From positions 124,001 through 188,000 of the forward strand of contig DAIDGQ010000045.1 of NCBI GenBank assembly GCA_027452215.1: DNA of 64,000 nt. The letters are read 5' to 3'. Source of the DNA: Granulicella sp. (lineage in GTDB: Bacteria; Acidobacteriota; Terriglobia; Terriglobales; Acidobacteriaceae). Below the pieces are notes generated by a model. That model searched no databases, had not been told where the DNA came from, and saw nothing but the letters and a program-made list of their open reading frames with translations. Positions 1-64,000 of the stretch are shown one piece after another; the first letter of the stretch is position 1; each line of letters starts with the position of its first letter. Position numbers and translations under genes: made by a program.

Positions 1-239
1 CAGTCGGGCAGGAAGCGGCTGAAGTCCGCACCGGCGGGCGGCGCGGTGACGACATCCACCTGAAACAACCCTACTTCGTCCAGCTCCTTCTTGAGGACCT
101 CAGTGGTCACGCGCCAGTTGTGGTAGGTTCCTCCACTCTCTCCGTCGAGAATCATGACGCGCAATGGGGCGGCCGCGTGGGCCGGCAGGGTCAACAGGCA
201 GACGGCAAGGGCTAGAAGGCGCAGTACAGTTTTCTTCAA
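1..239 (-). CDS. ThuA-like domain exported protein (N-terminal part)
   Basis: The gene runs off the left edge, so only about the first 79 residues are present. A TTG start is chosen because AGGAG lies 7 bases upstream (minus strand) and no ATG fits. The first 23 residues form a signal peptide (KK, then a hydrophobic stretch ending in AHA-AAP). The mature part begins with a strand reading PLRVMILDGESGGTYHNW, typical of ThuA-like proteins, which share a class-I glutamine amidotransferase-like fold. ThuA-like proteins are common in acidobacterial and planctomycete carbohydrate loci and their enzymatic role is poorly defined. The protein is probably periplasmic. Family assignment rests only on the N-terminus, so it is a likely call, not a firm one. 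Confidence 0.6.
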   Translation of the reverse strand, partial: MKKTVLRLLALAVCLLTLPAHAAAPLRVMILDGESGGTYHNWRVTTEVLKKELDEVGLFQVDVVTAPPAGADFSRFLPD

Positions 240-662
240 GAGACAGCTCCTGCTAAGGCGATGACCAAGAGGGAATAAAACTAAATTGTCGATGAAGGCT
301 CAGTCCGGTGAAGTTGTGATCCTCAGTCGGATTGACGAGTTAGAGACGCGCTGCGCACGCGCCGGTCGTGCCCCAACAGGCTACAACGGACGGAAGGTGG
401 TTGACGAGTGCGTCCAAGGAAATGGACGCGGCACCGATTGGTGTGCCCCTGCGTGGACGCATAGCGAAAGCGTTTCTGATGAGCCGCGGTATGCACGCGG
501 CCCGGCACACCAAACACGGCTGGATGCGGGCCGGCATCGTTTGCGGCTTCTCTCGGAGCTACTTTGGTGTTGCACAGACACGGCTTCGCGTAAGCCGGGA
601 GTGACGTCCCGGCGAGCGAAGACCGAAGAGCTGTGCAGAGATTTCCTGAAGTGGAAAGCTGC
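240..662. other. Intergenic region without a convincing gene
   Basis: Between the ThuA-like gene and htpG there are about 420 bases. One plus-strand frame stays open through most of it, but its translation is arginine-rich, has no ribosome binding site and resembles nothing recognisable. The only structured element seen is the hairpin at 594-613 next to the htpG end. Confidence 0.4.
594..613 (-). terminator. Hairpin downstream of htpG
   Basis: A 7-bp perfect inverted repeat (GCCGGGA, 6-base loop, TCCCGGC) lies about 50 bases past the htpG stop. There is no T-run after it on the minus strand, so it may stabilise the 3' end or act with Rho instead of being an intrinsic terminator. Confidence 0.3.
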
Positions 663-2552
<1,890 letters not shown>

Positions 2553-2693
2553 GGCATCGTTAATTATTGCAGAAACGGGGGCGAGTCTGGGAAGTGGATG
2601 GATTCCTCCTGACGGACCGACTTGTCATTGCTCACGGACCGCAGTGGTCCGACGAAGCCGGGGGTCCGGCTCCGCTCGTCGAGGGTCTGCAGG

Positions 2694-4772
2694 CTAGTTG
2701 TGCTGAGCGGCGGCGCGGTGCCACTTTTCGGTGAGCTGCTTGTCGGAGAGGGCTTTGATGTAGACACCGCCAACGACGCTGCGAGCCTGGAAGCCGACTT
2801 GCTTTCCGGTCTTGGTGTCGTACCAGTCGCTGAGGGGAACGCGGGTGGGGGTCTCGTGTATCCAGCGGTCGATGGGATCCATGATCGCGTTGAATTGCTC
2901 GGGGTTCGTGGTGAGGGTGGCGGTCCAGAGAGACCAGTCGAGCTTGGTGTAGTCGGCGCGACTGTCGAGTGGGAGGCCGAAGCGATTCATACGGGTGAGG
3001 TAGTACTTGAACTCGGACTCGCGGACAGACCTGGGAAACAAGTTGTAGTCGAGGAGCTGATCCCAGATGAGGTTATATTTCTGGCTCCAGGTGCCGGGGC
3101 TGTTGAAGGCGAGCTTGTAGTGGTCTCCTTCGACGTCCATGGTCTGCCACTTTTTCGCCATGGTGCGGGCGGTGGCGTCGTATTGCTTTGCTACGACTTC
3201 CTGCTTGAGGAGATGCGCGAGATCGGCGTAGGCAGCGAGCGCATCGATGGCCTTGATGGAGAGATTGGCGTTATGCGAGACGTGGCCTGCGAAGTCGTCG
3301 GTGGTGAGTTGATTCTCGGGATCGAGACCGTGCGCCTGTAGGTACTCGGCCCACTTGGTTAGCTGCGGCCAGTAGCGTTGTGCGAGGCTCGCGTTGCCTT
3401 CGGCCCGTGCCAGCGCATCGACGAGGATGAGCATGTTGCCGCTCTCTTCGACGGGCATCTGGTCTTCTTCGGTCTTCTCTCCTCCACCGTAGACCTGGCC
3501 GTTGGCTAGCGGATACTGACCGAGGTCATGGGGTGCAAAGGGAAATCTCCAACGAGCGAGGGCTGAGTATTCGAGGACGGGAACGAGCTCGGCCTCGAGC
3601 AATTTGGGCTGGAAGAAGAGGAAGAAAGGAGCCGCGGGGTAGATGACGTCGACCGTGCCGATGCAGCCGTTGGAGGAGTTCTCTTTGGGGAAGAACATGG
3701 GATCGCCATTCGCGTCGGCTGCTAGGGCGTGAGCGGCGAGGGTCTGTTGATAGGCGAGAATCGCGAGCGAGGCGTAGTGGTCTCCTCCCACGGTTTTGAG
3801 ATCGGCGGCGAGTTCAGCATCGAACTTCTGACCGCGTGTATCGAGGGTGGAGTATTGCTGCTCCGAGGTATCCAGCAGGTCTTCAACGGGCAGGTTATTT
3901 CGCTGCCAGTAAGGGCGGAGATTCTGCTGGAGGAATTGGACAGCGAAGTCTTCGGTGTACGAGACAAGGAGATGGCGGGTGACGGATTGGCCGCTGACAG
4001 AGCCGAAGTCAAGCACCGCGGCGAGATGCGGACTTGTGGAGTCGGCAGCCTCAGGCATGTCGATGGAGTCGTTGGCGGGAAGCTTGCCTGTAATGACGAA
4101 GGCTTCGACGGCGCGTGGAGCGATGGACGTGGTGGCATCTTCATCTTTAGGTACAGCGAGGTGAAAATATCCCCAGTTGATGCGCACCATGTCGCCGGAG
4201 CGATTGAGGACTCGCTGGTCTCGAGAGCCGACGGAGAGGACGTTGAGCAGGGTGGTCTGATTACGCGAGGTGATGACCTTCTCGCTGCGATCATTGACTG
4301 CGATGACTGGGTCGACGTCGAGAAGAATGGAGACGCGATGCGTAGCCGCGTCGGCTGACTTCGCGCTCCAGGTGAGATAGGTTATGGGGCGCGAGAGTAG
4401 ATCGAGATCGTCGGTAAACGCTGGCGTGAAGAACGTGAGGTCGAGGATGATTCCGCTTTGACGAAACTCATAGTGCGTGTGCGTCGGCAGGATGGACGCG
4501 GCGGTTTGCTCCATCGCGGGTATGGTCTCGGGATGAAGTCCCATGAACCGGTAGGGCTTGCCGTCGATGAGTGCGATGCCTTTGAGCGGCTGCGGCGCTC
4601 CGGTCCAATGCGTGGTGTCGGAGCCGGTGAGCTTGTCCGTTGTAGACCAGATGCTGAAGTAGGGATCGTGGGTGATGAGCGGAGTTGCCGGAGCGATTTG
4701 TTGTGACACAGCCAGGGTGGCCGTTAGACAGGCAGCGAGAAAGCACGCTGAACGCAAGGCGGAAGTCTTCAT
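2694..4772 (-). CDS. Secreted glutaminase-family (DUF4964/DUF5127/DUF4965/DUF1793) protein
   Basis: This is a 692-residue exported protein. Residues 1-24 are a signal peptide ending near AVSQQ, and AGAAGAGG precedes the ATG. The body matches the family of fungal glutaminase GtaA: an N-terminal DUF4964/DUF5127-like beta-sandwich (HDPYFSIWSTTDKL) and a C-terminal alpha/alpha-barrel like DUF4965/DUF1793 (SNGCIGTVDVIYPAAP, EESGNMLILVDALA, WDQLLDYNLFP, LPLDSRADYTKLDWSLW). Bacterial members, common in Bacteroidetes and Acidobacteria, are annotated as glutaminase or glycoside-hydrolase-like, but their true substrates are largely untested. It is expected in the periplasm or outside the cell. It stands alone, about 140 bases from htpG. 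Confidence 0.85.
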   Translation of the reverse strand: MKTSALRSACFLAACLTATLAVSQQIAPATPLITHDPYFSIWSTTDKLTGSDTTHWTGAPQPLKGIALIDGKPYRFMGLHPETIPAMEQTAASILPTHTHYEFRQSGIILDLTFFTPAFTDDLDLLSRPITYLTWSAKSADAATHRVSILLDVDPVIAVNDRSEKVITSRNQTTLLNVLSVGSRDQRVLNRSGDMVRINWGYFHLAVPKDEDATTSIAPRAVEAFVITGKLPANDSIDMPEAADSTSPHLAAVLDFGSVSGQSVTRHLLVSYTEDFAVQFLQQNLRPYWQRNNLPVEDLLDTSEQQYSTLDTRGQKFDAELAADLKTVGGDHYASLAILAYQQTLAAHALAADANGDPMFFPKENSSNGCIGTVDVIYPAAPFFLFFQPKLLEAELVPVLEYSALARWRFPFAPHDLGQYPLANGQVYGGGEKTEEDQMPVEESGNMLILVDALARAEGNASLAQRYWPQLTKWAEYLQAHGLDPENQLTTDDFAGHVSHNANLSIKAIDALAAYADLAHLLKQEVVAKQYDATARTMAKKWQTMDVEGDHYKLAFNSPGTWSQKYNLIWDQLLDYNLFPRSVRESEFKYYLTRMNRFGLPLDSRADYTKLDWSLWTATLTTNPEQFNAIMDPIDRWIHETPTRVPLSDWYDTKTGKQVGFQARSVVGGVYIKALSDKQLTEKWHRAAAQHN

Positions 4773-4995
4773 TCGAACCTCTTCTGAAAGATGGAAGTCA
4801 ATCGACTGAGCGGCGCACGGTGTTGCGGTCGTAATGCAGTGTTCTCGCGAAAATCATTTTGAACTGGAGAGAGGCTTCGCACTACACCGAAACTTGCGCT
4901 AGAAACGGGTTGCGCTGACAAGCGTAGAGAGCTTGCGCAGGCTTTGGCAAGCGGGACGGGACGGAAGGCCGACGTCGACGGTGGGGCGCGGGGAG

Positions 4996-5856
4996 CTACC
5001 AGGCTAGCGTGGCAGGAAGAAACTCGGCGAAGAGATCGTCGTAGTAGGGTTTGAGCTCGTTGAGATTTGGCTTGGTGTGTCCCTTGGAGTAGAGATCGTA
5101 CTGGTTGAACTTGAGCACCCACTCGAGCATGGAGCGGTCCTTGTCATTGCACAGGTGGTCGTAGGCGCCGTGCTTGTGCCACGGATAGAAGGAGTGAAAG
5201 CGCAGCATGTAGAGCGACTCGTCGCGAAGGTAGGGCTTCATGACTTCGGCGATGTAGCCATCGTGCCCGAAGGACATGTGGACGTTTTCGAGGCCGCAGT
5301 TGGGCTCGTAGATTCCGTACTTTGTCTGATACCTCGGAACGTTGCGGTCGGGGTTTCGGGCGAAGTACTCGGGGAAGACGATGTCGGGGGACCAGGCGCA
5401 GCCCACGGGGAAGGTGTCCCCGACGACTCCCCACTGCGGCTCGCCGTAGAGACAGAGGCACTTGCCGAGGTCGTGAATGAAGCCGGTGAGAATCATCCAA
5501 CGTGGGCAACCGTCCCGGCGCATGGCTTCGGATGTCTGGAGGAGATGCTCGATTTGGGTGAGGTCGGTGTCGGGGTCGCTATCGTCGACGAGGGTATTGA
5601 GGAAGTCGGCGGCTTCCCAGATGGTCTTTTGACCTTTGTTGAGGGTGAAATATTCCTGCTCTTTTCGGAGGACATAGTCGACGGTCATGTTCTCGTGGTT
5701 GAGTCGATAGAACTCCGCGACACCGGGCGTGGCGGTGGCATCGTAGACGCGGAACTCGTCGACAGTCTTGCCTTCCTTGTAGCGTCCGGCGAGGAAGTCG
5801 TCCCACTCGTCGAGGTCATGAAGTGGCTGGTGGGGAAGGTCGGTTGCTGAGTTCAT
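4996..5856 (-). CDS. myo-Inositol oxygenase (MIOX)
   Basis: This 286-residue enzyme is a di-iron monooxygenase that converts myo-inositol and O2 to D-glucuronate (EC 1.13.99.1). It belongs to the HD-fold MIOX family known from animals, plants, fungi and some bacteria. All six iron ligands known from mouse MIOX can be placed: H103, H128-D129 (in GFIHDLGK), H198 (SFGHDGY), H221 (RFHSFYPWH) and D254 (NQYDLYSK). The C-terminus ends in LAW, close to the animal enzymes. Length matches the eukaryotic form. GGGAGAGA precedes the ATG. The divergent sugar transporter, the LacI regulator and the palindrome 61 bases upstream suggest a small regulated inositol-to-glucuronate module. Confidence 0.95.
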   Translation of the reverse strand: MNSATDLPHQPLHDLDEWDDFLAGRYKEGKTVDEFRVYDATATPGVAEFYRLNHENMTVDYVLRKEQEYFTLNKGQKTIWEAADFLNTLVDDSDPDTDLTQIEHLLQTSEAMRRDGCPRWMILTGFIHDLGKCLCLYGEPQWGVVGDTFPVGCAWSPDIVFPEYFARNPDRNVPRYQTKYGIYEPNCGLENVHMSFGHDGYIAEVMKPYLRDESLYMLRFHSFYPWHKHGAYDHLCNDKDRSMLEWVLKFNQYDLYSKGHTKPNLNELKPYYDDLFAEFLPATLAW

Positions 5857-5916
5857 GGCATCTCTCCCTGGGAGGATGAATTCGGGAACGCTGGTAGGAT
5901 TCGGGCGGAACCCTCT

Positions 5917-5932
5917 ACGTAACCGCTAACGT
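5917..5932. promoter_or_regulatory. Candidate LacI-family operator upstream of MIOX
   Basis: The 16-mer ACGTAACCGCTAACGT is an imperfect palindrome (12 of 16 positions symmetric) with the central CG step typical of LacI-family operators. It lies 61 bases before the inositol oxygenase start, in the gap between this gene and the divergent transporter-lacI genes. Its right half, CTAACGT, recurs at 6027-6033 next to the divergent promoter candidate. Binding by the nearby LacI protein is an inference. Confidence 0.5.
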
Positions 5933-6003
5933 AACAGATCGGGGTGGGATTGAGCAAGTCTTCCGAGATATCGCAGAGGTGGTGGTGCTGTGGGTTCAAA
6001 CTC

Positions 6004-6031
6004 TTGACACGGGTAGGAGCAACCCTCTAAC
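6004..6031 (+). promoter_or_regulatory. Candidate sigma-70 promoter for the transporter-lacI genes
   Basis: A perfect TTGACA (6004-6009) is followed after 16 bases by TCTAAC (6026-6031), a four-of-six match to TATAAT. The CTAACGT heptamer shared with the upstream palindrome overlaps the -10, so a repressor bound there would block RNA polymerase. The -10 is weak, so this is tentative. Confidence 0.4.
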
Positions 6032-6099
6032 GTGGCGCAACGCATGCACTGAGGATGGCCGGATTTCTGGATGAGAGAATGGGACAAGGTGGGACGCAC

Positions 6100-6213
6100 A
6101 TGGATCGCAAGAGCGGATCGCAGACGATCAAAGCGATCTTAACCGATGTTCAATTCTGGGTGCCGGCAGGCGTGTTGCTGGCGGGCATTCTGCTGCTGGT
6201 TTTTTTGCACTAG
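6100..6213 (+). CDS. Small single-pass membrane protein (37 aa)
   Basis: The ORF encodes a 37-residue protein with a charged, hydrophilic N-terminus (MDRKSGSQTIKAILTDVQ) followed by one strongly hydrophobic helix (FWVPAGVLLAGILLLVFLH). AAGGTGGGAC sits shortly before the ATG. The next gene starts 27 bases downstream on the same strand. The shape, with a VQFWVPAGVLL-type helix, resembles small unannotated bacterial membrane proteins, but I cannot name a family. Its placement suggests co-transcription with the transporter and a possible accessory role, which is inference. Confidence 0.5.
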   Translation: MDRKSGSQTIKAILTDVQFWVPAGVLLAGILLLVFLH

Positions 6214-6239
6214 AGAAGATTTCCTTCACGGGAGAACGC

Positions 6240-7547
6240 GTGGACATGGCGAGAGATGCGACGGACGTTCGACGTCAGAGTGCCAGGACGAACGTCTCGC
6301 TGCATGGGATGGGTGTGATCTGCGGGCTCGCTGCGGGAGTTTGGCTGGGCGGGGCAGAGGCACCTACGAAGCTGGTGAACGCGGGATTTTCGCCGTTTGC
6401 AATCTCGCTCTGTATGGTGGCCGGAGTGTTCACGGCGCGTTGGACATTTCCTACGCTGCTGAAGGGTACGAGCTATGTCTTCGCAGACATTATGGCGAGG
6501 AAGCACTTGATCGTGTGGGCGATCCTGGCGGGAGCGCTGTGGGCGGTGGCGAATACGCTGACGGTTTTCGCGATCCGGGATGTGGGGCTTGCAACGGCGT
6601 TCCCTCTTTGGAATACGAACTGCCTGATTGGGTTGCTGTGGGGGAGGCTGCTGTTTCGCGAGCTGGAGGGTGCGGGGGCGAAGAACCTCTTCAAGGTGAT
6701 CGTGGGCGCGGTGGTGATTGTGGTGGCGGCGATCATGCTGGGCTACAGCACGATCCAGGAGGGCTTTGCGATTACACCCCATGCTGCGCGAGGACTGCTG
6801 GCCGCGGCCGGAGCGAGCCTGATGTGGGGCACGATGTATGTGCCCTATCGCAAGGCTTATTTGAGCGGCATGAATCCGCTCTCGTTCGTGACCGTGTTCA
6901 CGGTGGGTGAGCTGGGCACGATGTTTCTGCTAACCTTCACGCTCGACGGAGGGCTTCACTCCTCCGCATTCCAACTGGCGCACAACAAGCAGTTGCTGTT
7001 CTGGCTTTTTCTGGGCGGGTTCGTGTGGGTGGTTGGAGATCTCTTCCAACAATTTGCTACCAAGTACCTTGGCATCGGTCGCGGTATTCCTCTGTCGAAC
7101 ACGAACCAGCTTTGGGGATTGGCGTGGGGAGCGCTGGTGTTCGGGGAGCTTGCTGGAGCGAATCGCACGCACCTGGTGCTGGTGCTGGCGGGGTCTGTGC
7201 TGATGGTGCTGGGTGCGCTTTCGATCAGCACTGCGGTTGCTTCCTCGCGCGAAAATCTGTCCCGGAACATGGCGCTGGAGAGAGAGTGCGAGCGCTACGG
7301 CATGGACTATCAGGAGGTGTTGCGGGCGCAGAGTGGCGATGAGTTTGGAGGTCGTGACGAGCGTAGACGATGGTGGGATGTGGTGATTGTGGCAGCGGCT
7401 ACGACGGTTTTTCTGTGGCTCGGAGTGAATGCCAAGGTTCCTTCGCTGGCAATGAACGGACGATGGATCGTGGGGTTGAGCGTGGTGCTGCTGGCGTCGT
7501 TACTGGGAGGGGGATGGGCGCTGTGGCGGGGGACGCGCTTTAGTTGA
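6240..7547 (+). CDS. GRP/RhaT-like sugar transporter (DMT superfamily)
   Basis: This 435-residue inner-membrane protein has about ten hydrophobic segments arranged as two similar halves. The motif TAFPLWNTNCLIGLLWG in the first half and GIPLSNTNQLWGLAWGAL in the second mark the internal duplication typical of the GRP (glucose/ribose porter) and RhaT branch of the drug/metabolite transporter superfamily. A soluble insert near residues 340-380 precedes the last helices. The GTG start at 6240 has GGGA 6 bases upstream; an ATG at 6246 is the alternative. Its neighbours (MIOX, LacI regulator) suggest a polyol, inositol or uronate substrate, but the sequence does not show specificity. Confidence 0.75.
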   Translation: MDMARDATDVRRQSARTNVSLHGMGVICGLAAGVWLGGAEAPTKLVNAGFSPFAISLCMVAGVFTARWTFPTLLKGTSYVFADIMARKHLIVWAILAGALWAVANTLTVFAIRDVGLATAFPLWNTNCLIGLLWGRLLFRELEGAGAKNLFKVIVGAVVIVVAAIMLGYSTIQEGFAITPHAARGLLAAAGASLMWGTMYVPYRKAYLSGMNPLSFVTVFTVGELGTMFLLTFTLDGGLHSSAFQLAHNKQLLFWLFLGGFVWVVGDLFQQFATKYLGIGRGIPLSNTNQLWGLAWGALVFGELAGANRTHLVLVLAGSVLMVLGALSISTAVASSRENLSRNMALERECERYGMDYQEVLRAQSGDEFGGRDERRRWWDVVIVAAATTVFLWLGVNAKVPSLAMNGRWIVGLSVVLLASLLGGGWALWRGTRFS

Positions 7548-7598
7548 GCGCCGCAATTAGACTGAGTGCGAACGCGGAGAACGCTGGCTGGAGAGCGG

Positions 7599-8609
7599 AT
7601 GACGGTTAGGCTGAAGGATATTGCGCAGGACCTGGGCGTCTCGACTGTCACGGTCTCGAAGGTGCTTCGAGGCAGTCCGGATATTGGCGACGCAACGCGG
7701 GCGCGTGTGCTGCAACGTATGAAGGAGCTGAAGTACCAGCCCAATATGCTGGCGCAGGCATTGGCGAGCGGGCAGTCGTTTGCGGTGGGACTGGTGGTGC
7801 CGGATCTGGTCCATCCATTCTTCGCAGAGCTGGCAAAGTCGCTGGGTGAGACGTTGCGGAAGAGTGGATTTGCGCTGATGCTGGCGTCGTCGGAAGAGGA
7901 CCCGGAGATTGAGCGAAATGAGATTCGGACGATGCTGAATCGGGGGATGGACGCGATCGTTGTGGCGTCGTGCCAGCCGCACACGATGACACGGCCGTTG
8001 CTCGGGAGCAATGACACTCCGGTGGTGCTTCTGGATCGGCGCTTTCGGTCGCTGAAGGCAAACTTTGTGGGATGCGATGACGTGATGGCCGGCGAACTGG
8101 CGACACAGCATCTGCTGGCAACGGGACGAAGGCGCATTGCGCACATCGCAGGCACGAGCAACAGCCCGTCGATCGATCGGCTGCGTGGATATCAGAGGGC
8201 GCTGGCAACGGCCGGGGTGCGCGTACCCAAGAATTATGTGGTGACGCGTGAACGGGTGGAAGAAGCGGGCGACCTGGCCGGCTATCAGGCGATGCAGGAG
8301 CTGCTCTCGTGCCGGGTGCGGCCCGATGCCGTGTTCTGCTACAACGACCTTACGGCCATTGGCGCCATGCAGGCTGCCATGGATGCTGGCCTGTCGATTC
8401 CCGGGGAGATCGCGTTTGTTGGTTGCGGGAATCTTCGCTACGCGCGGTATCTGAAGGTGCCGCTGACATCGCTCGACCAGGCGACTGCCCGCATGGGTGC
8501 GATGGCGGGAGAGTTGGCGATTGGCCTGGCGCGGACTCCGCATCAGCCGACGCAGGTAAAGCTGCTGGAGCCAACTCTGATGGTACGAGCGTCCAGCGCA
8601 GTGGCGTAA
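7599..8609 (+). CDS. LacI-family transcriptional regulator
   Basis: This 336-residue repressor has an N-terminal LacI helix-turn-helix (RLKDIAQDLGVSTVTVSKVL), the hinge region around KYQPNMLAQAL, and a periplasmic-binding-protein-like effector domain (VGLVVPDLVHPFF, RIAHIAGTSNSPSIDRLRGY, PDAVFCYNDLTAIGAM). The ATG at 7599 is chosen over a GTG 33 bases earlier because GGAGAGCGG directly precedes it and it begins exactly at the HTH. It follows the transporter by about 50 bases on the same strand. It likely responds to a sugar or sugar acid and may bind the palindrome at 5917-5932. Confidence 0.9.
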   Translation: MTVRLKDIAQDLGVSTVTVSKVLRGSPDIGDATRARVLQRMKELKYQPNMLAQALASGQSFAVGLVVPDLVHPFFAELAKSLGETLRKSGFALMLASSEEDPEIERNEIRTMLNRGMDAIVVASCQPHTMTRPLLGSNDTPVVLLDRRFRSLKANFVGCDDVMAGELATQHLLATGRRRIAHIAGTSNSPSIDRLRGYQRALATAGVRVPKNYVVTRERVEEAGDLAGYQAMQELLSCRVRPDAVFCYNDLTAIGAMQAAMDAGLSIPGEIAFVGCGNLRYARYLKVPLTSLDQATARMGAMAGELAIGLARTPHQPTQVKLLEPTLMVRASSAVA

Positions 8610-8663
8610 CGGTTGAGGCGGTTAGAGGGGTTGCCCGAGCTGGGAGAGTGCATCAGCGGCGGG

Positions 8664-9131
8664 CTAGAAGGGTGCCAGAAGGGCGAAGGCGCCCCCCTCG
8701 TAGCCATCGATTTTGACGTTGAAGAAGCTGGAGTAGCAGGGATCTCGAAGAGTGCTTCGCGCGTCCGCGGGCATGGAACTCGGGTCGGAGAACATGCCTT
8801 TGAAGATGGCGCGGTGTTCAAGGGAGACGACTCTCGAGGCAATGTTCATCACTTCATTGAGCGCGTCTCTTAGAGATTCGTCGGGCGTAGGCTCTGCCAC
8901 ACGCTCTTTGATGGCTTCCGGGGATAGACCGATAAGAGCTCCGGCAAACGAGCTAAGCAGCATTGTGTCCGCGCGGATGACCCGGGTGCTTTCCATCGGC
9001 TTGACGAGATAGACGCAGTAGATCTGGTCCTGCTTGACCGTGGCTGGATGGGACTGCTCGGAGAAGCTGACAGGATGTCCGATCAGATCCGTGAATAGCC
9101 GGGTCATGCAAGAAGCGGATGGCTCTGACAT
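8664..9131 (-). CDS. CheX/CheC-like chemotaxis-associated protein, paralogue 1
   Basis: I do not recognise a named family for this 155-residue soluble protein, but it is clearly paralogous to the protein at 17841-18308: MSRLF/MSKLF-like start, KPM(E/D)STRVI(R/K)AD, LLxSFAGALIGL, EVMNIASR(V/I)VSLE and a GGAF(A/S)LLAP C-terminus. EVMN within an amphipathic helix (ALNEVMNIASRVV) resembles the ExxN dephosphorylation signature of CheC, CheX and FliY, and a proline follows about 20 residues later, as in CheX. It follows a CheY gene with 3 bases between, using a ribosome site inside the CheY end, and shares its sigma-28 promoter. A CheY-P phosphatase or adaptor role is inferred. Confidence 0.6.
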   Translation of the reverse strand: MSEPSASCMTRLFTDLIGHPVSFSEQSHPATVKQDQIYCVYLVKPMESTRVIRADTMLLSSFAGALIGLSPEAIKERVAEPTPDESLRDALNEVMNIASRVVSLEHRAIFKGMFSDPSSMPADARSTLRDPCYSSFFNVKIDGYEGGAFALLAPF

Positions 9132-9134
9132 GGT

Positions 9135-9503
9135 CTAATTCCCTCCCAGGATAGGATCGAGCGCAGCCTGAACGTCATCGACGTTGAAGGGCTTGACGAT
9201 GATGAAGCTTGCACCGTGGCTCATGGCGACGTCTTTGAATTTCTTTGAGGCCTCTGAAGTGATGAAGCCGAAGGGAGTGTGATTATTTTGCTCCCGTAGC
9301 GTTCTCAGGAAGTCGATGCCGGACATCTCCGGCATATTCCAGTCGGAGAGAATTAGCCTGGGCTTGACGGACTTCAACTTCTCGAGTGCGTCGGCACCGT
9401 TCTCCGCCTCGCAGACGGTGAGGTCCCGATACCCTGCTTGTCGAATCGCGCGATGTACGAGCAGCCGCATCGTTTTGCTATCGTCCACCAAAAGTAGATC
9501 CAT
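9135..9503 (-). CDS. CheY-like single-domain response regulator
   Basis: This is a 122-residue stand-alone receiver. Acidic pocket D7-D8, phospho-acceptor D54 (SDWNMPEMSG) and K104 (IVKPF) are all present, with T/S switch residue in ITSEAS. A longer reading from 9563 is open, but the sigma-28 -10 box covers 9564-9571, so that start would not be on the transcript; the ATG at 9503 with AAGGA upstream starts exactly at the first beta strand. It is the first gene of a two-gene minus-strand cassette with the CheX-like protein, divergent from cheA. It likely carries phosphate from CheA to the motor or acts as a phosphate sink. Confidence 0.9.
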   Translation of the reverse strand: MDLLLVDDSKTMRLLVHRAIRQAGYRDLTVCEAENGADALEKLKSVKPRLILSDWNMPEMSGIDFLRTLREQNNHTPFGFITSEASKKFKDVAMSHGASFIIVKPFNVDDVQAALDPILGGN

Positions 9504-9563
9504 GGCCTCAATGTCCTTCCGTGTTCCTGTAATGCCAGGCGCGATTGGCGCTGTCACGGACAT

Positions 9564-9591
9564 CTATCGGCTCAACCGATGAAGTTGTTCA
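9564..9591 (-). promoter_or_regulatory. Sigma-28 (FliA) promoter for the cheY/CheX-like cassette
   Basis: On the minus strand the sequence reads TGAA, 16 bases, GCCGATAG. This fits the FliA consensus TAAA-N15-GCCGATAA with one mismatch in each core and one extra spacer base. The same architecture precedes other late flagellar genes in this window. Its position fixes the translation start of the CheY at 9503. Confidence 0.75.
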
Positions 9592-9695
9592 GTGGCTCCC
9601 TATCGAGTTTCGCGTGCGGATACCTCTCTGGTGCAATTTATTAGCTCCCGAAACAGACCGTGTTTTGGCTGGAAGAGAGTCCCCACTTCGGCGAG

Positions 9696-9723
9696 TTGAA
9701 TTTTCCTGAGGATTTGCCGATAG
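9696..9723 (+). promoter_or_regulatory. Sigma-28 (FliA) promoter for the che operon
   Basis: TTGA (9696-9699), 16 bases, then GCCGATAG (9716-9723). The -10 box is identical to those of the other sigma-28 sites here; the -35 is a weaker match to TAAA. It lies 80 bases before the cheA start at 9804 and makes the upstream in-frame ATG at 9660 untranslatable from this message. Confidence 0.72.
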
Positions 9724-9803
9724 AGCACCCATCGGATGGACACCGCCGCAGTGACCTCGAAGAGAGTGGCTCATTGTGTGGCGCGTGGAAGGGGAAAGGG
9801 ATC

Positions 9804-12479
9804 ATGGACGACACGTGCTTGGAAGACAGAGAGATGATTCGGGAGTTCCTGGTCGAGAGCTATGAAAATCTAGCGCGGCTGGATCAGGATCTCGTTGAAC
9901 TCGAACGGCACCCCCTGGATGCAAATCTGCTTGGAAGCATCTTCCGAACTATTCACACCATTAAGGGAGCTTGCGGCTTCCTGGCATTTACGACACTGGA
10001 GGGGATCACGCACCAGGCAGAGAGTCTGCTGAGCCAATTGCGCGATGGCAAGAGAGAGCTTAATCCGGGTCTGGTTTCCCTGATTCTGGAGACCGTGGAT
10101 GCGACGCGAAAGGTGTTGGGTTCTATTGAAGCCAGTGGCGCGGAAGGCTCGCTGCAGTTTGGAGACCTGACTAACAGGTTACGGGTTGAAGCGGAGGCAA
10201 TTCATGATGATGAGAGTGGGTCGGCTCCCGACCAGGTTGCAAATGCTGCCACGAATGATCCTGAGGCAGAAGCCGGGGGCAACAGCGACCAGTCGCAGCT
10301 TGCCCAAGAGGAGCTCCCAAAGATAGAGAAGCGATCTGGAGAGCGAAGGGGAGGAGACCGACGGGAGGATGAGGGTGTGCCGCATTCCGCAGCGGTGGAC
10401 TCAAACATTCGAGTTGGGGTGGGGCTGCTGGATAAGCTGATGGATCTGGTAGGTGAGCTTGTGCTGACCCGTAACCAGATTCTGCAGTTCAATACCGAGC
10501 GTGAAGATCCGGCGCTCAACGCAACCTCGCAACGGCTAAACCTGATAACGACGGAGCTGCAGGAAGGCGTGATGAAGACACGTATGCAGCCTATTGGAGT
10601 GGTGTGGAACAAGCTGCCACGCGTGGTGCGAGACATCTCGGTTGGGCTTGGCAAACAGATTCAGCTTCACATGGATGGAGCGGAGACGGAGCTTGACCGA
10701 ACCATTATCGAAGCAATCAAGGATCCACTGATGCACCTGGTTCGTAACTCGTGCGATCACGGCGTTGAATCACCCGAGGTGCGGATGCGGGCGGGCAAGC
10801 CTCCGCAGGGAGTTCTAACGCTTCGCGCGTACCACGAAGGCGGACAGGTCAACATCGAGGTTGGAGATGACGGAGCCGGGATTGATGTTGCGCGGGTGAA
10901 GCAGAAGGCTATTGAGCGAGGGATTCTGCGGCCCGAACAAGCGGAGAAGCTGGGGGACAGAGAGGCACTGAGTCTTATCTTCGAGCCGGGATTTTCTACT
11001 GCCCAGACGGTGACGAATATCTCCGGACGCGGGGTTGGCATGGATGTGGTGAAGTCCCACATCGAGAAGATTGGCGGCGTGGTTGATCTATACAGCCGAC
11101 CCGGGGAAGGGGCCACGGTCAAGATCAGGATTCCACTCACCCTGGCGATTATTCCGGGCCTGGTGATTATCAGCGGAGGGGAACGTTTCGTGATTCCGCA
11201 GGTGAGTCTTCTCGAGCTCATTCGCCTTGAGGGAGATTCGGCTGGAAAGCATATCGAATATGTACACGGGACTCCGGTCTATCGCCGCCGCGGGAGCCTG
11301 CTTCCCATCACATACCTGAATCAGGTGCTGGGGTTGAAATCGACCGTCGGAGCTGAGGCAGTCAACATGGTGGTCCTGCAGGCGGAGGATCGGCAATTTG
11401 GGCTGGTCGTCGACGGAATTTACGACACGCAGGAGATTGTGGTCAAGCCTCTTGGCAAGCAATTGAAGGGGCTGACACTCTATGCGGGCGCGACGATCAT
11501 GGGTGACGGCCGCGTGGCGCTCATCCTTGACGTTCTGGGCATTGGTCAACGGTCTGGAGTGTTTGGTGAGTTGCGCGAATCGGCACGTGTGGTGGATAAG
11601 CAGAAGGCTCAGTCAACCATGGAGCAGCAGCGGTTGCTTCTGTTCCGGAGTGGCTCGTTCGACAGGTTGGCTGTGCCGCTTTCTCTGGTGGCCCGGCTGG
11701 AAGAGTTTCCTCAATCGGCGATTGAACATGCTGGCGGTGGACAGGTCGTGCAGTATCGCGAACGCATTCTCCCCCTGGTCTCTCTCCGCGCCGTGCTGGA
11801 GTCTGGTGCTTCTGACGAGGGAATGGCCGCCGATCCGGTGCAGGTGGTCGTGTTCAACGACGGCGACATAAGCGTTGGCATGGTCGTGGACCAGATTCTC
11901 GATGTTGCCGAGGAGGCAGTCACTGTACGACAGAAGTCCGGCCGCAAAGGTCTGCTAGGGTCGGCGGTTGTGGGCAAGCGTGTCACTGATTTCCTCGATC
12001 TCAATCTGGTGCTTCGTGAGTCAAAGCAAGCCTGGTCCGCAGGTGCAGATGAGCACGCGAGAGGAAAGACGGTGCTCGTCGCGGATACTTCGGCTTTCTC
12101 GCGAGGCATGATCCGAGGAGGCCTGGATATGGCGGGCTATTCGGTCGTTGAGGCGGCAAATCTGGATGAGGTGATGCGCAAGCTGGAGCAGCAGACAGTG
12201 GATGTCATTGTCACCGCGCTGGAGCTGCCCCCCAACGGCAGCTCGTCTTTGCTGACCGCCCTTCGTGCAAGGCCTGAACTGAGGAGGATTCCGATCCTGG
12301 CGCTGGTGGATTCATTCGATCCGGTCCGAATATCTGCGGCCCAGACTGCTGGCTTTGAAGACTGCCAGGCAAAGTTCGACGGGCTGCTGGTCCTCGAGTC
12401 TGTGGCGAGGCTGGTTTCGCCAAAGGCGGTTGTCGAGGCGACAGCCGAGTGTGTGGGTTGTGCAGTAGAGGTGAGGTAA
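9804..12479 (+). CDS. cheA: CheA chemotaxis histidine kinase with second CheW-like domain and pseudo-receiver
   Basis: This 891-residue kinase phosphorylates CheY and CheB in response to the receptor. The order is HPt (1-110, phosphorylated H51 in RTIHTIKGACGF), a variable linker, dimerisation helices (about 205-265, NIRVGVGLLDKLMDLVGELV), HATPase (N box HLVRNSCDHG, G1 GDDGAGI, G2 GRGVGMDVVK), a CheW-like domain, a second CheW-like domain (about 610-740) and a receiver-like domain (754-891). The last domain keeps D761 and K857 but has A805 where the acceptor Asp should be (IVTALELPP), so it cannot be phosphorylated in the usual way. No dedicated P2 is recognisable. Start ATG 9804 lies after the sigma-28 promoter. 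Confidence 0.95.
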   Translation: MDDTCLEDREMIREFLVESYENLARLDQDLVELERHPLDANLLGSIFRTIHTIKGACGFLAFTTLEGITHQAESLLSQLRDGKRELNPGLVSLILETVDATRKVLGSIEASGAEGSLQFGDLTNRLRVEAEAIHDDESGSAPDQVANAATNDPEAEAGGNSDQSQLAQEELPKIEKRSGERRGGDRREDEGVPHSAAVDSNIRVGVGLLDKLMDLVGELVLTRNQILQFNTEREDPALNATSQRLNLITTELQEGVMKTRMQPIGVVWNKLPRVVRDISVGLGKQIQLHMDGAETELDRTIIEAIKDPLMHLVRNSCDHGVESPEVRMRAGKPPQGVLTLRAYHEGGQVNIEVGDDGAGIDVARVKQKAIERGILRPEQAEKLGDREALSLIFEPGFSTAQTVTNISGRGVGMDVVKSHIEKIGGVVDLYSRPGEGATVKIRIPLTLAIIPGLVIISGGERFVIPQVSLLELIRLEGDSAGKHIEYVHGTPVYRRRGSLLPITYLNQVLGLKSTVGAEAVNMVVLQAEDRQFGLVVDGIYDTQEIVVKPLGKQLKGLTLYAGATIMGDGRVALILDVLGIGQRSGVFGELRESARVVDKQKAQSTMEQQRLLLFRSGSFDRLAVPLSLVARLEEFPQSAIEHAGGGQVVQYRERILPLVSLRAVLESGASDEGMAADPVQVVVFNDGDISVGMVVDQILDVAEEAVTVRQKSGRKGLLGSAVVGKRVTDFLDLNLVLRESKQAWSAGADEHARGKTVLVADTSAFSRGMIRGGLDMAGYSVVEAANLDEVMRKLEQQTVDVIVTALELPPNGSSSLLTALRARPELRRIPILALVDSFDPVRISAAQTAGFEDCQAKFDGLLVLESVARLVSPKAVVEATAECVGCAVEVR

Positions 12480-12482
12480 CGA

Positions 12483-12962
12483 ATGGCGAATGATATGACG
12501 GCGACCAAATCAATGGCAACGCATACGAGCGGTCAGTTCTCCACCTTCTTTGTGGCGGACCTCTTCTTCGGAGTGGATGTTCTTCACGTGCAGGAGGTGT
12601 TGCGTTCTCAACACATGACTCCTGTCCCACAGGCACCGGAGGTGATTGAAGGACTGATCAATCTTCGGGGCCAGATCGTAACTGCGATCGATATGCGGCG
12701 AAGGCTTCTTCTGCCACCGAATACGGCAGATCAGGCGTCGATGAACATGGTGGTGCGCACGGCAGATGGTGCTGTGAGCCTGCTGGTCGACGAGATCGGA
12801 GATGTGCTGGATATGGACGTCTCCACCTACGAACAACCTCCTGAGAATCTTGCTCCTGCCGCAAGAGACCTCATTCGAGGAGTTTACAAACTCAAGGACC
12901 GATTGCTTCTGGTGCTCGACGAGGAGCGAACGGTAGATCTCACTGTCGGGAGGGTGGCCTAG
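12483..12962 (+). CDS. cheW: CheW chemotaxis coupling protein
   Basis: This 159-residue adaptor couples chemoreceptors to CheA. It has the usual CheW beta-barrel signatures: FFVADLFFGVDVLHVQEVLR, PEVIEGLINLRGQIVTAIDMR and SLLVDEIGDVLDM, ending in LLLVLDEER. It begins 3 bases after the cheA stop, so the two are co-translated within one operon. Length and motifs are normal. Confidence 0.95.
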   Translation: MANDMTATKSMATHTSGQFSTFFVADLFFGVDVLHVQEVLRSQHMTPVPQAPEVIEGLINLRGQIVTAIDMRRRLLLPPNTADQASMNMVVRTADGAVSLLVDEIGDVLDMDVSTYEQPPENLAPAARDLIRGVYKLKDRLLLVLDEERTVDLTVGRVA

Positions 12963-13122
12963 TGGCGCGCAGCCGGCACAGCGAATCACGGACCAAACAA
13001 GCGGAGTAGATCGTGGCGAACATTCAATGAAACGGGTTGACGTTTGCCAGACAAAGTAAGCCTGGAACGCAGGCATGGTAGCGACATAACAGAGCAGCAC
13101 GGATGGCTAGGAGCTAGACGAA

Positions 13123-14829
13123 ATGGCAATGCAAGCAAGCAACGGTCGGCAGGGATCGTCCCACCGAAATTCATCCAACGGCGTAGCCGTTTTGGATCGC
13201 CCAGAGACTCACGAGAAAGATGAACTGCTTCAGGATGAGATCTTGAGGCTGGTTCGCGCATCGCAAGAGGGACGGCTCGACGAGCGAGGCAAGGTAGAGA
13301 ACTTCGATGGCCCGTCGCGCGGAATCATTGAAGGCATAAACGCTATGCTTGACGCGATTCTTTTGCCGATCGGTGAAGGCAACCGAATTTTAGCGCAAAT
13401 CTCTGATGGCAAGGTCGACGAGCTGATTGCTCAAACCTACAGAGGCGATCACGAGAAGATGAAGCAGGCGGTCAATAACGTTGCTGTCGTGATTCAGGAG
13501 TTGCAGTCCGAGTTGCGTAGACTTACCACGGCGTCCAGGGATGGCCAGCTCTCTGAACGCGGCAAGCCTGATCAGTTCAGGGGAGCATACGCGGACATTG
13601 TGACAGGCGTTAATACGATGCTCGACGCTATTCTTTTGCCGATCGCCGAGGGTAATCGCATTCTCTCTATGATCCGTGGGGGCGACCTTCGCGAGAGTGT
13701 TGAGATCCCCTGCAAGGGCGATCACGAGAAGATGAAGAACGCGATCAATGGCGTGCATCAATGGCTGAGCGAACTCGTCGCATATGTGACGAAGATCGCT
13801 AATGGCGACCTGACTGCGTCCATGGCGACTGCTTCGGACAAGGACCAGATTCACGAGTGGCTCTTGATGTTGAAGTCAAACATTCACTCGCTGATTGTAG
13901 ACACCGACATGCTTGCGAAAGCGGCTGCGGAAGGAAAAGTAGGCACTCGCGCTGATGCACGCAAGCACACCGGAGATTATCGCAAGATTATTGAAGGCGT
14001 GAATCAGATGTTGGAGGCTGTTTCTGCTCCACTGAAAGCTACGGCAGAGAGTGCCAGCACGCTCGCCTCATCGTCCGAAGAGCTCACTGCGGTGAGCCAG
14101 CAGATGGCGGGCAACGCGGAAGAGACAGCGGTCCAGGCGAATATTGTGTCGGCAGCCAGCGAGCAGGTATCGCGCAATGTTGCTTCCGTCGCTACGGCCT
14201 CGGAAGAGATGCAGGCCTCGATTCGTGAGATCGCAAAGAATGCAAATGACTCTGCGCGGGTTGCAAAGAATGCGGTGAGCGTCGCTCAATCAACCAACGA
14301 GACGATGAAGAAGCTGGGCATCTCCAGTCAGGAGATTGGGAACGTGATCAAGGTGATTACCTCGATCGCACAACAGACCAACCTGCTGGCTCTGAACGCA
14401 ACCATCGAGGCTGCCCGGGCCGGTGAAGCAGGTAAGGGCTTTGCGGTTGTGGCCAATGAGGTCAAGGAGCTCGCCAAGCAGACTGCCAAGGCCACAGAGG
14501 AGATCAGTCAGAAGATCGAAGCGATTCAGGGAGTGACCAAAGGTGCGGTCACAGCGATTGAAGAGATCGGAACGATCATTAACCAGATCAACGATATCTC
14601 GAACAGCATTGCCTCGGCGGTAGAGGAACAAACGGTGACAACCAATGAGATCGGCCGAAGTGTGACCGAAGCAGCACAGGGGGTCAGCGATATTGCAAAG
14701 AACATCGGCGGTGTTGCTACGGCAGCGAAGAACACCACGCAGGGAGCGAATGACACGAAGACCGCTTCCCTGGAGTTGAGTGAGATGGCGGCGCGGCTCC
14801 AGGCGTCCGTATCCAAATTCACGTTTTGA
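13123..14829 (+). CDS. Cytoplasmic methyl-accepting chemotaxis protein with duplicated HAMP-like modules
   Basis: This 568-residue receptor has no hydrophobic segment and no signal peptide, so it is a soluble chemoreceptor, as FrzCD is. The N-terminal half holds two tandem copies of a module of about 85 residues (near 41-125 and 131-215), sharing GxLxERGKxxxF, NxMLDAILLPI(G/A)EGNRIL and GDHEKMKxA(V/I)N. A HAMP-like stretch and an EGVNQMLEAVSAPL segment follow. The C-terminal half is the signalling coiled coil with tip motif TNLLALNATIEAARAGE and flanking methylation helices. AGGAG lies 9 bases before the ATG. It is the only receptor in the window and sits inside the che operon. Confidence 0.93.
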   Translation: MAMQASNGRQGSSHRNSSNGVAVLDRPETHEKDELLQDEILRLVRASQEGRLDERGKVENFDGPSRGIIEGINAMLDAILLPIGEGNRILAQISDGKVDELIAQTYRGDHEKMKQAVNNVAVVIQELQSELRRLTTASRDGQLSERGKPDQFRGAYADIVTGVNTMLDAILLPIAEGNRILSMIRGGDLRESVEIPCKGDHEKMKNAINGVHQWLSELVAYVTKIANGDLTASMATASDKDQIHEWLLMLKSNIHSLIVDTDMLAKAAAEGKVGTRADARKHTGDYRKIIEGVNQMLEAVSAPLKATAESASTLASSSEELTAVSQQMAGNAEETAVQANIVSAASEQVSRNVASVATASEEMQASIREIAKNANDSARVAKNAVSVAQSTNETMKKLGISSQEIGNVIKVITSIAQQTNLLALNATIEAARAGEAGKGFAVVANEVKELAKQTAKATEEISQKIEAIQGVTKGAVTAIEEIGTIINQINDISNSIASAVEEQTVTTNEIGRSVTEAAQGVSDIAKNIGGVATAAKNTTQGANDTKTASLELSEMAARLQASVSKFTF

Positions 14830-14836
14830 CGGATGG

Positions 14837-14873
14837 GCCCTAAGGGTTAGCCAACCGGGCTAACCCTTAGGGC
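14837..14873 (+). terminator. Strong hairpin between mcp and cheY
   Basis: A perfect 16-bp inverted repeat (GCCCTAAGGGTTAGCC, 5-base loop, and its complement) lies 7 bases past the receptor stop and 17 before cheY. No T-run follows, so it is not a classic intrinsic terminator. It could act as a partial terminator or an mRNA 3'-end stabiliser that lowers expression of cheY-cheB-cheR-cheX relative to the genes before it. Confidence 0.6.
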
Positions 14874-14890
14874 ACGAAAGTAGACAACAA

Positions 14891-15274
14891 ATGCCCAAGG
14901 CACTGATTGTGGACGACTCGAGGACGATTCGACTTATCCTCCGGCGGATATTGGTAGAGATGGGATACGAGGTTTGCGAGGCAGCCAACGGACGGGAAGC
15001 TCTTGCTGCGATCGAGACAGAACGCGCCGTGAGTCTGGTTCTGACGGACTGGAATATGCCGGAGATGAATGGCCTGGAGCTAGTGAAGCGACTGCGCCAG
15101 AATCCTGAGCTCGCGTCGCTTAGGGTAGTCATGGTGACAACCGAGACGGAGCTGGGCCACATGGTTCTCGCCCTGGACGCAGGAGCGAACGAATATGTGA
15201 TGAAGCCTTTTACGAAGGACATCCTCAAAGAGAAACTTGAGCTTGTTGAACTTGGCGCCCGGGCAGGTGCGTAA
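14891..15274 (+). CDS. cheY: CheY chemotaxis response regulator
   Basis: This 127-residue single-domain receiver has every catalytic residue: D8 and D9, acceptor D53 (LTDWNMPEMNG), the T83-T84 switch (VTTET) and K105 (VMKPF). Phospho-CheY would bind FliM/FliN and change the direction or speed of flagellar rotation. It lies between the receptor hairpin and cheB, which starts 2 bases after its stop. It is similar to, but distinct from, the minus-strand CheY at 9135-9503; which one speaks to the motor is not shown by sequence. Confidence 0.93.
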   Translation: MPKALIVDDSRTIRLILRRILVEMGYEVCEAANGREALAAIETERAVSLVLTDWNMPEMNGLELVKRLRQNPELASLRVVMVTTETELGHMVLALDAGANEYVMKPFTKDILKEKLELVELGARAGA

Positions 15275-15276
15275 CT

Positions 15277-16392
15277 GTGGCGTCAATTAATCAGCGGCTG
15301 CTTCAACCGGGCGAACGAGTTCGCGTGATGGTGGTGGATGACTCGGTGGTCATCCGTCGGCTCGTGACGCAGGCTCTGGAGCAAGACCCGCTGCTTGAGG
15401 TCGTGGGCACTGCGTCAAATGGTGCGATCGGCCTGCAGCGTATTCCACAATTAAATCCCGACGTGATTACGCTCGATATTGAGATGCCGGACATGGACGG
15501 CCTGGAGATGCTGAGACGCCTTCGGAGAGAGTATCCCAAGCTGCGGGTGATCATGTTCAGCACGCTTACGGAACGAGGCGGGGCGAAGACACTCGAGGCC
15601 CTGACGCTCGGAGCCGATGATTATGTCGCGAAGGTATCGAACGAAGGATCGTTGGATAGGTCGATGATCCGCTTGCGGGAAGAGATGATCCCGAAGATCA
15701 AGCAGTTCTTTCGCCAGGAGCAAGAGAGCAGAGCAGTGGTACCGCCTGATGCGGCGAGTACATGGCAGATACCTGAGACCGGGCTGAGAACGTACTCAGC
15801 AGGGACAGCAAAGGTGAGGCCTAACGTCGTTGTGATTGGGGTGTCCACGGGAGGGCCAACGGCACTAGGCACAATCCTTCCGGAGCTGCCACCCGACTTC
15901 CCCTTGCCGATACTTGTGGTGCAGCACATGCCACCCCTCTTCACAAGGCTCCTCGCGGAGAGGCTTAATTCGACCTGTCAGTTGCCGGTCGGAGAGGCAC
16001 ACCAGGGCTGCGCGGTTGAGCCGGGCGAGATATTGATTGCCCCTGGAGATTTTCACATGAGGCTGGTCGCGAGCGGGGGCGTGGTGAAGGTGACGCTGGA
16101 TCAGTTACCACGGCAAAACTCCTGCCGGCCTGCAGTCGATGCGCTATTTGCGTCGACAGGCGAAGTGTATGGCGGTGCGGCGTTGGCGATCATTCTCACT
16201 GGCATGGGCCAGGATGGATTGCGCGGAGTAGAAATCCTCCGGGCGCGAGGAGCGAGCGTACTGGCACAGGACGAAGCGTCAAGTGTGGTGTGGGGTATGC
16301 CTGGTGCTGTAGTCAATGCTGGTCTTGCTGATCGCGTATTACCACTCAACGAAGTTGTACCCGAGATTCTTCGCCGCACTTATAGAAATTAG
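15277..16392 (+). CDS. cheB: CheB receptor methylesterase/glutamine deamidase
   Basis: This 371-residue two-domain enzyme removes methyl groups from receptor glutamates for adaptation. The receiver has D21-D22, acceptor D67 (TLDIEMPDMDG) and K119 (VAKVSNEGS). The C-terminal esterase shows the catalytic triad S190 (GVSTGGPT), H217 (VQHMPP) and D313 (GMGQDG). The start is GTG, 2 bases after the cheY stop and in the only sensible position. It is paired with cheR downstream, as expected of an adaptation module acting on the single soluble receptor encoded here. Confidence 0.96.
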   Translation: MASINQRLLQPGERVRVMVVDDSVVIRRLVTQALEQDPLLEVVGTASNGAIGLQRIPQLNPDVITLDIEMPDMDGLEMLRRLRREYPKLRVIMFSTLTERGGAKTLEALTLGADDYVAKVSNEGSLDRSMIRLREEMIPKIKQFFRQEQESRAVVPPDAASTWQIPETGLRTYSAGTAKVRPNVVVIGVSTGGPTALGTILPELPPDFPLPILVVQHMPPLFTRLLAERLNSTCQLPVGEAHQGCAVEPGEILIAPGDFHMRLVASGGVVKVTLDQLPRQNSCRPAVDALFASTGEVYGGAALAIILTGMGQDGLRGVEILRARGASVLAQDEASSVVWGMPGAVVNAGLADRVLPLNEVVPEILRRTYRN

Positions 16393-16402
16393 GAATGACT
16401 TT

Positions 16403-17236
16403 ATGGAGACCCAAAGACAAAAGACGGAGATCCTCCCGGAGAACTACCGATTTCTCCAGCAGCATGTCTATTCCCAAGTGGGTATCGTGCTTGAAGACAA
16501 CAAGCATTACCTCTTCGAGAGTCGCCTTGCGCCGATCGTCAAGCAACTTGGATTGGACTCCATGAACGAGTTGTGTGCGCTGCTGAATGCAAGGCGCAAC
16601 CCTGATCTCGGCCATCTGGTGGCTGAGGCAATGACAACAAACGAGACTTACTTTTTTCGCGACCCATCCCACTATGAGGCGATACGAAAGATCCTATTGC
16701 CGAAGCTCAAGGAGGAAAGGGGGACAAACAAGACGTTACGATTCTGGTCGGCCGCTGCATCGACCGGGCAGGAGGCGTACAGCCTTGCGATGCTGTTACT
16801 TGAAGAGCAACTGGAGAGCTGGAAGATTGAGATTCTGGGCACAGACTTTTCCGCAAAGGTACTGGAGCGCGCGCGCGCAGGAACGTTTCAGCAAATAGAA
16901 GTAAACAGGGGATTGCCCGCAAATCTTTTGGTAAAGCATTTCAATCGTTGCGGACTGGACTGGCAGTTGAGTGATGCGGTCCGCAGGATGGTGCGATTTG
17001 AAACGATCGACCTCCGTAAGAGCATGTCGACACTAGGGCCGTTTGACCTTGTGTTTTGCCGCAACGTGATGATCTATTTCGATAACGAGACCAAGCGGAG
17101 CATCATGAAAGAGATTCACGGAACCCTTACGAAGGGCGGATGGCTGCTACTCGGCGGAGCAGAATCCGCGTTTGGCGTGGAAGAGTGGTTTGAGCGATTG
17201 GCCGTAGGAAATTTGATCGTATATGTGGCTCGATGA
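16403..17236 (+). CDS. cheR: CheR chemotaxis receptor methyltransferase
   Basis: This 277-residue S-adenosylmethionine-dependent enzyme methylates receptor glutamates. An N-terminal helical domain (about 1-85) precedes the Rossmann-like domain with the SAM motif SAAASTGQEAYSLAM and the FDLVFCRNVMIYF strand-helix typical of the family; LLGGAES lies near the end. The ATG at 16403, 10 bases after the cheB stop and preceded by AGGAA, is preferred over in-frame codons inside cheB. The normal SAAC(S/A)TGEEP motif is altered to SAAASTGQEA, a mild deviation. It overlaps cheX by 4 bases (ATGA). Confidence 0.95.
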   Translation: METQRQKTEILPENYRFLQQHVYSQVGIVLEDNKHYLFESRLAPIVKQLGLDSMNELCALLNARRNPDLGHLVAEAMTTNETYFFRDPSHYEAIRKILLPKLKEERGTNKTLRFWSAAASTGQEAYSLAMLLLEEQLESWKIEILGTDFSAKVLERARAGTFQQIEVNRGLPANLLVKHFNRCGLDWQLSDAVRRMVRFETIDLRKSMSTLGPFDLVFCRNVMIYFDNETKRSIMKEIHGTLTKGGWLLLGGAESAFGVEEWFERLAVGNLIVYVAR

Positions 17237-17694
17237 AGGTGCGTATGCAAGCTGAGATAGAGCTGGAGATGGTGGAAAGAATTGTGACGTCCGTATTCGT
17301 CACGATGTTGGATCTTTCTGTAACTAGAAGCTGGACTGGTCATCAGCCTGGAGCGAGCCGCATGACCTCATTTGTACAGATGACGGGCGATTGGAATGGA
17401 GCGGTATTGCTGGAGTGCAGCGCGAGACAGGCCTGCCTGTTCGCGGGGCGGATTCTGGCCATGGAACCTCCTGATGTTGTGGACGACGGAGTTCGCGACG
17501 CATTGGGAGAGTTGGCTAATGTGATTGGAGGCAACCTGAAGTGCGGCATGTCGACGGGAGTGCGCCTTTCCATGCCTTCGGTGATGGATGGCATCGACTA
17601 CGATCGTCGAGCTTGGGGATCGGAGATTCGGGATAGGCTTACCTTCCAGTCCTCTCAGGGCTACTTCTGGGTGACGATCCTCGAAGCTGCGTAA
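17233..17694 (+). CDS. cheX: CheX-type CheY-P phosphatase
   Basis: This 153-residue protein has the CheX signature DALGELANVIGGNLK, in which E and N of ExxN attack phospho-CheY, and a proline downstream (MPSV). CheX is known to dephosphorylate CheY in Borrelia and Thermotoga. It ends the plus-strand che operon, overlapping cheR by 4 bases. An earlier ATG (17233) begins the reading frame; M5 is an alternative. The operon has no CheZ or CheC, so CheX is the most likely signal-terminating enzyme here, possibly with the two CheX-like paralogues on either side. Confidence 0.85.
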   Translation: MKVRMQAEIELEMVERIVTSVFVTMLDLSVTRSWTGHQPGASRMTSFVQMTGDWNGAVLLECSARQACLFAGRILAMEPPDVVDDGVRDALGELANVIGGNLKCGMSTGVRLSMPSVMDGIDYDRRAWGSEIRDRLTFQSSQGYFWVTILEAA

Positions 17695-17840
17695 GGCTGG
17701 ATTGATCGTTGCTCGAAGACGTTCAGGGAGCTCGGGAGGATGCAGGAGAGCGACGAGAGAAGGATTCGCTATGCGCATTGGAACGCTGCTGCGATGGTCC
17801 GGTGGAGAGTGAAGATCATGGCTAGCGTTGGCGCCTTAGA

Positions 17841-18308
17841 CTACCAGGGCGCGAGGAGAGAGAAGGCTCCTCCTTCATACGAATCGATCGTGACCTTGAA
17901 GTAGCTGGCAGAACCGGGATCGCGCAGGGTCTTAAGTGCATCTGTCGGAAGACCGACTGAGCTTGGATACATGCCCATGAAGACAGCGCGGTATTCCAGG
18001 GATACGATCCTTGACGCGATGTTCATCACCTCATAGAGCGAGTCTCTGAGAGCTTCGTTCGGTCTGGATTCGGCTACGCGCTCCTTGATGGATTCGAGGG
18101 GGAGCCCAATCAATGCACCGGCGAATGACGTAAGAAGGGGCACATCTGCCTTGATGACACGCGTACTGTCCATCGGCTTGATTAGATAAACGGAATAGAT
18201 CTGCTTTGCAGTGGTGGAGACGGGATATTGCTGTTCGGAAAAGGTGACGCGCTGTCCGGTCAGGTCGGAGAAAAGCTTGCTCATGGCAATGGAAGATGTT
18301 TCAGCCAT
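17841..18308 (-). CDS. CheX/CheC-like chemotaxis-associated protein, paralogue 2
   Basis: This 155-residue soluble protein is the paralogue of that at 8664-9131, with the same length and nearly collinear motifs (FSEQQYP, KPMDSTRVIKAD, SFAGALIGLP, EVMNIASRIVSLEYRA, GGAFSLLAPW). The ExxN helix again suggests a CheC/CheX-type fold. It converges with cheX and is translated 3 bases after the 64-residue ORF, from a transcript that starts at the sigma-28 box near 18578. Its identity as a second phosphatase, or as a motor or receptor adaptor, cannot be decided from sequence. Confidence 0.6.
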   Translation of the reverse strand: MAETSSIAMSKLFSDLTGQRVTFSEQQYPVSTTAKQIYSVYLIKPMDSTRVIKADVPLLTSFAGALIGLPLESIKERVAESRPNEALRDSLYEVMNIASRIVSLEYRAVFMGMYPSSVGLPTDALKTLRDPGSASYFKVTIDSYEGGAFSLLAPW

Positions 18309-18311
18309 TGC

Positions 18312-18506
18312 CTAACTCCCCTGCGGGCTTTCCGATAGATTCCAATCGGAGCGGAGTGGCTCTGCTGTGGAAGATCTGAGGACAAGCGTTCCCACTTGAT
18401 GATTCGTCCGGGTAGCACCAAGCAATTCTACGCATCTGGTTGAGCGGATGACACGATTCAGGGAGAGTCGAATAGATTCGGTAGCTTCCAGACGCAGTAA
18501 AGTCAT
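18312..18506 (-). CDS. Small protein of unknown function in a sigma-28 cassette (64 aa)
   Basis: This 64-residue ORF is not recognised. It is judged real because AGGAGGAG lies 9 bases before its ATG, it follows a sigma-28 promoter by about 70 bases, and it ends 3 bases before the CheX-like gene. The protein is basic in the first half (LEATESIRLSLNRVIRSTRC) and has a short beta-prone stretch (HQVGTLVLRSS). It has no membrane segment. It is not CsrA. Being first in the transcript, it occupies the position that CheY holds in the sister cassette at 9135-9503. A role in chemotaxis or motor control is an inference from position only. Confidence 0.55.
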   Translation of the reverse strand: MTLLRLEATESIRLSLNRVIRSTRCVELLGATRTNHQVGTLVLRSSTAEPLRSDWNLSESPQGS

Positions 18507-18577
18507 TGCGATGATCTCCTCCTGTATTGGCGTGAGAGAGCTAGAGCTTACAAACTCCCACGCACCTTCATAACCAT

Positions 18578-18605
18578 CTATCGGCTAATCGGTGAAGTTC
18601 ATCAG
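18578..18605 (-). promoter_or_regulatory. Sigma-28 (FliA) promoter for the 64-aa/CheX-like cassette
   Basis: The minus strand carries GCCGATAG (18585-18578) with CTGA 16 bases upstream (TGAT at 15). The -10 and its flank (AGCCGATAGATG) match the promoter of the sister cassette at 9564. The -35 is poor. The rest of the 585-base gap 18507-19090 holds only this promoter and the divergent one at 18879. Confidence 0.6.
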
Positions 18606-18878
18606 TAGTTTGGGTTCCAGCCAGCGACGCGCGCAGGCGCAGGCAGGCCGTCGCTGAAGCGCCACGACCACAGGAACAGCGGATCGGAGCGCTGGACTAT
18701 GCTCCCGGCTTGGTCTAAGGAAGCGAGTATCTGTAGGTTGCGAAGTCACCAATCACGTGAGATCGCGGGAGGGTTGGGCACTCGTTTGAAACGGTGGTAG
18801 CGATCGAGCAGGACGGCAAACTTGATAGAGACGTAACGGCAAGAGAGATGCGCGAGTTCGAGGCAGACCCGACCTCGC

Positions 18879-18906
18879 TAGAGTTTTCACGTGGATTTGC
18901 CGATAG
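18879..18906 (+). promoter_or_regulatory. Sigma-28 (FliA) promoter for the first stator operon
   Basis: TAGAGTTT (extended -35; consensus TAAAGTTT), then GCCGATAG 16 bases after the TAGA core. This is one of the best matches in the window and lies 185 bases before the motA-like gene. No convincing gene is seen between 18507 and 19090. Confidence 0.78.
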
Positions 18907-19090
18907 AGTCGCCATTGGATCTCTGTTGGGAAAGCTTGCGTTGCTGAAGCGGCAAAGGCTTATCGGGAAGGGCTATTGATGAATGAATGGATTGAAATAG
19001 TGGCTGACGAGACGGGCGGAGATTGGGGGACAACCTAGAGAGATCCCGGCACTACGCCATTGGTTAGGCTTGAGGCGGTCACGGCAATGA

Positions 19091-19891
19091 ATGGACATCA
19101 GAGATATGGCGCTGGATAAAAGCACATTTGTGGGCATAGCGATTGCGTTGATTGGAGTCGGGGTCGGCTCTGTGCTTGAAGGCAGCAAACTGGTTCAACT
19201 GTTGCAACCGACCGCCGCCTTGATCGTTCTTGGGGGCACCATTGGGGCTGTGATGGTGCAGTTTCCCTCTCGTATTGTGCTTCAGGCGCTGGTGCAGTTG
19301 AAGGGTGTTTTTTTGAATACAGAGCCGGGACCCGATCATCTGGTTCAGCATTTGCTGCGCTATGCCTACAAGGCTCGCAGGGATGGACTTCTTTCGCTGG
19401 ATGCAGAGTTGGCGAAGATTCAAGATCCATTTTTGAAGGACAGCCTGATGTTGGCGATCGACGGAGTGAGCTCTGCGGATCTTCGCAAAATGATGGAGTT
19501 GCAGCTCGACTATGAGGGCGAAACGGATGAGCGAATTCCCAAGGTCTTCGATGCAGCCGGGGGGTTTGCTCCTACCTTTGGAATTATCGGGGCGGTACTG
19601 GGGTTGATCCAGGTGATGCAGCGATTACAGGATATTAATGCAGTTGGCAAGGGGATTGCGGTTGCATTCGTAGCCACAATCTATGGCGTTGGTTCAGCAA
19701 ATCTCTTCTTCCTGCCGTGGGCTGGAAAGTTGAGAATTCGGCTGCGCGAGAGACAAGTTGTTAAGGAGATGACACTTGAAGCGGTGCTGGCCATCGTTGA
19801 AGGAGTAAATCCGCGAGCTCTTGAACTGCAGTTGAACAGCTATGTTACTGCGCCTCCGCGGCAATTACTGGAGAAGGTGGTTACTCAATGA
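19091..19891 (+). CDS. MotA/PomA-family stator subunit (first stator pair)
   Basis: This 266-residue inner-membrane protein forms, with its partner, the ion channel that drives the motor. It has the MotA/TolQ/ExbB layout: two N-terminal helices, a cytoplasmic loop with charged residues (AYKARRDGLLSLD, MELQLDYEGETDERIPKVFDAAG), then two C-terminal helices with the conserved prolines (FAPTFGIIGAVLGLI and LPWAGKL). The sequence is closer to the MotC/PomA/MotP type than to the long E. coli MotA. The ATG at 19091 follows GAGGCGG. It overlaps the motB-like gene by 4 bases. Whether it moves H+ or Na+ is not decided by sequence. Confidence 0.9.
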   Translation: MDIRDMALDKSTFVGIAIALIGVGVGSVLEGSKLVQLLQPTAALIVLGGTIGAVMVQFPSRIVLQALVQLKGVFLNTEPGPDHLVQHLLRYAYKARRDGLLSLDAELAKIQDPFLKDSLMLAIDGVSSADLRKMMELQLDYEGETDERIPKVFDAAGGFAPTFGIIGAVLGLIQVMQRLQDINAVGKGIAVAFVATIYGVGSANLFFLPWAGKLRIRLRERQVVKEMTLEAVLAIVEGVNPRALELQLNSYVTAPPRQLLEKVVTQ

Positions 19892-20670
19892 GGCGCAGGA
19901 GAAGAGGTGTCGCAGAGCCAGTGGGCCAAGATCGCTGGATGGTCTCGTACGCGGATTTTATTACCGTGCTCTTCGCTTTTTTTGTTGTGCTGTTCGCAAC
20001 GCTCAATCAAGACAACCTTGCGATCAGCAAAGTGTCGCGTGCCATCCATAATGGATTCCAGAATTTGGGGCCGTTCTCTGGTGGGGAGAGTGACATGGGA
20101 GCCGCGCGGCTGAATCTTGAACGGGATGCATCGACGTATAGTCTCCCGGTCCAGCCAGCGAAGATAAATAAGAGTGATGCGACGGAGGCAACAGGCGTCG
20201 ACATTGCGGAACTACGGAGACAACTTGAACTGGCTATCGGCAAGGAGCTTCGGGATGGTGAGGTTACGATCCGTGTGACACCCGAGGGATTCGTGATCAG
20301 TTTGAGGGAGCTCGGCTTTTTTAGCAGTGGCCAGGCGACCCTGCGGCCCGGAGCGGCAGAGAAGATTGAGCGCATTGCCAAGGTGTTGTCGCAACACGGA
20401 TTCAATCTTCGAGTGGAGGGGCATTCGGATAATCAACCAATTCACACGGCTGAATTTCGTTCGAACTGGGAGCTGTCCACGGCGCGCGCGATGGCAGTGC
20501 TACTGATGCTGGTGAACCATTCTGGGCTTGATCCGAGTCACATCTCGCTGGCAGGGTATGGGGAAGAACGACCCATTGCGGACAACTCGACGGCGGAGGG
20601 CCGCAAGCAGAACCGGCGGGTTGATTTAGTCGTGGTTGCAGGGGTTTTGCCTGATCGTCGGGGACCCTAG
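19888..20670 (+). CDS. MotB/MotD-family stator subunit (first stator pair)
   Basis: This 260-residue protein anchors the stator to peptidoglycan. A short basic N-terminus is followed by a single membrane helix (WMVSYADFITVLFAFFVVLF), whose D23 corresponds to the ion-binding Asp32 of E. coli MotB. The C-terminal OmpA-like domain includes LRVEGHSDNQPI, RSNWELSTARAMAVL and GYGEERPIADN, which bind diaminopimelate. It is translationally coupled to the motA-like gene. The second stator pair begins 124 bases downstream under its own sigma-28 promoter. Confidence 0.9.
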   Translation: MRRRRRGVAEPVGQDRWMVSYADFITVLFAFFVVLFATLNQDNLAISKVSRAIHNGFQNLGPFSGGESDMGAARLNLERDASTYSLPVQPAKINKSDATEATGVDIAELRRQLELAIGKELRDGEVTIRVTPEGFVISLRELGFFSSGQATLRPGAAEKIERIAKVLSQHGFNLRVEGHSDNQPIHTAEFRSNWELSTARAMAVLLMLVNHSGLDPSHISLAGYGEERPIADNSTAEGRKQNRRVDLVVVAGVLPDRRGP

Positions 20671-20695
20671 AAATGAGAGCACGAGATGCCGATAG
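20668..20695 (+). promoter_or_regulatory. Sigma-28 (FliA) promoter for the second stator operon
   Basis: TAGA (20668-20671), 16 bases, GCCGATAG (20688-20695). It overlaps the stop codon of the preceding motB-like gene and lies about 100 bases before motA, so the two stator pairs can be transcribed independently by FliA. Confidence 0.78.
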
Positions 20696-20793
20696 ACAAA
20701 CGACGGCGTGATTCGCCCGCTCGCGACTTGCTTTGAGGTCCTGAGAACAGGCAAATTCATCGATCAGGCAGTCGGCGTTCAGAGGACGGACAG

Positions 20794-21675
20794 ATGATTT
20801 CGATTGTTGGAATTCTTATCGTATTTGGCGCGATCCTCGCCGGCTTCCTTATGGAAAAGGGACCTCTCTTAGTTTTGATGCAGCCCTCTGAGTTCATCAT
20901 TATCGGAGGGGCGGGGCTGGGAACGCTCATTGCAGCTAATCAGGTGCATGTGTTGAAGGGTGTCGCGAGCAGTATGGCTCTCGTGCTCAAGGGTTCGAAA
21001 TTTAGCAAGCAGCGCTATCTCGACTCGCTCAGGATGATGTTCAGCCTCTTCAACAAGGCTCGCAAAGAGGGTCTGGTAGGGATAGAAGGCGATGTGGAGG
21101 AGCCGGGCAAGAGCCCTGTTTTCTCGAAGTATCCGGCGTTCATGAAAGACCATCATGTCCAGCAGTTTGTCTGCGACACAATGCGGATGGCGATTACGGG
21201 AGGAGCCACGGCGTTCGATGTGGACCGAATGATGGAGTTGGATTTGGAGGTTCATCATGTCGGGGCGACTAATCCCTCGACGGCGTTGACCACGATGGCT
21301 GATGCGCTGCCCGGCATTGGAATTGTTGCCGCGGTGCTGGGCATCGTGATCGCCATGAGCTCGCTTGGCGGACCTCCAGAAGAGATTGGCAAGAAGGTGG
21401 CGGCGGCACTCGTCGGGACGTTTCTCGGAATTCTCCTATGCTACGGGGTGGTGGGTCCGCTGGCTGCGAGCATGTCAAAGCTAGTGGATGACGAGCAGGC
21501 GTACTACCACGTGCTGCGAGTGGTGATGCTTTCGTTTATCAAGGGGATGTCTCCGATCCTTGCCGTGGAGATGGCTCGGAGGGCCATTCCACAGCACGTT
21601 CGTCCCAGCTTTCAAGAGGTGGAGAAGGCGTGCCGCCGCAAGGATGAACCGGTCGCCGTAGCAGCCGCAGCCTAG
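20794..21675 (+). CDS. motA: MotA flagellar motor stator protein (second stator pair)
   Basis: This 293-residue four-helix inner-membrane protein resembles the long, proton-type MotA. The first helices read ISIVGILIVFGAILAGFLMEKG and EFIIIGGAGLGTLIAA; the cytoplasmic loop carries the rotor-interacting charged region (MMFSLFNKARKEGLVGIE, KYPAFMKDHHVQQF); the last helices contain ALPGIGIVAAVLGIVIAM and FLGILLCYGVVGPLA with the conserved prolines. It precedes motB by 14 bases. Together with the PomA-like pair upstream it gives the cell two stator types. Confidence 0.94.
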   Translation: MISIVGILIVFGAILAGFLMEKGPLLVLMQPSEFIIIGGAGLGTLIAANQVHVLKGVASSMALVLKGSKFSKQRYLDSLRMMFSLFNKARKEGLVGIEGDVEEPGKSPVFSKYPAFMKDHHVQQFVCDTMRMAITGGATAFDVDRMMELDLEVHHVGATNPSTALTTMADALPGIGIVAAVLGIVIAMSSLGGPPEEIGKKVAAALVGTFLGILLCYGVVGPLAASMSKLVDDEQAYYHVLRVVMLSFIKGMSPILAVEMARRAIPQHVRPSFQEVEKACRRKDEPVAVAAAA

Positions 21676-21689
21676 ACGAATCGGGAGGG

Positions 21690-22481
21690 ATGGAGACCGT
21701 GGCAGAGCCTGAGATTGTGATCATCGCAAAGAAGTCTTCGCACGGTGGACATCATGGTGGTGCCTGGAAGGTCGCCTACGCCGACTTTGTAACGGGGATG
21801 ATGGCATTGTTTATTGTGCTGTGGCTGATGAATGCCAGCAAGCCGGTTCAGACGGCGGTGGGAGGGTACTTTAAGGATCCGCATGGCACGACCAAAATGA
21901 TGGGGATTGATGTGAGCTCGACCGTAGCCACTCCCTCGCCGAAGAAGGAAGATATGCAAAAGCTGAAGGAGGAGATTCTCAAGTCCATTCAGCACATCGA
22001 CCCTTTGAACAAGCTGAAGAATCAGATTGAGATCACGATCACATCGGAAGGGTTACGGATCGAGCTGATGGAATCGGCGAAGGGAACGTTTTTTGAATTG
22101 GGCAGCGCATCTCCGACTCCGGCTTTGAAGGAGTTGCTGGGGGTTTTGGCTCCGGAGCTGGGTAAGCTTCCGAATAAAATTTCAATTGAAGGGCATACTG
22201 ACTCAAAGCCTTACCTTGGGATTCAGTCTTACGACAATTGGGACCTGTCGTGCGACCGCGCCAATGAGGCGAGACGAATCATCCAGGCAGAAGGCCTGCA
22301 GCGAAAGCAGATCTCGCAGGTGCGGGGATTCGCCGATCAGCGATTGCGTGTGGCTCTGCATCCTGAGGATCCGTCCAATCGCAGGATTTCATTGATCGTG
22401 CAGTATCAAGTGAAGGCTGATGCGGAGGAGCCTTTGCCCGCTGGGATGAAGCTCTCGAATACGGAGCCTACATCGAAGTAG
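21690..22481 (+). CDS. motB: MotB flagellar motor stator protein (second stator pair)
   Basis: This 263-residue protein has a histidine- and glycine-rich N-terminus (KKSSHGGHHGGAWK), one membrane helix (VAYADFVTGMMALFIVLWLM) and an OmpA-like peptidoglycan-binding domain (SIEGHTDSKPY, NWDLSCDRANEARRI). D32 is at the same number as the proton-binding Asp32 in E. coli MotB. The FVTGMMALFIVLWLM pattern is that of proton-driven MotB, which supports H+ coupling for this pair. It is co-transcribed with motA from the sigma-28 site at 20668. Confidence 0.94.
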   Translation: METVAEPEIVIIAKKSSHGGHHGGAWKVAYADFVTGMMALFIVLWLMNASKPVQTAVGGYFKDPHGTTKMMGIDVSSTVATPSPKKEDMQKLKEEILKSIQHIDPLNKLKNQIEITITSEGLRIELMESAKGTFFELGSASPTPALKELLGVLAPELGKLPNKISIEGHTDSKPYLGIQSYDNWDLSCDRANEARRIIQAEGLQRKQISQVRGFADQRLRVALHPEDPSNRRISLIVQYQVKADAEEPLPAGMKLSNTEPTSK

Positions 22482-22517
22482 AGGGAGGGATGCTTCTCTG
22501 ATGTGAGCTTATGAAAC

Positions 22518-22814
22518 GTGGCAGAGATTGCACTCTCGAGGGGTTTCGAAGGGGGAGGAGATTTTCGTTCGCTGGTGGGGCAATTGGAATATTCAGTTGC
22601 AGATGGGAGACTCCTTGCGCAGGAGCCGGCGCCGGAGGTGATGGCGTTAGCCGAACGCTCGGCCGAACGCGGTGACAGGTGGGAGCACATTGATGCGCGC
22701 AGCGATCATGGATCGTCCACGAGTTGCGGAGTGGTGGATTCACTGCTTGACGTTGTGTTGAATAGGTGGCGCGCTCGAAGAGACGCGGCATGCGAACGAA
22801 GGGACTACGAATGA
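22518..22814 (+). CDS. Possible small hypothetical protein (98 aa)
   Basis: A 98-residue frame with a GTG start lies between motB and fliC. It is acidic and helix-prone (PAPEVMALAERSAERGD, VVDSLLDVVLNRWRARRDA) and has codon use not unlike its neighbours. No ribosome site precedes the GTG, and no family is recognised. It might be a remnant or an unknown late flagellar gene. The remaining 315 bases up to the fliC promoter show nothing convincing. Confidence 0.3.
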   Translation: MAEIALSRGFEGGGDFRSLVGQLEYSVADGRLLAQEPAPEVMALAERSAERGDRWEHIDARSDHGSSTSCGVVDSLLDVVLNRWRARRDAACERRDYE

Positions 22815-23129
22815 GTCTGAGCCATGGCGCATATGGGATGCGCGGGTGAGATAGCTGGATTCTCAGCTCAATTCAGTCTGTGATTTGTAGGGAGCGACTG
22901 AAGTTGGATTGCGGTATGAGCGGCGGACATTGCTGAGTGCAGATATGGCTGACTACTCAGACAGTCATCGGGCGGCGGTGAGACGGATCGGTGATGGTGT
23001 TTGTCAGAGTGACCGACGCTCACGGGTATCGCCTGTCATCGATCAGGCTGGCGTGGGGTGCGGCGGGTGCTTGCATTCGAACTATGAGCCAGGAGGGATC
23101 TTGGAAGAGAAAGTTTTTTCGAGGTCGAC

Positions 23130-23156
23130 TAGAATCCCGAAACGAGATGCCGATAG
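23130..23156 (+). promoter_or_regulatory. Sigma-28 (FliA) promoter of the flagellin gene
   Basis: TAGA (23130-23133), 15 bases, GCCGATAG (23149-23156), with the standard spacing. It leaves an untranslated leader of roughly 95 bases before the fliC ATG, ending in ATAAGGAGC, a strong ribosome site. Confidence 0.82.
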
Positions 23157-23261
23157 ATTGCACGTACCAACAACCACCTGCTCCAAGTAACGATTCTGAA
23201 CCTTGACGTAAACGACACTGGTTCGGTGCAGGCGGAATTCGATATAAGGAGCACTACTCAA

Positions 23262-24392
23262 ATGATCAGCGTATTGAACAACGTCTCTTCTCTCGTCGCA
23301 GAGAATGCCCTCTCTTCCACGCAGGCAAGCCTGCAGAACACGCTCCAGCAGTTGTCCACCGGACTGAGAATCAACTCCGGCTCGAACGATCCTGCTGGTC
23401 TTTCGATTGCGAACGGTTTAGGGGCTAACATTGCCGCTCTCTCCCAGTCGACGCAGAATGCCTCCAATGGAGTCGGCCTCCTGCAGACTGCTGACGGTGC
23501 TCTTTCACAGGTAACGGCGCTGCTGAACCAGGCGGTATCGATTGCCACGGAAGCTTCCAACGGCGGCTTGACGACTGCCCAGAGCACGGCCGCAAACACT
23601 CAGTTCCAATCTATTCTTTCGGAGATCACGCAGATCGGCTCGACGACCAACTTCAACGGAACCTCAGTGTTCAATGGCAACACTACAAATTCAGAGACCT
23701 CCACTCAGGCCTCCTTGTTGACCACCACGGCGCTGACCTCCGGGACCACAACCTCCGTCACTGATGCGCAGACGGGCGGTACCTTCAAGTTCACCGCTGG
23801 CGCCGGTTCGACAATTGCGGACCTGCAGACTGCTGTGGCGAATGCTGTAACGGCTGGAACGCTGAGCGCTGGAACCACGGCGACGCTCACAGGCGGTAAG
23901 CTGGTAATTGCAACCTCGACTGCTGGTGACTCGCTACAGGTATCGACCAACGACACCGTGTTGGGTAACTTCAACCCGACCTCGACCGCCGGCAACAGCG
24001 CAACCGTATATACCAGCGATGGTACGAGCGCGGGTTCCGCGACGACGACTACGACGATCAATACTCTGTCCGCCAGCGCACTCTCTTTGACCGGAAATCT
24101 TTCTACGGCTGCAGCAGCTCAGACAGCGTTGACGGCTATCACGGCTGCCATCAGTACGGTGGCGGCACAACGGGGCTCCATCGGCGCCTCTGTAAACCAG
24201 TTGACAGCGAATGAGGGTGTGCAGAACACCGAGGTACAGAATCTTACGAGCGCGCAGAACAATGTCCAGAACGCGGACGTTGCGACGACCGTATCGCATA
24301 TGACGCAATACAACGTGCTGACGCAGACGGGCATGGCGGCTCTCTCGCAGTCCAACCAGGCTCAGCAGGCTGTATTGAAGCTTCTTCAGTAG
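23262..24392 (+). CDS. fliC: Flagellin
   Basis: This 376-residue protein is the filament subunit. The N-terminal D0/D1 part (1-140; LSTGLRINSGSNDPAGLSIA, QTADGALSQVTALLNQA) and C-terminal D1/D0 part (about 285-376; GASVNQLTANEGVQN, NVLTQTGMAALSQSNQAQQAVLKLL) are standard. The centre (about 155-252) is Thr/Ala/Gly-rich and carries a flagellin-hook-IN-like domain closely resembling one in FlgK of this window. The ATG at 23262 is preceded by AAGGAGC; an upstream GTG at 23226 lacks a ribosome site. There is one flagellin gene here, under its own sigma-28 promoter and followed by an intrinsic terminator. Confidence 0.96.
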   Translation: MISVLNNVSSLVAENALSSTQASLQNTLQQLSTGLRINSGSNDPAGLSIANGLGANIAALSQSTQNASNGVGLLQTADGALSQVTALLNQAVSIATEASNGGLTTAQSTAANTQFQSILSEITQIGSTTNFNGTSVFNGNTTNSETSTQASLLTTTALTSGTTTSVTDAQTGGTFKFTAGAGSTIADLQTAVANAVTAGTLSAGTTATLTGGKLVIATSTAGDSLQVSTNDTVLGNFNPTSTAGNSATVYTSDGTSAGSATTTTTINTLSASALSLTGNLSTAAAAQTALTAITAAISTVAAQRGSIGASVNQLTANEGVQNTEVQNLTSAQNNVQNADVATTVSHMTQYNVLTQTGMAALSQSNQAQQAVLKLLQ

Positions 24393-24405
24393 ACTCCTGG
24401 GATCG

Positions 24406-24438
24406 AAGAGGTGGCGCCTTGCGGGGTGTCACCTCTTT
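24406..24438 (+). terminator. Rho-independent terminator after fliC
   Basis: A 13-bp stem, counting two G-U pairs (AAGAGGTGGCGCC with GGTGTCACCTCTT), closes a 6-base loop and ends in TTT. It begins 13 bases after the flagellin stop and separates fliC from the independently promoted fliD. Confidence 0.8.
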
Positions 24439-24451
24439 CCCATTCCAGGGG

Positions 24452-24479
24452 TGAACGGAATCGCCGAACTTGCCGATGT
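24452..24479 (+). promoter_or_regulatory. Sigma-28 (FliA) promoter for fliD-fliS
   Basis: TGAA (24452-24455), 16 bases, GCCGATGT (24472-24479). The -10 differs from the local consensus only in its last two bases. It lies directly after the fliC terminator and 70 bases before fliD. Confidence 0.7.
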
Positions 24480-24549
24480 TGTTGTGTAGATCGACTGAAC
24501 GTTCTCGGGCAAGTCGCTAGCGGCCGCCTGAGTAAAGGATCGGACTATT

Positions 24550-25980
24550 ATGAGCACAACCTCGTTATTAAATTCGCTCGCTGGATCGGCCAACGCCGCG
24601 ACCGCAGCAAATCTCAGCTCCATTCTGCAGGCGGCCACGGGTGCATACAGCGCAGGTATTGACGTTACCGCGGCTGTGAACTCCGCTGTGACGGCGGCGC
24701 AGGCCCCGGAAGATACCTGGAAGTCACAGATCACCCTATTGCAAAGCGAAACGAGCGCATTGACGACGATTCAGTCAAATACCTCCAGCCTCGACAATGA
24801 TATGCAGGCTTTGAACAATTTGACGGGCCCACTGGCGGCAACCACTGTGTCCTCTTCGAACACGAGTTTGGTGACAGCCACTGCGGCCTCCGGCAGCGCA
24901 ACGGGAAATAATGTAGTGGTAATCAATAATCTGGCGAGCACAGCTTCCTTTGCCTCGACAGCGGTAGCAAGCACTTCAACAGCACTGCCGACTGAGAGCT
25001 TTACGATCACCAATAACGGAGGCACGGCTGCCACCATCACCACGGGGAGCGGAGTCAATACGCTGGCTGATCTGCAAACCGCCATCAACAGCGCGGGCTT
25101 GGGACTCACCGCGAGCATCATCAACGATGCATCTGGTTCCCGAATCGCAATCACGAGCAATACTTCAGGAAACGGCGGTAACTTTACCGTCACTTCGACG
25201 GGCACGGGTTTTGGGTTCACTCAGGCGGCGACTGGGCAAAATGCCCTGCTTACGGTGAATGGGATCAGTATTTCGAGCGCATCGAATACAGTGACGGGGG
25301 CTGCCCCTGGATTAACTTTGAACCTGCTGGGGGCGAGCCCGGGAACCTCGGTGAGTCTGCTGGTCGCACCGGACACTACGGCAGCATCCAGTGCTATTAA
25401 TCAGTTCGTGACGGACTACAACACCGTCATCGGTGATCTCAACGCCGAATTCAACAATACTGCAGGTGCCGGCCAGGGGTCTCTCGCTCAGGATCCTTCC
25501 ATACGTAATTTGCAGGCGGAGCTTCTTCAGGCAGTTAACTATACGGCGGCGCCTGCGCCCGGGAATACCACGACGGCGGTCCCGAATTTGACGTCGATGG
25601 GTCTCTCGGTAAACGCAGATGGAACATTGACCGTGGATAACTCAAAGCTTACCAGCGTGCTACAGAACAGTTTTAGCGACGTGCAAAACCTCTTTCAGGG
25701 AGCTTCCCTGAATGGGTTCAGCAGCTCATTGCATACGCAATTGACCAGCTTCATAAGCCCGGCGGACGGTGCGTTCACTGTGGACCTACAGAGCATAAGC
25801 ACGCAGACCAGTGCGCTGCAGACTGACATCACCAACTTCGAAGCCAACATCATCGCGCCGTTACGAACGCGGCTGCAAAGTAACCTGAGCCAGGCCGAAA
25901 TTCTGCTTCAAGAGTTGCCAGCTGAGATGAGGCAAATTTCTACGGAACTTGGACAGAACACCTCATCTACAGGAGGCTAG
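24550..25980 (+). CDS. fliD: Flagellar filament cap protein FliD
   Basis: This 476-residue hook-associated protein 2 forms the pentameric cap under which flagellin polymerises. N-terminal (VTAAQAPEDTWKSQITLLQSE) and C-terminal helical parts (QTDITNFEANIIAPLRTRLQSNL cut short: helix near 425-460) are typical. Residues about 155-220 form a flagellin-hook-IN motif (VNTLADLQTAINSAGLGLTA), and FVTDYNTVIGDLNAEF is characteristic. AAAGGA lies 9 bases before the ATG. fliS follows after 12 bases. Confidence 0.93.
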   Translation: MSTTSLLNSLAGSANAATAANLSSILQAATGAYSAGIDVTAAVNSAVTAAQAPEDTWKSQITLLQSETSALTTIQSNTSSLDNDMQALNNLTGPLAATTVSSSNTSLVTATAASGSATGNNVVVINNLASTASFASTAVASTSTALPTESFTITNNGGTAATITTGSGVNTLADLQTAINSAGLGLTASIINDASGSRIAITSNTSGNGGNFTVTSTGTGFGFTQAATGQNALLTVNGISISSASNTVTGAAPGLTLNLLGASPGTSVSLLVAPDTTAASSAINQFVTDYNTVIGDLNAEFNNTAGAGQGSLAQDPSIRNLQAELLQAVNYTAAPAPGNTTTAVPNLTSMGLSVNADGTLTVDNSKLTSVLQNSFSDVQNLFQGASLNGFSSSLHTQLTSFISPADGAFTVDLQSISTQTSALQTDITNFEANIIAPLRTRLQSNLSQAEILLQELPAEMRQISTELGQNTSSTGG

Positions 25981-25992
25981 GGAGAAACAATC

Positions 25993-26457
25993 ATGAATTC
26001 GACAGCATTAGCGTATCGGAAAACAGCAGCGGAGGGTGCCAGCGGCTTTGGCATGTTGATTGCTCTTTATGACACACTCGCAGGCGACCTGCGACGGGCT
26101 GCCGATGCAGAGCGCAACAACAACATCGAGAAGCGGTGCCTGGAGGTGAACCACGCCCTGCTCGTGATCGCACATCTTCAAGACTGGGTTGATGGAGAGA
26201 GTGGCGGAGAGTTGGCGCAGAAATTGATCGGGTTCTACTCGTCGTTGAGACAGAAGCTGATTGAAGCACAGGCCAGAAGATCGGCTGAGATGCTTGAGCA
26301 ACAAATGGCGTTGGTTTTGGATATTCGAGAGACCTGGCAGGAGATGGAACTGCGTGGAGGTGTCTCCTCTGAAGACCGTGGAGGTGCTGAAGCGTCAAGC
26401 TATGCGGGATCTGAATCAACGCCGACCCAACCGACCGTGTCGAGTTGGGCAGCATAG
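25993..26457 (+). CDS. fliS: Flagellin export chaperone FliS
   Basis: This 154-residue cytoplasmic helical protein binds the C-terminus of flagellin and keeps it unfolded for export. The conserved opening YRKTAAEGASGFGMLIALYDTLAGDLRRA and the second helix with EVNHALLVIAHLQ fit FliS. It has an unusual hydrophilic C-terminal tail of about 30 residues rich in S, E, G and T. GGGAGAAA precedes the ATG. It is the last gene of the fliD-fliS unit; the 260-base gap to the convergent flgL shows nothing convincing. Confidence 0.88.
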   Translation: MNSTALAYRKTAAEGASGFGMLIALYDTLAGDLRRAADAERNNNIEKRCLEVNHALLVIAHLQDWVDGESGGELAQKLIGFYSSLRQKLIEAQARRSAEMLEQQMALVLDIRETWQEMELRGGVSSEDRGGAEASSYAGSESTPTQPTVSSWAA

Positions 26458-26720
26458 GGCTTTCATGGAACTGTGACGGTAGCACCAGCCCTGATGCTAT
26501 GGACAGTGAGCCGACTGCAGCCACAAAGCAGATACGCGCTCCTTCCCAAAGTGCTTCCATCCATTGCGACGCATGCCAAAGGGTCGCGCATGGTCTGATC
26601 TGGTAAGCAGATCTGCGCTCAGACGGGCTATGGGGCGGCGGGATTGGAGCGCGATCGTGAAGCGAAGTGGAGCTGCTCCGGGATCGAGGGGGCGGCGATG
26701 GGGCAAAGGTCTATTCGTAT

Positions 26721-27620
26721 TTAAGCTGGGGGCGCAAGGTAATTAAGGAGCGTGTTGGGTAATATTTTAGCCACAGCGGCCATGGCCGCGCTGTTGTTGG
26801 TCTCCGCATGGGTAAGGTTTGTGGCGGCCGTCGCTAAGTCGACTCCAACCAGGCTCGTCGCTTGGGATGCGAGTGTGACGGTATCCTGCTGTAGCGAGGT
26901 CTCCTGTGAGTTCAACTGGTTCTCGGCGTTGCCGTAGAAGGCTTGCTGCTGGCCTACGAGGCCAATCGACGCACTCACCGCGGTAGTCGCAGTGGCGATG
27001 GCAGAGGAGTTTCCGGTCTGCAATGCTGTAACCAAGGAGCTCAGAGCGCCAATAACGCTATTGCTGGAGTTAGAGAAGATCTGGTTGCCGGGGAGACCCA
27101 CTTGCACATTCACATGATCGCCCACGGCAACGGACGTTACATTGCTATTGCCAGTATAGGAATAGCCGGTTGGCGATGCTGGATCGGGAGCATACGGGGC
27201 GGTGGTACCGCTGCCGCCAAATAGAAAGGTGCCACTAACTGCGGTGTTCGCCTGGGATACTACGCTAGAAAGTACACCCTGTACCTGCGCGATGATCGCC
27301 TTCATGTTTGCTGTTGAGTTGGTGCCATTGGCACCTTCAGTACCGAGCGAGACTGCCTGGGTGAGAGCAGTAGCTACATTACTCAACACAGAGCTCGCGG
27401 ACTGGACGGTTGATAGAACCGTGCCGACGTTCCGCTTATACTGATCAACATTTCCGGTATCAATCGTATTCTGCACCATGGCGGCAGACGCCGTCGGATT
27501 GTCTGAGGGTACGCTGACGCTCAGCCCCGTCGCGACCTGCTGCAGCGCAGTATTGAGTACTGCCTGACTCTGGTGCATGTCGGATAGCAGTGTTGGAGTG
27601 ATGTTTGGATTAATCTGCAT
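26721..27620 (-). CDS. flgL: Flagellar hook-filament junction protein FlgL (HAP3)
   Basis: This 299-residue protein joins hook to filament. It has flagellin-like termini: MQINPNITPTLLSDMHQSQ at the start, TGLSVSVPSDNPTASAAMV near residue 32, and a C-terminal helix with TQLLGVDLATAATNLTHAE-like content (SLVGVDLATAATNLTHAET). GAGGGAA precedes the ATG. It follows flgK by 17 bases in the flgM-flgN-flgK-flgL unit driven by sigma-28. Confidence 0.93.
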   Translation of the reverse strand: MQINPNITPTLLSDMHQSQAVLNTALQQVATGLSVSVPSDNPTASAAMVQNTIDTGNVDQYKRNVGTVLSTVQSASSVLSNVATALTQAVSLGTEGANGTNSTANMKAIIAQVQGVLSSVVSQANTAVSGTFLFGGSGTTAPYAPDPASPTGYSYTGNSNVTSVAVGDHVNVQVGLPGNQIFSNSSNSVIGALSSLVTALQTGNSSAIATATTAVSASIGLVGQQQAFYGNAENQLNSQETSLQQDTVTLASQATSLVGVDLATAATNLTHAETNNSAAMAAVAKILPNTLLNYLAPPA

Positions 27621-27637
27621 AACGTTGCGGTTCCCTC

Positions 27638-29317
27638 TTAGCTAATCATGTTGATAGTGGTCGAGTAGAGCTGTTGGATCGTGCTCACAATACGAGCCCC
27701 AGCTTGATAGGCCGTCTGAAATCGAATGAGATTTGCGGTTTCATCATTGATGTTTACACCAGACGCTGAGCCTTGTTGATTAGTTAGCTGAAGCAGATTC
27801 TGGCCGATCGCAGTGGACTGAGTCGTTGCATTCGAAGCCTGATTACCGACATTAAACACAAGGCTGGAGTAGGCGCTCGCAGCTGTCTCTCCGGATGTTG
27901 AGTTGAACTGCCCGAGGACGGAATCATTGGTTGACACCTGCATGGCATCTCCAGCTGTGGTCGTCGAAATGACTGCCTGGCCATTGGAGTTGATCGATAG
28001 GGCCGTACCAGGGCTTAGAGTCCCGGCCGATACTGCGCCGGCAATCGCGGTCTGTAGCGATGCCACTGTGGACGACGTTCCGGCGGTGAAGGAAAATGTT
28101 TGTCCAGTAGAGGAATCAGCGATAGTAGTGATGGAGCCCGATGTCAGCGCCGTGGAGGTGGTCAAAGGGAGCGCGGTCGTGCCAGCGCTCGAGACTGCCG
28201 AGGCGGATGGAAGTGGATTCGTCAGAACGGCAGATAGATTTGCGACGTTTCCATTGCTATTCGGTGCGCCGGCTGAACGGACAGCAATCAGGGCAGGATC
28301 GGTGATCGACACGCTGATGGCCGATGCAGCATTCGCAGTGTTCGTCGGAAGTGTAAAGAAGTTTTGTCCCGGATTGCCATTTGAGTCGACTCCGCCGGCC
28401 TGAGCAGCATTGAAGCTGGTCGCAAACTGAATGGCTAGCATATTTACCTGCGAGAGCAGGCCGGGAACTGTTTGGTCGCGAACCTGGATCGCTCCTCCAA
28501 GTTGGCCTCCTTGGATGGACGACGTAATGTTCGTCCCGTTGGCATCAAGGACCTGCTGGAATCCGTTGCTGCCTGTCGTGGTTTGGAGACTGAAGCTCTG
28601 ACTGCCCATCACCAGCGGTGACCCATTCCCTGTCGTGATGGTCTCCCCACCGCTACCCTGGGTAACGGAGATTCCCGTCAACTGCGACAGCTGCTGCACA
28701 GACTGGTTGAGCTGATCCTGGATCGAGCCGCCGCTCTGACCAGACGCGGTGAGTTGTGCGACTTGCCCGTTCAGCGTTGCGATTTGCTGGGTCAGCGTAT
28801 TGATCTGAGCAACCGACTCCGTAACCAAACCATCGGCGGAGGACTGTGCGCTGGTGAGGCCTCCCGCTGTCGTATTGAAGGCTTTGGCGAGATTCTGCCC
28901 ACTTGCGAGGACACTCTGCTGCGTGGCGGAATTCGATGGACTCGCTGACAACGCGACGAGGCTGCTCGACAGGGCTGTCAGCGCAGTAGCCACATCCGTG
29001 CCAGTGGTCGTGAAGAACGTCTGGATCTGTTGAAGGCTCGCAGCTGCAATGTTTGTGCTGCTTTGCAGAGAAGTCTGCTGTTGAATCTGCAGATTGAGGA
29101 GTTGATTCTGAACGCTTTGGATTCCGTTGAGGCTCACGCCGCCACCGCTGAGGTCGCCACCAGACTGGGTCATGGAGTTTGCGCTGAGCTGTACTATCTC
29201 CCTGGAGTATCCGGGGGTGTTCGCATTAGCAATATTATTGCTGGCGACATCGAGTGCTCCCTGCGCTGCATCGAGTGCCTGCATGCCAATCGACAAAGTT
29301 GTACTTAGTCCGCCCAT
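27638..29317 (-). CDS. flgK: Flagellar hook-associated protein FlgK (HAP1)
   Basis: This 559-residue junction protein has the canonical start (LSIGMQALDAAQGALDVASN, then NIANANTPGYSREIV) and C-terminus (GVNINDETANLIRFQTAYQAGARIV). Between about residues 387 and 480 it carries an inserted domain (TGQTFSFTAGTSSTVASLQT, GDAMQVSTNDSVLGQFN) that matches the central domain of the flagellin encoded at 23262-24392 at well over half of positions by eye. A QLNQSVQQLSQLTGISV stretch belongs to the usual HAP1 core. It lies between flgN and flgL. Confidence 0.95.
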   Translation of the reverse strand: MGGLSTTLSIGMQALDAAQGALDVASNNIANANTPGYSREIVQLSANSMTQSGGDLSGGGVSLNGIQSVQNQLLNLQIQQQTSLQSSTNIAAASLQQIQTFFTTTGTDVATALTALSSSLVALSASPSNSATQQSVLASGQNLAKAFNTTAGGLTSAQSSADGLVTESVAQINTLTQQIATLNGQVAQLTASGQSGGSIQDQLNQSVQQLSQLTGISVTQGSGGETITTGNGSPLVMGSQSFSLQTTTGSNGFQQVLDANGTNITSSIQGGQLGGAIQVRDQTVPGLLSQVNMLAIQFATSFNAAQAGGVDSNGNPGQNFFTLPTNTANAASAISVSITDPALIAVRSAGAPNSNGNVANLSAVLTNPLPSASAVSSAGTTALPLTTSTALTSGSITTIADSSTGQTFSFTAGTSSTVASLQTAIAGAVSAGTLSPGTALSINSNGQAVISTTTAGDAMQVSTNDSVLGQFNSTSGETAASAYSSLVFNVGNQASNATTQSTAIGQNLLQLTNQQGSASGVNINDETANLIRFQTAYQAGARIVSTIQQLYSTTINMIS

Positions 29318-29322
29318 AGCTC

Positions 29323-29751
29323 TTACATCTGGCAGGACCAGGTCTGATATTGCGACCCGGGGCCAGAAGCCTCCTGGAAGTGGCCGTTGAATGAGTCGAC
29401 GAGGGATGCCATCAGGGTCGCAGAATGGCTGGAATACTGGAGGAGTGCAGCATAGCCGCGGTTAAGTAGCTGAAGCTCCTCGGCGGCGGTTCGAATTTGA
29501 AGCTTCAGGTTGTTATCCATTTCAGTTCGAGGGGTGCTGATATTCCGGTCGCTGGAAGCGGATAGATTGACCGCGAGAATGGCCAGCCTGGTACTCAGGA
29601 CCTCCTGATCCGCGACGCTCTCCTCGAAGGCGGACAGGGCGTTTTGGGAGATCGAGTGCAGCGCTGTCTTCAACTCGCAGACCAACGCGCGCAATGTCTG
29701 GAGATACTCCGTTGCTTCTCGGTTTGAATCCTGGGAATCGGCAGCGATCAT
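29323..29751 (-). CDS. flgN: FlgN-like export chaperone for FlgK/FlgL
   Basis: This 142-residue, almost fully helical acidic protein ends with the FlgN-type segment LQLLNRGYAALLQYSSHSATLMASLVDSF. FlgN binds the C-termini of FlgK and FlgL before secretion. It sits between flgM and flgK, the usual position, 5 bases upstream of flgK. GGAAAG precedes the ATG. Sequence similarity in this family is low, so order and helix pattern carry most of the weight. Confidence 0.75.
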   Translation of the reverse strand: MIAADSQDSNREATEYLQTLRALVCELKTALHSISQNALSAFEESVADQEVLSTRLAILAVNLSASSDRNISTPRTEMDNNLKLQIRTAAEELQLLNRGYAALLQYSSHSATLMASLVDSFNGHFQEASGPGSQYQTWSCQM

Positions 29752-29805
29752 GGTTTACTTTCCGTGAAGGATCTTTACCCGCGGTCATTTAGGCCGCTCA
29801 TACAC

Positions 29806-30090
29806 TCACGCAGACTTACCCACCATGGACGCCGCAATACTGGCCGGATCGATGGCATACTGCCCGCTACTAATTGCCTGACGCAAGCTATCTACTTTGC
29901 CTTGCCGCATCTCAGGCGAGCTGAGAGCGGTGCTTACAAGGGAGCCAACAGACGTCGAATCCGATGTTAGGGTTGCATGATCCTCTCCATTGACTCCGCC
30001 CGACTGCGTTGCGCTTTGAGCGGTCACCGGTTTCGCGTTCAACTCGCTCGAGAGCTGGCTGGCTGTTGTATTCGATAGATCAATCCTCAT
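29806..30090 (-). CDS. flgM: Anti-sigma-28 factor FlgM
   Basis: This 94-residue protein binds FliA until the hook is complete and is then exported. The disordered N-terminal half (Ser/Thr/Gly-rich) is followed by the conserved C-terminal helices SPEMRQGKVDSLRQAISSGQY and ASIAASMV. ATG 30090 has GGAGG 4 bases upstream; a GTG one codon earlier is possible. A sigma-28 promoter (30118-30145) lies immediately upstream, so FlgM expression feeds back on FliA activity. Confidence 0.9.
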   Translation of the reverse strand: MRIDLSNTTASQLSSELNAKPVTAQSATQSGGVNGEDHATLTSDSTSVGSLVSTALSSPEMRQGKVDSLRQAISSGQYAIDPASIAASMVGKSA

Positions 30091-30117
30091 CACGCCTCCA
30101 AGGCTGCACCGCTATAA

Positions 30118-30145
30118 CCATCGGCACCTTGCGGTGATAAGTTTA
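30118..30145 (-). promoter_or_regulatory. Sigma-28 (FliA) promoter for flgM-flgN-flgK-flgL
   Basis: The minus strand reads TAAA (30145-30142), 16 bases, GCCGATGG (30125-30118). This has the only perfect TAAA -35 in the window. It lies 28 bases before flgM and overlaps the 3' end of the flgJ frame, allowing flgM to be read both from the flgF operon and from FliA. Confidence 0.82.
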
Positions 30146-30571
30146 GCGAGGATCCTCTTTTTTTTCATGCCAACTCGGGGTGGTCGCGGGTGGTGCGGTA
30201 TTGGCCAGAGCTGCGGGCTTGGAATTCAGTTGGTCCTGGGTGGCGTGCATAGCTTTGGCAATCATTTTGCCCATCCCGATGCCTCCGGATGCCGCGAGCG
30301 ATGTCGCGAGGGACTGAACGCCGAGGCTCATCATCTGTTCTCCCCCGGAGTCCTGGTTATCGTTGCCTCCGGGGACGCTTCCAAGCGATTGCTCTGCGTC
30401 CTTTAGCCAGCTCCCAATCAGGATGGCTTCAAACTGCTGAGCGCCCTTATCGATCTTGGCGGCATCGCTTAGGGTCTTTGCAGACTTCATCTGCTGCATC
30501 GCGCCGGCTGCCTTCAGTTGCAGAAGACTCGACTGTAAATTAAGTGGCCCCAGGCCTGTGCTCGTTCCCAT
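30143..30571 (-). CDS. flgJ: FlgJ-type rod-binding protein lacking the muramidase domain
   Basis: This 142-residue protein corresponds to the N-terminal rod-cap domain of FlgJ: IDKGAQQFEAILIGSWLKDAE and the GGEQMMSLGVQSLATSLAAS-GGIG stretch (positions about 75-100). The C-terminal peptidoglycan hydrolase domain of enteric FlgJ is missing, as in many non-gammaproteobacteria. It acts in the periplasm as scaffold for rod assembly. It follows flgI directly and ends the flgF-G-A-H-I-J unit. Confidence 0.85.
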   Translation of the reverse strand: MGTSTGLGPLNLQSSLLQLKAAGAMQQMKSAKTLSDAAKIDKGAQQFEAILIGSWLKDAEQSLGSVPGGNDNQDSGGEQMMSLGVQSLATSLAASGGIGMGKMIAKAMHATQDQLNSKPAALANTAPPATTPSWHEKKEDPR

Positions 30572-31747
30572 CTATTGGACCTCCAAGTCCGCTTGCATAC
30601 CGCCCTCAGCCTTGATGGCCTGAAGTATTGCGACGACATCGCGTGCTGTGGTGCCGATGGCGTGAAGCCCTTTGACCAACTCATCCACGTTCGCTCCCTC
30701 TTCCAGCCGCATGGTCTGTGCCGGGGCATCGTTCACGGTCAGGTTCGTTTGCGGCACAAGAACCGGCGGAGCACCATTTATCATTCCCTGATCGGGGGTT
30801 GTCCCTATGGGCTGCTCCGCGATGTACGAGGTGACAACCTGGATTGAGAGATTGCCGTGAATCACTGAGACCGGGGAGAGCTTCACATCACCACCCATCA
30901 CGATTGTGCCTGTTCGTTCATTGATGATGATCTTCGCGGGTGTATGGGCGTTGATAAGCAGGTTTTGCACTCGCGCGATCAGCAGTGGAACCGATTGCTC
31001 GGAAGCGACCGCAACGCTGATGTCGACTCGGCCACTATCGAGGGCGGATGCAACCGGCTTGTGGAACTCCTGGTTAACCGCCGCAGCGATCTCCGCAGCC
31101 GTATTGAAGTCAGGATTACGCAGCAGCAACGAGACCGTTTTGAAGCCGCTCAGGTCGACCGTAGTGTCCCTTTCGACGATTCCGCCTTCTGGAATGGTCC
31201 CGACATTGGTCGGATTAACCTGTTTGCCATTCGAGCCATTGCCCACAAGGTACCCACCCATGATCAATGAGCCCTGGGCCTCGGCATAGACTTTCCCGTC
31301 CGGACCATGCAGCGCACTCATCAGAAGCACGCCTCCTTCAAGACTGCGTGCATCACCGACGGAGCCAACGGTCACATCTAACTTTTCGCCGGGCCTGCTG
31401 AAGGGGTGAAGCGTTGCCGTAATGAATACCGCGGCCACGTTCTTGACTACGGCGGTGACCGGCGGAATGAGAACTCCCATCTTCTCCATGGCGTTGGCCA
31501 GAGTCTGCACGGTGAAGATGGTCTGCTGCGAATCTCCTGTCCCACGCAAGCCGACCACGAGGCCATAGCCGACCAGTTGGTTGTCTCTGACTCCTTCGAC
31601 CGTCGTAATATCCCGCACCAGGACCAGGCGGTTGGTTTTGACCGCGCACGCATGCGGCACGCAGAGACAAAAGACTACGCACAGTGCCATGGCAAGGAAA
31701 TCCCTGATACCGGATTTCATGCTCGAATTTATGGCGGAACGTTTCAT
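30572..31747 (-). CDS. flgI: Flagellar P-ring protein FlgI
   Basis: This protein of about 391 residues forms the peptidoglycan ring around the rod. It has a signal peptide (hydrophobic core LAMALCVVFCLCVPHACA, cleavage before VKTNR) and the family's VRDITTVEGVRDNQLVGYGLVVGLRGTGD opening, KNVAAVFITATL and ARVQNLLINAHTPAKIIINE. ATG 31747, 6 bases after the flgH stop, is used; ATG 31720 would give a more compact signal peptide and is a real alternative, since neither has a strong ribosome site. Confidence 0.94.
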   Translation of the reverse strand: MKRSAINSSMKSGIRDFLAMALCVVFCLCVPHACAVKTNRLVLVRDITTVEGVRDNQLVGYGLVVGLRGTGDSQQTIFTVQTLANAMEKMGVLIPPVTAVVKNVAAVFITATLHPFSRPGEKLDVTVGSVGDARSLEGGVLLMSALHGPDGKVYAEAQGSLIMGGYLVGNGSNGKQVNPTNVGTIPEGGIVERDTTVDLSGFKTVSLLLRNPDFNTAAEIAAAVNQEFHKPVASALDSGRVDISVAVASEQSVPLLIARVQNLLINAHTPAKIIINERTGTIVMGGDVKLSPVSVIHGNLSIQVVTSYIAEQPIGTTPDQGMINGAPPVLVPQTNLTVNDAPAQTMRLEEGANVDELVKGLHAIGTTARDVVAILQAIKAEGGMQADLEVQ

Positions 31748-31752
31748 AGCTC

Positions 31753-32484
31753 TTAGAACCCAACCAGCCACAGGATTGCTTTGGTGATCGGATTGAGAGG
31801 ACGCGTGCTATCGGCGATGATGCCTTTGCCCTTCATCTCAATCTCGAGGTTGCTCAATTGCATCGACGTAACGGTATTATTTGGACCGATGTCGCCGGGG
31901 CGGACAACTCCCCGGACGGTCACATTTTCATGCTGATTGTTCATGAAGATACTGCGCTGCGCTTCAACAATCAGATTGCCGCTGGGGAGCACGGCTATTA
32001 CCTTTCCCGTGAGGCTGGTTTGAAATGTAGTATTCGAGCCCGTTGCCCCTGCTCCCTTGAGAGCTGTCGCTGAATTGGCATTGAAGAGAGGATTCAGGGC
32101 ATTCGTATTGACAGATCCCGGAAGCCCGGTGATTCCGGAGCTGGTCTGGAAGGTGCGTTGATAGGCCGAGTTCCCGGTCTGCGCTGCCGTCGTCTGAACC
32201 GCAACCAGAATGACAATTGTATCGTTGAGGTTCCGAGCCTTGTAGTCAATCGAGAGGTCTCCCAAAGGATTATTTGAGGACCAAAGACTGCCAACCGTCG
32301 CGACGGGGGCCGTGCCGAGATCCTGTTCCTGCAGCCGTGCGACGTAGTCCGTCCTCAGATGATCCGTAGCATCCTTTGGTTTCGACTTCTTGCTGGCTTT
32401 TGCGCACGGGATGACCGTGACGATGAGTAGAATGCCGATCAGCATGCGGCGCCACTCTCTTGCCTCCGCGATCATGGTCCTCAT
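31753..32484 (-). CDS. flgH: Flagellar L-ring protein FlgH
   Basis: This 243-residue outer-membrane ring protein starts at the ATG overlapping the flgA stop (ATGA). The N-terminal hydrophobic stretch MLIGILLIVTVIPCAKA is followed by GSLWSSNNPLGDLSIDYKARNLNDTIVILV, which is diagnostic, and by GNLIVEAQRSIFMNNQHENVTVRGVVRPGDI. FlgH is normally a lipoprotein; here the Cys is preceded by VIP, a poor lipobox, so lipidation is doubtful. The same frame is open far upstream, but that part is antisense-like and overlaps flgA. Confidence 0.93.
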   Translation of the reverse strand: MRTMIAEAREWRRMLIGILLIVTVIPCAKASKKSKPKDATDHLRTDYVARLQEQDLGTAPVATVGSLWSSNNPLGDLSIDYKARNLNDTIVILVAVQTTAAQTGNSAYQRTFQTSSGITGLPGSVNTNALNPLFNANSATALKGAGATGSNTTFQTSLTGKVIAVLPSGNLIVEAQRSIFMNNQHENVTVRGVVRPGDIGPNNTVTSMQLSNLEIEMKGKGIIADSTRPLNPITKAILWLVGF

Positions 32485-33062
32485 AGCTTGCCTCTCAGCG
32501 TTCCGCCATCGAAGACCCGAGCGGTGTAGGTCTGCCGTCGGTCCTTGCTTGCTACCCGTATCGTTTGGCCAATCGCTCCACTTTCCAGACACACAACAGG
32601 CAGTTGGATAGACATGTGATCGCCTTCGAGCAAGAGAGTAGCCGATGACCCTGTACGAAGAACGGGTGAGTCGGCTTCCGTTTTCCTCGGAGTTGGGCGT
32701 GGTGGTGGTAGCTGGAGTTGAGCCGACGCGACGGGGGAGGGTTGAGCCGGACCTTCTCCGCTCGTGCGAATCGTTACATAGAATGGCACGCACTCTGCAA
32801 CGTTGAAGCAATTCAGACGCACCTTCATGCGATGGTCGCTTAGAGGCTCCATGGACTGGACTCGCAGTGCCGGAGAGTTCGTGCGTGCGAGTACCTCGGT
32901 CAACAGCGTGACCTGTTTCGCCGAAACTGGGACGCCTGCGCCGCTGATCGCAGCCGCTATCTGCTCGGGCATGATGGCATCGTGCCCGGTGGCTGCGACT
33001 GCCGGCAGAGCCATCGCGAGCAAAGCAATCCATGTCGATATGAATGTAGTGTGGGTCATCAT
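32481..33062 (-). CDS. flgA: FlgA, P-ring assembly chaperone
   Basis: This 193-residue periplasmic protein has a signal peptide (WIALLAMALPAVAATG) and a C-terminal SAF-like domain with VLRTGSSATLLLEGDHMSIQLP and GAIGQTIRVASKDRRQTYTARV, the FlgA signature. A proline-rich linker (PPPRPTP) separates it from the N-terminal part. FlgA helps FlgI assemble. Its position between flgG and flgH is common outside the enterics. Confidence 0.85.
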   Translation of the reverse strand: MMTHTTFISTWIALLAMALPAVAATGHDAIMPEQIAAAISGAGVPVSAKQVTLLTEVLARTNSPALRVQSMEPLSDHRMKVRLNCFNVAECVPFYVTIRTSGEGPAQPSPVASAQLQLPPPRPTPRKTEADSPVLRTGSSATLLLEGDHMSIQLPVVCLESGAIGQTIRVASKDRRQTYTARVFDGGTLRGKL

Positions 33063-33069
33063 GCAATCC

Positions 33070-33861
33070 CTATTGAGCTAATTGATTTAACTGCTGAAGC
33101 ATTTCGTCGGCGGCCTTCACCACTCGCGAATTGGCTTCATACGAACGCTGCGCGAGGATCATATTCACGAACTCGTCGACCGTGCTCACGTTTGACTGCT
33201 CGAGCATTCCTTGCTGGATCGTGCCGAGTCCGGACGTTCCTCCGGGCGCTCCTACAACCGCTTCACCTGAACCCGTGGTCGGTAGATAAATATTGTTTCC
33301 AGCGCTGTTGAGACCGCCAGGGTTTGCGAAGCTGGCCAACTGAATCACGCCGACTTGCGCAGCTTGAGTCTGTCCCGGTAACGTGACGCTCACCGTGCCA
33401 TCACTGCCCACCGTAATGTTGGTGGCATTGGGTGGGATGGCGATCGCGGGCTGGAGCGGATTGCCGTTCGCGGTAACCAGATTGCCCTGCTGGTCTGGCT
33501 GGAAGGATCCCGCTCGTGTATACCCGATTTGATTGTTGGGCAGCAGAATCTGAAAGAAGCCGGCTCCCTGAATCGCAAAGTCCAGTGGATTGCCTGTGGT
33601 GCTGAGTGCCCCCTGCGTTTGAGTAATCTCCGTGTTTCCAGGTAGTGTGCCCAGACCGATCTGCAGTCCGGCAGCGACCGTTGTCTGCTGGGTGGCCGCG
33701 GCACCGGGCATGACCTCGGTCTGGTAGAGAAGATCGGAGAACTGGACGCGCCGCGCTTGAAAGCCGGAGGTGCTGGAGTTAGCGAGGTTGTTCGCAATGT
33801 TGTCCAGGTTTATCTCCTGAGCAGTCATTCCGCTGGCCGCGGTATAGAGGGCATGAAACAT
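33070..33861 (-). CDS. flgG: Flagellar distal rod protein FlgG
   Basis: This 263-residue axial protein shows the N-terminal ALYTAASGMTAQEINLDNIANNLANSSTSGF motif in two overlapping parts, the YTRAGSF strand and the C-terminal helix EFVNMILAQRSYEANSRVVKAADEMLQ. These shared helices mediate axial packing in rod and hook. AAGGAG lies 7 bases before the ATG. It follows flgF by 26 bases. Confidence 0.96.
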   Translation of the reverse strand: MFHALYTAASGMTAQEINLDNIANNLANSSTSGFQARRVQFSDLLYQTEVMPGAAATQQTTVAAGLQIGLGTLPGNTEITQTQGALSTTGNPLDFAIQGAGFFQILLPNNQIGYTRAGSFQPDQQGNLVTANGNPLQPAIAIPPNATNITVGSDGTVSVTLPGQTQAAQVGVIQLASFANPGGLNSAGNNIYLPTTGSGEAVVGAPGGTSGLGTIQQGMLEQSNVSTVDEFVNMILAQRSYEANSRVVKAADEMLQQLNQLAQ

Positions 33862-33887
33862 GGTGGAACTCCTTTATCGAATCTTGT

Positions 33888-34625
33888 CTAACTGATCTTG
33901 GGCAGGTCCTGTGTTGCTGTTTTGTCGATCTCAGAGTTGAACATCGAGAGGGCGTGCTCCATCATTTCAGCGGCTCTCTGCGCGTTGATGAGATCGACCA
34001 TACCGGCAACCGGGTTGACGTTTGAACTCTCCAACGTTCCCTGCTGGACGGTTGACCCGGTAGCTGCGATGGCGGTCTTGGGCGGTGCGGAATAGTAAGT
34101 ACCGCCCTCGCTGGTGATCGATGTGCCCGCAGGAAAGTCGACGAGCTGAAGCTTTCCCATCACAGCTCCGCTGGATGATATCGTCCCATCCGAGCCAATT
34201 GAGACAGGGCCAGGCATCATTGCGATCGCGCCCTTCTCCCCCATGACCGGATCACCGGCTGACGTAACCAACTGTCCCTTACTCGAAACTTGCAGAGCTC
34301 CGTTGCGGGAGTACCGGGGGCCATTCGGGGTTTGAACGACAAAGAATGCAGAGCCTTGGATTGCGAGATCAAGATCATTGCCAGTCTTTTGCAGAACGCC
34401 CTGACTGAGATCTAACAAGGTACCGCCGAGCACACCATAGTTATTGATCGCCCGATTCACGTCGGACGGCAAAGATGTACCACTGGCAGCAAGCACGGAG
34501 CTGAAGACATTGCGCTCCGCCTTATAGCCGGTCGTACTCTGATTCGCTAAGTTGTTCGCAATCGTATCAAGTGCCTGGGTGCGGGCTAGCAGCGCTGTAC
34601 TCAGAGCGTAGTATCCACTGTCCAT
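33888..34625 (-). CDS. flgF: Flagellar proximal rod protein FlgF
   Basis: This 245-residue rod protein shares the axial helices with FlgG: ALSTALLARTQALDTIANNL at the start and VAGMVDLINAQRAAEMMEHALS at the end, with YSRNGALQVSSKGQL in between. It is the first gene of the unit and has GAGG before the ATG. A sigma-54 promoter candidate lies only 22 bases upstream. Confidence 0.93.
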   Translation of the reverse strand: MDSGYYALSTALLARTQALDTIANNLANQSTTGYKAERNVFSSVLAASGTSLPSDVNRAINNYGVLGGTLLDLSQGVLQKTGNDLDLAIQGSAFFVVQTPNGPRYSRNGALQVSSKGQLVTSAGDPVMGEKGAIAMMPGPVSIGSDGTISSSGAVMGKLQLVDFPAGTSITSEGGTYYSAPPKTAIAATGSTVQQGTLESSNVNPVAGMVDLINAQRAAEMMEHALSMFNSEIDKTATQDLPKIS

Positions 34626-34646
34626 AGATGCCTCTGCATAGGACAG

Positions 34647-34662
34647 TGCATGACAAGGGCCA
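34647..34662 (-). promoter_or_regulatory. Sigma-54 (-24/-12) promoter for flgF-G-A-H-I-J
   Basis: The minus strand reads TGGCCCTTGTCATGCA, keeping the GG and GC dinucleotides at the required 10-base spacing (consensus TGGCAC-N5-TTGCA). The predicted transcript start near 34636 leaves 11 bases with GAGG before the flgF ATG. Two sigma-54 activators are encoded further along in this window. Confidence 0.65.
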
Positions 34663-34684
34663 TTCCAGTGGGAAATATTTGCCT

Positions 34685-34712
34685 AAAAAAGGGTCAAATC
34701 GATTGATTTGAC
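34685..34712 (-). terminator. Rho-independent terminator of the fliK-HDOD operon
   Basis: On the minus strand an 8-bp stem (GTCAAATC, AATC loop, GATTTGAC) is followed by CC and TTTTTT. It lies about 130 bases past the HDOD gene and just upstream of the flgF promoter, so it divides the two flagellar operons. Confidence 0.7.
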
Positions 34713-34843
34713 ACCTGATCGATGAGGGATCCATGAGAACGCCAGGGTTGAATTGCATCGCGTTCTCCTAATCACGCGAGGTTCTCTCATCAAAAGACAA
34801 TCAGCACACCCGTCGTGAGAGGGCGAGATTCCACGCATCGCTC

Positions 34844-35563
34844 CTACCCAACATGGAGAAGCTGCGGGCGGAGATCCATTCGATAGGAGCATGGGACGGA
34901 TGGCCGGTTCGCGCGCAAATGAGCCTTCCGCACAATCTCGGACCAGAGCATTTGGGTCCCCGCCATCGTTGTTCCACTGAAATAATCCAACACACAGCGA
35001 GGAAGAGACCATTTTCTGGCTAACGTGAGCCCCACCGCCAAGCTGTCCTCCGTGCCCGTCTCGCCGTCTTTCCACCCTAGAGCAGACGGCAGCAAGCCGA
35101 TCGCATGGAACAATCCCACCAGGTACGCTTCGTCCGGATTAATCTCTGGAGTATCCTCGGCGATGAACTTCGCATACTGTGCAATCTCTCTGGAATGAGC
35201 CCAGATCTCTGCGATGACTCTGTGACGACCATCGCGAGCTACTGTCCTCGCAGAAACGGCTTCGATACACGCATCCACGCCAAGATCCGCGATGCAATCC
35301 TCAATCCGACTGGGGCGACCCTCAGAGTTCCCGTACTCCATGGTCGCCAGTCTCAGGATCTGCAGTGTGGCGCCCAGATCGTTCCGAACCAACTGCGATA
35401 CGGCTCGAAGGTCGACGCTTGGTTCCTGAAATTCAAGCTCCAGCAGCAACAGCGTCTCCAGTTGAACCGGAACGTCGGGCAGATGAACTGCTAGTTCAAC
35501 CTGCAGCGGGTATCTCTTCACCATTTGATAAAGCACTGTCTGGTTCGGAAGGACGCTTTTCAT
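34844..35563 (-). CDS. HDOD-domain protein in the flagellar operon
   Basis: This protein of about 239 residues matches the HDOD domain, a catalytically degenerate relative of HD hydrolases found in signalling proteins: AVHLPDVPVQLETLLLLELE, LVRNDLGATLQILRLATMEYG, IADLGVDACIEAVSA and EAYLVGLFHAIGLLP. The HD pair needed for metal-dependent hydrolysis is not intact. ATG 35563 is used; a GTG one codon before is equivalent. It is the last gene of the long flagellar operon, 47 bases after the zinc-finger/MshEN gene, and is followed by a terminator. HDOD proteins elsewhere influence motility and c-di-GMP circuits; the role here is unknown. Confidence 0.8.
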   Translation of the reverse strand: MKSVLPNQTVLYQMVKRYPLQVELAVHLPDVPVQLETLLLLELEFQEPSVDLRAVSQLVRNDLGATLQILRLATMEYGNSEGRPSRIEDCIADLGVDACIEAVSARTVARDGRHRVIAEIWAHSREIAQYAKFIAEDTPEINPDEAYLVGLFHAIGLLPSALGWKDGETGTEDSLAVGLTLARKWSLPRCVLDYFSGTTMAGTQMLWSEIVRKAHLRANRPSVPCSYRMDLRPQLLHVG

Positions 35564-35612
35564 CACTGGGCCATCACCTTACCCAATGAGTCGGCAGATC
35601 GCGCCAGAAATT

Positions 35613-36521
35613 TCACCTCAGATATCGAATATGTTGTCCGGAAGCGAGAAAAGTTTCGTTTTTCCGTTCTACTTCAGTATTTCTGCCCTGAAATAGAACA
35701 TCCATGGTTCGTCGTTTACCGGAGAGCCTCATCCACGCATAGTTTCGGCAGGAAGCGAAACTGGCCTCTCGCGCCCTGATCTCCAGAGCGAACCCGCCGA
35801 CAGCCTTCGCTGTCTGTGCTGGCGTGAGTGCATCTTCGACGACAACTTCCGTGTAATTTGGAGCCGTGGTCAGACGCTCCATCTGCTCTCGAAACTCCGT
35901 TGGAGTGATGAAGCAAGGTTCGGCCGTGCAGCCCGTGATCTGTTCCACCGAGTGGAGGAGACTGTTCTCCACTCGATGGACAAACCCGAGAAGCAAGCGC
36001 TTTGCCGTGGCGGAATAGTGAAGGGGCACCGCCGAGAATGTTCGCAACAAGGTCACCGGAATATCGGCGTCAACCGACTGGCTGATGCGGTCCCGCCCGA
36101 GCACGGGATACCCCCACTGCACCGCCCTCGCTGCAGCCAACTGCCATTCGCTTGCCAGTCCAAGCTGCAGGAGCACCACCTCCAACTCTTCGCCACTCAA
36201 CTGACTCTGCGCTACGGCAGAGCGGAGCTGCTCGTTGGACAGATATCCCTTCGAGAGCATCACGAGACCGATTGATAATCTCGGGCTGTGGGGCATCTCT
36301 GCGGTGCGAGCCACCGAGAGCGCAGAGAACCGGGCTCGCGCCGCATTCGCAAAGCAATCAATGCTGCAGTACCAGAGTTTGCCCATGCGTATGCCCACGC
36401 GACTCTCTGGCACGCTTCGCATTATCAAGGTGTTCTGACAGGTCCTCAGTCCGCACACAGCGTGCATACTCTTCCAGCTCTGATCAACTTTTGCAATCAA
36501 GGAATCGATTAGCAATTTCAT
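35613..36521 (-). CDS. Zinc-finger-like plus MshEN/GspE-N-type protein
   Basis: This 302-residue soluble protein is not a known flagellar component. Residues 23-56 hold four cysteines (C23-x4-C28-x23-C52-x3-C56) around GKLWYCSIDCF, suggesting a small zinc-binding module. Residues about 82-140 (SIGLVMLSKGYLSNEQLRSA, LLQLGLASEWQLAAARAVQW) match the N-terminal domain of type II secretion/pilus ATPases, a family whose MshEN version binds c-di-GMP. The rest is unassigned. There is no ATPase domain. ATG 36521 has GAAGG 3 bases upstream. It follows the FliN/FliY-like gene within the operon, pointing to c-di-GMP or assembly control of the motor (inference). Confidence 0.6.
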   Translation of the reverse strand: MKLLIDSLIAKVDQSWKSMHAVCGLRTCQNTLIMRSVPESRVGIRMGKLWYCSIDCFANAARARFSALSVARTAEMPHSPRLSIGLVMLSKGYLSNEQLRSAVAQSQLSGEELEVVLLQLGLASEWQLAAARAVQWGYPVLGRDRISQSVDADIPVTLLRTFSAVPLHYSATAKRLLLGFVHRVENSLLHSVEQITGCTAEPCFITPTEFREQMERLTTAPNYTEVVVEDALTPAQTAKAVGGFALEIRAREASFASCRNYAWMRLSGKRRTMDVLFQGRNTEVERKNETFLASGQHIRYLR

Positions 36522-36543
36522 AGGCCTTCCCTTCTTATAGAAA

Positions 36544-37341
36544 TTAGCGCGTAAAGTGCGAGGCAATCGGCTGCGGTATTTCGATCACACGCAGCCCATA
36601 GTTGCCGTCAACGATGACGGCCTCACCCCGTGCGATCACCTTTCCGTCCAACAACAGCTCGACGGGGTCGTCGACATCGCGATCCAACTCGATGACGGAG
36701 CCGCTAGCAAGGTCCAACACCTCGCGCAGCGGAAGCTTGCACTGCCCAAAGCGAAGCGACACGTTCAATTCGACATCCATGACGAGGTCGAGATTTGCAG
36801 ACTCCATAACAGCCTTCTCTGATTCAGAAGCTGGCTTCGGAAGTATGGAAGCCAAGGCCGTCAGCAGTCGTCCATCGAAGTACAGCAGGAGCGACAGGTC
36901 GTCCTGGTCTCCACCGGACGCTGCGAGAGGCACAACGGACATTCCACCAAACACTAGATCCTCGACTCGGGTCACGCTCAGCGTGAGTTCGCCGCATCCT
37001 GCAAATAACGCTGCGCGAAGACCTTCGAGCGCTGAGGAGAGGACCGAGGCCAACGCCTCCACATGTTCGTCGCTGAAGTCTGAGTGAGGTTGACCCAGAA
37101 TTTTCGATCCGAGCTCAGCGGCCTGAGCTTGATTTAGTTCGATAAAGCACTCGCCTCTTAAGCCGCCTTCGATGCTCAGGCGGAAGTGGATCGACTTACC
37201 CCCACTCTCCAGCGAGTTGGGGTTGTCCAGAATCTTAATTTGCCACGGAAGTCCAAGCTTCTCGGTCAGCACTCCGGAAAGTGATTCAGCGAAAGCTTTC
37301 GCAAATATCTGCGCACCCTGATGTTTAATCTGGTTGTCCAT
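36544..37341 (-). CDS. FliN/FliY-like motor switch protein with N-terminal CheC-like domain
   Basis: This 265-residue protein ends in a SpoA (FliN) domain (about 190-260: DVELNVSLRFGQCKLPLREV, LDLASGSVIELDR, GKVIARGEAVIVDGNYGLRV). The first 160 residues resemble a CheC/CheX-type fold, as in FliY, but the ExxN helix is missing (HVEALASVLSSALEGL), so phosphatase activity is unlikely. ATG 37341 lies 5 bases after the fliM stop. A second, short FliN is encoded at 44743-45045, so the C-ring may contain both. The N-terminal fold is my inference from hydrophobic pattern. Confidence 0.78.
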   Translation of the reverse strand: MDNQIKHQGAQIFAKAFAESLSGVLTEKLGLPWQIKILDNPNSLESGGKSIHFRLSIEGGLRGECFIELNQAQAAELGSKILGQPHSDFSDEHVEALASVLSSALEGLRAALFAGCGELTLSVTRVEDLVFGGMSVVPLAASGGDQDDLSLLLYFDGRLLTALASILPKPASESEKAVMESANLDLVMDVELNVSLRFGQCKLPLREVLDLASGSVIELDRDVDDPVELLLDGKVIARGEAVIVDGNYGLRVIEIPQPIASHFTR

Positions 37342-37346
37342 AATTT

Positions 37347-38318
37347 CTATTCCATCCCCCAATTCGTGAGCCGAGTTCTGCGGCCAAGTTGTGCTGCTTT
37401 TTTCGAGCCATTCCTGACGGGTTGAGCCTCGAATATATCCAGCCCTTCGACCGTCAACATCCCAGGAGTCCGGACCGGGGCTCGCAGCTTCAAGAGACAG
37501 CCCGGTTGAAGCGCAATCAGGTCCCGCACGGAGACCTTCATACGGGGAAGGCCCGCCTCAACAAGCACGTCACAATCGAGAACTCGCTCACTGATACTCG
37601 GGATGGGGAGATACCTGAATCCTCCCTTACGTTGGGGCTCTTCGGACTTGATTTGCTTGAGAAGAACATTGAGAAATGAAGTTGGAAAGACGAGTTGGAA
37701 GGTTCCCTTCGTGCCTGCAATTTCCACCTGAAACTTAACCGAGGTGACCTTCTCGTTGGGAGGACAGTACTGGTGCAGAAGAGAGGACTTGGTTCGGCGG
37801 CTTGGCAATAAAGCGAGCTTGGGGATACGCCACGCATGCTCCGCTTGCCTAGCAATGACTGCGGTGACATCCTGCATGATCTCTTCTTCAATCTCCGAGA
37901 GTTCGCGCGGAGTGCTGACTGATGCTCCTCTTCCCCCCAGAAGCAGTTCTACAATCGGAAACACCAGATCCAGATCGCACTCCACGATCACGGCCCCGGG
38001 CATAGTGCTGAGGGAAAATGGGACGACGTAGCTGAGTGCAGGAATGCCCGCAATATGTTCGGCGAGGGGAAGCTGATCGAGCGCTTGGAGCTTCACCTCA
38101 AGACCGGTCCCCAGATAAACATCGAGGGCGCTCGCGAGTTGGCGCGCGAAGGTCTCATGAATCGCCGTCAGAGAACGTGCGCTCTCGTTCGACAATCGTC
38201 CTGCAGAGCGAAAGTTGCACGCTTGAATGGATCGCGATTTGATCGTTACTTTCTTCTTGACGACATGTTCTGATGCGCTGACCGTTTCCTCTGCTGATTC
38301 TGTATTAGGCGTGTTCAT
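37347..38318 (-). CDS. fliM: Flagellar motor switch protein FliM
   Basis: This 323-residue C-ring protein binds CheY-P and sets rotation direction. The middle domain (about 35-225) has the CheC-like pseudo-dimer fold with FARQLASALDVYLGTGLEVK and ELLLGGRGASVSTPRELSEIE; the C-terminal SpoA domain carries LPRMKVSVRDLIALQPGCLLKL. The N-terminal CheY-binding EIDALL-type peptide is not recognisable, since the first 30 residues read VSASEHVVKKKVTIKS. AGGAG lies 6 bases before the ATG. It overlaps fliA by 14 bases. Confidence 0.93.
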   Translation of the reverse strand: MNTPNTESAEETVSASEHVVKKKVTIKSRSIQACNFRSAGRLSNESARSLTAIHETFARQLASALDVYLGTGLEVKLQALDQLPLAEHIAGIPALSYVVPFSLSTMPGAVIVECDLDLVFPIVELLLGGRGASVSTPRELSEIEEEIMQDVTAVIARQAEHAWRIPKLALLPSRRTKSSLLHQYCPPNEKVTSVKFQVEIAGTKGTFQLVFPTSFLNVLLKQIKSEEPQRKGGFRYLPIPSISERVLDCDVLVEAGLPRMKVSVRDLIALQPGCLLKLRAPVRTPGMLTVEGLDIFEAQPVRNGSKKAAQLGRRTRLTNWGME

Positions 38319-39102
38319 GAGTTTCTCCTAAAAATTCGGGCGCAACAGCGGGCCGTTCCTTGAGGTGAGCAAGCAGCACTCGAAGCTTCTTCATGCTTGC
38401 CTGCCGGATTTGTGACACGCGTGAGAGAGCTACACCCACCACGGCTGCGATCTCTTTCATGGTGAGTTCCTCGCGATAATAGAGGGAGAGAATCAATTGC
38501 TCCCTCTCGCTAAGCTGAGCAATTGCTTCGGCCAGGTGAACCTTCAGCTCGCCTTCGAGACACAGGTCGAAGGGATCGGGGTCGTCGAGGTTGGGAGCAG
38601 ATTCGATCAGATCCATCATGTCGGAGCGGTCATTAGAGACAGCCATCTGCTGGCCGACGAGATGAAGGCCGTCGATATGTGCAAGGATTCTCCGCAGATG
38701 ATCCGTATCCAGATTCATCTCCCCGGCGATCTCAGATTCGACTGGACTCCTGCCGAGCTTCGCCTCAAGCCGAGCAGTTGCATCGGTCACCTCGCGACCC
38801 CTTCTGCGGATCGACCGCGAGCCCCAGTCTGACTCTCTAAGGCTGTCCAGAATCGCACCGCGGATTCTAAACTTCGCGAAGCCCTTGAAGCTGGGATTCT
38901 TAGTGCAGTCGAAGCTGCGGCTGGCTTCAAGCAGGCCGATCACACCAGCGTTCACCAAATCTTCCAGCTCAACATGTGGCGGAAGGCGCTCGCGAAGGCG
39001 CGAGGCAATGTAGTAGACCTGTGATAGCTCCTGCATTACAAGCGCGTTGCGATCATCCAGGTCAGCCGAACTTGTCGTATATGCTACTTCTGCTGGCATC
39101 AT
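38305..39102 (-). CDS. fliA: Flagellar sigma factor FliA (sigma-28)
   Basis: This 265-residue alternative sigma factor directs late flagellar genes. Region 2 (about 35-105; LEDLVNAGVIGLLEASRSFD, FAKFRIRGAILDSLRESDW), region 3 (ATARLEAKLGRSPVESEIA) and region 4 (AIAQLSEREQLILSLYY, MKEIAAVVGVALSRVSQI) are complete, and the R2 variant RIRGAILDSLRE is that of FliA/WhiG. It lies 46 bases after flhA. Its target sequences are found at eight places in this window, and its inhibitor flgM is at 29806-30090. ATG 39102 or the next codon may be used. Confidence 0.95.
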   Translation of the reverse strand: MMPAEVAYTTSSADLDDRNALVMQELSQVYYIASRLRERLPPHVELEDLVNAGVIGLLEASRSFDCTKNPSFKGFAKFRIRGAILDSLRESDWGSRSIRRRGREVTDATARLEAKLGRSPVESEIAGEMNLDTDHLRRILAHIDGLHLVGQQMAVSNDRSDMMDLIESAPNLDDPDPFDLCLEGELKVHLAEAIAQLSEREQLILSLYYREELTMKEIAAVVGVALSRVSQIRQASMKKLRVLLAHLKERPAVAPEFLGETHEHA

Positions 39103-39147
39103 TTCTTCACCTGCTCGCGCATAGAGATCGCGCGTTTCCTTTTTGCT

Positions 39148-41226
39148 CTATCGAACTGAACCCAGTGACTGCACTTGAGTCATCGGCGGAATTTCTGATG
39201 GCGATATGACTACGATCTTCGGAATGTAGGGCTCGAGAAGTCGCTTCAGATAAAAGCGACCTGGCGACGAGCAAAGCAGTACAGGAGGTGCCATCGTCAC
39301 TTGGTCGCCGAGCATCGCTCGAAGGCCGGCCAGGACTCGACTGGCAACGGAGATCTGCATCGTGCCACCAGCCGAGGGCGGCTGCTGAGAGCTGGTGCGA
39401 GAGCACTCCTCCTCAATGGATCGATCCAGGGTGACTACCTTGAGCTGCCCTTGCGCATCCAGAAGCGGGTGAATCAGCGCACGTCCGAGAGAATGTCTCG
39501 CGGCCTCGACGAGCGCGATGGGACTCTTATTGATCATGGCTGCTTCGACGAGAGCTTCAAGGATGGTGCCTAGATCGCGAATCGAGACTTGCTCTCGCAA
39601 CAATTGCTGCAGCACTTTCTGTACTTCACCCAGGCTCATCAGCTTGGGCGTCAGCTCTTCCACGAGCTTTGGATGGGAGTCAGCGAGTCGATCTACAAGC
39701 CGCTTGGTTTCGTACCTCGACAACAGGTCATGCGCGTTCTGCTTAATAAGCTCTGCAAGATGCGCGGCCAATACCGACGTATGGTCGACCACCGCATAGC
39801 CAGCGGAGATGGCCTTTGCCTGAAGGTCCGGAGTGATCCACTTTGCGGGCGAATCGAAAGCGGGCTCCCGCGTCTCTTGTCCTTCAATGTCGCCCGGGGT
39901 CGGATTGGAATTCACGGCGAGCAAGCGATCGCGCTTCATCTCCCAGCGCGCAATTTCTACGCCACGAAGATAGATGACATACTCCCTTTCCTTAAGGGAT
40001 AAGTTGTCGGTGATATGAATCGATGGAACAAGAAACCCGAGTTGCTGCGCCAAATTTTTGCGAAGAGCTTTCACTCGTGCAAGCAGTTGGCCTCCCTGTT
40101 TGGCGTCGACCAGCGGGACGAGGCCGATGCCGACCTCCAGCATAAGATCGTCCAACTTCAGAACCGCATCCATAGGGTCCACTGCCGGCGCCCCTGCGAC
40201 GCCACCCTTGGCTACAACCGCATTCGCACCGGGAGCCAGCTCGTTCTCGGTCGCAGGCTTCATCTTCCATGCAGAGAACATTGTGACTCCGCCCAGCGCC
40301 AGGAACGAAATCTTAGGCATGCCGGGAATCAAGGCCAGGCCCAGCAGCACTCCGCTCACAATCCAAAGCGGTCGTGATGTCTTGAACATCTGCTTCCCAA
40401 TATCCGCGCCTAGCGAGAGATCGGAGCCGGTGCGCGTGACCACAATGCCGCCGGCCACCGATACGAGGAGCGAAGGAATGATAGAGACCAGACCGTTGCC
40501 AACCGTGAGAATGGTGTAGGTCTTGAGGGCCTGCTGGAATGGAATTCCGAGCTGAAAGACTCCAATCAAAAACCCCGCGACGATGTTAATGACGAGAACG
40601 AGAATAGTAGCCAGCGAGTCTCTTTGACTGAATCGCGCTGCACCATCCATGGAGCCGCAGAACTCTGCTTCGCGCGCCACCTGCTCGCGACGATGCTTTG
40701 CCTGCTCCGCGTTGATAAGGCCCGTATTGAGATCGGAGTCGATGGCCATCTGTTTTCCGGGCATGGCATCGAGAGTGAATCGCGCAGTCACCTCGGCGGT
40801 ACGCACCGCACCATGACTGACCACGAGATATTGAATGGCAATCAGTGCGAGGAAGATGACGAATCCAACAATGTAATTTCCGCCGACTACAAATTGCCCA
40901 AAGGCCTCGATGACTTGTCCCGCCGCGGAGGAGCCCTCGTTGCCATGCAGCAGAATTCGGCGTGTGCACGCGAGATCCAGCGAGAGTCGCATGAGAGTCA
41001 GCAAAAGAATGAGGCTGGGAAATACAGAGAACTGTACCGGCCGCAAGATCTGGATAGCGGTGAGCAATACGAGCACTGAGACCGTGATGCTAAAAGTGAG
41101 CAACAGATCGAGTACAAAGCTTGGCAAGGGCACAAGCATGACAAACACTAGCGCCACGGCCCCGGTTGGTATAAACCACTCCGAGGAGGCGCGCAGCATA
41201 GCTAAAAGTCCGGATTTTTTGATCAC
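39148..41226 (-). CDS. flhA: Flagellar type III export protein FlhA
   Basis: This 692-residue protein is the largest export-gate component. Eight membrane helices fill residues about 15-325 (LVPLPSFVLDLLLTFSITVSVLV, RLSLDLACTRRILLHG, DAMPGKQMAIDSDLNTGLI between helices), followed by the large cytoplasmic domain that docks substrate-chaperone complexes (LGFLVPSIHITDNLSLKEREY, VVDHTSVLAAHLAELIK). GTG start overlaps the flhB stop (GTGA). All family landmarks are in place. Confidence 0.97.
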   Translation of the reverse strand: MIKKSGLLAMLRASSEWFIPTGAVALVFVMLVPLPSFVLDLLLTFSITVSVLVLLTAIQILRPVQFSVFPSLILLLTLMRLSLDLACTRRILLHGNEGSSAAGQVIEAFGQFVVGGNYIVGFVIFLALIAIQYLVVSHGAVRTAEVTARFTLDAMPGKQMAIDSDLNTGLINAEQAKHRREQVAREAEFCGSMDGAARFSQRDSLATILVLVINIVAGFLIGVFQLGIPFQQALKTYTILTVGNGLVSIIPSLLVSVAGGIVVTRTGSDLSLGADIGKQMFKTSRPLWIVSGVLLGLALIPGMPKISFLALGGVTMFSAWKMKPATENELAPGANAVVAKGGVAGAPAVDPMDAVLKLDDLMLEVGIGLVPLVDAKQGGQLLARVKALRKNLAQQLGFLVPSIHITDNLSLKEREYVIYLRGVEIARWEMKRDRLLAVNSNPTPGDIEGQETREPAFDSPAKWITPDLQAKAISAGYAVVDHTSVLAAHLAELIKQNAHDLLSRYETKRLVDRLADSHPKLVEELTPKLMSLGEVQKVLQQLLREQVSIRDLGTILEALVEAAMINKSPIALVEAARHSLGRALIHPLLDAQGQLKVVTLDRSIEEECSRTSSQQPPSAGGTMQISVASRVLAGLRAMLGDQVTMAPPVLLCSSPGRFYLKRLLEPYIPKIVVISPSEIPPMTQVQSLGSVR

Positions 41227-42329
41227 TGCGGTCTCGCTTCTTCCGTGCGGTTGGCGGCGTCTCGGCGTTGAGCGTCCCGGCGTTTCACTTCGTCCTGAGC
41301 TTTGTAGACCAGAACAAGAATCTCTGCGACAGCGTGGTACAAATCTGAGGGAATGGCGTCTCCGACTTCGACGCCCTTGTAGAGAGCCTGGGCAAGAGGT
41401 CTGTTCTCCATGATGGGAATCCCGCGGTCGCCGGCGATCTCCCTGATCTTTAGCGCCAGAAGGTCAAGACCCTTCGCTACAACCAGGGGTGCCTCCATGT
41501 TGAGTTCGAACTTGAGGGCAACCGCATAGTGAGTCGGATTCGTGATGACTACCGTCGCGGTCTCCGCCGCCTTGATCATCTGTCTGCGCCGTGATTGCCT
41601 CTGTAGCTTGCGAAACCGTGCTTTGTTGGCAGGGTTGCCCTCCGACTCGTTCATCTCCTCGCGTATTTCCTCGCGGCTCATCTTCAAGTCGCCTTCGCTC
41701 TTCAACCACAGCAGAAGATAGTCCACGGCCGACCAGATCAGCAGCACCAGACCAGACTTCCAACAGATCTGCAGAAGCATTTCAGACACGATGCTGGCGA
41801 AGGCCCGTGCATCGACATACGAGCTGCCTAAAATCTCAACCCAGTGGCTTTGAATACACGCATAGCCGACCCACGCGATGATGGCGAACGGAAGAAGCGA
41901 CTTAAGAACACTGCTCACGGACGTGAGTGAGAAGATCTGGCCGAGCCGTTTCCCCGGACTCAACCGGTCGAACTTGAAAGCCAGCGCCTCCGGCGCAAAG
42001 ACGAAGCCGCCCTGGGCCAGTCCGACGCCCAGAGCTACGACGAGCGCGGCGAACTGGAAAGGGACCACCCATCGCATTGCCTCCACACTGACCCAAAACA
42101 GGAGCGGACCATTCGCATCGATAGAGTCTGTGCTGGCGGAGCTGAGTGTATTGCGAAAGAAGTCCGTCCACTGATCGGCGCCGTCCCGCACCATCATCAC
42201 CATGATTCCCGCAACGACAAACATCGCGATAGCGCCAGTGAGTTCTCGTGAACGTGTGACCTGTCCCTGCTCCCGCGCCTTGAGCCGGTGATGCGGTGTC
42301 GCTTGTTCGGTCTTATTCGATTCAGCCAT
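41223..42329 (-). CDS. flhB: Flagellar export switch protein FlhB
   Basis: This 368-residue protein switches export specificity from hook to filament substrates. Four membrane helices (about 30-205) precede a cytoplasmic domain with the self-cleavage site N264-P265-T266-H267 (VVITNPTHYAVAL). The N-terminus starts with the family's ESNKTEQATPHHRLKAREQG. It acts with FliK, encoded at the head of the operon. The stop overlaps the flhA start. Confidence 0.97.
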   Translation of the reverse strand: MAESNKTEQATPHHRLKAREQGQVTRSRELTGAIAMFVVAGIMVMMVRDGADQWTDFFRNTLSSASTDSIDANGPLLFWVSVEAMRWVVPFQFAALVVALGVGLAQGGFVFAPEALAFKFDRLSPGKRLGQIFSLTSVSSVLKSLLPFAIIAWVGYACIQSHWVEILGSSYVDARAFASIVSEMLLQICWKSGLVLLIWSAVDYLLLWLKSEGDLKMSREEIREEMNESEGNPANKARFRKLQRQSRRRQMIKAAETATVVITNPTHYAVALKFELNMEAPLVVAKGLDLLALKIREIAGDRGIPIMENRPLAQALYKGVEVGDAIPSDLYHAVAEILVLVYKAQDEVKRRDAQRRDAANRTEEARPQ

Positions 42330-42335
42330 GGTCTC

Positions 42336-43106
42336 TCATCGCGCGAGGTGCAGAATATGAACGCCGTTTTCCAGCGTCTCTTGAAAAAGCTTGTGATACA
42401 GGTCAGGCCAATACTTGAGGGTTGAGATCAAGATAAGAATTCCCAGCAGACTCTTCACCGCAGGCCCAAGGAGCATGAGAGGCAACTGAGCAGAGGCCTT
42501 ACCCAGAAATCCCAACAGGACATCTGTGACGAGTGTTGCGGCCAGAACAGGTGCAGCAATCCTGACCCCAAGTCCGAACACCATGCCGCAGGTCTTGATA
42601 ATGGCCAGCGCAAAGAAGCTGCTCAAGTGCATCGTGGATGGCGGCAAGTAAAGGAAGCTGTCTCCGATGGCCTTGAGAAGCCAAAAGTGCACATCCATGC
42701 GCAGGAAGAGCAGCATCACGATCGACTGGTAGAAGACCGCGATCACGGTTGTGTCCACTTGCGTCTGAGGATCCAGAATGTTCACAAGAGAGAATCCCAT
42801 CTGGACCCCTAGGATCTGGCCCGCCATCTGCGCGGCGTCGAAGACGAGGTTGGTTGCAATCCCCATCCCTGCGCCGATGAGAAGCTCCCGAAACACCAGG
42901 ATGGGCCAATCCATCATGGCGTAGGGTCCCAGGCCCTGCCCAACCGCAGGAAATAGGAGCAGCGTAATCGAAATGACCAATCCCGCCTTGACCCGCGATG
43001 GGATGACGATGCTTCCATAAAAGGGAGCGAACAGCATCAGACCCGATAGACGCGCAGCAATGATGAGCAGGCCGCTGATCGCTCCTAGTAGTGCCGTCTG
43101 AGTCAT
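42336..43106 (-). CDS. fliR: Flagellar export protein FliR
   Basis: This 256-residue inner-membrane protein has about six hydrophobic helices and the FliR landmarks RLSGLMLFAPFYGSIVIPSRVKAGL and VFRELLIGAGMGIATNLVFDAAQMAGQ. ATG 43106 overlaps the fliQ stop (ATGA), which is better than the longer frame from 43172 that runs inside fliQ. FliR forms the helical export core with FliP and FliQ. Confidence 0.95.
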   Translation of the reverse strand: MTQTALLGAISGLLIIAARLSGLMLFAPFYGSIVIPSRVKAGLVISITLLLFPAVGQGLGPYAMMDWPILVFRELLIGAGMGIATNLVFDAAQMAGQILGVQMGFSLVNILDPQTQVDTTVIAVFYQSIVMLLFLRMDVHFWLLKAIGDSFLYLPPSTMHLSSFFALAIIKTCGMVFGLGVRIAAPVLAATLVTDVLLGFLGKASAQLPLMLLGPAVKSLLGILILISTLKYWPDLYHKLFQETLENGVHILHLAR

Positions 43107-43372
43107 TGCAGATACCTGTTGAAGTCCGAGAGAAGGTTGAGCGTGTAGTGTGCAAGACTTCGCCACATCCACGGCATCATGAAGAACAGTGCTCCTCCTG
43201 TGACAAGCAGGCGGGATACCGTCGATACTGTGCTGTCCTGGAGCGAAGTGAGCACCTGCAGGATGTTCACCAGCAGGCTGATCATGATAGCGATGACGAG
43301 CACCGGCCCCGCGAGGATGAGAACCTCCTGCAGCATCATTCGTCCGAGTAGAACTGCTTGATCGACATCCAT
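43103..43372 (-). CDS. fliQ: Flagellar export protein FliQ
   Basis: This 89-residue protein has two membrane helices: EVLILAGPVLVIAIMISLLVNIL and VTGGALFFMMPWMWRSLAHY, with the conserved QVLTSLQDSTVS loop between. Size and order (fliP-fliQ-fliR) are canonical. It starts 4 bases after fliP. Confidence 0.95.
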   Translation of the reverse strand: MDVDQAVLLGRMMLQEVLILAGPVLVIAIMISLLVNILQVLTSLQDSTVSTVSRLLVTGGALFFMMPWMWRSLAHYTLNLLSDFNRYLQ

Positions 43373-43376
43373 GGCG

Positions 43377-44291
43377 TTAGCTAAGGCTCCTCATCAGTGA
43401 ACCGACTAAAAGGTGCCATCCATCAACCATCAAAAACAGTAGGAGCTTTAGAGGAGTGGAGATGACGACGGGAGGCAATTGCAGCATGCCGACAGATGTC
43501 GTAATTGAAGCAACGACCATATCGACCACGAGGAAGGGGAGGAACAAGACAGTACCAATTTGAAAGCCGGCCTTGAGCTCTGACAGAATGTAGGACGGCA
43601 GCAAGACTCGCATCGACACGTCCTCCACGGAGGCGGGACGGGGTTCCTTCGCCAGTTCGATGAACAGGGCTACGTCCTTCTCGCGAACGTAATGAGCCAT
43701 AAACTGATGCATCGGAACTTCAGCACGTGAGAGTGCCTCGATGCCTGTGATCTGACCTGCCTGCATCGGCACAACGGCGTCTTGATAGATCTGGGATGCG
43801 ACTGGTTGCATCACAAAGAAGGTCATGATCAACGAGAGGCCGATGAGCGTCTGGTTCGAAGGAGTGGATTGAAGGCCCAATGCCTGGCGCAGGAAATGAA
43901 ACACAATCAGCAGTCGCGCAAACGGGGTCATGCAGATCAGGATGGATGGAATGAGCGTCAATGCGGTGAGCGTGACGATGATGTTCCAAGGCACCGCTCT
44001 CCCCAATGCCCCGGAAGCCTGCAGGACTCCATCGGGATCCACTGAAGGCGCAGAGGTAGAAGTTCCTCGTTTACCCCGCTTCATTGGTAAGCCTGCTGGC
44101 TCGCTCATCGGCACAACCTCAACCGTAGGAGGAGGAGGAAATGAGGGAAAACTCTGCATCTGCGGAGTATCCTCCTCAGTCGTCTGGGCCCCCCTCTTTG
44201 GGGAGTGCCCCGCTGCGAGTGCCGTTGCCGTTACAGCAAATAGTGCAGAGAGAAGAACGACGATCTTTAGGAGAGCGCGATTGCACCTCAT
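43377..44291 (-). CDS. fliP: Flagellar export protein FliP
   Basis: This 304-residue protein has a cleavable signal peptide (LLKIVVLLSALFAVTATALA) and then a long, proline- and serine-rich linker of about 70 residues before the conserved core. The core holds TLIPSILICMTPFARLLIVF, GLQSTPSNQTLIGLSLIMTF, VLLPSYILSELKAGFQIG and the C-terminal KLLLFLMVDGWHLLVGSLMRS. The linker makes it longer than the roughly 245-residue enteric FliP. It overlaps fliO by 4 bases. Confidence 0.95.
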   Translation of the reverse strand: MRCNRALLKIVVLLSALFAVTATALAAGHSPKRGAQTTEEDTPQMQSFPSFPPPPTVEVVPMSEPAGLPMKRGKRGTSTSAPSVDPDGVLQASGALGRAVPWNIIVTLTALTLIPSILICMTPFARLLIVFHFLRQALGLQSTPSNQTLIGLSLIMTFFVMQPVASQIYQDAVVPMQAGQITGIEALSRAEVPMHQFMAHYVREKDVALFIELAKEPRPASVEDVSMRVLLPSYILSELKAGFQIGTVLFLPFLVVDMVVASITTSVGMLQLPPVVISTPLKLLLFLMVDGWHLLVGSLMRSLS

Positions 44292-44746
44292 TGTGCGCCT
44301 CCTTCGCCGCCGAATCCCTGCAGACGAGCGTCTTCAGGTGCAGGTGGCAATCCCAGTTGTGCCAGCAAGGAGACTCCCGCAGTGCCTCCGCCAATCAAGA
44401 ACTCACGACCTTCTACGCTGACGATGGCCACAAATCTCTTTTCGCCGAGCGCGACGGTCTCAGACACTCGGAGTCGCTTCGTCGCAGACAGGGTGTATTT
44501 CTCACGTGTCCATTCCCACGCGCGTGCCAGTTTGCCGATACGAATTGGTTTGGACGGGCTCTCGCTTCGATGGAAGAGAGACAGGACATAGCGGAGAGGA
44601 GACCATCGTCCCAATTGCATTTGCGCGCAGTCGCGAAGGACTGACTGAAAGGATTTGCCGGGCAGAGTTGCCTCGGAAGCGCACGCGGCAACGCTCGCTC
44701 TCAGACTCTGTGATTGAGGACGGAGACTACGATTCTTCACTCTCAT
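44288..44746 (-). CDS. fliO: FliO-like flagellar export protein without visible membrane helix
   Basis: This 152-residue protein lies between fliN and fliP and overlaps both by 4 bases. The C-terminal half fits FliO: SATKRLRVSETVALGEKRFV, then VEGREFLIGGGTAGVSLLAQL. FliO is normally anchored by one N-terminal membrane helix, but here the N-terminal 70 residues are basic and contain no hydrophobic run of 18 or more. Either the anchor is lost or the start and family limits differ in this lineage. It helps FliP assemble in other bacteria. Confidence 0.7.
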   Translation of the reverse strand: MRVKNRSLRPQSQSLRASVAACASEATLPGKSFQSVLRDCAQMQLGRWSPLRYVLSLFHRSESPSKPIRIGKLARAWEWTREKYTLSATKRLRVSETVALGEKRFVAIVSVEGREFLIGGGTAGVSLLAQLGLPPAPEDARLQGFGGEGGAQ

Positions 44747-45045
44747 GCCTGATCCGTAATCCGCACAGCAAGACGGTCACCGATCACTTCAAACTCGGTC
44801 CATCCAACTAGCAACTGGTTGATGCGCAGCGGAACATCGCTGGTCTGGTGGCAGGCAGTCTCTACAATCGATCCTCGGGCCAGTGATAGCAGATCGCCGA
44901 TTGTGAATCGGACAACGGGCACTTCGACGCTTAGCGTGCATGGCAACCACGGCATCCTATCCAGCAGATCTTTCTCGCTCACCGCCGCGGTTACTATTGG
45001 AAGCTCGGCTGGATTAGAGTCCGGATTTTCGACTGAACTACTCAT
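44743..45045 (-). CDS. fliN: FliN motor switch protein (short form)
   Basis: This 100-residue protein is a single SpoA domain: LPCTLSVEVPVVRFTIGDLL, LARGSIVETACHQTSD, INQLLVGWTEFEVIGDRLAVRI. It would join FliM in the C-ring or act with FliH at the export gate. ATG 45045 follows GAGGG closely; ATG 45084 in the same frame is possible but codes for an unlike leader. Its separation from the fliM/FliY-like pair and location next to fliOPQR is common in bacteria with split C-ring genes. Confidence 0.85.
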   Translation of the reverse strand: MSSSVENPDSNPAELPIVTAAVSEKDLLDRMPWLPCTLSVEVPVVRFTIGDLLSLARGSIVETACHQTSDVPLRINQLLVGWTEFEVIGDRLAVRITDQA

Positions 45046-45317
45046 TGTGCCCTCACATACTCCTGGGTCCCTCCCGTTCGACATGCCCTTACCAAGGTTC
45101 TGGCTTGCTACTACGCAACAGGACGACGAATGAAGGAACGGCACAATGGTTAAAGCAATCCAGGGGCCGAAATAGGCACGGGGGCTTGACCTGGCGTGAA
45201 CAGGCCCTAAACAACGTCAAACTTCAGGTTTATCGCGGCGTTAGTCCAGGTTTGCCCATCCACTCTCGTCTTTACGGCCAATGAGACGACCATGAGAGCA
45301 GAGAGCGGGATGGGGAT

Positions 45318-45349
45318 TCCCGCCAGGCCACGATCGTGGGCCGGCGGGA
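45318..45349. terminator. Large palindromic hairpin between flgE and fliN
   Basis: A 32-base inverted repeat (14 of 16 positions paired, centre ACGATCGT) lies in the 344-base gap between the flgE end and fliN. No T-run follows on the minus strand. It could partly terminate or process the long message so that hook genes are expressed more than export genes. The rest of the gap shows no gene. Confidence 0.5.
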
Positions 45350-45389
45350 CTTCCTCATGGTTATCTAATAACTCGGTCTTGGACCCAGG

Positions 45390-46628
45390 CTAAGCGATGA
45401 TCTGCATCGTCGACTGGTCGACTTGGTTCAGCGTTGTCAGAACCTTGGCGTTGGCGTCATAGCTCTGTTGCGCTACGATCATGTTCGCAAACTCCGTGGA
45501 TAAGCTCACGTTGGATTGCTCGACTGCTCCTCCGGTGATTGTTCCATTTCCGCCAACGCCTGCCTGCCCGATGACCGCAGCCCCCGAGGCGCTCGTGGCT
45601 TGCTGGTTGCCACCTGAAACCTCCGTTAAGCCCTGTGGGTTCGCAAAATTCGCTACCGCCACCTGTCCCAGCGCCAGCGTCTGACCGTTGCTGTATTGGC
45701 CCTGGACCGTTCCATCGGACAGCACGGAATAGCTGGTCAGCGTTCCGACCGCGAAGCCATTCTGCGTAGCCGTCGTTGTGGCACTCGCGGAGTTTTGCTG
45801 CGTGATCGTCGGTGATCCGGAGGCCCCATTCAGGTTCCAGGTCAGACTCATATTGGCGGCGCCGTCGGCCAGGCCCGTGATGTTAATCCCCGGCACCGTT
45901 CCGCTTGGCGAGATCAACTGGCCAGTCGGATCGAAGGTGAGCGTTCCCGTAGCAACCGTCGTCGTAGGGGCCGCAGAACCGGTAGCAGCCCCTGGAAGGG
46001 AAACGCTGTAGCTCCAACTACTCGTGCCCGTCTTGGTGTACTGAATACTCAGGTCCTGCGGCGTGCCCAGCGTGTCATACACTCTGATTGGGGTGTTGAA
46101 TGTGGTGCCAACCGCGGATGCGGAATCGAGATTCACCTCCGCCTGAAAGCTCGTGGTGGCTGCAGCAGGAACCGTGCCGTTCGAGTTCACGGAGATAGGC
46201 GCGAGCACGCCGGTGGTCGACACTGTTCCGTTCACGGCTGGGAAGCCCATCACCTGTTCCCCGTCTGCTGAAGTGAGCTGCCCGGATGAGTTCACCGAGA
46301 AGTCACCATTGCGGGTGTAGCTGGTCACGCCCTTATTACTGACCACAAAGAATCCATTGCCTTGCAGCGCCATATTTGCCGCTGTGCCGGTGGTCGCCAC
46401 GGCGCCGTTGGTGAAGTTCGAGGTTGTCCCCTCGATCTTCACGCCCGAGCCGATCTGGATCGGATCGCCATTGCCCGAGGTCCCTTGCATCTGCGAGAAG
46501 AGATCGCCGAAGCTCAACGTCTGATTCTTGTAGCCATCAGTGTTGAGGTTCGCCAGATTGTTGCCAATCACATTCAACGCTGAGGAGCTTGCCTGCAAGC
46601 CTGAAAGTGGAACGGAAAAGGATGCCAT
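45390..46628 (-). CDS. flgE: Flagellar hook protein FlgE
   Basis: This 412-residue hook subunit has the axial N-terminus (FSVPLSGLQASSSALNVIGN, then NLANLNTDGYKNQTL) and C-terminus (EFANMIVAQQSYDANAKVLT). The middle is Thr/Ser/Ala/Gly-rich and includes the FlgE-specific VYDTLGTPQDLSIQYTKTG strand. AGGAGGTAGGTAG bridges the flgD stop and the ATG, so the two are tightly coupled. Confidence 0.95.
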   Translation of the reverse strand: MASFSVPLSGLQASSSALNVIGNNLANLNTDGYKNQTLSFGDLFSQMQGTSGNGDPIQIGSGVKIEGTTSNFTNGAVATTGTAANMALQGNGFFVVSNKGVTSYTRNGDFSVNSSGQLTSADGEQVMGFPAVNGTVSTTGVLAPISVNSNGTVPAAATTSFQAEVNLDSASAVGTTFNTPIRVYDTLGTPQDLSIQYTKTGTSSWSYSVSLPGAATGSAAPTTTVATGTLTFDPTGQLISPSGTVPGINITGLADGAANMSLTWNLNGASGSPTITQQNSASATTTATQNGFAVGTLTSYSVLSDGTVQGQYSNGQTLALGQVAVANFANPQGLTEVSGGNQQATSASGAAVIGQAGVGGNGTITGGAVEQSNVSLSTEFANMIVAQQSYDANAKVLTTLNQVDQSTMQIIA

Positions 46629-47189
46629 CTACCTACCTCCTGTATGTGTGGAATTTAAAGCTGATGCCGGTGCCGATAAACTGCCATACAGATTCATCAA
46701 CGCCGCTGAGCTTGCAGCACTGACACCTGCCGATTGAATTTTGTTGAGCACTGCCGCGACTGCCGAACCAGGGCCAGTCGAAGCAGAGTTTGATCCACCA
46801 GTTGCCGCATCGGCACCCTTTGAACTGGGAGACATGGCTCCCGTGGGACTCGACGTACCTGTAGAACCGTTGGTGCCCGAAGTGCCTGTGGTCGGAGTAG
46901 TTCCCGGCGCAAGGCTCGTCAACGTCTGGTTGATCGAGATCAGTTGGTCCAACTGGTTGAGCGACACCAACTGGCCTACCATCGCGGTCGGATCCACCGG
47001 AGCTGTGGGATCCTGATTCTGTAGCTCCGTGACCAGCAGGTTTAGAAATGTGCTTTGAAGGCTTGTCGAAGATTGGCCCGTTGCGCTGCTCGACGAACTA
47101 GTGGACGTGTTCGTCGAGTTCGCAACGGCCTTCGCCCCCGATGCCTGGACCGGTGCCGTCATCGCCGGAATGATTCCTTGAATATTCAT
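46629..47189 (-). CDS. flgD: Hook-capping scaffold protein FlgD
   Basis: This 186-residue protein keeps the conserved FlgD N-terminal part: STFLNLLVTELQNQDPTAPVD followed by AMVGQLVSLNQLDQLISINQT (motif about 60-105). The rest is a Gly/Thr/Ser/Ala-rich stretch with no recognisable FlnID or Tudor-like domain, so it is shorter than the enteric protein. It is followed immediately by flgE. Confidence 0.88.
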   Translation of the reverse strand: MNIQGIIPAMTAPVQASGAKAVANSTNTSTSSSSSATGQSSTSLQSTFLNLLVTELQNQDPTAPVDPTAMVGQLVSLNQLDQLISINQTLTSLAPGTTPTTGTSGTNGSTGTSSPTGAMSPSSKGADAATGGSNSASTGPGSAVAAVLNKIQSAGVSAASSAALMNLYGSLSAPASALNSTHTGGR

Positions 47190-47219
47190 ATCGCGTTCCT
47201 CTCTTGATCTGATCTCGCA

Positions 47220-48857
47220 CTAAACTCTGATGTCTAACCCATATCGATTGCCAACGCTTGGGATTGCGCCCATACCTATTCCGCTATCGATCTCCGGCGG
47301 GGCTGCAGCGCTTTGGGCTCTCTTCGAACCGCCAAAGGCACGTTGCTCCTGCGGTGAAGCATGTTGCGCATCACCCGATAGCGAGGATCCCTGATTATTC
47401 ACTTCGATCGAGGCATGCAGCCCATAGTCCTGTCCCAGCTTCGCCTGAACCGTTGCCACGTGAGCCGAGATCGCCTGGCTCAGATCGTTATGGCTCAGCG
47501 ATATTTGGGTCACCATCTGCTGTTGCGAGATGGTTGTCCGAATCGCAATGTCGCCGAACTCCGTCGAGTGCATCCCGACCCGCATCTCCGACCCGCCCAT
47601 AGATTGAATCAGCTTCGCTGCATTGATGCCGGATGCAGCCACCGGTTCATCACCAGCCGTGCGAACCTGTCCCGGCACGCCCGGCAGCTTAGCCGTTCCG
47701 ACCGAATCCCCAAGACTCGATTGCGCATTCTGGGCAGTCGCCGTCGCATGAGATGCCACATGCATTGTGACCGCCTGCGCCTGCAATTGGACGGAAGCGC
47801 TCTCTGGCCCTCGCACCGCGCCGATCGCCATCTTCAATGGATCTAACTGCGAGCTCTGCGATCCCTGACCCGCGCTCTGGGCGCTATGCAACGTCGCATC
47901 AGCCGTTCCGCCCGTCGAACTCTTGCTGACATCCAATTGGGGATTTGGATCAGAGCTGCCAGAGCTGATCGCGTCAAATGCTCCCTTCTGCATTGCCTTG
48001 CCGATGGGAAGGCTGCCGTCGACCTTGCCGGGGGAACTCGAGACTGCGGGGATATCCGCAACCGCCTTCGCCGCTTCGCCCAGACCTTGGGCAAGGAGGG
48101 TCGCGTCAGACGGTTGCACTCCCTGTGGAAGGCCTTTCGTGTTTGCATCTACGGTTGTTGTCCCTGCGACAGCCCCCGTGCTCACAGAGTGTGCCTCGTT
48201 AGGAGCATTGGGCATCGCCGGCTTTGCGGACGATCCAGTGGATCCACTCCCTTGCTCGCGCCAATGTCCCTGCCCATTCCATACGGGTTGCACCGGAATA
48301 TGAGGCTGATCGACAACCGGAATCGCCATCATGTTAAGCGTTCCAACACTGTCGTGAGCCACCGTCCCCTTTGGCTTTTCTTCTTTGCTCGCAGAACGAT
48401 TTGGAGCACTCGCTCCAGTAGGAGTGTTCGTCGCGGGAGGGATCGCCGCTGCTGCAGTGACACCTTCCACTGAGTTGACCGCAACGGCCATAGGCAACAT
48501 GCTGCCATACGGATTGATCGGAAGCTGCGATATCGGCAGTGATTGCACCCCGCCGGACAAGGCCGTCGAGATCATTGTCTCTCCGTGAGAGTCCGACTGG
48601 GAGACGAGCGAGCGCTCTCCCTGCGCGGGAGCTGCCGCTCTCACGCTGCCTTCAGTACCTGATCCCGAGGCGTTCGGCGTTGATGACGGGTCGCTCATCG
48701 CGCGGTTCAAAGGAGTCTGAACCGCCGGCGGCTTCGCGCTGTCCTTCGGCGACGCCGGCGCTGGAGAGCTCTGCTGCGATGCGCCCTCAAAGACAGATTG
48801 AAATGTACTCACATGCGAATTGCTCTGCGAGTGCGGCAGAGCCGTGTTCGATGTCAT
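47220..48857 (-). CDS. fliK: Hook-length control protein FliK
   Basis: This protein of about 545 residues measures hook length and triggers the FlhB switch. The long N-terminal part is Ser/Pro/Ala/Gln-rich and disordered, as usual. The C-terminal Flg_hook domain (about 430-500) shows GGSEMRVGMHSTEFGDIAIR, then VTQISLSHNDLSQAISAHVA and KLGQDYGLHASIEV. The start is uncertain: ATG 48857 lies about 20 bases after the predicted sigma-54 start, while GTG 48878 would be leaderless; neither has a clear ribosome site. It heads the long operon to the HDOD gene. Confidence 0.85.
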   Translation of the reverse strand: MTSNTALPHSQSNSHVSTFQSVFEGASQQSSPAPASPKDSAKPPAVQTPLNRAMSDPSSTPNASGSGTEGSVRAAAPAQGERSLVSQSDSHGETMISTALSGGVQSLPISQLPINPYGSMLPMAVAVNSVEGVTAAAAIPPATNTPTGASAPNRSASKEEKPKGTVAHDSVGTLNMMAIPVVDQPHIPVQPVWNGQGHWREQGSGSTGSSAKPAMPNAPNEAHSVSTGAVAGTTTVDANTKGLPQGVQPSDATLLAQGLGEAAKAVADIPAVSSSPGKVDGSLPIGKAMQKGAFDAISSGSSDPNPQLDVSKSSTGGTADATLHSAQSAGQGSQSSQLDPLKMAIGAVRGPESASVQLQAQAVTMHVASHATATAQNAQSSLGDSVGTAKLPGVPGQVRTAGDEPVAASGINAAKLIQSMGGSEMRVGMHSTEFGDIAIRTTISQQQMVTQISLSHNDLSQAISAHVATVQAKLGQDYGLHASIEVNNQGSSLSGDAQHASPQEQRAFGGSKRAQSAAAPPEIDSGIGMGAIPSVGNRYGLDIRV

Positions 48858-48889
48858 CGTTGCTGGAGGAATTCGCACGCTAGTCTTAC

Positions 48890-48906
48890 AGCACGTTGCG
48901 CGCCAA
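48890..48906 (-). promoter_or_regulatory. Sigma-54 (-24/-12) promoter for the fliK operon
   Basis: The minus strand reads TTGGCGCGCAACGTGCT with GG and GC exactly 10 bases apart (consensus TTGGCACG-N4-TTGCT). The transcript would start near 48879, about 20 bases before fliK ATG 48857. The remaining part of the 429-base gap between fliK and fliJ holds no convincing gene. Confidence 0.6.
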
Positions 48907-49286
48907 TTCGGAGGGTCCCAAGCAGTGAAATTCGTCCCGGATTTTCACACATTCTAAAAGACTTTTGGCGCGGCAAGCATTGGCTGCCCGGTCCCGCCTC
49001 GTTGGGTCGGCAATCGTTACCGAGCCACTAGGCAAGGCGTGCCGACTCGCGGTCTCAACCGCGGAGATCACATGCCATGGCGGATGGAATCGCGAGGTCA
49101 CGCGATTCTCTCTCAGACAGACCTGTGCGAGGATGCTGCGCTATTTTGGATTGGTGTTATGGAGCAGAGCTACTCCGCAGATGGTTCTCCAGAGCGCCCG
49201 TAAAACGCTCGGCCAGGATCGTCGCCCGGCTCGACTTCGCTCCGCGCAAGCTACTCGAGCTATTCAACCTCATCGCATCACAACAC

Positions 49287-49724
49287 CTAGCTGCGATGTC
49301 GCCGCGCGATAAAGATATCGTCCAGTTGTTTCTGCTCACTGCGCGCCGACTCTTGCTCATATTCCGCACGCTGCTCATGGAACATGTCCGTCAGCATCTC
49401 GCGATTGCGGTGAGCCTGCTGGTAGACCTTCATCTGCTGGTCTCGCTCTTGCTCAAGCCTCTGAAGATCCTGAAGCAACGCCTTCTTTTGTTCCACCTTA
49501 CCTTGCACCTCCCACAGAAGGGAGTGCAGGTGACCAGCAGGTATTGGCTGTTGCATCGCTAATTCCCTGGCCTCATGCGCGCGTGCAATCGCTGCACTCA
49601 GTTCTTCCACGCAGGTCAATAAGCGAACTATCTCCAATTGCAAGACCTGGAGCGCGCGCTCCTCATCCTTCTCCAGACTCTCTCGAACACGAAGGACAGT
49701 CGCAAGTCGAAACCGAAATGGCAT
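49287..49724 (-). CDS. fliJ: Flagellar export protein FliJ
   Basis: This 145-residue protein is a long antiparallel coiled coil that links FliI to FlhA and recycles chaperones. It begins FRFRLATVLRVRESLEKDEE, typical of FliJ, and continues with heptads rich in E, Q, L and R (LLWEVQGKVEQKKALLQDLQ, RNREMLTDMFHEQRAEYEQE). ATG 49724 is chosen because the conserved motif starts there and GAGG lies upstream. It is the last gene of the flgB-fliJ run. Confidence 0.85.
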   Translation of the reverse strand: MPFRFRLATVLRVRESLEKDEERALQVLQLEIVRLLTCVEELSAAIARAHEARELAMQQPIPAGHLHSLLWEVQGKVEQKKALLQDLQRLEQERDQQMKVYQQAHRNREMLTDMFHEQRAEYEQESARSEQKQLDDIFIARRHRS

Positions 49725-49822
49725 TGCGGAGGACCCTCTCTTCTTCCTGTTCGCCGGGGAGTGCACATTGTCTGTCTGCTCTCGGTAGAACACAGGGGCG
49801 CGCTCGCACCACATGGCCCGCT

Positions 49823-51130
49823 CTATCCAGGCAGGGCCATAATCAGGTCAACGATCTCTGCATGCGTGCAGAGCAAATCTGGACTCTGCTGCAAAAAACC
49901 ATTCAGAGCTGGAAGGTTTTCAACGGCTCGATCGAGAACCGGATCAGCATTTTTCTGGTAGGCACCGATACGGATCAGATCCTCTGATCGCGCATATGCC
50001 GCCATCGACAAGCGCAACATATTCGCCTTCGCAAGGTGTTCCTTTGACACCACTCTCGACATCAAGCGGCTTAGACTATCCAGAATCGAGATCGGCGGAT
50101 AGTGATTCCTCATCGCAAGATTTCGATCCAACACCACGTGACCATCCAGAAGCGATCGAACTGTGTCGACCACAGGATCCTGCTGATCGTCTCCCTCCAT
50201 CAGCACGGTATAAAAGGCGGTGATGCTCCCCTGTGAGAAATTCCCTGCTCTCTCCACTAGCCGTGCCAGCATATTCAGGACGGAGGGCGTATACCCTTTC
50301 GCCGTTGGCGGTTCCCCCGCTGCCAGTCCGATCTCCCTCTGAGCCATGGCAAACCGAGTCAGCGAGTCTGCGACCAGCAGTACATTCTTGCCCAAGCTCG
50401 CAAAGTACTCCGCAACCGCAGTCGCCGCCAATGCAGCGCGAAGACGAAGCAGTGGCGATTGGTCCGATGTCGACACGATGACCACCGCGCGGCGCAGCCC
50501 TTCTTCGCCCAGCACCTCAAGAAACTCGCCCACTTCTCTTCCGCGTTCTCCCACCAACGCAAGTACCGTCATATCGGCTGCGGTGCCGCGCGCCATCATG
50601 CCGATCAGCGTACTTTTCCCTACACCGCTCCCACCGAAGATTCCTATCCGCTGACCCCGGCCGCACGTCATCAGGCCATCGATTGCTCTTATGCCACAAC
50701 CCAGAGGCTCACGAATTGGCACACGGTCGAGTGGGAGTGGAGCTGACCCATCGATCGTCACTGACTTGATCGCACGATAGTCGCCCTTGCCATCCAGTGG
50801 ATTGCCCGCGGGATCGATCACTCTCCCGAGCATCTCCGGCCCAACCCTCACCGAAGGGCGCGCTCCCCACGTCACAATCTCATCGCCTAAGCGAATGCCC
50901 CGCGGGTGATCAGCCGCCATCGACAATACCGTTGAACCGCGAAAGCCGATAATCTCGCCCGCATAGCTGCGGCCCCCCGCAGAAGCGATCTCGCATGACT
51001 CGCCGACAAACCCAAACGGCCCTTCGGACTCCATCAGGTTGCCGATGACCTGGCTGATCTTGCCTCGCCATCGCAGGGTTGAGCCCATCTCAAGGTACTG
51101 AACGTAGGGCGCTAATAGAGGGTGGTTCAT
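49823..51130 (-). CDS. fliI: Flagellum-specific export ATPase FliI
   Basis: This 435-residue ATPase resembles F1-beta. Walker A is GGSGVGKS at about 166-173; VLLVADSLTRFAMAQREIGL forms Walker B; DPVVDTVRSLLDGHVVLDR and HYPPISILDSLSRLM are family landmarks. ATG 51130 overlaps the fliH stop by 4 bases. It supplies ATP-driven substrate loading with FliH and FliJ. Confidence 0.96.
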   Translation of the reverse strand: MNHPLLAPYVQYLEMGSTLRWRGKISQVIGNLMESEGPFGFVGESCEIASAGGRSYAGEIIGFRGSTVLSMAADHPRGIRLGDEIVTWGARPSVRVGPEMLGRVIDPAGNPLDGKGDYRAIKSVTIDGSAPLPLDRVPIREPLGCGIRAIDGLMTCGRGQRIGIFGGSGVGKSTLIGMMARGTAADMTVLALVGERGREVGEFLEVLGEEGLRRAVVIVSTSDQSPLLRLRAALAATAVAEYFASLGKNVLLVADSLTRFAMAQREIGLAAGEPPTAKGYTPSVLNMLARLVERAGNFSQGSITAFYTVLMEGDDQQDPVVDTVRSLLDGHVVLDRNLAMRNHYPPISILDSLSRLMSRVVSKEHLAKANMLRLSMAAYARSEDLIRIGAYQKNADPVLDRAVENLPALNGFLQQSPDLLCTHAEIVDLIMALPG

Positions 51131-51816
51131 CCCTTCACCGGTCTCAAAGCGAGGAGGTCGAAGAACCCTTGTTCTACTTCCTTCAATTGAGCATCGAGTC
51201 CGAAGTTGGCGATACCCAATTCTGTCTCGAGGAAACAATCATGTTCGCTCAACGTCAGATCCTCCACCACCTGCAGCCGAGCACCCTTCGTATGGACAGA
51301 AAAGTATTCCTTCCAATGCAGAGCTCGCCCCTGGCCAACACGAGCTGTCACACTCGATCCCTCACGCATCTTTTCAATCGTCATACGGACGAGAGTCGCC
51401 ACGAGCATCGGGTCCACCTGTGCCTCCCGGTGCAGAATTTTAGCGACGATCGCGAGACTTAAGTGGATCACCTCGGCCTCGACCCGCGCGTAGTAGTCTC
51501 CGCGTTTGATCTCAAAGTCCGTGACCGCAGCCGCGATGGATGCGGTTGCCGACTCCAGCCTGAACTCATATTCCTTCGCGAGGCGCTGCTCTGTCTGCAG
51601 CGTCGCATCGGCTCGCTCCAGCCGGATACGTTCGGCTAATTCATCCAGCGATAGCTCGACTTCGGCACGTTGATAGGTCGCTTCGGTAGCAGACAAATCT
51701 CCGCGCAGCGTTCGGACTGCGTTAGCAGGCACCGAAGTGCTTGCCATGTCCTGGTAGATCAGGGCCCTGATCGGGACCTGCGCCAGACCGTCAAATTCCA
51801 TGCCGCTAGAGGACAT
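51127..51816 (-). CDS. fliH: FliH, regulator of the export ATPase
   Basis: This 229-residue protein binds FliI and anchors it to the C-ring. A long helical segment (about 45-110; ERIRLERADATLQTEQRLAK) precedes the FliH/YscL-type C-terminal domain (VIHLSLAIVAKILHREAQVD, VEDLTLSEHDCFLETELG). The ATG at 51816, inside the end of fliG, has GGAG at 9 bases; several other in-frame ATGs (51822, 51801) lie close by. Confidence 0.85.
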   Translation of the reverse strand: MSSSGMEFDGLAQVPIRALIYQDMASTSVPANAVRTLRGDLSATEATYQRAEVELSLDELAERIRLERADATLQTEQRLAKEYEFRLESATASIAAAVTDFEIKRGDYYARVEAEVIHLSLAIVAKILHREAQVDPMLVATLVRMTIEKMREGSSVTARVGQGRALHWKEYFSVHTKGARLQVVEDLTLSEHDCFLETELGIANFGLDAQLKEVEQGFFDLLALRPVKG

Positions 51817-52828
51817 ACTCATCTTCTCCTTCACTCTTAAGGACGATCTTGCCTTCTGATTCAAGCTTGCGTGCAATGGCGATAATCTCGGCCTGGGATT
51901 TCGCTACTTCCTTGCTGCGCACGGGCCCCATCGCCTCCGCATCTTCTTTCATCATTTCAACCGCGCGGGTCGACATCATGCGATAAAAGTGACTGCGCAA
52001 ATCCTCGCTTGCCCCCTTGAGCGCGATCATCAAGACCTTTTTGTCGACCACATTCATCAGCTCGCGGAGTCCTTGATCGGGAACCTCAAGAAAGTCATCG
52101 AACGTGAACATGAGGTCGCGAATATTTACAACCAGCTGCGGCTCTTCCTTCTCGATACTCTCGAGGATCTCCCTCGCTATCAGCGGGTCGAGCCGGTTCA
52201 TCAGCTCGGCAACATCTCTGAATCCGAAGTCAGCTCGCTTGCTCTGATCGCCCATCGCTCTCAATCTGCGGTTCAGAACCATAGAGACCTTGGTTGCGAT
52301 GTCTGGAGAGAACTGCCCCATGTTTGCAAGTCGGCGAACACAATCTGCTCGAACCTCAGGCTCAAGCTTCATCAGTAGCGCCGATCCCTGTTTCGGATCG
52401 AGATGACCGAGAATCAGAGCCTTCGTTTGAGAGTGTTCACCCACCAGAAATCTTGCGAGCTGTTGAGGGTCCGCCTTCTTCAATGAGTCCATCCGCATCG
52501 CGTTCATCTCGTCTGAGCGAACCAGCCGCTGCACCATGGCCTTCGCGCCGCTCTCCCCAAACGCCTTGTTCAGCAGGCGCGTTGCGACGTCATGACCACC
52601 CACCGCAAGAAAATCCTGCGCCAGCATGATCTGCTGAAATTCCTCGAGCACCGTGAGCGCGGTTTCAAGAGGAACAGCACTGAGACCCGCAACCTCTTCG
52701 GTCACACGTTGCAGATCATCCTCGGGAAGATTGCGAAGGATCGCGGCAGCTGCTTCGTCTCCAAGGACAGATAGCAGGATGGCCGCCTTCCGGGCACCGC
52801 TGAGAGGAGTCGATTCCAGAACACTCAT
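51806..52828 (-). CDS. fliG: Flagellar motor switch protein FliG
   Basis: This 340-residue C-ring protein generates torque with MotA. N-terminal domain (GARKAAILLSVLGDEAAAAI), middle domain (EHSQTKALILGHLDPKQGSA with the EHPQ-type motif read as EHSQ) and C-terminal domain (FTFDDFLEVPDQGLRELMNV, LMIALKGASEDLRSHFYRMM) are complete, including the charged torque helix. ATG 52828 overlaps the fliF stop (ATGA). Confidence 0.96.
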   Translation of the reverse strand: MSVLESTPLSGARKAAILLSVLGDEAAAAILRNLPEDDLQRVTEEVAGLSAVPLETALTVLEEFQQIMLAQDFLAVGGHDVATRLLNKAFGESGAKAMVQRLVRSDEMNAMRMDSLKKADPQQLARFLVGEHSQTKALILGHLDPKQGSALLMKLEPEVRADCVRRLANMGQFSPDIATKVSMVLNRRLRAMGDQSKRADFGFRDVAELMNRLDPLIAREILESIEKEEPQLVVNIRDLMFTFDDFLEVPDQGLRELMNVVDKKVLMIALKGASEDLRSHFYRMMSTRAVEMMKEDAEAMGPVRSKEVAKSQAEIIAIARKLESEGKIVLKSEGEDEYVL

Positions 52829-54423
52829 AATGCCTCCTCGCGCAACCACGCTTGCACCGCCCGGGTAGTATCTGCCGGTTTCTGCCTGATCATTTCAACG
52901 GCCTCCTCCTTCAGCGCGCCGGCTCGTTTACCCGGGTCGCTTGCCGACTGTTGCGCAATCGCAAATCCGTCCACATTCGCCGGCAACGGTATGGCAGCCG
53001 ACTGCACAAGCTGTGGCTGACCCGGCTTCAGGGCCTCCTTCTGAATCGGGCGCAGTACGAAAAGGTACGCCATCAGGAAAAGGATCAGCAGCGAGCCGGG
53101 CCGGAGCAGGGAAGAATAATCGGCCAGTACCTTCCGTGTACGTTCCGGCCAGCCAGTCGCAGGCATGTCCGACGCTCCGGCGTCTGCGGCAAAAGACATA
53201 TCCTGAACGCTGATCGTATCTCCGCGCTTGGCATCAAAGCCGATGACCGCCTCGGCCAACTGCTGAATTTGACTCAATTGCTCCGTGGTTCTTGCGTGCC
53301 GTGTGAACGTCACCTTATCGCCATGTACAGTCTTCACCACCGCATCATCCACCAGGATTGCCGCGCTTACACGTTGAATCTGACCCGCAGGGACCACCTT
53401 GTGCACCACCACGCGATTCACTCCATACCTCGCATTCTCCGTGGTGGAAGACTGCGTCGTATCCGGTGTGGCCGCGACCTTCGCTGCCTTGGATTGCGTG
53501 GGTGAGGGTACGTTGCTTGCCGTTCCCGGGACACCTCCGGTGACACCTGCGCCACCCGCCTTATCTTCGGACTTCTGCACGCTCAGCAAGGCCGTGACCG
53601 TCGGGTCGTATTTGTCCTGGCTTTCTTCGCTGGAGCCCTGGTCGTAGTCGATATTGACACTTGCACGAATATTGCCCGTGCCCACCACGGGTTCCAGCGT
53701 GCTCATCAGACGTTGCGTTAGAGTTGTCTCCAGGCCTTCGCCGCTCGTCTGTCCTTCGTGGGATGAGTTGAGCGATTTATCAGAGTCCGCGTCAATTATG
53801 TTCACGTCCTCCGGCTTCAACCCGTCCACCGCTCCGGACACCAATCGCGAAATTGCTTGCACGGCCTCTTTAGAGATACTGCTGCCACTCAGCTTCAGAA
53901 TCACTGAAGCCTTCGCTGCGCGCTGTTGATCCTGATAGACAGAATCCGTTGGCATCACCAGGTGAACGCGCGCGCTCTTCACATCGCTGAGCGTTTCGAT
54001 CGTCCGCTCAAGTTCACCCTCCAACGCACGTTGGTAGGTAACCTTTTCATCGAACTCCGTCTGGCCCCAGGACATCTTGTCGAACAACTCGAACCCCATT
54101 CGACCACTGTGAGGACTACCCTGCGACGCGGTTTGCATACGAGCCACATCCAACTTGTCTGCTGGCACGCTGATCGACTTTCCGTCCGCACTCGTTTGGT
54201 GCGCGATGCCCTGTGCGTCCAACTGCGCGGAGAGCGCCAACACGTCCGCCGATTCCAGGCCCGTATAGAGCGGCTTGTAGTCAGGACTGCCAAGCATCCC
54301 CGCGAAGAGCGTCACCAGTAGAACGGTAGCCGCGACTCCGGCGAGGAGGAAGGTTTTCTGTCGCTTATTCCGGCTTGTCCAGAATTGTTGCGCCTGTTTC
54401 GATAGGTCGTTCAAGCTTGCCAT
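52825..54423 (-). CDS. fliF: Flagellar MS-ring protein FliF
   Basis: This 532-residue protein forms the inner-membrane ring. Helix 1 is near residues 23-45 (FLLAGVAATVLLVTLFAGML) and helix 2 near 435-455 (LLILFLMAYLFVLRPIQ). Between them lie the ring-building motifs, for example PLYTGLESADVLALSAQLDA, GFELFDKMSWGQTEFDEKV and YQRALEGELERTIETLSDV. The C-terminal tail that binds FliG ends in AVQAWLREE. AGGA lies upstream of the ATG. Confidence 0.96.
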   Translation of the reverse strand: MASLNDLSKQAQQFWTSRNKRQKTFLLAGVAATVLLVTLFAGMLGSPDYKPLYTGLESADVLALSAQLDAQGIAHQTSADGKSISVPADKLDVARMQTASQGSPHSGRMGFELFDKMSWGQTEFDEKVTYQRALEGELERTIETLSDVKSARVHLVMPTDSVYQDQQRAAKASVILKLSGSSISKEAVQAISRLVSGAVDGLKPEDVNIIDADSDKSLNSSHEGQTSGEGLETTLTQRLMSTLEPVVGTGNIRASVNIDYDQGSSEESQDKYDPTVTALLSVQKSEDKAGGAGVTGGVPGTASNVPSPTQSKAAKVAATPDTTQSSTTENARYGVNRVVVHKVVPAGQIQRVSAAILVDDAVVKTVHGDKVTFTRHARTTEQLSQIQQLAEAVIGFDAKRGDTISVQDMSFAADAGASDMPATGWPERTRKVLADYSSLLRPGSLLILFLMAYLFVLRPIQKEALKPGQPQLVQSAAIPLPANVDGFAIAQQSASDPGKRAGALKEEAVEMIRQKPADTTRAVQAWLREEAL

Positions 54424-54435
54424 AAGAGTTCAATC

Positions 54436-54738
54436 CTAGAACTGCATCTTCTCAATATCCTGGTATGCGTTCACGATCTTGTTGCGCACCTGCATCATGA
54501 GCTGAAACGAGACGTCCGCCTTCTCTACCGCAATCATTACGCTGGTCATGTCGCCGCCTCCGCCCTGCAGCAGATTGTTGATTTGTGCTCCGGCGGTATT
54601 ATTGGTCGCGTCTACGCTTTGAACCGCGTTCTTGAGGACATCGCCAAACTTAACTCCACCACTATTCGCTTCGCTGTCCAGCGCGGATGCGCCCGGCACA
54701 GTCATTCCCGGAAGCCCACTCAGATTGACATTCATCAT
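54436..54738 (-). CDS. fliE: Flagellar hook-basal body protein FliE
   Basis: This 100-residue protein links the MS ring to the rod. The C-terminal half fits FliE: INNLLQGGGGDMTSVMIAVE, then SFQLMMQVRNKIVNAYQDIE. GGAGTGGGA precedes ATGATG; either codon may start. Position between flgC and fliF is canonical. Confidence 0.94.
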   Translation of the reverse strand: MMNVNLSGLPGMTVPGASALDSEANSGGVKFGDVLKNAVQSVDATNNTAGAQINNLLQGGGGDMTSVMIAVEKADVSFQLMMQVRNKIVNAYQDIEKMQF

Positions 54739-54753
54739 CGTCCCACTCCAGAC

Positions 54754-55203
54754 CTACGAGGTTTTCAGGATGTCGATCGATTCCTGAATCATTTGCTTTG
54801 CGGCATTCACAGCCGACGCATTCAGTTGATAGGACCTGACCGCTCCCATCAGATCCGACATTTCGCTGGCAGGATTGATTGCCGGATATGCGACAAACCC
54901 TGTGGCATTGGCATCGGGGCTGCTTGGTTCATAGCGCATCACTGCGGGGGTGGGGTCATCCATCACCTGCGAGATTTTTACTGAGCCCGTCGGAGGCTGG
55001 CCTGTGGTTCCAAGACCATTGAAGACCGTTCGAAACGGCGACCCGTTCTTTGCGCTAAACACGACCTCCTTACGCACATAGGGGCCGCCCGCATCCGTAT
55101 GCGTTGTCTCTGCATTCGCCATATTGGCTGCGGTGACCTCAGCCCTCTGCCGCTCCGCCTGCAGCGCTGATCCGCTAATGTTCAACATGTCAAAGAGTCC
55201 CAT
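54754..55203 (-). CDS. flgC: Flagellar proximal rod protein FlgC
   Basis: This 149-residue rod protein has ISGSALQAERQRAEVTAANM with a following NxE-T-type loop, the central GVV-like rod segment, a YPAINPASEMSDLMGAVRSY stretch and the C-terminal helix ASAVNAAKQMIQESIDIL. GGAAGGGAA precedes the ATG, 3 bases after flgB. Confidence 0.95.
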   Translation of the reverse strand: MGLFDMLNISGSALQAERQRAEVTAANMANAETTHTDAGGPYVRKEVVFSAKNGSPFRTVFNGLGTTGQPPTGSVKISQVMDDPTPAVMRYEPSSPDANATGFVAYPAINPASEMSDLMGAVRSYQLNASAVNAAKQMIQESIDILKTS

Positions 55204-55205
55204 TG

Positions 55206-55565
55206 TTAGTTCCCTTCCTTAATCGCCGTCAGCACCATTTGAAGGTCTGACTTCACCAGCTGCACTCCGAGTTGAAACTGAAGCTGTGTCTGCGCTAGCG
55301 CAAGACTTTCGCGGTCTACATTCACATTGTTTCCATCAGGCCGCTCCGGTAGGCCTGCCGTCTCTGACGCTGCCGGGAGCAAATGAGCTCCACGTCCGGG
55401 GCCTCCCTGGTCCATCACCTGGCGCATTGCGGCGCTGAAGTTGACGTCTTTGGTGTGGTAACCCGGTGTATCAATGTTTGCCATGTTCGACGAAATCATT
55501 TGTTGCCTGCTCGTGAGGATGTTCAGATAGCCTTGCAACATTTCAACTGATGAGAACGTTGACAT
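55206..55565 (-). CDS. flgB: Flagellar proximal rod protein FlgB
   Basis: This 119-residue rod protein shows YLNILTSRQQMISSNMANID followed by TPGYHTKDVNF, and a C-terminal helix LAQTQLQFQLGVQLVKSDLQ. ATG 55565 has AAGGAGG at a good distance; the longer frame from 55667 lies inside the regulator gene. It starts 1 base before the end of the NtrC-type regulator gene, so the flgB-fliJ genes are probably read through from the regulator transcript. Confidence 0.94.
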   Translation of the reverse strand: MSTFSSVEMLQGYLNILTSRQQMISSNMANIDTPGYHTKDVNFSAAMRQVMDQGGPGRGAHLLPAASETAGLPERPDGNNVNVDRESLALAQTQLQFQLGVQLVKSDLQMVLTAIKEGN

Positions 55566-55566
55566 A

Positions 55567-56946
55567 TTATGCGTGCCTCCTTGGTGGTAGACCATATTCG
55601 CGAATTCTGTTTCGCAAGGTGCGAAGGCTGATGCCCAGCATCTCCGCTGCATGCGTACGATTTCCATCCGTCAAGACCAGCGTGCTCTCAACATGCTGCC
55701 GTTCGACCAAACGAATCGGCGTCCCTGCAACCGTTGAGGGTCCGCGCATCTGCGACGGTCCGGAGGTTCGCGTCGGTCCCTGAAATTCTGCGTCAAAACA
55801 GTTCCCATCGATATCATGTGTCTCACTCAACGCAACGACGCGCCGCATGAAGTTCGCAAGCTCCCTTACATTTCCTGGCCAGCTGTGCGACTGCAGGCGT
55901 TCGAGAAATTCCATATGTAGACGAGGAACTCTCGCCCCTGTCTCGGCTGCGTGCTTCTCTGCAAAGTACTGGGCGAGCACGGCAATATCCTCTCTGCGTT
56001 CCCTCAGAGGGGGCAGCGTCAGAGGAATCACATTCAGACGGTAAAAGAGATCGCTGCGAAATTGACCTCGCTCGACCATGGAACCGAGAGAGACGTTGGT
56101 CGTAGCAATGACCCGAATATTCACGTGTACTGAACGTGCTTCACCGAGGCGTTCGAACTCACGCTCCTGCAAAGCGCGGAGCAACTTGGGCTGCAGATGA
56201 AGGGGCATCTCGCCAATCTCATCCAGCAAAATTGTTCCCCCATCTGCGAGCTCAAACTTGCCGGGCTTGGATGCCACCGCTCCAGTGAACGCCCCTCGCC
56301 CATGGCCGAATAGCTCGCTCTCAAGCAGCGTCTCCGGTACCGCTGCACAGTTCACAGCAATGAATGGCTTGCCCATCCGATCACTCGAGTTATGAATGAA
56401 TCGTGCCAGCAGCTCCTTACCGGTTCCGCTCTCCGCTTCGATCAAGACATCTGCGTTCGTGCTGGCCGCGGCGCGGGCTCGCTGGATTACGCGATGCAAT
56501 AGGGGCGACCTCCCAATGATCCCGCTCGCTGGAGCCGGCTCTTGCACCACCTTATGAGACGGCTCTTGCTTCACCTGATGCATGAGCTCGGCAGCAGTAG
56601 CCTGCAATTGTTCAAACGAGATCGGCTTGGTCAGGTAGTCCAGCGCTCCATCGCGCATCGCGCTCACGGCGTCCGTTACCGTTCCGTAAGCTGTCAGCAG
56701 AATGACCGCCGTCCCAGGCGAGAGCACGCGCGTGGACCGCATCACCTCCATGCCCGTACCGTCGGGCATGCGTATATCGGTGACGACGAGATCGAACACC
56801 CGTCGATCAAGTTGGCTCATTGCCTCGCGCACAGACGATGCTGTCTCCACCTGCCAGCCGTGGCGAAGAAAATTTGCACGCAGAGCCGTACGAATACCCG
56901 GCTCATCATCGACCACCATTACCGAGGACACTCCCTCACTTGTCAT
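55567..56946 (-). CDS. NtrC-family sigma-54 response regulator (FleR/FlgR-like)
   Basis: This 459-residue activator has a full receiver (D13-D14, acceptor D57 in [13 protein letters not shown]107), an AAA+ domain (Walker A AESGTGKE at 171-178, where G is usual in the first place; sigma-54-contact GAFTGA at 218-223; [20 protein letters not shown]) and a C-terminal Fis-type helix-turn-helix ([20 protein letters not shown]). It pairs with the sensor kinase gene that overlaps it by 4 bases. It probably opens the -24/-12 promoters of flgF, fliK and its own operon. Confidence 0.9.
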
Positions 56947-58211
56947 AAGGCTGGAAACTCCAATTCAAATGTGCTGCCACAGTTCATGTGACTGGAAACG
57001 CGGATCTCTCCGCCGTGGGACATCATCAGCCGCCTGCACACAGCGAGGCCAAGGCCTGGCGTGTCGCCGCTCGCACTAAATCCGGGATCAAATACGTGTT
57101 CGAGGACCCGTGCCGGAATTCCGCAGCCTGTGTCCGTCACATCGACCACGGCCTGAGTACTATTCCCCTGCACCGCCTCTCGTATCGATACAGTCACGCT
57201 CCCGCCGGTAGCTGTATGGCGAATCGCATTGCAGATCAGATTCAGGATGATTTGACGAAGAAGGTTCTCATTGCCGTTGATCCTGAGCGGTTCGGCTCCT
57301 GCCGCGAACGAAAGTTCGACACCAGCTTGCTCTGCGATTGGCCGCACAAAATCCACTCCGCTTCGCATGCACGCCGTCAGGTCAACAGCCACAAGAGGGG
57401 CATTGCCACCGCCATGGATACTCAGCACATTGTTGACTGTAGCCGAGAGAAGGCGGATTCCAGCACGAAGGTGCGAGATCCACTGCACCATCTCCTCAGA
57501 GTCCTCCGAATCTTCTGCGATCAAGCCGGCAAACAGTTCCATGCTTGCTAATGGATTTCTAATTTCGTGTGCCAGGATCGCTGAGATCTCAGCCAGTGCC
57601 ATCGCATTCCTCCCAGCTTCGCGTTCCTGCTCTGCCTGCTTGGTCACTGTCACGTCGCGCAGAATCCAGATGCTGTGCAGAGCACGTCTCTGGTCTCCAG
57701 AGATCTGGTCCGCGGCCTCCAACGATAGTCTCCGGTTGCTGATCGCTAACCACCGCTTCCCTACGCCAGAGCCGATACACAGCTCATGATGGACCTCACG
57801 CTCTGAGGCATCGATAAGTAGTTCAAGATCGATCCCGCTAATCGCAAAGATGTCACCTAGTCCCCTCACCTCAGCTGGTCCGAGCTGCAACAGTGCGCGC
57901 CCTTCGGGATTGATCGTAACGATGCTTCCATCGGTATCCAGCACGAGGACACCACACGGCATCGAGTCGATAATTTGTTGAAGCGCCAGACGCATGTGAT
58001 CGTTTTCCGCCACGCTCCTGGTGAGTGCAGCATTGCGTTCGGCCAGCTCGTGACTGAGATGTGCGACTTCACTTTGCAGATCGCGATACGCATCCTCCAG
58101 GAGCGAGGATGCTGTGATGAACTCCGAGAAGGCATCCGCTAATAGCTGAGGACTATGGAGAGAGTCCTGGGCGGAAGCCTTTATTGGAACGGGATGAGAA
58201 CCGGGCAACAT
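56943..58211 (-). CDS. Soluble PAS sensor histidine kinase (FleS/FlgS-like)
   Basis: This 422-residue kinase has no membrane segment. A coiled-coil (about 40-80) leads to a PAS domain (80-185, MPCGVLVLDTDGSIVTINPE), then HisKA with H215 (AILAHEIRNPLASMELF) and HATPase (QIILNLICNAIRHTATGGSV, DTGCGIPARVLEHVFDPGF, TPGLGLAVCRRLM). It resembles cytoplasmic kinases such as FlgS and FleS that read the state of the export apparatus. The predicted sigma-54 start lies only a few bases before its ATG, so the message may be almost leaderless. Confidence 0.88.
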   Translation of the reverse strand: MLPGSHPVPIKASAQDSLHSPQLLADAFSEFITASSLLEDAYRDLQSEVAHLSHELAERNAALTRSVAENDHMRLALQQIIDSMPCGVLVLDTDGSIVTINPEGRALLQLGPAEVRGLGDIFAISGIDLELLIDASEREVHHELCIGSGVGKRWLAISNRRLSLEAADQISGDQRRALHSIWILRDVTVTKQAEQEREAGRNAMALAEISAILAHEIRNPLASMELFAGLIAEDSEDSEEMVQWISHLRAGIRLLSATVNNVLSIHGGGNAPLVAVDLTACMRSGVDFVRPIAEQAGVELSFAAGAEPLRINGNENLLRQIILNLICNAIRHTATGGSVTVSIREAVQGNSTQAVVDVTDTGCGIPARVLEHVFDPGFSASGDTPGLGLAVCRRLMMSHGGEIRVSSHMNCGSTFELEFPAL

Positions 58212-58225
58212 TTGCCTATATCAAA

Positions 58226-58241
58226 TGCACGACGAGTGCCA
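58226..58241 (-). promoter_or_regulatory. Sigma-54 (-24/-12) promoter for the kinase-regulator-flgB operon
   Basis: The minus strand reads TGGCACTCGTCGTGCA, a near-perfect match to TGGCAC-N5-TTGCA with a complete -24 element. It sits in the 64-base gap between the FleQ-like gene and the kinase gene. The start would fall near 58215, about 4 bases before the kinase ATG. Confidence 0.75.
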
Positions 58242-58275
58242 AACTTACCTAGTTGGTCGCGAAATAACACGCGCG

Positions 58276-59454
58276 CTATAAATAAATGTGCTCGGGCTTA
58301 ATCTCTCGTCCAGATTCCACCAGGATCGCTGCGCGTTCCATCACATTACGCAACTCCCGCACATTTCCGGGCCAGTCATGCTTTGCCAGAATCTCCAATG
58401 CCTCAAAGCTCAGCGTTCCCCCCGGGAGAAACCTGGCCACAAATGCATGAGCCAGATCCGCAAGATCAGTCATTCGGTCGCGCAGTGGAGGCAGATGAAT
58501 CGGGAATACCGCAAGGCGATAGTACAAGTCGTCGCGAAACTGCTGTTGCCCAATCAGCTTCTTTAGATTCGCATTCGTCGCCGCAACCACGCGCACGTCG
58601 ACCTTCAGATTGTCATTGCCGCCCAAACGCTGTACTTCTCCCTGCTCAAGAAATCGAAGGATCTTACCCTGCAATGACAGAGGCATGTCCCCGATTTCGT
58701 CGAGAAACAGCGTCCCTCCGTGCGCCGCATGGATCCTTCCGATCCGCGATTGGGCTGCGCCCGTAAAGGCGCCTTTGGTATAGCCAAACAGCTCGGCCTC
58801 AAGCAGCGCTTCAGGAATCGCAGAGCAATTCACCACTATAAACGGCTGCTTCCTGCGAGGGCTGATCAGATGAATCTCCTGGGCAACCAGATCTTTTCCA
58901 GTTCCGCTTTCTCCTGTCACCAGCACAGTCGTATCGCGGAGCGCGACCATCCGCGTCAGCGCGTAGGTACGCTTCATGGCCTCTGATTCGCCAATCATGC
59001 CGCGCAGATTATTGCTTTCCGTCTGCGCGTTGCGAAGCTTCGCACCATCGAACGGGACAGCCGGACTGGGAAGAGTTGCCCCTCCACTATTCACCGCGTC
59101 GATGAGCCATTTCGACACAGGCGTTGGCGATGTGCTGCCAGTCAACAACTGTCCCGTATGCGAGTTGAGCGTAACTACCTGGGTATTTGGATACCGGCTC
59201 CTCACCATTCGGTGAAATTCGTCGGGGTCAAGGTCGGGAAGCGTAGGGTCCAGAAGAAGCACTCCATCGTCTGCCCGCTGGCTGTGGAGGACCTCCAACG
59301 CTCGCGCACCGCTTCCCGCTTCAATCACGTTCCAGCGAGGAAGGCCGAGCTTTCCGTGAAGGCTCTCTCGAAGGTTGATATTAGAGCTAACCACGAAGAC
59401 GTTGATAGGAAGTCTATCTTCCTGACGATCGAATTGAGTGACAGACATTCCCAT
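58276..59454 (-). CDS. FleQ/FlgR-like sigma-54 activator lacking a DNA-binding domain
   Basis: This 392-residue protein has a degenerate receiver (about 16-125: S23-S24 replace the acidic pair, though D69 remains in LLLDPTLPDLD) and a complete AAA+ sigma-54 domain (Walker A GESGTGKD 181-188, GAFTGA 228-233, HGGTLFLDEIGDMPLSLQGK). It ends soon after NVRELRNVMERAAILVESGR, without any helix-turn-helix. Helicobacter FlgR also lacks a DNA-binding domain and activates from solution. It is expected to act on flagellar -24/-12 promoters independently of phosphorylation. No frameshifted HTH is seen downstream before the kinase promoter. Confidence 0.85.
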   Translation of the reverse strand: MGMSVTQFDRQEDRLPINVFVVSSNINLRESLHGKLGLPRWNVIEAGSGARALEVLHSQRADDGVLLLDPTLPDLDPDEFHRMVRSRYPNTQVVTLNSHTGQLLTGSTSPTPVSKWLIDAVNSGGATLPSPAVPFDGAKLRNAQTESNNLRGMIGESEAMKRTYALTRMVALRDTTVLVTGESGTGKDLVAQEIHLISPRRKQPFIVVNCSAIPEALLEAELFGYTKGAFTGAAQSRIGRIHAAHGGTLFLDEIGDMPLSLQGKILRFLEQGEVQRLGGNDNLKVDVRVVAATNANLKKLIGQQQFRDDLYYRLAVFPIHLPPLRDRMTDLADLAHAFVARFLPGGTLSFEALEILAKHDWPGNVRELRNVMERAAILVESGREIKPEHIYL

Positions 59455-59565
59455 AGGATTCTGGCCCGCTTGTGTATGGTTAGAACTTCGTTAGAGTGCG
59501 CTCGGAATATGATCAACGCGCTTCGCCAATCGAGACTCATCCAGAGTTAGAGGCTCTGTATACAA

Positions 59566-60324
59566 CTAGGCGTCGCGGAACTCGTATCCAAAGCCGCGAA
59601 TTGTGTGAGTCAGCTTGCGCTCCCCTGGCCCATCCACCTTGTCGCGCACATACTTCATGTAGACGTCCACAATATTCGTGGAAGAATTATGAGGCATATT
59701 CCAAACCTCTTCGCATAGCGTCGCGCGGGACACGGGGTGTCCAACATGCCGCAGCATGTATTCAAGGATGGAGTATTCGCGGGGCGTCAAGTCGATCCGC
59801 CTCCCGTTTCGCTCAACCCTCCGCTCCTCGCGGTCAAGGATTAGGTCTCCCACCTCCGAGGTGTTCGGGATCACTCCCGAATGACGCCGCAACAACGCCC
59901 CGACGCGAGCCAGTAGCTCTGCAAAGGAGAACGGCTTCGCGAGAAAGTCATCGGCTCCGCTCTGGAACGCCTGCACCTTATCTTCAATACTGCTTCGCGA
60001 GGTCAGCACCATGATCGGCATGCGAAGCCTGGTCGGCCGCACCCGCTGTAGCAACGTCATGCCATCGAGCTCAGGAAGATTCAGGTCCAGTATCAGCAAG
60101 TCATACCGCCGGCCGCCTTGAAGTGCGCTCCATGCTGCTTGGCCGTCGTGAACTACATCCACGGTATGAGACTGCGCCTCCAATTCCTGGCGGAGGAAGC
60201 TGGCAAGAGAGGCATTTTCTTGCACGATCAGGGTGGTGCGCCTCAGGGTTGGAGTCGATAGCCTGGCTCGAGAGTCAGGTCCGGTAGGGTCGTAGTTCGC
60301 TAGGTTTGTCGTAAGAATCCCCAT
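59566..60324 (-). CDS. OmpR/PhoB-family response regulator, orphan
   Basis: This 252-residue regulator has a receiver (D at LLILDLNLPELDG, K in LAKPFSF; the acidic pair reads Q-E in IVQENAS, an atypical pocket) and a winged-helix DNA-binding domain (RIDLTPREYSILEYMLRHVG, TLCEEVWNMPHNSSTNIVDV, IRGFGYEF). No kinase gene is adjacent. ATG 60324 is chosen; in-frame TTG and GTG codons lie further up. It stands between the flagellar cluster and the sulfatase gene, and its targets are unknown. Confidence 0.85.
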   Translation of the reverse strand: MGILTTNLANYDPTGPDSRARLSTPTLRRTTLIVQENASLASFLRQELEAQSHTVDVVHDGQAAWSALQGGRRYDLLILDLNLPELDGMTLLQRVRPTRLRMPIMVLTSRSSIEDKVQAFQSGADDFLAKPFSFAELLARVGALLRRHSGVIPNTSEVGDLILDREERRVERNGRRIDLTPREYSILEYMLRHVGHPVSRATLCEEVWNMPHNSSTNIVDVYMKYVRDKVDGPGERKLTHTIRGFGYEFRDA

Positions 60325-60643
60325 TGCTCTGCTTAAATCGTGTGGAATTCGACGTGTCACGTACAACGTCTAAGTTTGTTTTTGGCTAGGAGACTAATGC
60401 TTCTCTCATCGGCCGCATCGCACTGCGCTCAACCAGGGTGTCCTATAACGATCCACCGCCAGAGAACTCAAGACAATACGCACCTGCGCAACCGCCATCA
60501 TTTATTGTTTCGATTTGGAACAAGCTTCCGCCGTCCCGTTTTGGGCTGCCCCACTGTGCCAGACCCGCCGGAGGGGGCTATGCGGTCTTTCGGACCCCAC
60601 CATCACGCTATTCACAGACTCTCCGCGCTGTATCGCTAAAGTA

Positions 60644-60854
60644 CTAACGGACAATGTATCGAGCCTTGAAATAAAGTCCCGGCGAGACGTCCGTCGCAGG
60701 AGTCGGCCTCGCCCAGGCCACTCCCAAACGAATCTCCCGATCGGCATCACCGTGTCTAGCTCCACTTGCGTCAGTGGTGTCTTCAGCGGAATGCTCAATA
60801 GCGGCCCGTAAGCGTTGCCTCGAGCCTCCGCACCCAGCCAAGGCCGTCGCGGCC
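60644..60854 (-). pseudogene. Probable 3' remnant of a beta-barrel protein gene
   Basis: Just past the sulfatase stop, two overlapping minus-strand frames together read like one protein end: RGNAYGPLLSIPLKTPLTQV and ELDTVMPIGR in one frame, then EIRLGVAWARPTPATDVSPG with LYFKARYIVR-stop in the next. The alternating pattern and final aromatic/Arg residues resemble an outer-membrane beta-barrel C-terminus. A single frameshift near 60730 would join them, and no start is present, so it is a decayed fragment at best. The rest of the 60325-60643 stretch shows nothing convincing. Confidence 0.3.
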
Positions 60855-62399
60855 TCAGTCCTTGGGTGGCCTTGGGTTGTCCGGCCGTTGGTCTGATGGT
60901 TGCGCACCAAAGTGGTCTGCGAGTTCTTCGCCGTCGAAGCTGTCCGTATAGCTCTCCCTGATCTCCGGCAGCATCGTACTGTTCCACGCAAACCACTCGC
61001 GAACGAGTCGGTCATAGATATCCGCGTGCCGCTCCTTCAGATTCGCTCGTTCCAGTGGATCGTCCACCACATTGAAGAGGAACGTGTTATCAAGAATCTT
61101 CAGAAACTTATAGTCCCCATCGCGAGCCGCTCGCTGAGCGTTCGCCTTGTACCGCCAGAAGAGTTGGCGTGGAACCATTTCATGCTTCCCCATCAGAATG
61201 GGCAGCAGGTTCATGCCATCGGACGGATACGCCGGATCGGGCTCGGTGCCCGCGGCAGCCAGAAAGGTAGGCAGCCAGTCCATGCCGATCGCAACCTGCT
61301 CCGTCGTCTCGCCCTGCGGAAGCCGCGCGGGCCACGAGACGATCGCCGGAATCCGCAACCCTCCTTCGAGCAGCTCCGTCTTCTTTCCAGTGAAGGGCCA
61401 GGTGTCGGCGAAGCGCTCGCCTCCGTTGTCGCTCGTAAAGAGGACGATCGTGTTCTCCGCCAACCCCTTCTCCTCGAGCGCCTTGAGCACAAACCCAATC
61501 TGCCGGTCCATATCCTCGATCATTCGCTGATACGTCTTCTGCGTGCCACCATCGAAATCGCCAATCCCGCGATGCTCCTGCTGTAAACGCACCGTCTCCG
61601 CCTGATCGCCCGGAGCCTCCCACGGCCAGTGCGGAGCGTTGAAGTGCAGACTCAGCAGAAACGGTTGGCCCGATTTCGCATAGTCGTTCACCACTTCAAC
61701 CGCTCGCCGGCCCAGCATGTCGGTCAGGTATCCAGCCTGGTGGATCGGAACCTCGTCGTCCCACAAGTCGCTCCGGCCGCCTCCATTCTCATGCGAGTAA
61801 TAGTCCAGCGCACCTCCGCGAAATCCGTAGAAGTGGTCATAGCCACTCTTCATCGGATCGAACTTCGGCAGCACGCCCAGGTGCCACTTGCCCACCAGCG
61901 TCGTGCCGTATCCCACCTTCTGCAGCAAGGACGGCAGCGTGGGATGCTCGGGAGGAAGACCCACATTGGGGTTGCCGGCCAGCGGCTCCTCCAGGCCAAT
62001 CCGCAGTCGATCCTGATAGCGGCCCGTGATCAACGCAACGCGCGATGCTGTGCACACCGCCGAGTTCGCATACGCCTGCAGAAGGCGAACGCCCTTCGCC
62101 GCAATGCCGTCGATGTTCGGAGTACTGAGATCCGGCCGCCCATAGCAGGCCACATCCGCATACCCCATATCGTCCGCGAGGATGAAAACAATGTTGGGAG
62201 GCTTCGCCGCAGGCTCCGCGCCCGCTAAGTTGCCGCGCATCGCCAGCGAGATCATCCCCGTGGCGGCACCGCGAATCACATCACGCCGCGTGAAGGGACG
62301 CTTCGCTGCACGCTCCCCAATCCGCTCATCGCTGCGGCTCGACAACGTGTGCGTCGCGAAGGAACGTCTCTTCGCAACTCTCTTCCGTTCAAAGGTCAT
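60855..62399 (-). CDS. Tat-exported sulfatase (arylsulfatase A-like)
   Basis: This 514-residue enzyme hydrolyses sulfate esters. A Tat signal (FTRRDVIRGAATG near 36-48) precedes the alkaline-phosphatase-like fold with metal ligands D76-D77 (VFILADDMGYADVA), the catalytic cysteine C116 (AVCTASRVALITGRYQ) that must become formylglycine, and TIVLFTSDNGG. CTASR differs from the usual C-x-P-S-R by Ala for Pro, a tolerated variant. ATG 62399 has AAGGAG 11 bases upstream; the longer frame starts at TTG. The maturation enzyme is not in the window. The substrate, perhaps a sulfated glycan, is not evident. Confidence 0.92.
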   Translation of the reverse strand: MTFERKRVAKRRSFATHTLSSRSDERIGERAAKRPFTRRDVIRGAATGMISLAMRGNLAGAEPAAKPPNIVFILADDMGYADVACYGRPDLSTPNIDGIAAKGVRLLQAYANSAVCTASRVALITGRYQDRLRIGLEEPLAGNPNVGLPPEHPTLPSLLQKVGYGTTLVGKWHLGVLPKFDPMKSGYDHFYGFRGGALDYYSHENGGGRSDLWDDEVPIHQAGYLTDMLGRRAVEVVNDYAKSGQPFLLSLHFNAPHWPWEAPGDQAETVRLQQEHRGIGDFDGGTQKTYQRMIEDMDRQIGFVLKALEEKGLAENTIVLFTSDNGGERFADTWPFTGKKTELLEGGLRIPAIVSWPARLPQGETTEQVAIGMDWLPTFLAAAGTEPDPAYPSDGMNLLPILMGKHEMVPRQLFWRYKANAQRAARDGDYKFLKILDNTFLFNVVDDPLERANLKERHADIYDRLVREWFAWNSTMLPEIRESYTDSFDGEELADHFGAQPSDQRPDNPRPPKD

Positions 62400-62633
62400 G
62401 ACGTCAGGTGCTCCTTCGTTCCTCGCCGCGGCGGCTCCACGGAAAAGCTGCAGCAACGACTATGCAGACGTTATCGCGCTTATTTGGTGCGGTCAAGAAG
62501 CGGGCCGAAGGATAATCCTCTACTGACGCTTCAAGACATTCCAAAGCAGAGCGTAGCAGCCCATCCCCAAACAACCTCGCCGCCCCAGGTGGGAGCGGCG
62601 AGGGACCTTATCAATTCGAACGGATGCTGCAGA

Positions 62634-63362
62634 CTATTTCTCGTACACCGTTCCAGCCGGCTTATACGGAGGATCCGAGACGACACGAATGTAGGCAATC
62701 ACCGCCTGCACATCCGCCGGACTCAGCGTCTTGCCATATGGAGGCATCAGCGCGGATCGACTCAGCGCAGGCCCGCCATGCTGAATCACCGCCAGCATGT
62801 CCGCATCACTCATCTTGTTCAGTGTGCCTCCGTCGGTAAACGCATGCGGCTTCACCGCTAGATTGTCGTAGTTCGAAACGCGCTCCGCAGACGACTCTGG
62901 GTCATGGCAACGGCTGCAGTACTTGTCCGCCACAATCGACCCCAGTTGCTGCTGGTAGCCCAGCGCAATCTCTCCAACCTGCACTGACGCCTCGTGAGCC
63001 TTCCCGGGAGTGGTTGCACTCAACGTGTACCGTCCACCTATCGTGCCCAGCCGGACATTCGTCGTCGCCTGACCACTGGAATCCGTAAGGATCGCAGCCG
63101 GATCAAACACAACTCCGGCTGGTCCATGGAACTCGACCAACGCTCCGGTCACCGCCGCTCCCTGATCGTCATTCACCTGCACCACCACCGGGTTCGCGAG
63201 CACAGTCCCGGTCGGCCCGGTCTGCTTATCCCCGCTCGATAGAACGATCGCCGCTCCGGTAGCGGTCGGCTTCAATGCAGAGGAGGACGCCGCCGGGTGC
63301 TTGCATCCAATCCCCGCACCCATCAGCAACAGCACTGCGCATGCAACGGGTCGCCTTGTCAT
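62634..63362 (-). CDS. Ig-like domain cytochrome c lipoprotein
   Basis: This 242-residue protein has a lipoprotein signal peptide with lipobox MGAGIGC (Cys20), a Big_1-like immunoglobulin domain (about 38-125: TGTVLANPVVVQVNDDQGAA, DSSGQATTNVRLG) and a C-terminal cytochrome c domain with C-S-R-C-H haem site and SALMPPYGKTLSPADVQAVI supplying the Met ligand. It starts inside the stop of the preceding cytochrome gene (ATGA). It would sit at the outer membrane or periplasmic face and accept electrons. Such Ig-cytochrome fusions are frequent in Acidobacteria. Confidence 0.85.
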   Translation of the reverse strand: MTRRPVACAVLLLMGAGIGCKHPAASSSALKPTATGAAIVLSSGDKQTGPTGTVLANPVVVQVNDDQGAAVTGALVEFHGPAGVVFDPAAILTDSSGQATTNVRLGTIGGRYTLSATTPGKAHEASVQVGEIALGYQQQLGSIVADKYCSRCHDPESSAERVSNYDNLAVKPHAFTDGGTLNKMSDADMLAVIQHGGPALSRSALMPPYGKTLSPADVQAVIAYIRVVSDPPYKPAGTVYEK

Positions 63363-64000
63363 TGCTTTCCCTCCTGTTTGCCTGAGCCCTTCAGCGTCAT
63401 CAGAAACGCTGTCATTGCACGAGCATCTTCATCGCTAATATTCTGGTTCGGTTCCATCGTGCCCGGTCTCAACTCCTGCGGATTCTTCAGCCATGCGTAG
63501 ATCCACGCTGGTGTCAGCCGCGATCCCACCTGCGTCAACGTCGGCCCGATATATCCCTTGTCCGTCTTCGTATCGATGATGTGACACGACTGGCAAGCAT
63601 ATCTGGAGTAGAACAACTGTCGACCATGCTCCACCATCGCTGGAGGATTGACCGCCGGCGGAGCCTTATCCGGATCAATCGTCGCCGATTGATACACCAC
63701 CATGATGTAGTCAGTGAGCGTCTTCCGGTCCGCATCCGATAGATTGAACCGCGGCATCCGGCGAGTCAGTGCAGGCCGCAGCGTATTCGGGTTCTTGAGG
63801 AACGCGTCCAGCCATGCACGCTGCACCGAACTTCCCTCGAGCGTCAGATCCGGCGCCATGTCGCTGCCATGCCCGTTGATGCGGTGGCAACTGAAGCAGT
63901 CAAGGTCGGTCATCAGCTTGCCCGCTGGGCCCGCAGGCTCATAGGTCGTCTGATGAATCCCCGCAACGCGCAGCTTCTCCGGCATCGTCTGGCTGCGATC
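63359..64000 (-). CDS. Dihaem cytochrome c (C-terminal part, runs off the window)
   Basis: The frame is open to the right edge, so the first part is missing; an ATG at 63985 exists but has no ribosome site and the codons before it stay open. The visible 213 residues hold two cytochrome c domains with CFSCH and CQSCH haem motifs and Met ligands in RRMPRFNLSDADRKTLTDY and GTMEPNQNISDEDARAMTAF. It resembles the periplasmic dihaem tail of quinol-oxidising complexes. It is translationally coupled to the Ig-cytochrome gene. Confidence 0.8.
   Translation of the reverse strand, partial: DRSQTMPEKLRVAGIHQTTYEPAGPAGKLMTDLDCFSCHRINGHGSDMAPDLTLEGSSVQRAWLDAFLKNPNTLRPALTRRMPRFNLSDADRKTLTDYIMVVYQSATIDPDKAPPAVNPPAMVEHGRQLFYSRYACQSCHIIDTKTDKGYIGPTLTQVGSRLTPAWIYAWLKNPQELRPGTMEPNQNISDEDARAMTAFLMTLKGSGKQEGKQ

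Follow-up and report, generated by a model that had tools for sequence, protein, structure and literature searches.

Introduction

CheC proteins have two catalytic motifs, and the solved form of CheX is a homodimer. When CheX engages CheY, N99 of CheX and an acidic residue are reported to enter the CheY active site (PMC3035606), and the ExxN motif is reported to be required (PMC3510030). A two-CheY phosphate sink, in which one kinase serves two response regulators and one of these is the sink, is described in the abstract of a report on Sinorhizobium meliloti (PMC4214558).

The DNA analysed here, referred to as the window, is a stretch of 64,000 nucleotides that carries a che operon and two minus-strand cassettes, A and B. 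Each cassette ends in a gene for a 155-aa protein, X_A or X_B, collectively X. We propose that each cassette probably forms, or once formed, a chemotaxis module of two genes, in which a second CheY is followed by its own putative CheX-like phosphatase.

Organization of the che Operon and the Cassettes

The layout of the plus-strand operon is as follows. The cheA gene, encoding a kinase with a C-terminal receiver domain (9804..12479; ATG 9804 is the likely start, and the mechanical ORF runs from GTG 9660), is followed by cheW (12483..12962), a gene for a methyl-accepting chemotaxis protein with HAMP_2 repeats (13123..14829), the main cheY (14891..15274), cheB (15277..16392) and cheR (16406..17236, by the start chosen for the queries, with a mechanical ORF from 16316). 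The last gene, at 17233..17694, is a canonical cheX (PF13690, E 9.5e-17), as the first-pass annotation of the sequence had stated. Further along the same strand, at 19091..20670, are motA (19091-19891) and motB (19888-20670). A separate FliM is encoded in the window at 37656-38216 on the minus strand. A search of 8000-20000 for known RNA elements gave no matches at the gathering score.

Cassette A, which is divergent from cheA, consists of a cheY-like gene (9135..9503) and the X_A gene (8664..9131), with a GCCGATAG element upstream at 9564..9571, all on the minus strand. In cassette B, a 64-aa ORF (18312..18506) precedes the X_B gene (17841..18308), and the GCCGATAG element is at 18578..18585, again all on the minus strand. 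Cassette B lies tail-to-tail with cheX, and motA is divergent from it. The first-pass annotation had called the cassettes mirror images; they are in the same orientation. On the plus strand, GCCGATAG also occurs 5′ of cheA (9716..9723) and 5′ of motA (18899..18906).

X_A and X_B as Members of the CheC/CheX/FliY/FliM Superfamily

X_A and X_B are equal in length, as first described, and are 62% identical over 155/155 residues with no gaps, which marks them as paralogues. AF2 models of the two, built from the same 3 input sequences, have pLDDT values of 79.2 and 78.7; over the five models per protein, confidence ranges from 79 to 41 and from 79 to 43. Each model was searched against the PDB by Foldseek. 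At E<=1e-3, 34 and 36 PDB chains were found, all of them CheX, CheC, CheC-like, FliY, FliM or flagellar-switch entries, and the first unrelated entries have E-values of 0.2 and 0.09. A CheC/CheX-like fold, on which the earlier proposal of a CheX/CheC-like protein had been staked, is thus predicted for both proteins. For both models the best E-values belong to FliM middle domains, not to CheX, and the query TM-scores to CheX entries are just 0.46-0.57.

Profile comparisons agree in placing X near CheX. The X alignment has 24 rows, after loci belonging to one gene had been combined, and was compared by hhalign with 23 CheX rows. These were the 22 CheX loci, of 29, that phmmer found with the window CheX, plus the window CheX, which is itself among the 22 and so counts twice. 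The X and CheX profiles align with a probability of 88.8 (E 2.5e-6, 15% identity). Reversed profiles give 1.4 and 3.3, the best of 200 column shuffles gives 4.5, and X against CheY gives 0.13. Against FliM, the probability is 58% for X and 20% for CheX, so X sits between CheX and FliM. From these profiles and predicted folds, we conclude that X_A and X_B belong, as divergent members, to the CheC/CheX/FliY/FliM superfamily.

Neither the Pfam nor the NCBIfam models recognise the family. None of the 24 X members passes the cut-off of the Pfam CheX model (PF13690), and the one that is reported scores 14.1 bits against 27 (E 0.049). Assignments to DUF6976, RHH_1, GerD or others were set aside, since these are only weak matches of single members. 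A search of PDB sequences with the X profile gave 0 matches. In the open-licence literature, no description of the family was found among the titles and abstract openings listed, a scope that does not establish its absence from print.

The first-pass annotation had likened an EVMN segment of both proteins to the ExxN site of CheC and CheX, and this likeness holds up. In X_A and X_B, EVMN is inside a predicted helix, residues 85–102, and the profile-profile alignment places it on the ExxN helix of CheX. Both proteins have D89, E93 and N96, that is, D-x3-E-x2-N. The motif D/S-x3-E-x2-N is found in 23/24 X members, 19/23 CheX rows and 0/20 FliM middle domains; the sole X without the full motif, a second copy in genome G181, reads S-D-N. 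X_A and X_B each have one E-x2-N, and two motifs are found in 0/24 X members.

Promoter Elements and the Origin of Cassette B

The GCCGATAG element was first read as part of a sigma-28 promoter ahead of each cassette. The window has eight occurrences where 1.77 are expected, a number that none of 100 shuffles reaches (maximum 7). The sigma-28 consensus is given as TAAAGTTT-n11-GCCGATAA (PMC2859248), and an element resembling its -10 part, GCCGATAA, is indeed present upstream. Across the family, GCCGATA is found within 160 nt 5′ of 16/22 cassettes and is absent in 6, as compared with 199 of 10,500 random stretches (1.9%); the 22 upstream stretches come from all rows except the two copies without CheY outside the window, and some are closely related, with three from one genus (g32). 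In the -35 region, CT(G/C)A(A/T) is seen by eye instead of TAAA, at a spacing constant to one base in 11/16.

The promoters also bear on how cassette B arose. A 33-nt block around the minus-strand element of cassette B matches its counterpart in cassette A at 85% identity, and a 40-nt block around the plus-strand GCCGATAG, at 9698-9737 and 18881-18920, is repeated with 80% identity. Since this 40-nt block is shared as well, the repeated unit seems to comprise the 155-aa gene and everything up to and including the two divergent promoters. Cassette B is therefore likely to be a segmental duplicate of cassette A that includes both promoters, with CheY truncated and X_B left intact. Another origin, somewhat unlikely in our estimation, is that cassette B is no duplicate of A but an orthologue of the cassettes that precede motA in genomes G217 and G243, which have an intact CheY-X pair at the equivalent place. 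The tree does not settle the position of X_B between the two groups, and the similarity of the promoter blocks could in part be promoter consensus, because these short blocks include the common GCCGATAG motif. However, the X gene and the two promoter blocks form three collinear blocks between cassettes A and B, whereas the match of the cassette B region to the G243 and G217 regions (E below 0.1) is confined to the X gene. By tree path, moreover, X_A is the row closest to X_B. We accordingly favour duplication.

The Second CheY and the Distribution of the Pair

The first gene of cassette A was correctly called a CheY, with a PF00072 receiver domain (E 2.8e-25). It most likely starts at ATG 9503, giving 122 aa (relatives have 121–122), and not at ATG 9563 (142 aa), which overlaps the promoter motif. 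The phospho-acceptor set D7, D8, D54, T82 and K104 is retained here, and 8/8 aligned cassette CheYs, of the 21 known, have it. At the position of a Tyr in the main CheY, which we take to be Y106 of E. coli CheY, the cassette CheY carries Ile. It is 45–97% identical to the CheYs preceding X in 20 other copies and is strongly conserved, with a dN of 0.024 to its counterpart in G292. Judged by its sequence, the cassette partner is a distinct CheY subfamily that keeps the phosphorylation residues.

This CheY is directly upstream of X in 21/24 copies in the Acidobacteriota. The three copies without it are X_B and the copies in G181 and G228, which have no CheY match in the fetched flanks. Partial or broken matches were kept outside the full-copy counts, as follows: a 36-aa tail in G116, a second match in G243 (a contig-end tail of 41 aa) and a copy in G449 with 4 in-frame stops.

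The suggestion that the system is lineage-specific stands in part. The pair is rare and is found mainly, though sparsely, in the window's family, probably Acidobacteriaceae; strict restriction to that family is ruled out by one clear occurrence elsewhere in the phylum, in a genome of another family (G489), and by a CheY-X pair in a che operon on a Comamonadaceae plasmid. A tblastn search of plasmids with the Comamonadaceae protein returned only the self-match, and a Novosphingobium plasmid match (E 0.06) was dropped, having no annotated chemotaxis neighbour within 5 kb. A pattern-based scan of genome contigs returned only Granulicella aggregans. A weak match, 4.6e-6, was seen in G708.

Within the window's genus, the pair is present in 8/9 CheA+ and 0/13 CheA- genomes (Fisher 2.8e-5, uncorrected for kinship) and in 7/12 FliG+ and 1/10 FliG- genomes (Fisher 0.03). 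In the order sample, the counts are 19/234 CheA+ and 0/64 CheA- (Fisher 0.017), and 18/177 FliG+ and 1/121 FliG- (Fisher 0.001); CheA is present in 19/19 full-copy genomes. A rule that the pair follows CheA and not flagella is weakened by these counts: CheA is the better predictor in the genus, and FliG is at least its equal over the order sample. The pair is absent from CheA+ genome G326 of the genus and from 215/234 CheA+ genomes of the order sample, which indicates that it is dispensable.

Proposed Function of the Module

From the motif and the predicted fold, X is most likely a CheY-P phosphatase for the second CheY. CheA would phosphorylate the cassette CheY as well as the main one. Glu93 and Asn96 of X would then enter the active site of the receiver, so that X hydrolyses cassette CheY-P in the manner published for CheX. 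The pair could thereby drain phosphate from CheA or end the signal of the second CheY. X_B, whose own CheY is not intact, might act in trans on the CheY of cassette A or on the main CheY. That X would act on its neighbour CheY over the main CheY is suggested by the pairing of the genes.

Because a canonical CheX is already in the operon, it is not obvious why a second phosphatase would be needed. It is conceivable, though unlikely, that X is a CheX, redundant or condition-specific, that mainly serves the main CheY, and that its linkage to the second CheY is historical. Such a role would suit the intactness of X_B despite the loss of an intact CheY, as well as the G181 and G228 copies. Simple redundancy, however, predicts no such pairing as is seen in most Acidobacteriota copies and again in the Comamonadaceae plasmid copy, and the strong conservation of the cassette CheY itself also argues against it.

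Quite unlikely, in our judgement, is a role for X as a FliM-like adaptor or output partner, which would bind cassette CheY-P at the motor or another target without hydrolysis. FliM middle domains do top the Foldseek ranking for both models, X scores higher than CheX against FliM in hhalign, and FliG is present in 18/19 full-copy genomes, as a motor partner would predict. An output other than the motor is possible, because G206 has the pair, CheA and CheX yet no FliG or FlhA match. Nevertheless, the catalytic motif separates X from the FliM middle domains, the CheX profile matches X more strongly than does FliM (88 versus 58), and X is a single 155-aa domain into which the other domains of FliM would not fit. 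A dedicated CheY-P phosphatase thus remains our preferred reading of X.

It is tempting to go further, to a broader proposal that we hold tentatively and regard as rather more apt to fail than to succeed. X would be an unnamed branch of the CheX-FliM superfamily, between the two in profile space and specialised on its partner CheY-P. The second CheY and X would form a transferable signal-termination, or phosphate-drain, module whose range takes in the Acidobacteriota and a plasmid of the Burkholderiales. In the window's lineage, a phosphatase copy would have been freed of its CheY to act in trans.

The 64-aa ORF of Cassette B

The 64-aa ORF, first listed as an unknown, is most likely the truncated and decayed N-terminal half of a cassette CheY, as judged by alignment. 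It has E-A in place of the acid pocket D7-D8, and the C-terminal half with K104 is absent, so no intact receiver domain is left. The dN, 0.27 between X_A and X_B (dS 1.9, saturated), is 0.79 for this putative relic. Because the outer blocks are equally spaced (9177 and 9183 nt), a collinear full-length CheY relic without a deletion was considered; a shift in the alignment of the 33-nt promoter block speaks against it, as does the match of the 64-aa ORF to the beginning of CheY. When the ORF is compared with the cassette CheY by BLASTP, no match results (E 16); tblastn gives the self-match only, and Pfam and NCBIfam offer no family. In absolute terms its profile score, 10.6 bits, is weak, and the score against the main CheY, equalled by 63/2000 shuffles, is not significant. 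Even so, that the ORF is a chance one or an unrelated short gene is very unlikely given a gap-free alignment to residues 1–59 of the cassette CheY (score 60, matched by 0/2000 shuffles), a profile score reached by 0/1714 among the shuffles reported, a position between promoter and X like that of the cassette CheY, and a retained SDWN.

Comparison with Known Systems

With this locus, chemotaxis gene sets gain a CheX-related family that goes unreported in the libraries searched, and a second CheY is seen to be paired repeatedly with what is probably a dedicated phosphatase. Duplication seems to have left one such predicted phosphatase without its CheY. With this pairing and a CheY-less copy, the partner specificity of CheY phosphatases becomes directly testable, and profiles between CheX and FliM may help to trace the kinship of the motor switch and the phosphatases.

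Like the Sinorhizobium meliloti system, the window has one kinase and two response regulators, and a sink role may be proposed for its pair. The abstract (PMC4214558) names no CheX-type phosphatase for the sink, unlike the pairing with X.

X shares its fold class with CheC and FliY (1xkr, 2f9z and 4hyn are among the matches); it has one catalytic motif, unlike the two of CheC, and no FliN-like domain, unlike FliY. With the FliM middle domain (PF02154), X shares the predicted fold, the best Foldseek E-values and the hhalign match, but X is a single domain with the catalytic motif, and the window encodes its FliM separately. CheX (PF13690; Thermotoga maritima 1xko/1squ, Borrelia burgdorferi CheX-CheY 3hzh) resembles X in being a single domain of about 150 aa with the same predicted fold, one D/S-x3-E-x2-N helix, which for X aligns to the ExxN helix, and a che operon context. 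X differs from CheX in escaping the Pfam and NCBIfam models, with 15% identity in the profile alignment, in usually being encoded directly downstream of its own CheY, and in co-existing with a canonical CheX in the window.

Organization of the Locus

The che operon in the window (G000:C45:124001-188000) has the gene order cheA-cheW-MCP-cheY-cheB-cheR-cheX, followed by motA-motB, and is bordered on both sides by minus-strand cassettes. Cassette A, which is divergent from cheA, consists of a second CheY (9135–9503, minus strand) and X_A (8664–9131, minus strand). Cassette B is tail-to-tail with cheX on one side and diverges from motA on the other; its first gene is a 64-aa ORF (18312–18506, minus strand) and its second is X_B (17841–18308, minus strand). 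X_A and X_B are 62% identical across all 155 residues.

Identity of the X Proteins

Pfam and NCBIfam assign neither X_A nor X_B to a chemotaxis family, and among the 24 full X copies (rows) the same databases found CheX only once, weakly and under the cut-off (E 0.049). The first-pass annotation had called the two proteins CheX/CheC-like while leaving them without a family, and structure prediction supports the likeness. AlphaFold2 models, built from the same three sequences for both proteins, have a pLDDT of 79.2 and pTM of 0.75 for X_B, and 78.7 and 0.76 for X_A. With Foldseek, the models matched 34 (X_B) and 36 (X_A) PDB chains at E ≤ 1e-3, all from entries titled FliM, flagellar switch/rotor, CheX, CheC, CheC-like or FliY; some of these entries are complexes, with chain identity as given by the listing. 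The first unrelated structures appear at E 0.2 and 0.09, respectively. FliM middle domains rank at the top for both models, and query TM-scores to CheX entries are 0.46–0.57.

A model-free comparison with hhalign, of the 24-row X alignment with 23 CheX rows from related genomes, gave a probability of 88.8 (E 2.5e-6), as against 1.4 and 3.3 for reversed profiles and at most 4.5 for 200 column shuffles; it was 84 after removal of the most distant member. The probability for X with FliM middle domains was 58, that for CheX with FliM 20, and that for X with CheY 0.13. By these scores X sits between CheX and FliM, closer to CheX. The hhalign alignment pairs DSLYEVMN of X_B with DALGELAN of the window's CheX, and the motif D/S-x3-E-x2-N is found in 23 of 24 X and 19 of 23 CheX rows, but in none of 20 FliM middle domains. 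As described in excerpts of PMC3035606 and PMC3510030, CheX inserts an acidic residue and an Asn into the CheY active site, and both are required.

The CheY Partner

A CheY lies directly upstream of X in 21 of the 24 rows, window cassette A included; the exceptions are window cassette B and the second copies in G181 and G228. The other 20 upstream CheYs are 45–97% identical to the cassette A CheY, and the main CheY of the window only 37%. All eight cassette CheYs aligned (of the 21) keep the phosphorylation residues and have I, L, V or F at the position of a Tyr in the main CheY, which corresponds to Tyr106 of E. coli CheY.

Within a che operon on a Comamonadaceae plasmid there is the same CheY and X pair. 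Against a ten-row CheY profile (the main CheY, the 64-aa ORF and eight cassette CheYs), the response regulator of the pair reaches 144 bits and the operon's other response regulator 72; against the X profile, the pair's “hypothetical protein” reaches 63 bits. The pair there is followed by a 153-aa protein with no Pfam family (L088, 8438–8899). In several genomes a canonical CheX comes right after the pair, giving the order CheY-X-CheX (L012, 6297–6746; L015, 7195–7638; L084, 8485–8880).

The first gene of cassette B had been described as a 64-aa unknown, differing from the CheY of cassette A. It does differ, but a gap-free alignment indicates that it is most likely a truncated CheY relic and not an unrelated gene. 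Aligned with residues 1–59 of the cassette A CheY, the ORF scores 60, reached by 0 of 2000 shuffles; its score to the main CheY was equalled by 63 of 2000. Against a profile built from 15 cassette CheYs of other genomes it reaches 10.6 bits, the best of 1714 shuffles reported reaching 5.7. Evidence against a CheY origin is that BLASTP, tblastn, Pfam and NCBIfam found nothing. The ORF keeps SDWN with the phospho-Asp, has E-A in place of the acid pocket, and stops short of the active-site Lys.

The dN between the ORF and the cassette A CheY is 0.79, versus 0.27 between X_A and X_B (dS is about 2, saturated, in both comparisons); therefore X_B remained intact while its partner CheY probably decayed. 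The dN between the intact cassette A CheY and that of the relative G292 is 0.024. AGGAGG is present upstream of the 64-aa ORF, which may act as a leader for X_B translation.

Distribution and Co-occurrence

X was found in 8 of 150 sampled genomes of the family (single-sequence search), and, in the wider samples, in 20 of 298 of the order (19 with a full copy, G116 with a tail only) and in 8 of 396 of the phylum, among them the tail in G116 and a broken copy in G449. The G116 tail (L017, 7313–7438; 36–42 residues) is perhaps the relic of a lost che operon, as CheA gave no match in that genome. A sequence in another family of the phylum (L091, G708:C318:28068-28385) weakly matches the Comamonadaceae X protein (4.6e-6).

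CheA (PF02895) is present in 19/19 full-copy genomes versus 234/298 overall (Fisher 0.017), and FliG in 18/19 versus 177/298 (Fisher 0.001). Within the window's genus the pair occurs in 8 of 9 CheA-positive and 0 of 13 CheA-negative genomes (Fisher 2.8e-5); for FliG, the figures are 7 of 12 positive and 1 of 10 negative genomes (Fisher 0.03). All four tests ignore kinship, and a genome counts as lacking CheA or FliG when a single Pfam model finds no match in it. Four genomes of the genus (G064, G140, G198 and G283) have FliG, no PF02895 match and no pair, and possibly have flagella without CheA; FlhA was also found in both of those tested, G064 and G140. G206, rated 100% complete, has no FliG or FlhA match and carries CheA, CheX and the pair with GCCGATAG upstream (L073, G206:C20:128000-144000), a possible non-flagellar chemotaxis system. 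From these co-occurrences, the FliG-positive genomes without CheA or pair, and G206, the pair goes with chemotaxis signalling and is carried mainly by genomes with flagella. As 215 of the 234 CheA-positive genomes are without it, it is dispensable.

Promoters and Sigma Factors

Of 22 cassettes, 16 have GCCGATA in the 160 nt that precede them, versus 199 of 10,500 random 160-nt stretches from the same loci. In 11 of these 16, CT(G/C)A(A/T) was identified by eye, with a spacing that varies by no more than one base; the E. coli consensus is TAAAGTTT-n11-GCCGATAA in the excerpted text of PMC2859248. The window's genome, whose assembly (G000) is only 59% complete, has two FliA/WhiG-family sigma factors above cut-off, at window 38371–39030 on the minus strand (G000:C45:162371-163030) and at G000:C35:101993-102655. 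Either of them may be the one that reads GCCGATAG. In G292, the second is encoded some 3 kb away from cassette A.

Origin of the Two Cassettes

G292 has cassette A only, in the same divergent layout, and the pair of G489, from another family, is likewise divergent from cheA. In G217 and G243 an intact pair is located before motA. The window occupies both sites. Its two cassettes have three collinear blocks in common: the X gene, 33 nt (85%) at the minus-strand promoter and 40 nt (80%) at the plus-strand promoter. The motA promoter of G292 is different, while the match of cassette B to the G243 and G217 regions is confined to the X gene. These comparisons favour cassette B as a segmental duplicate of cassette A, but both promoter blocks are short, and the tree places X_B no more finely than within a supported five-member clade. 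Cassette B has about 170 nt more than cassette A between its divergent promoters (18586–18898), which makes up for nearly all of the length lost from the CheY.

Proposed Role of the Pair

Computational support covers the fold class, the motif, the pairing and the co-occurrence. We propose that X would hydrolyse the phosphate of the cassette CheY, and that the pair might act as a drain on CheA or carry a short-lived signal of its own. There are known phosphate-sink systems that combine one kinase with two response regulators, as noted in the abstract of PMC4214558.
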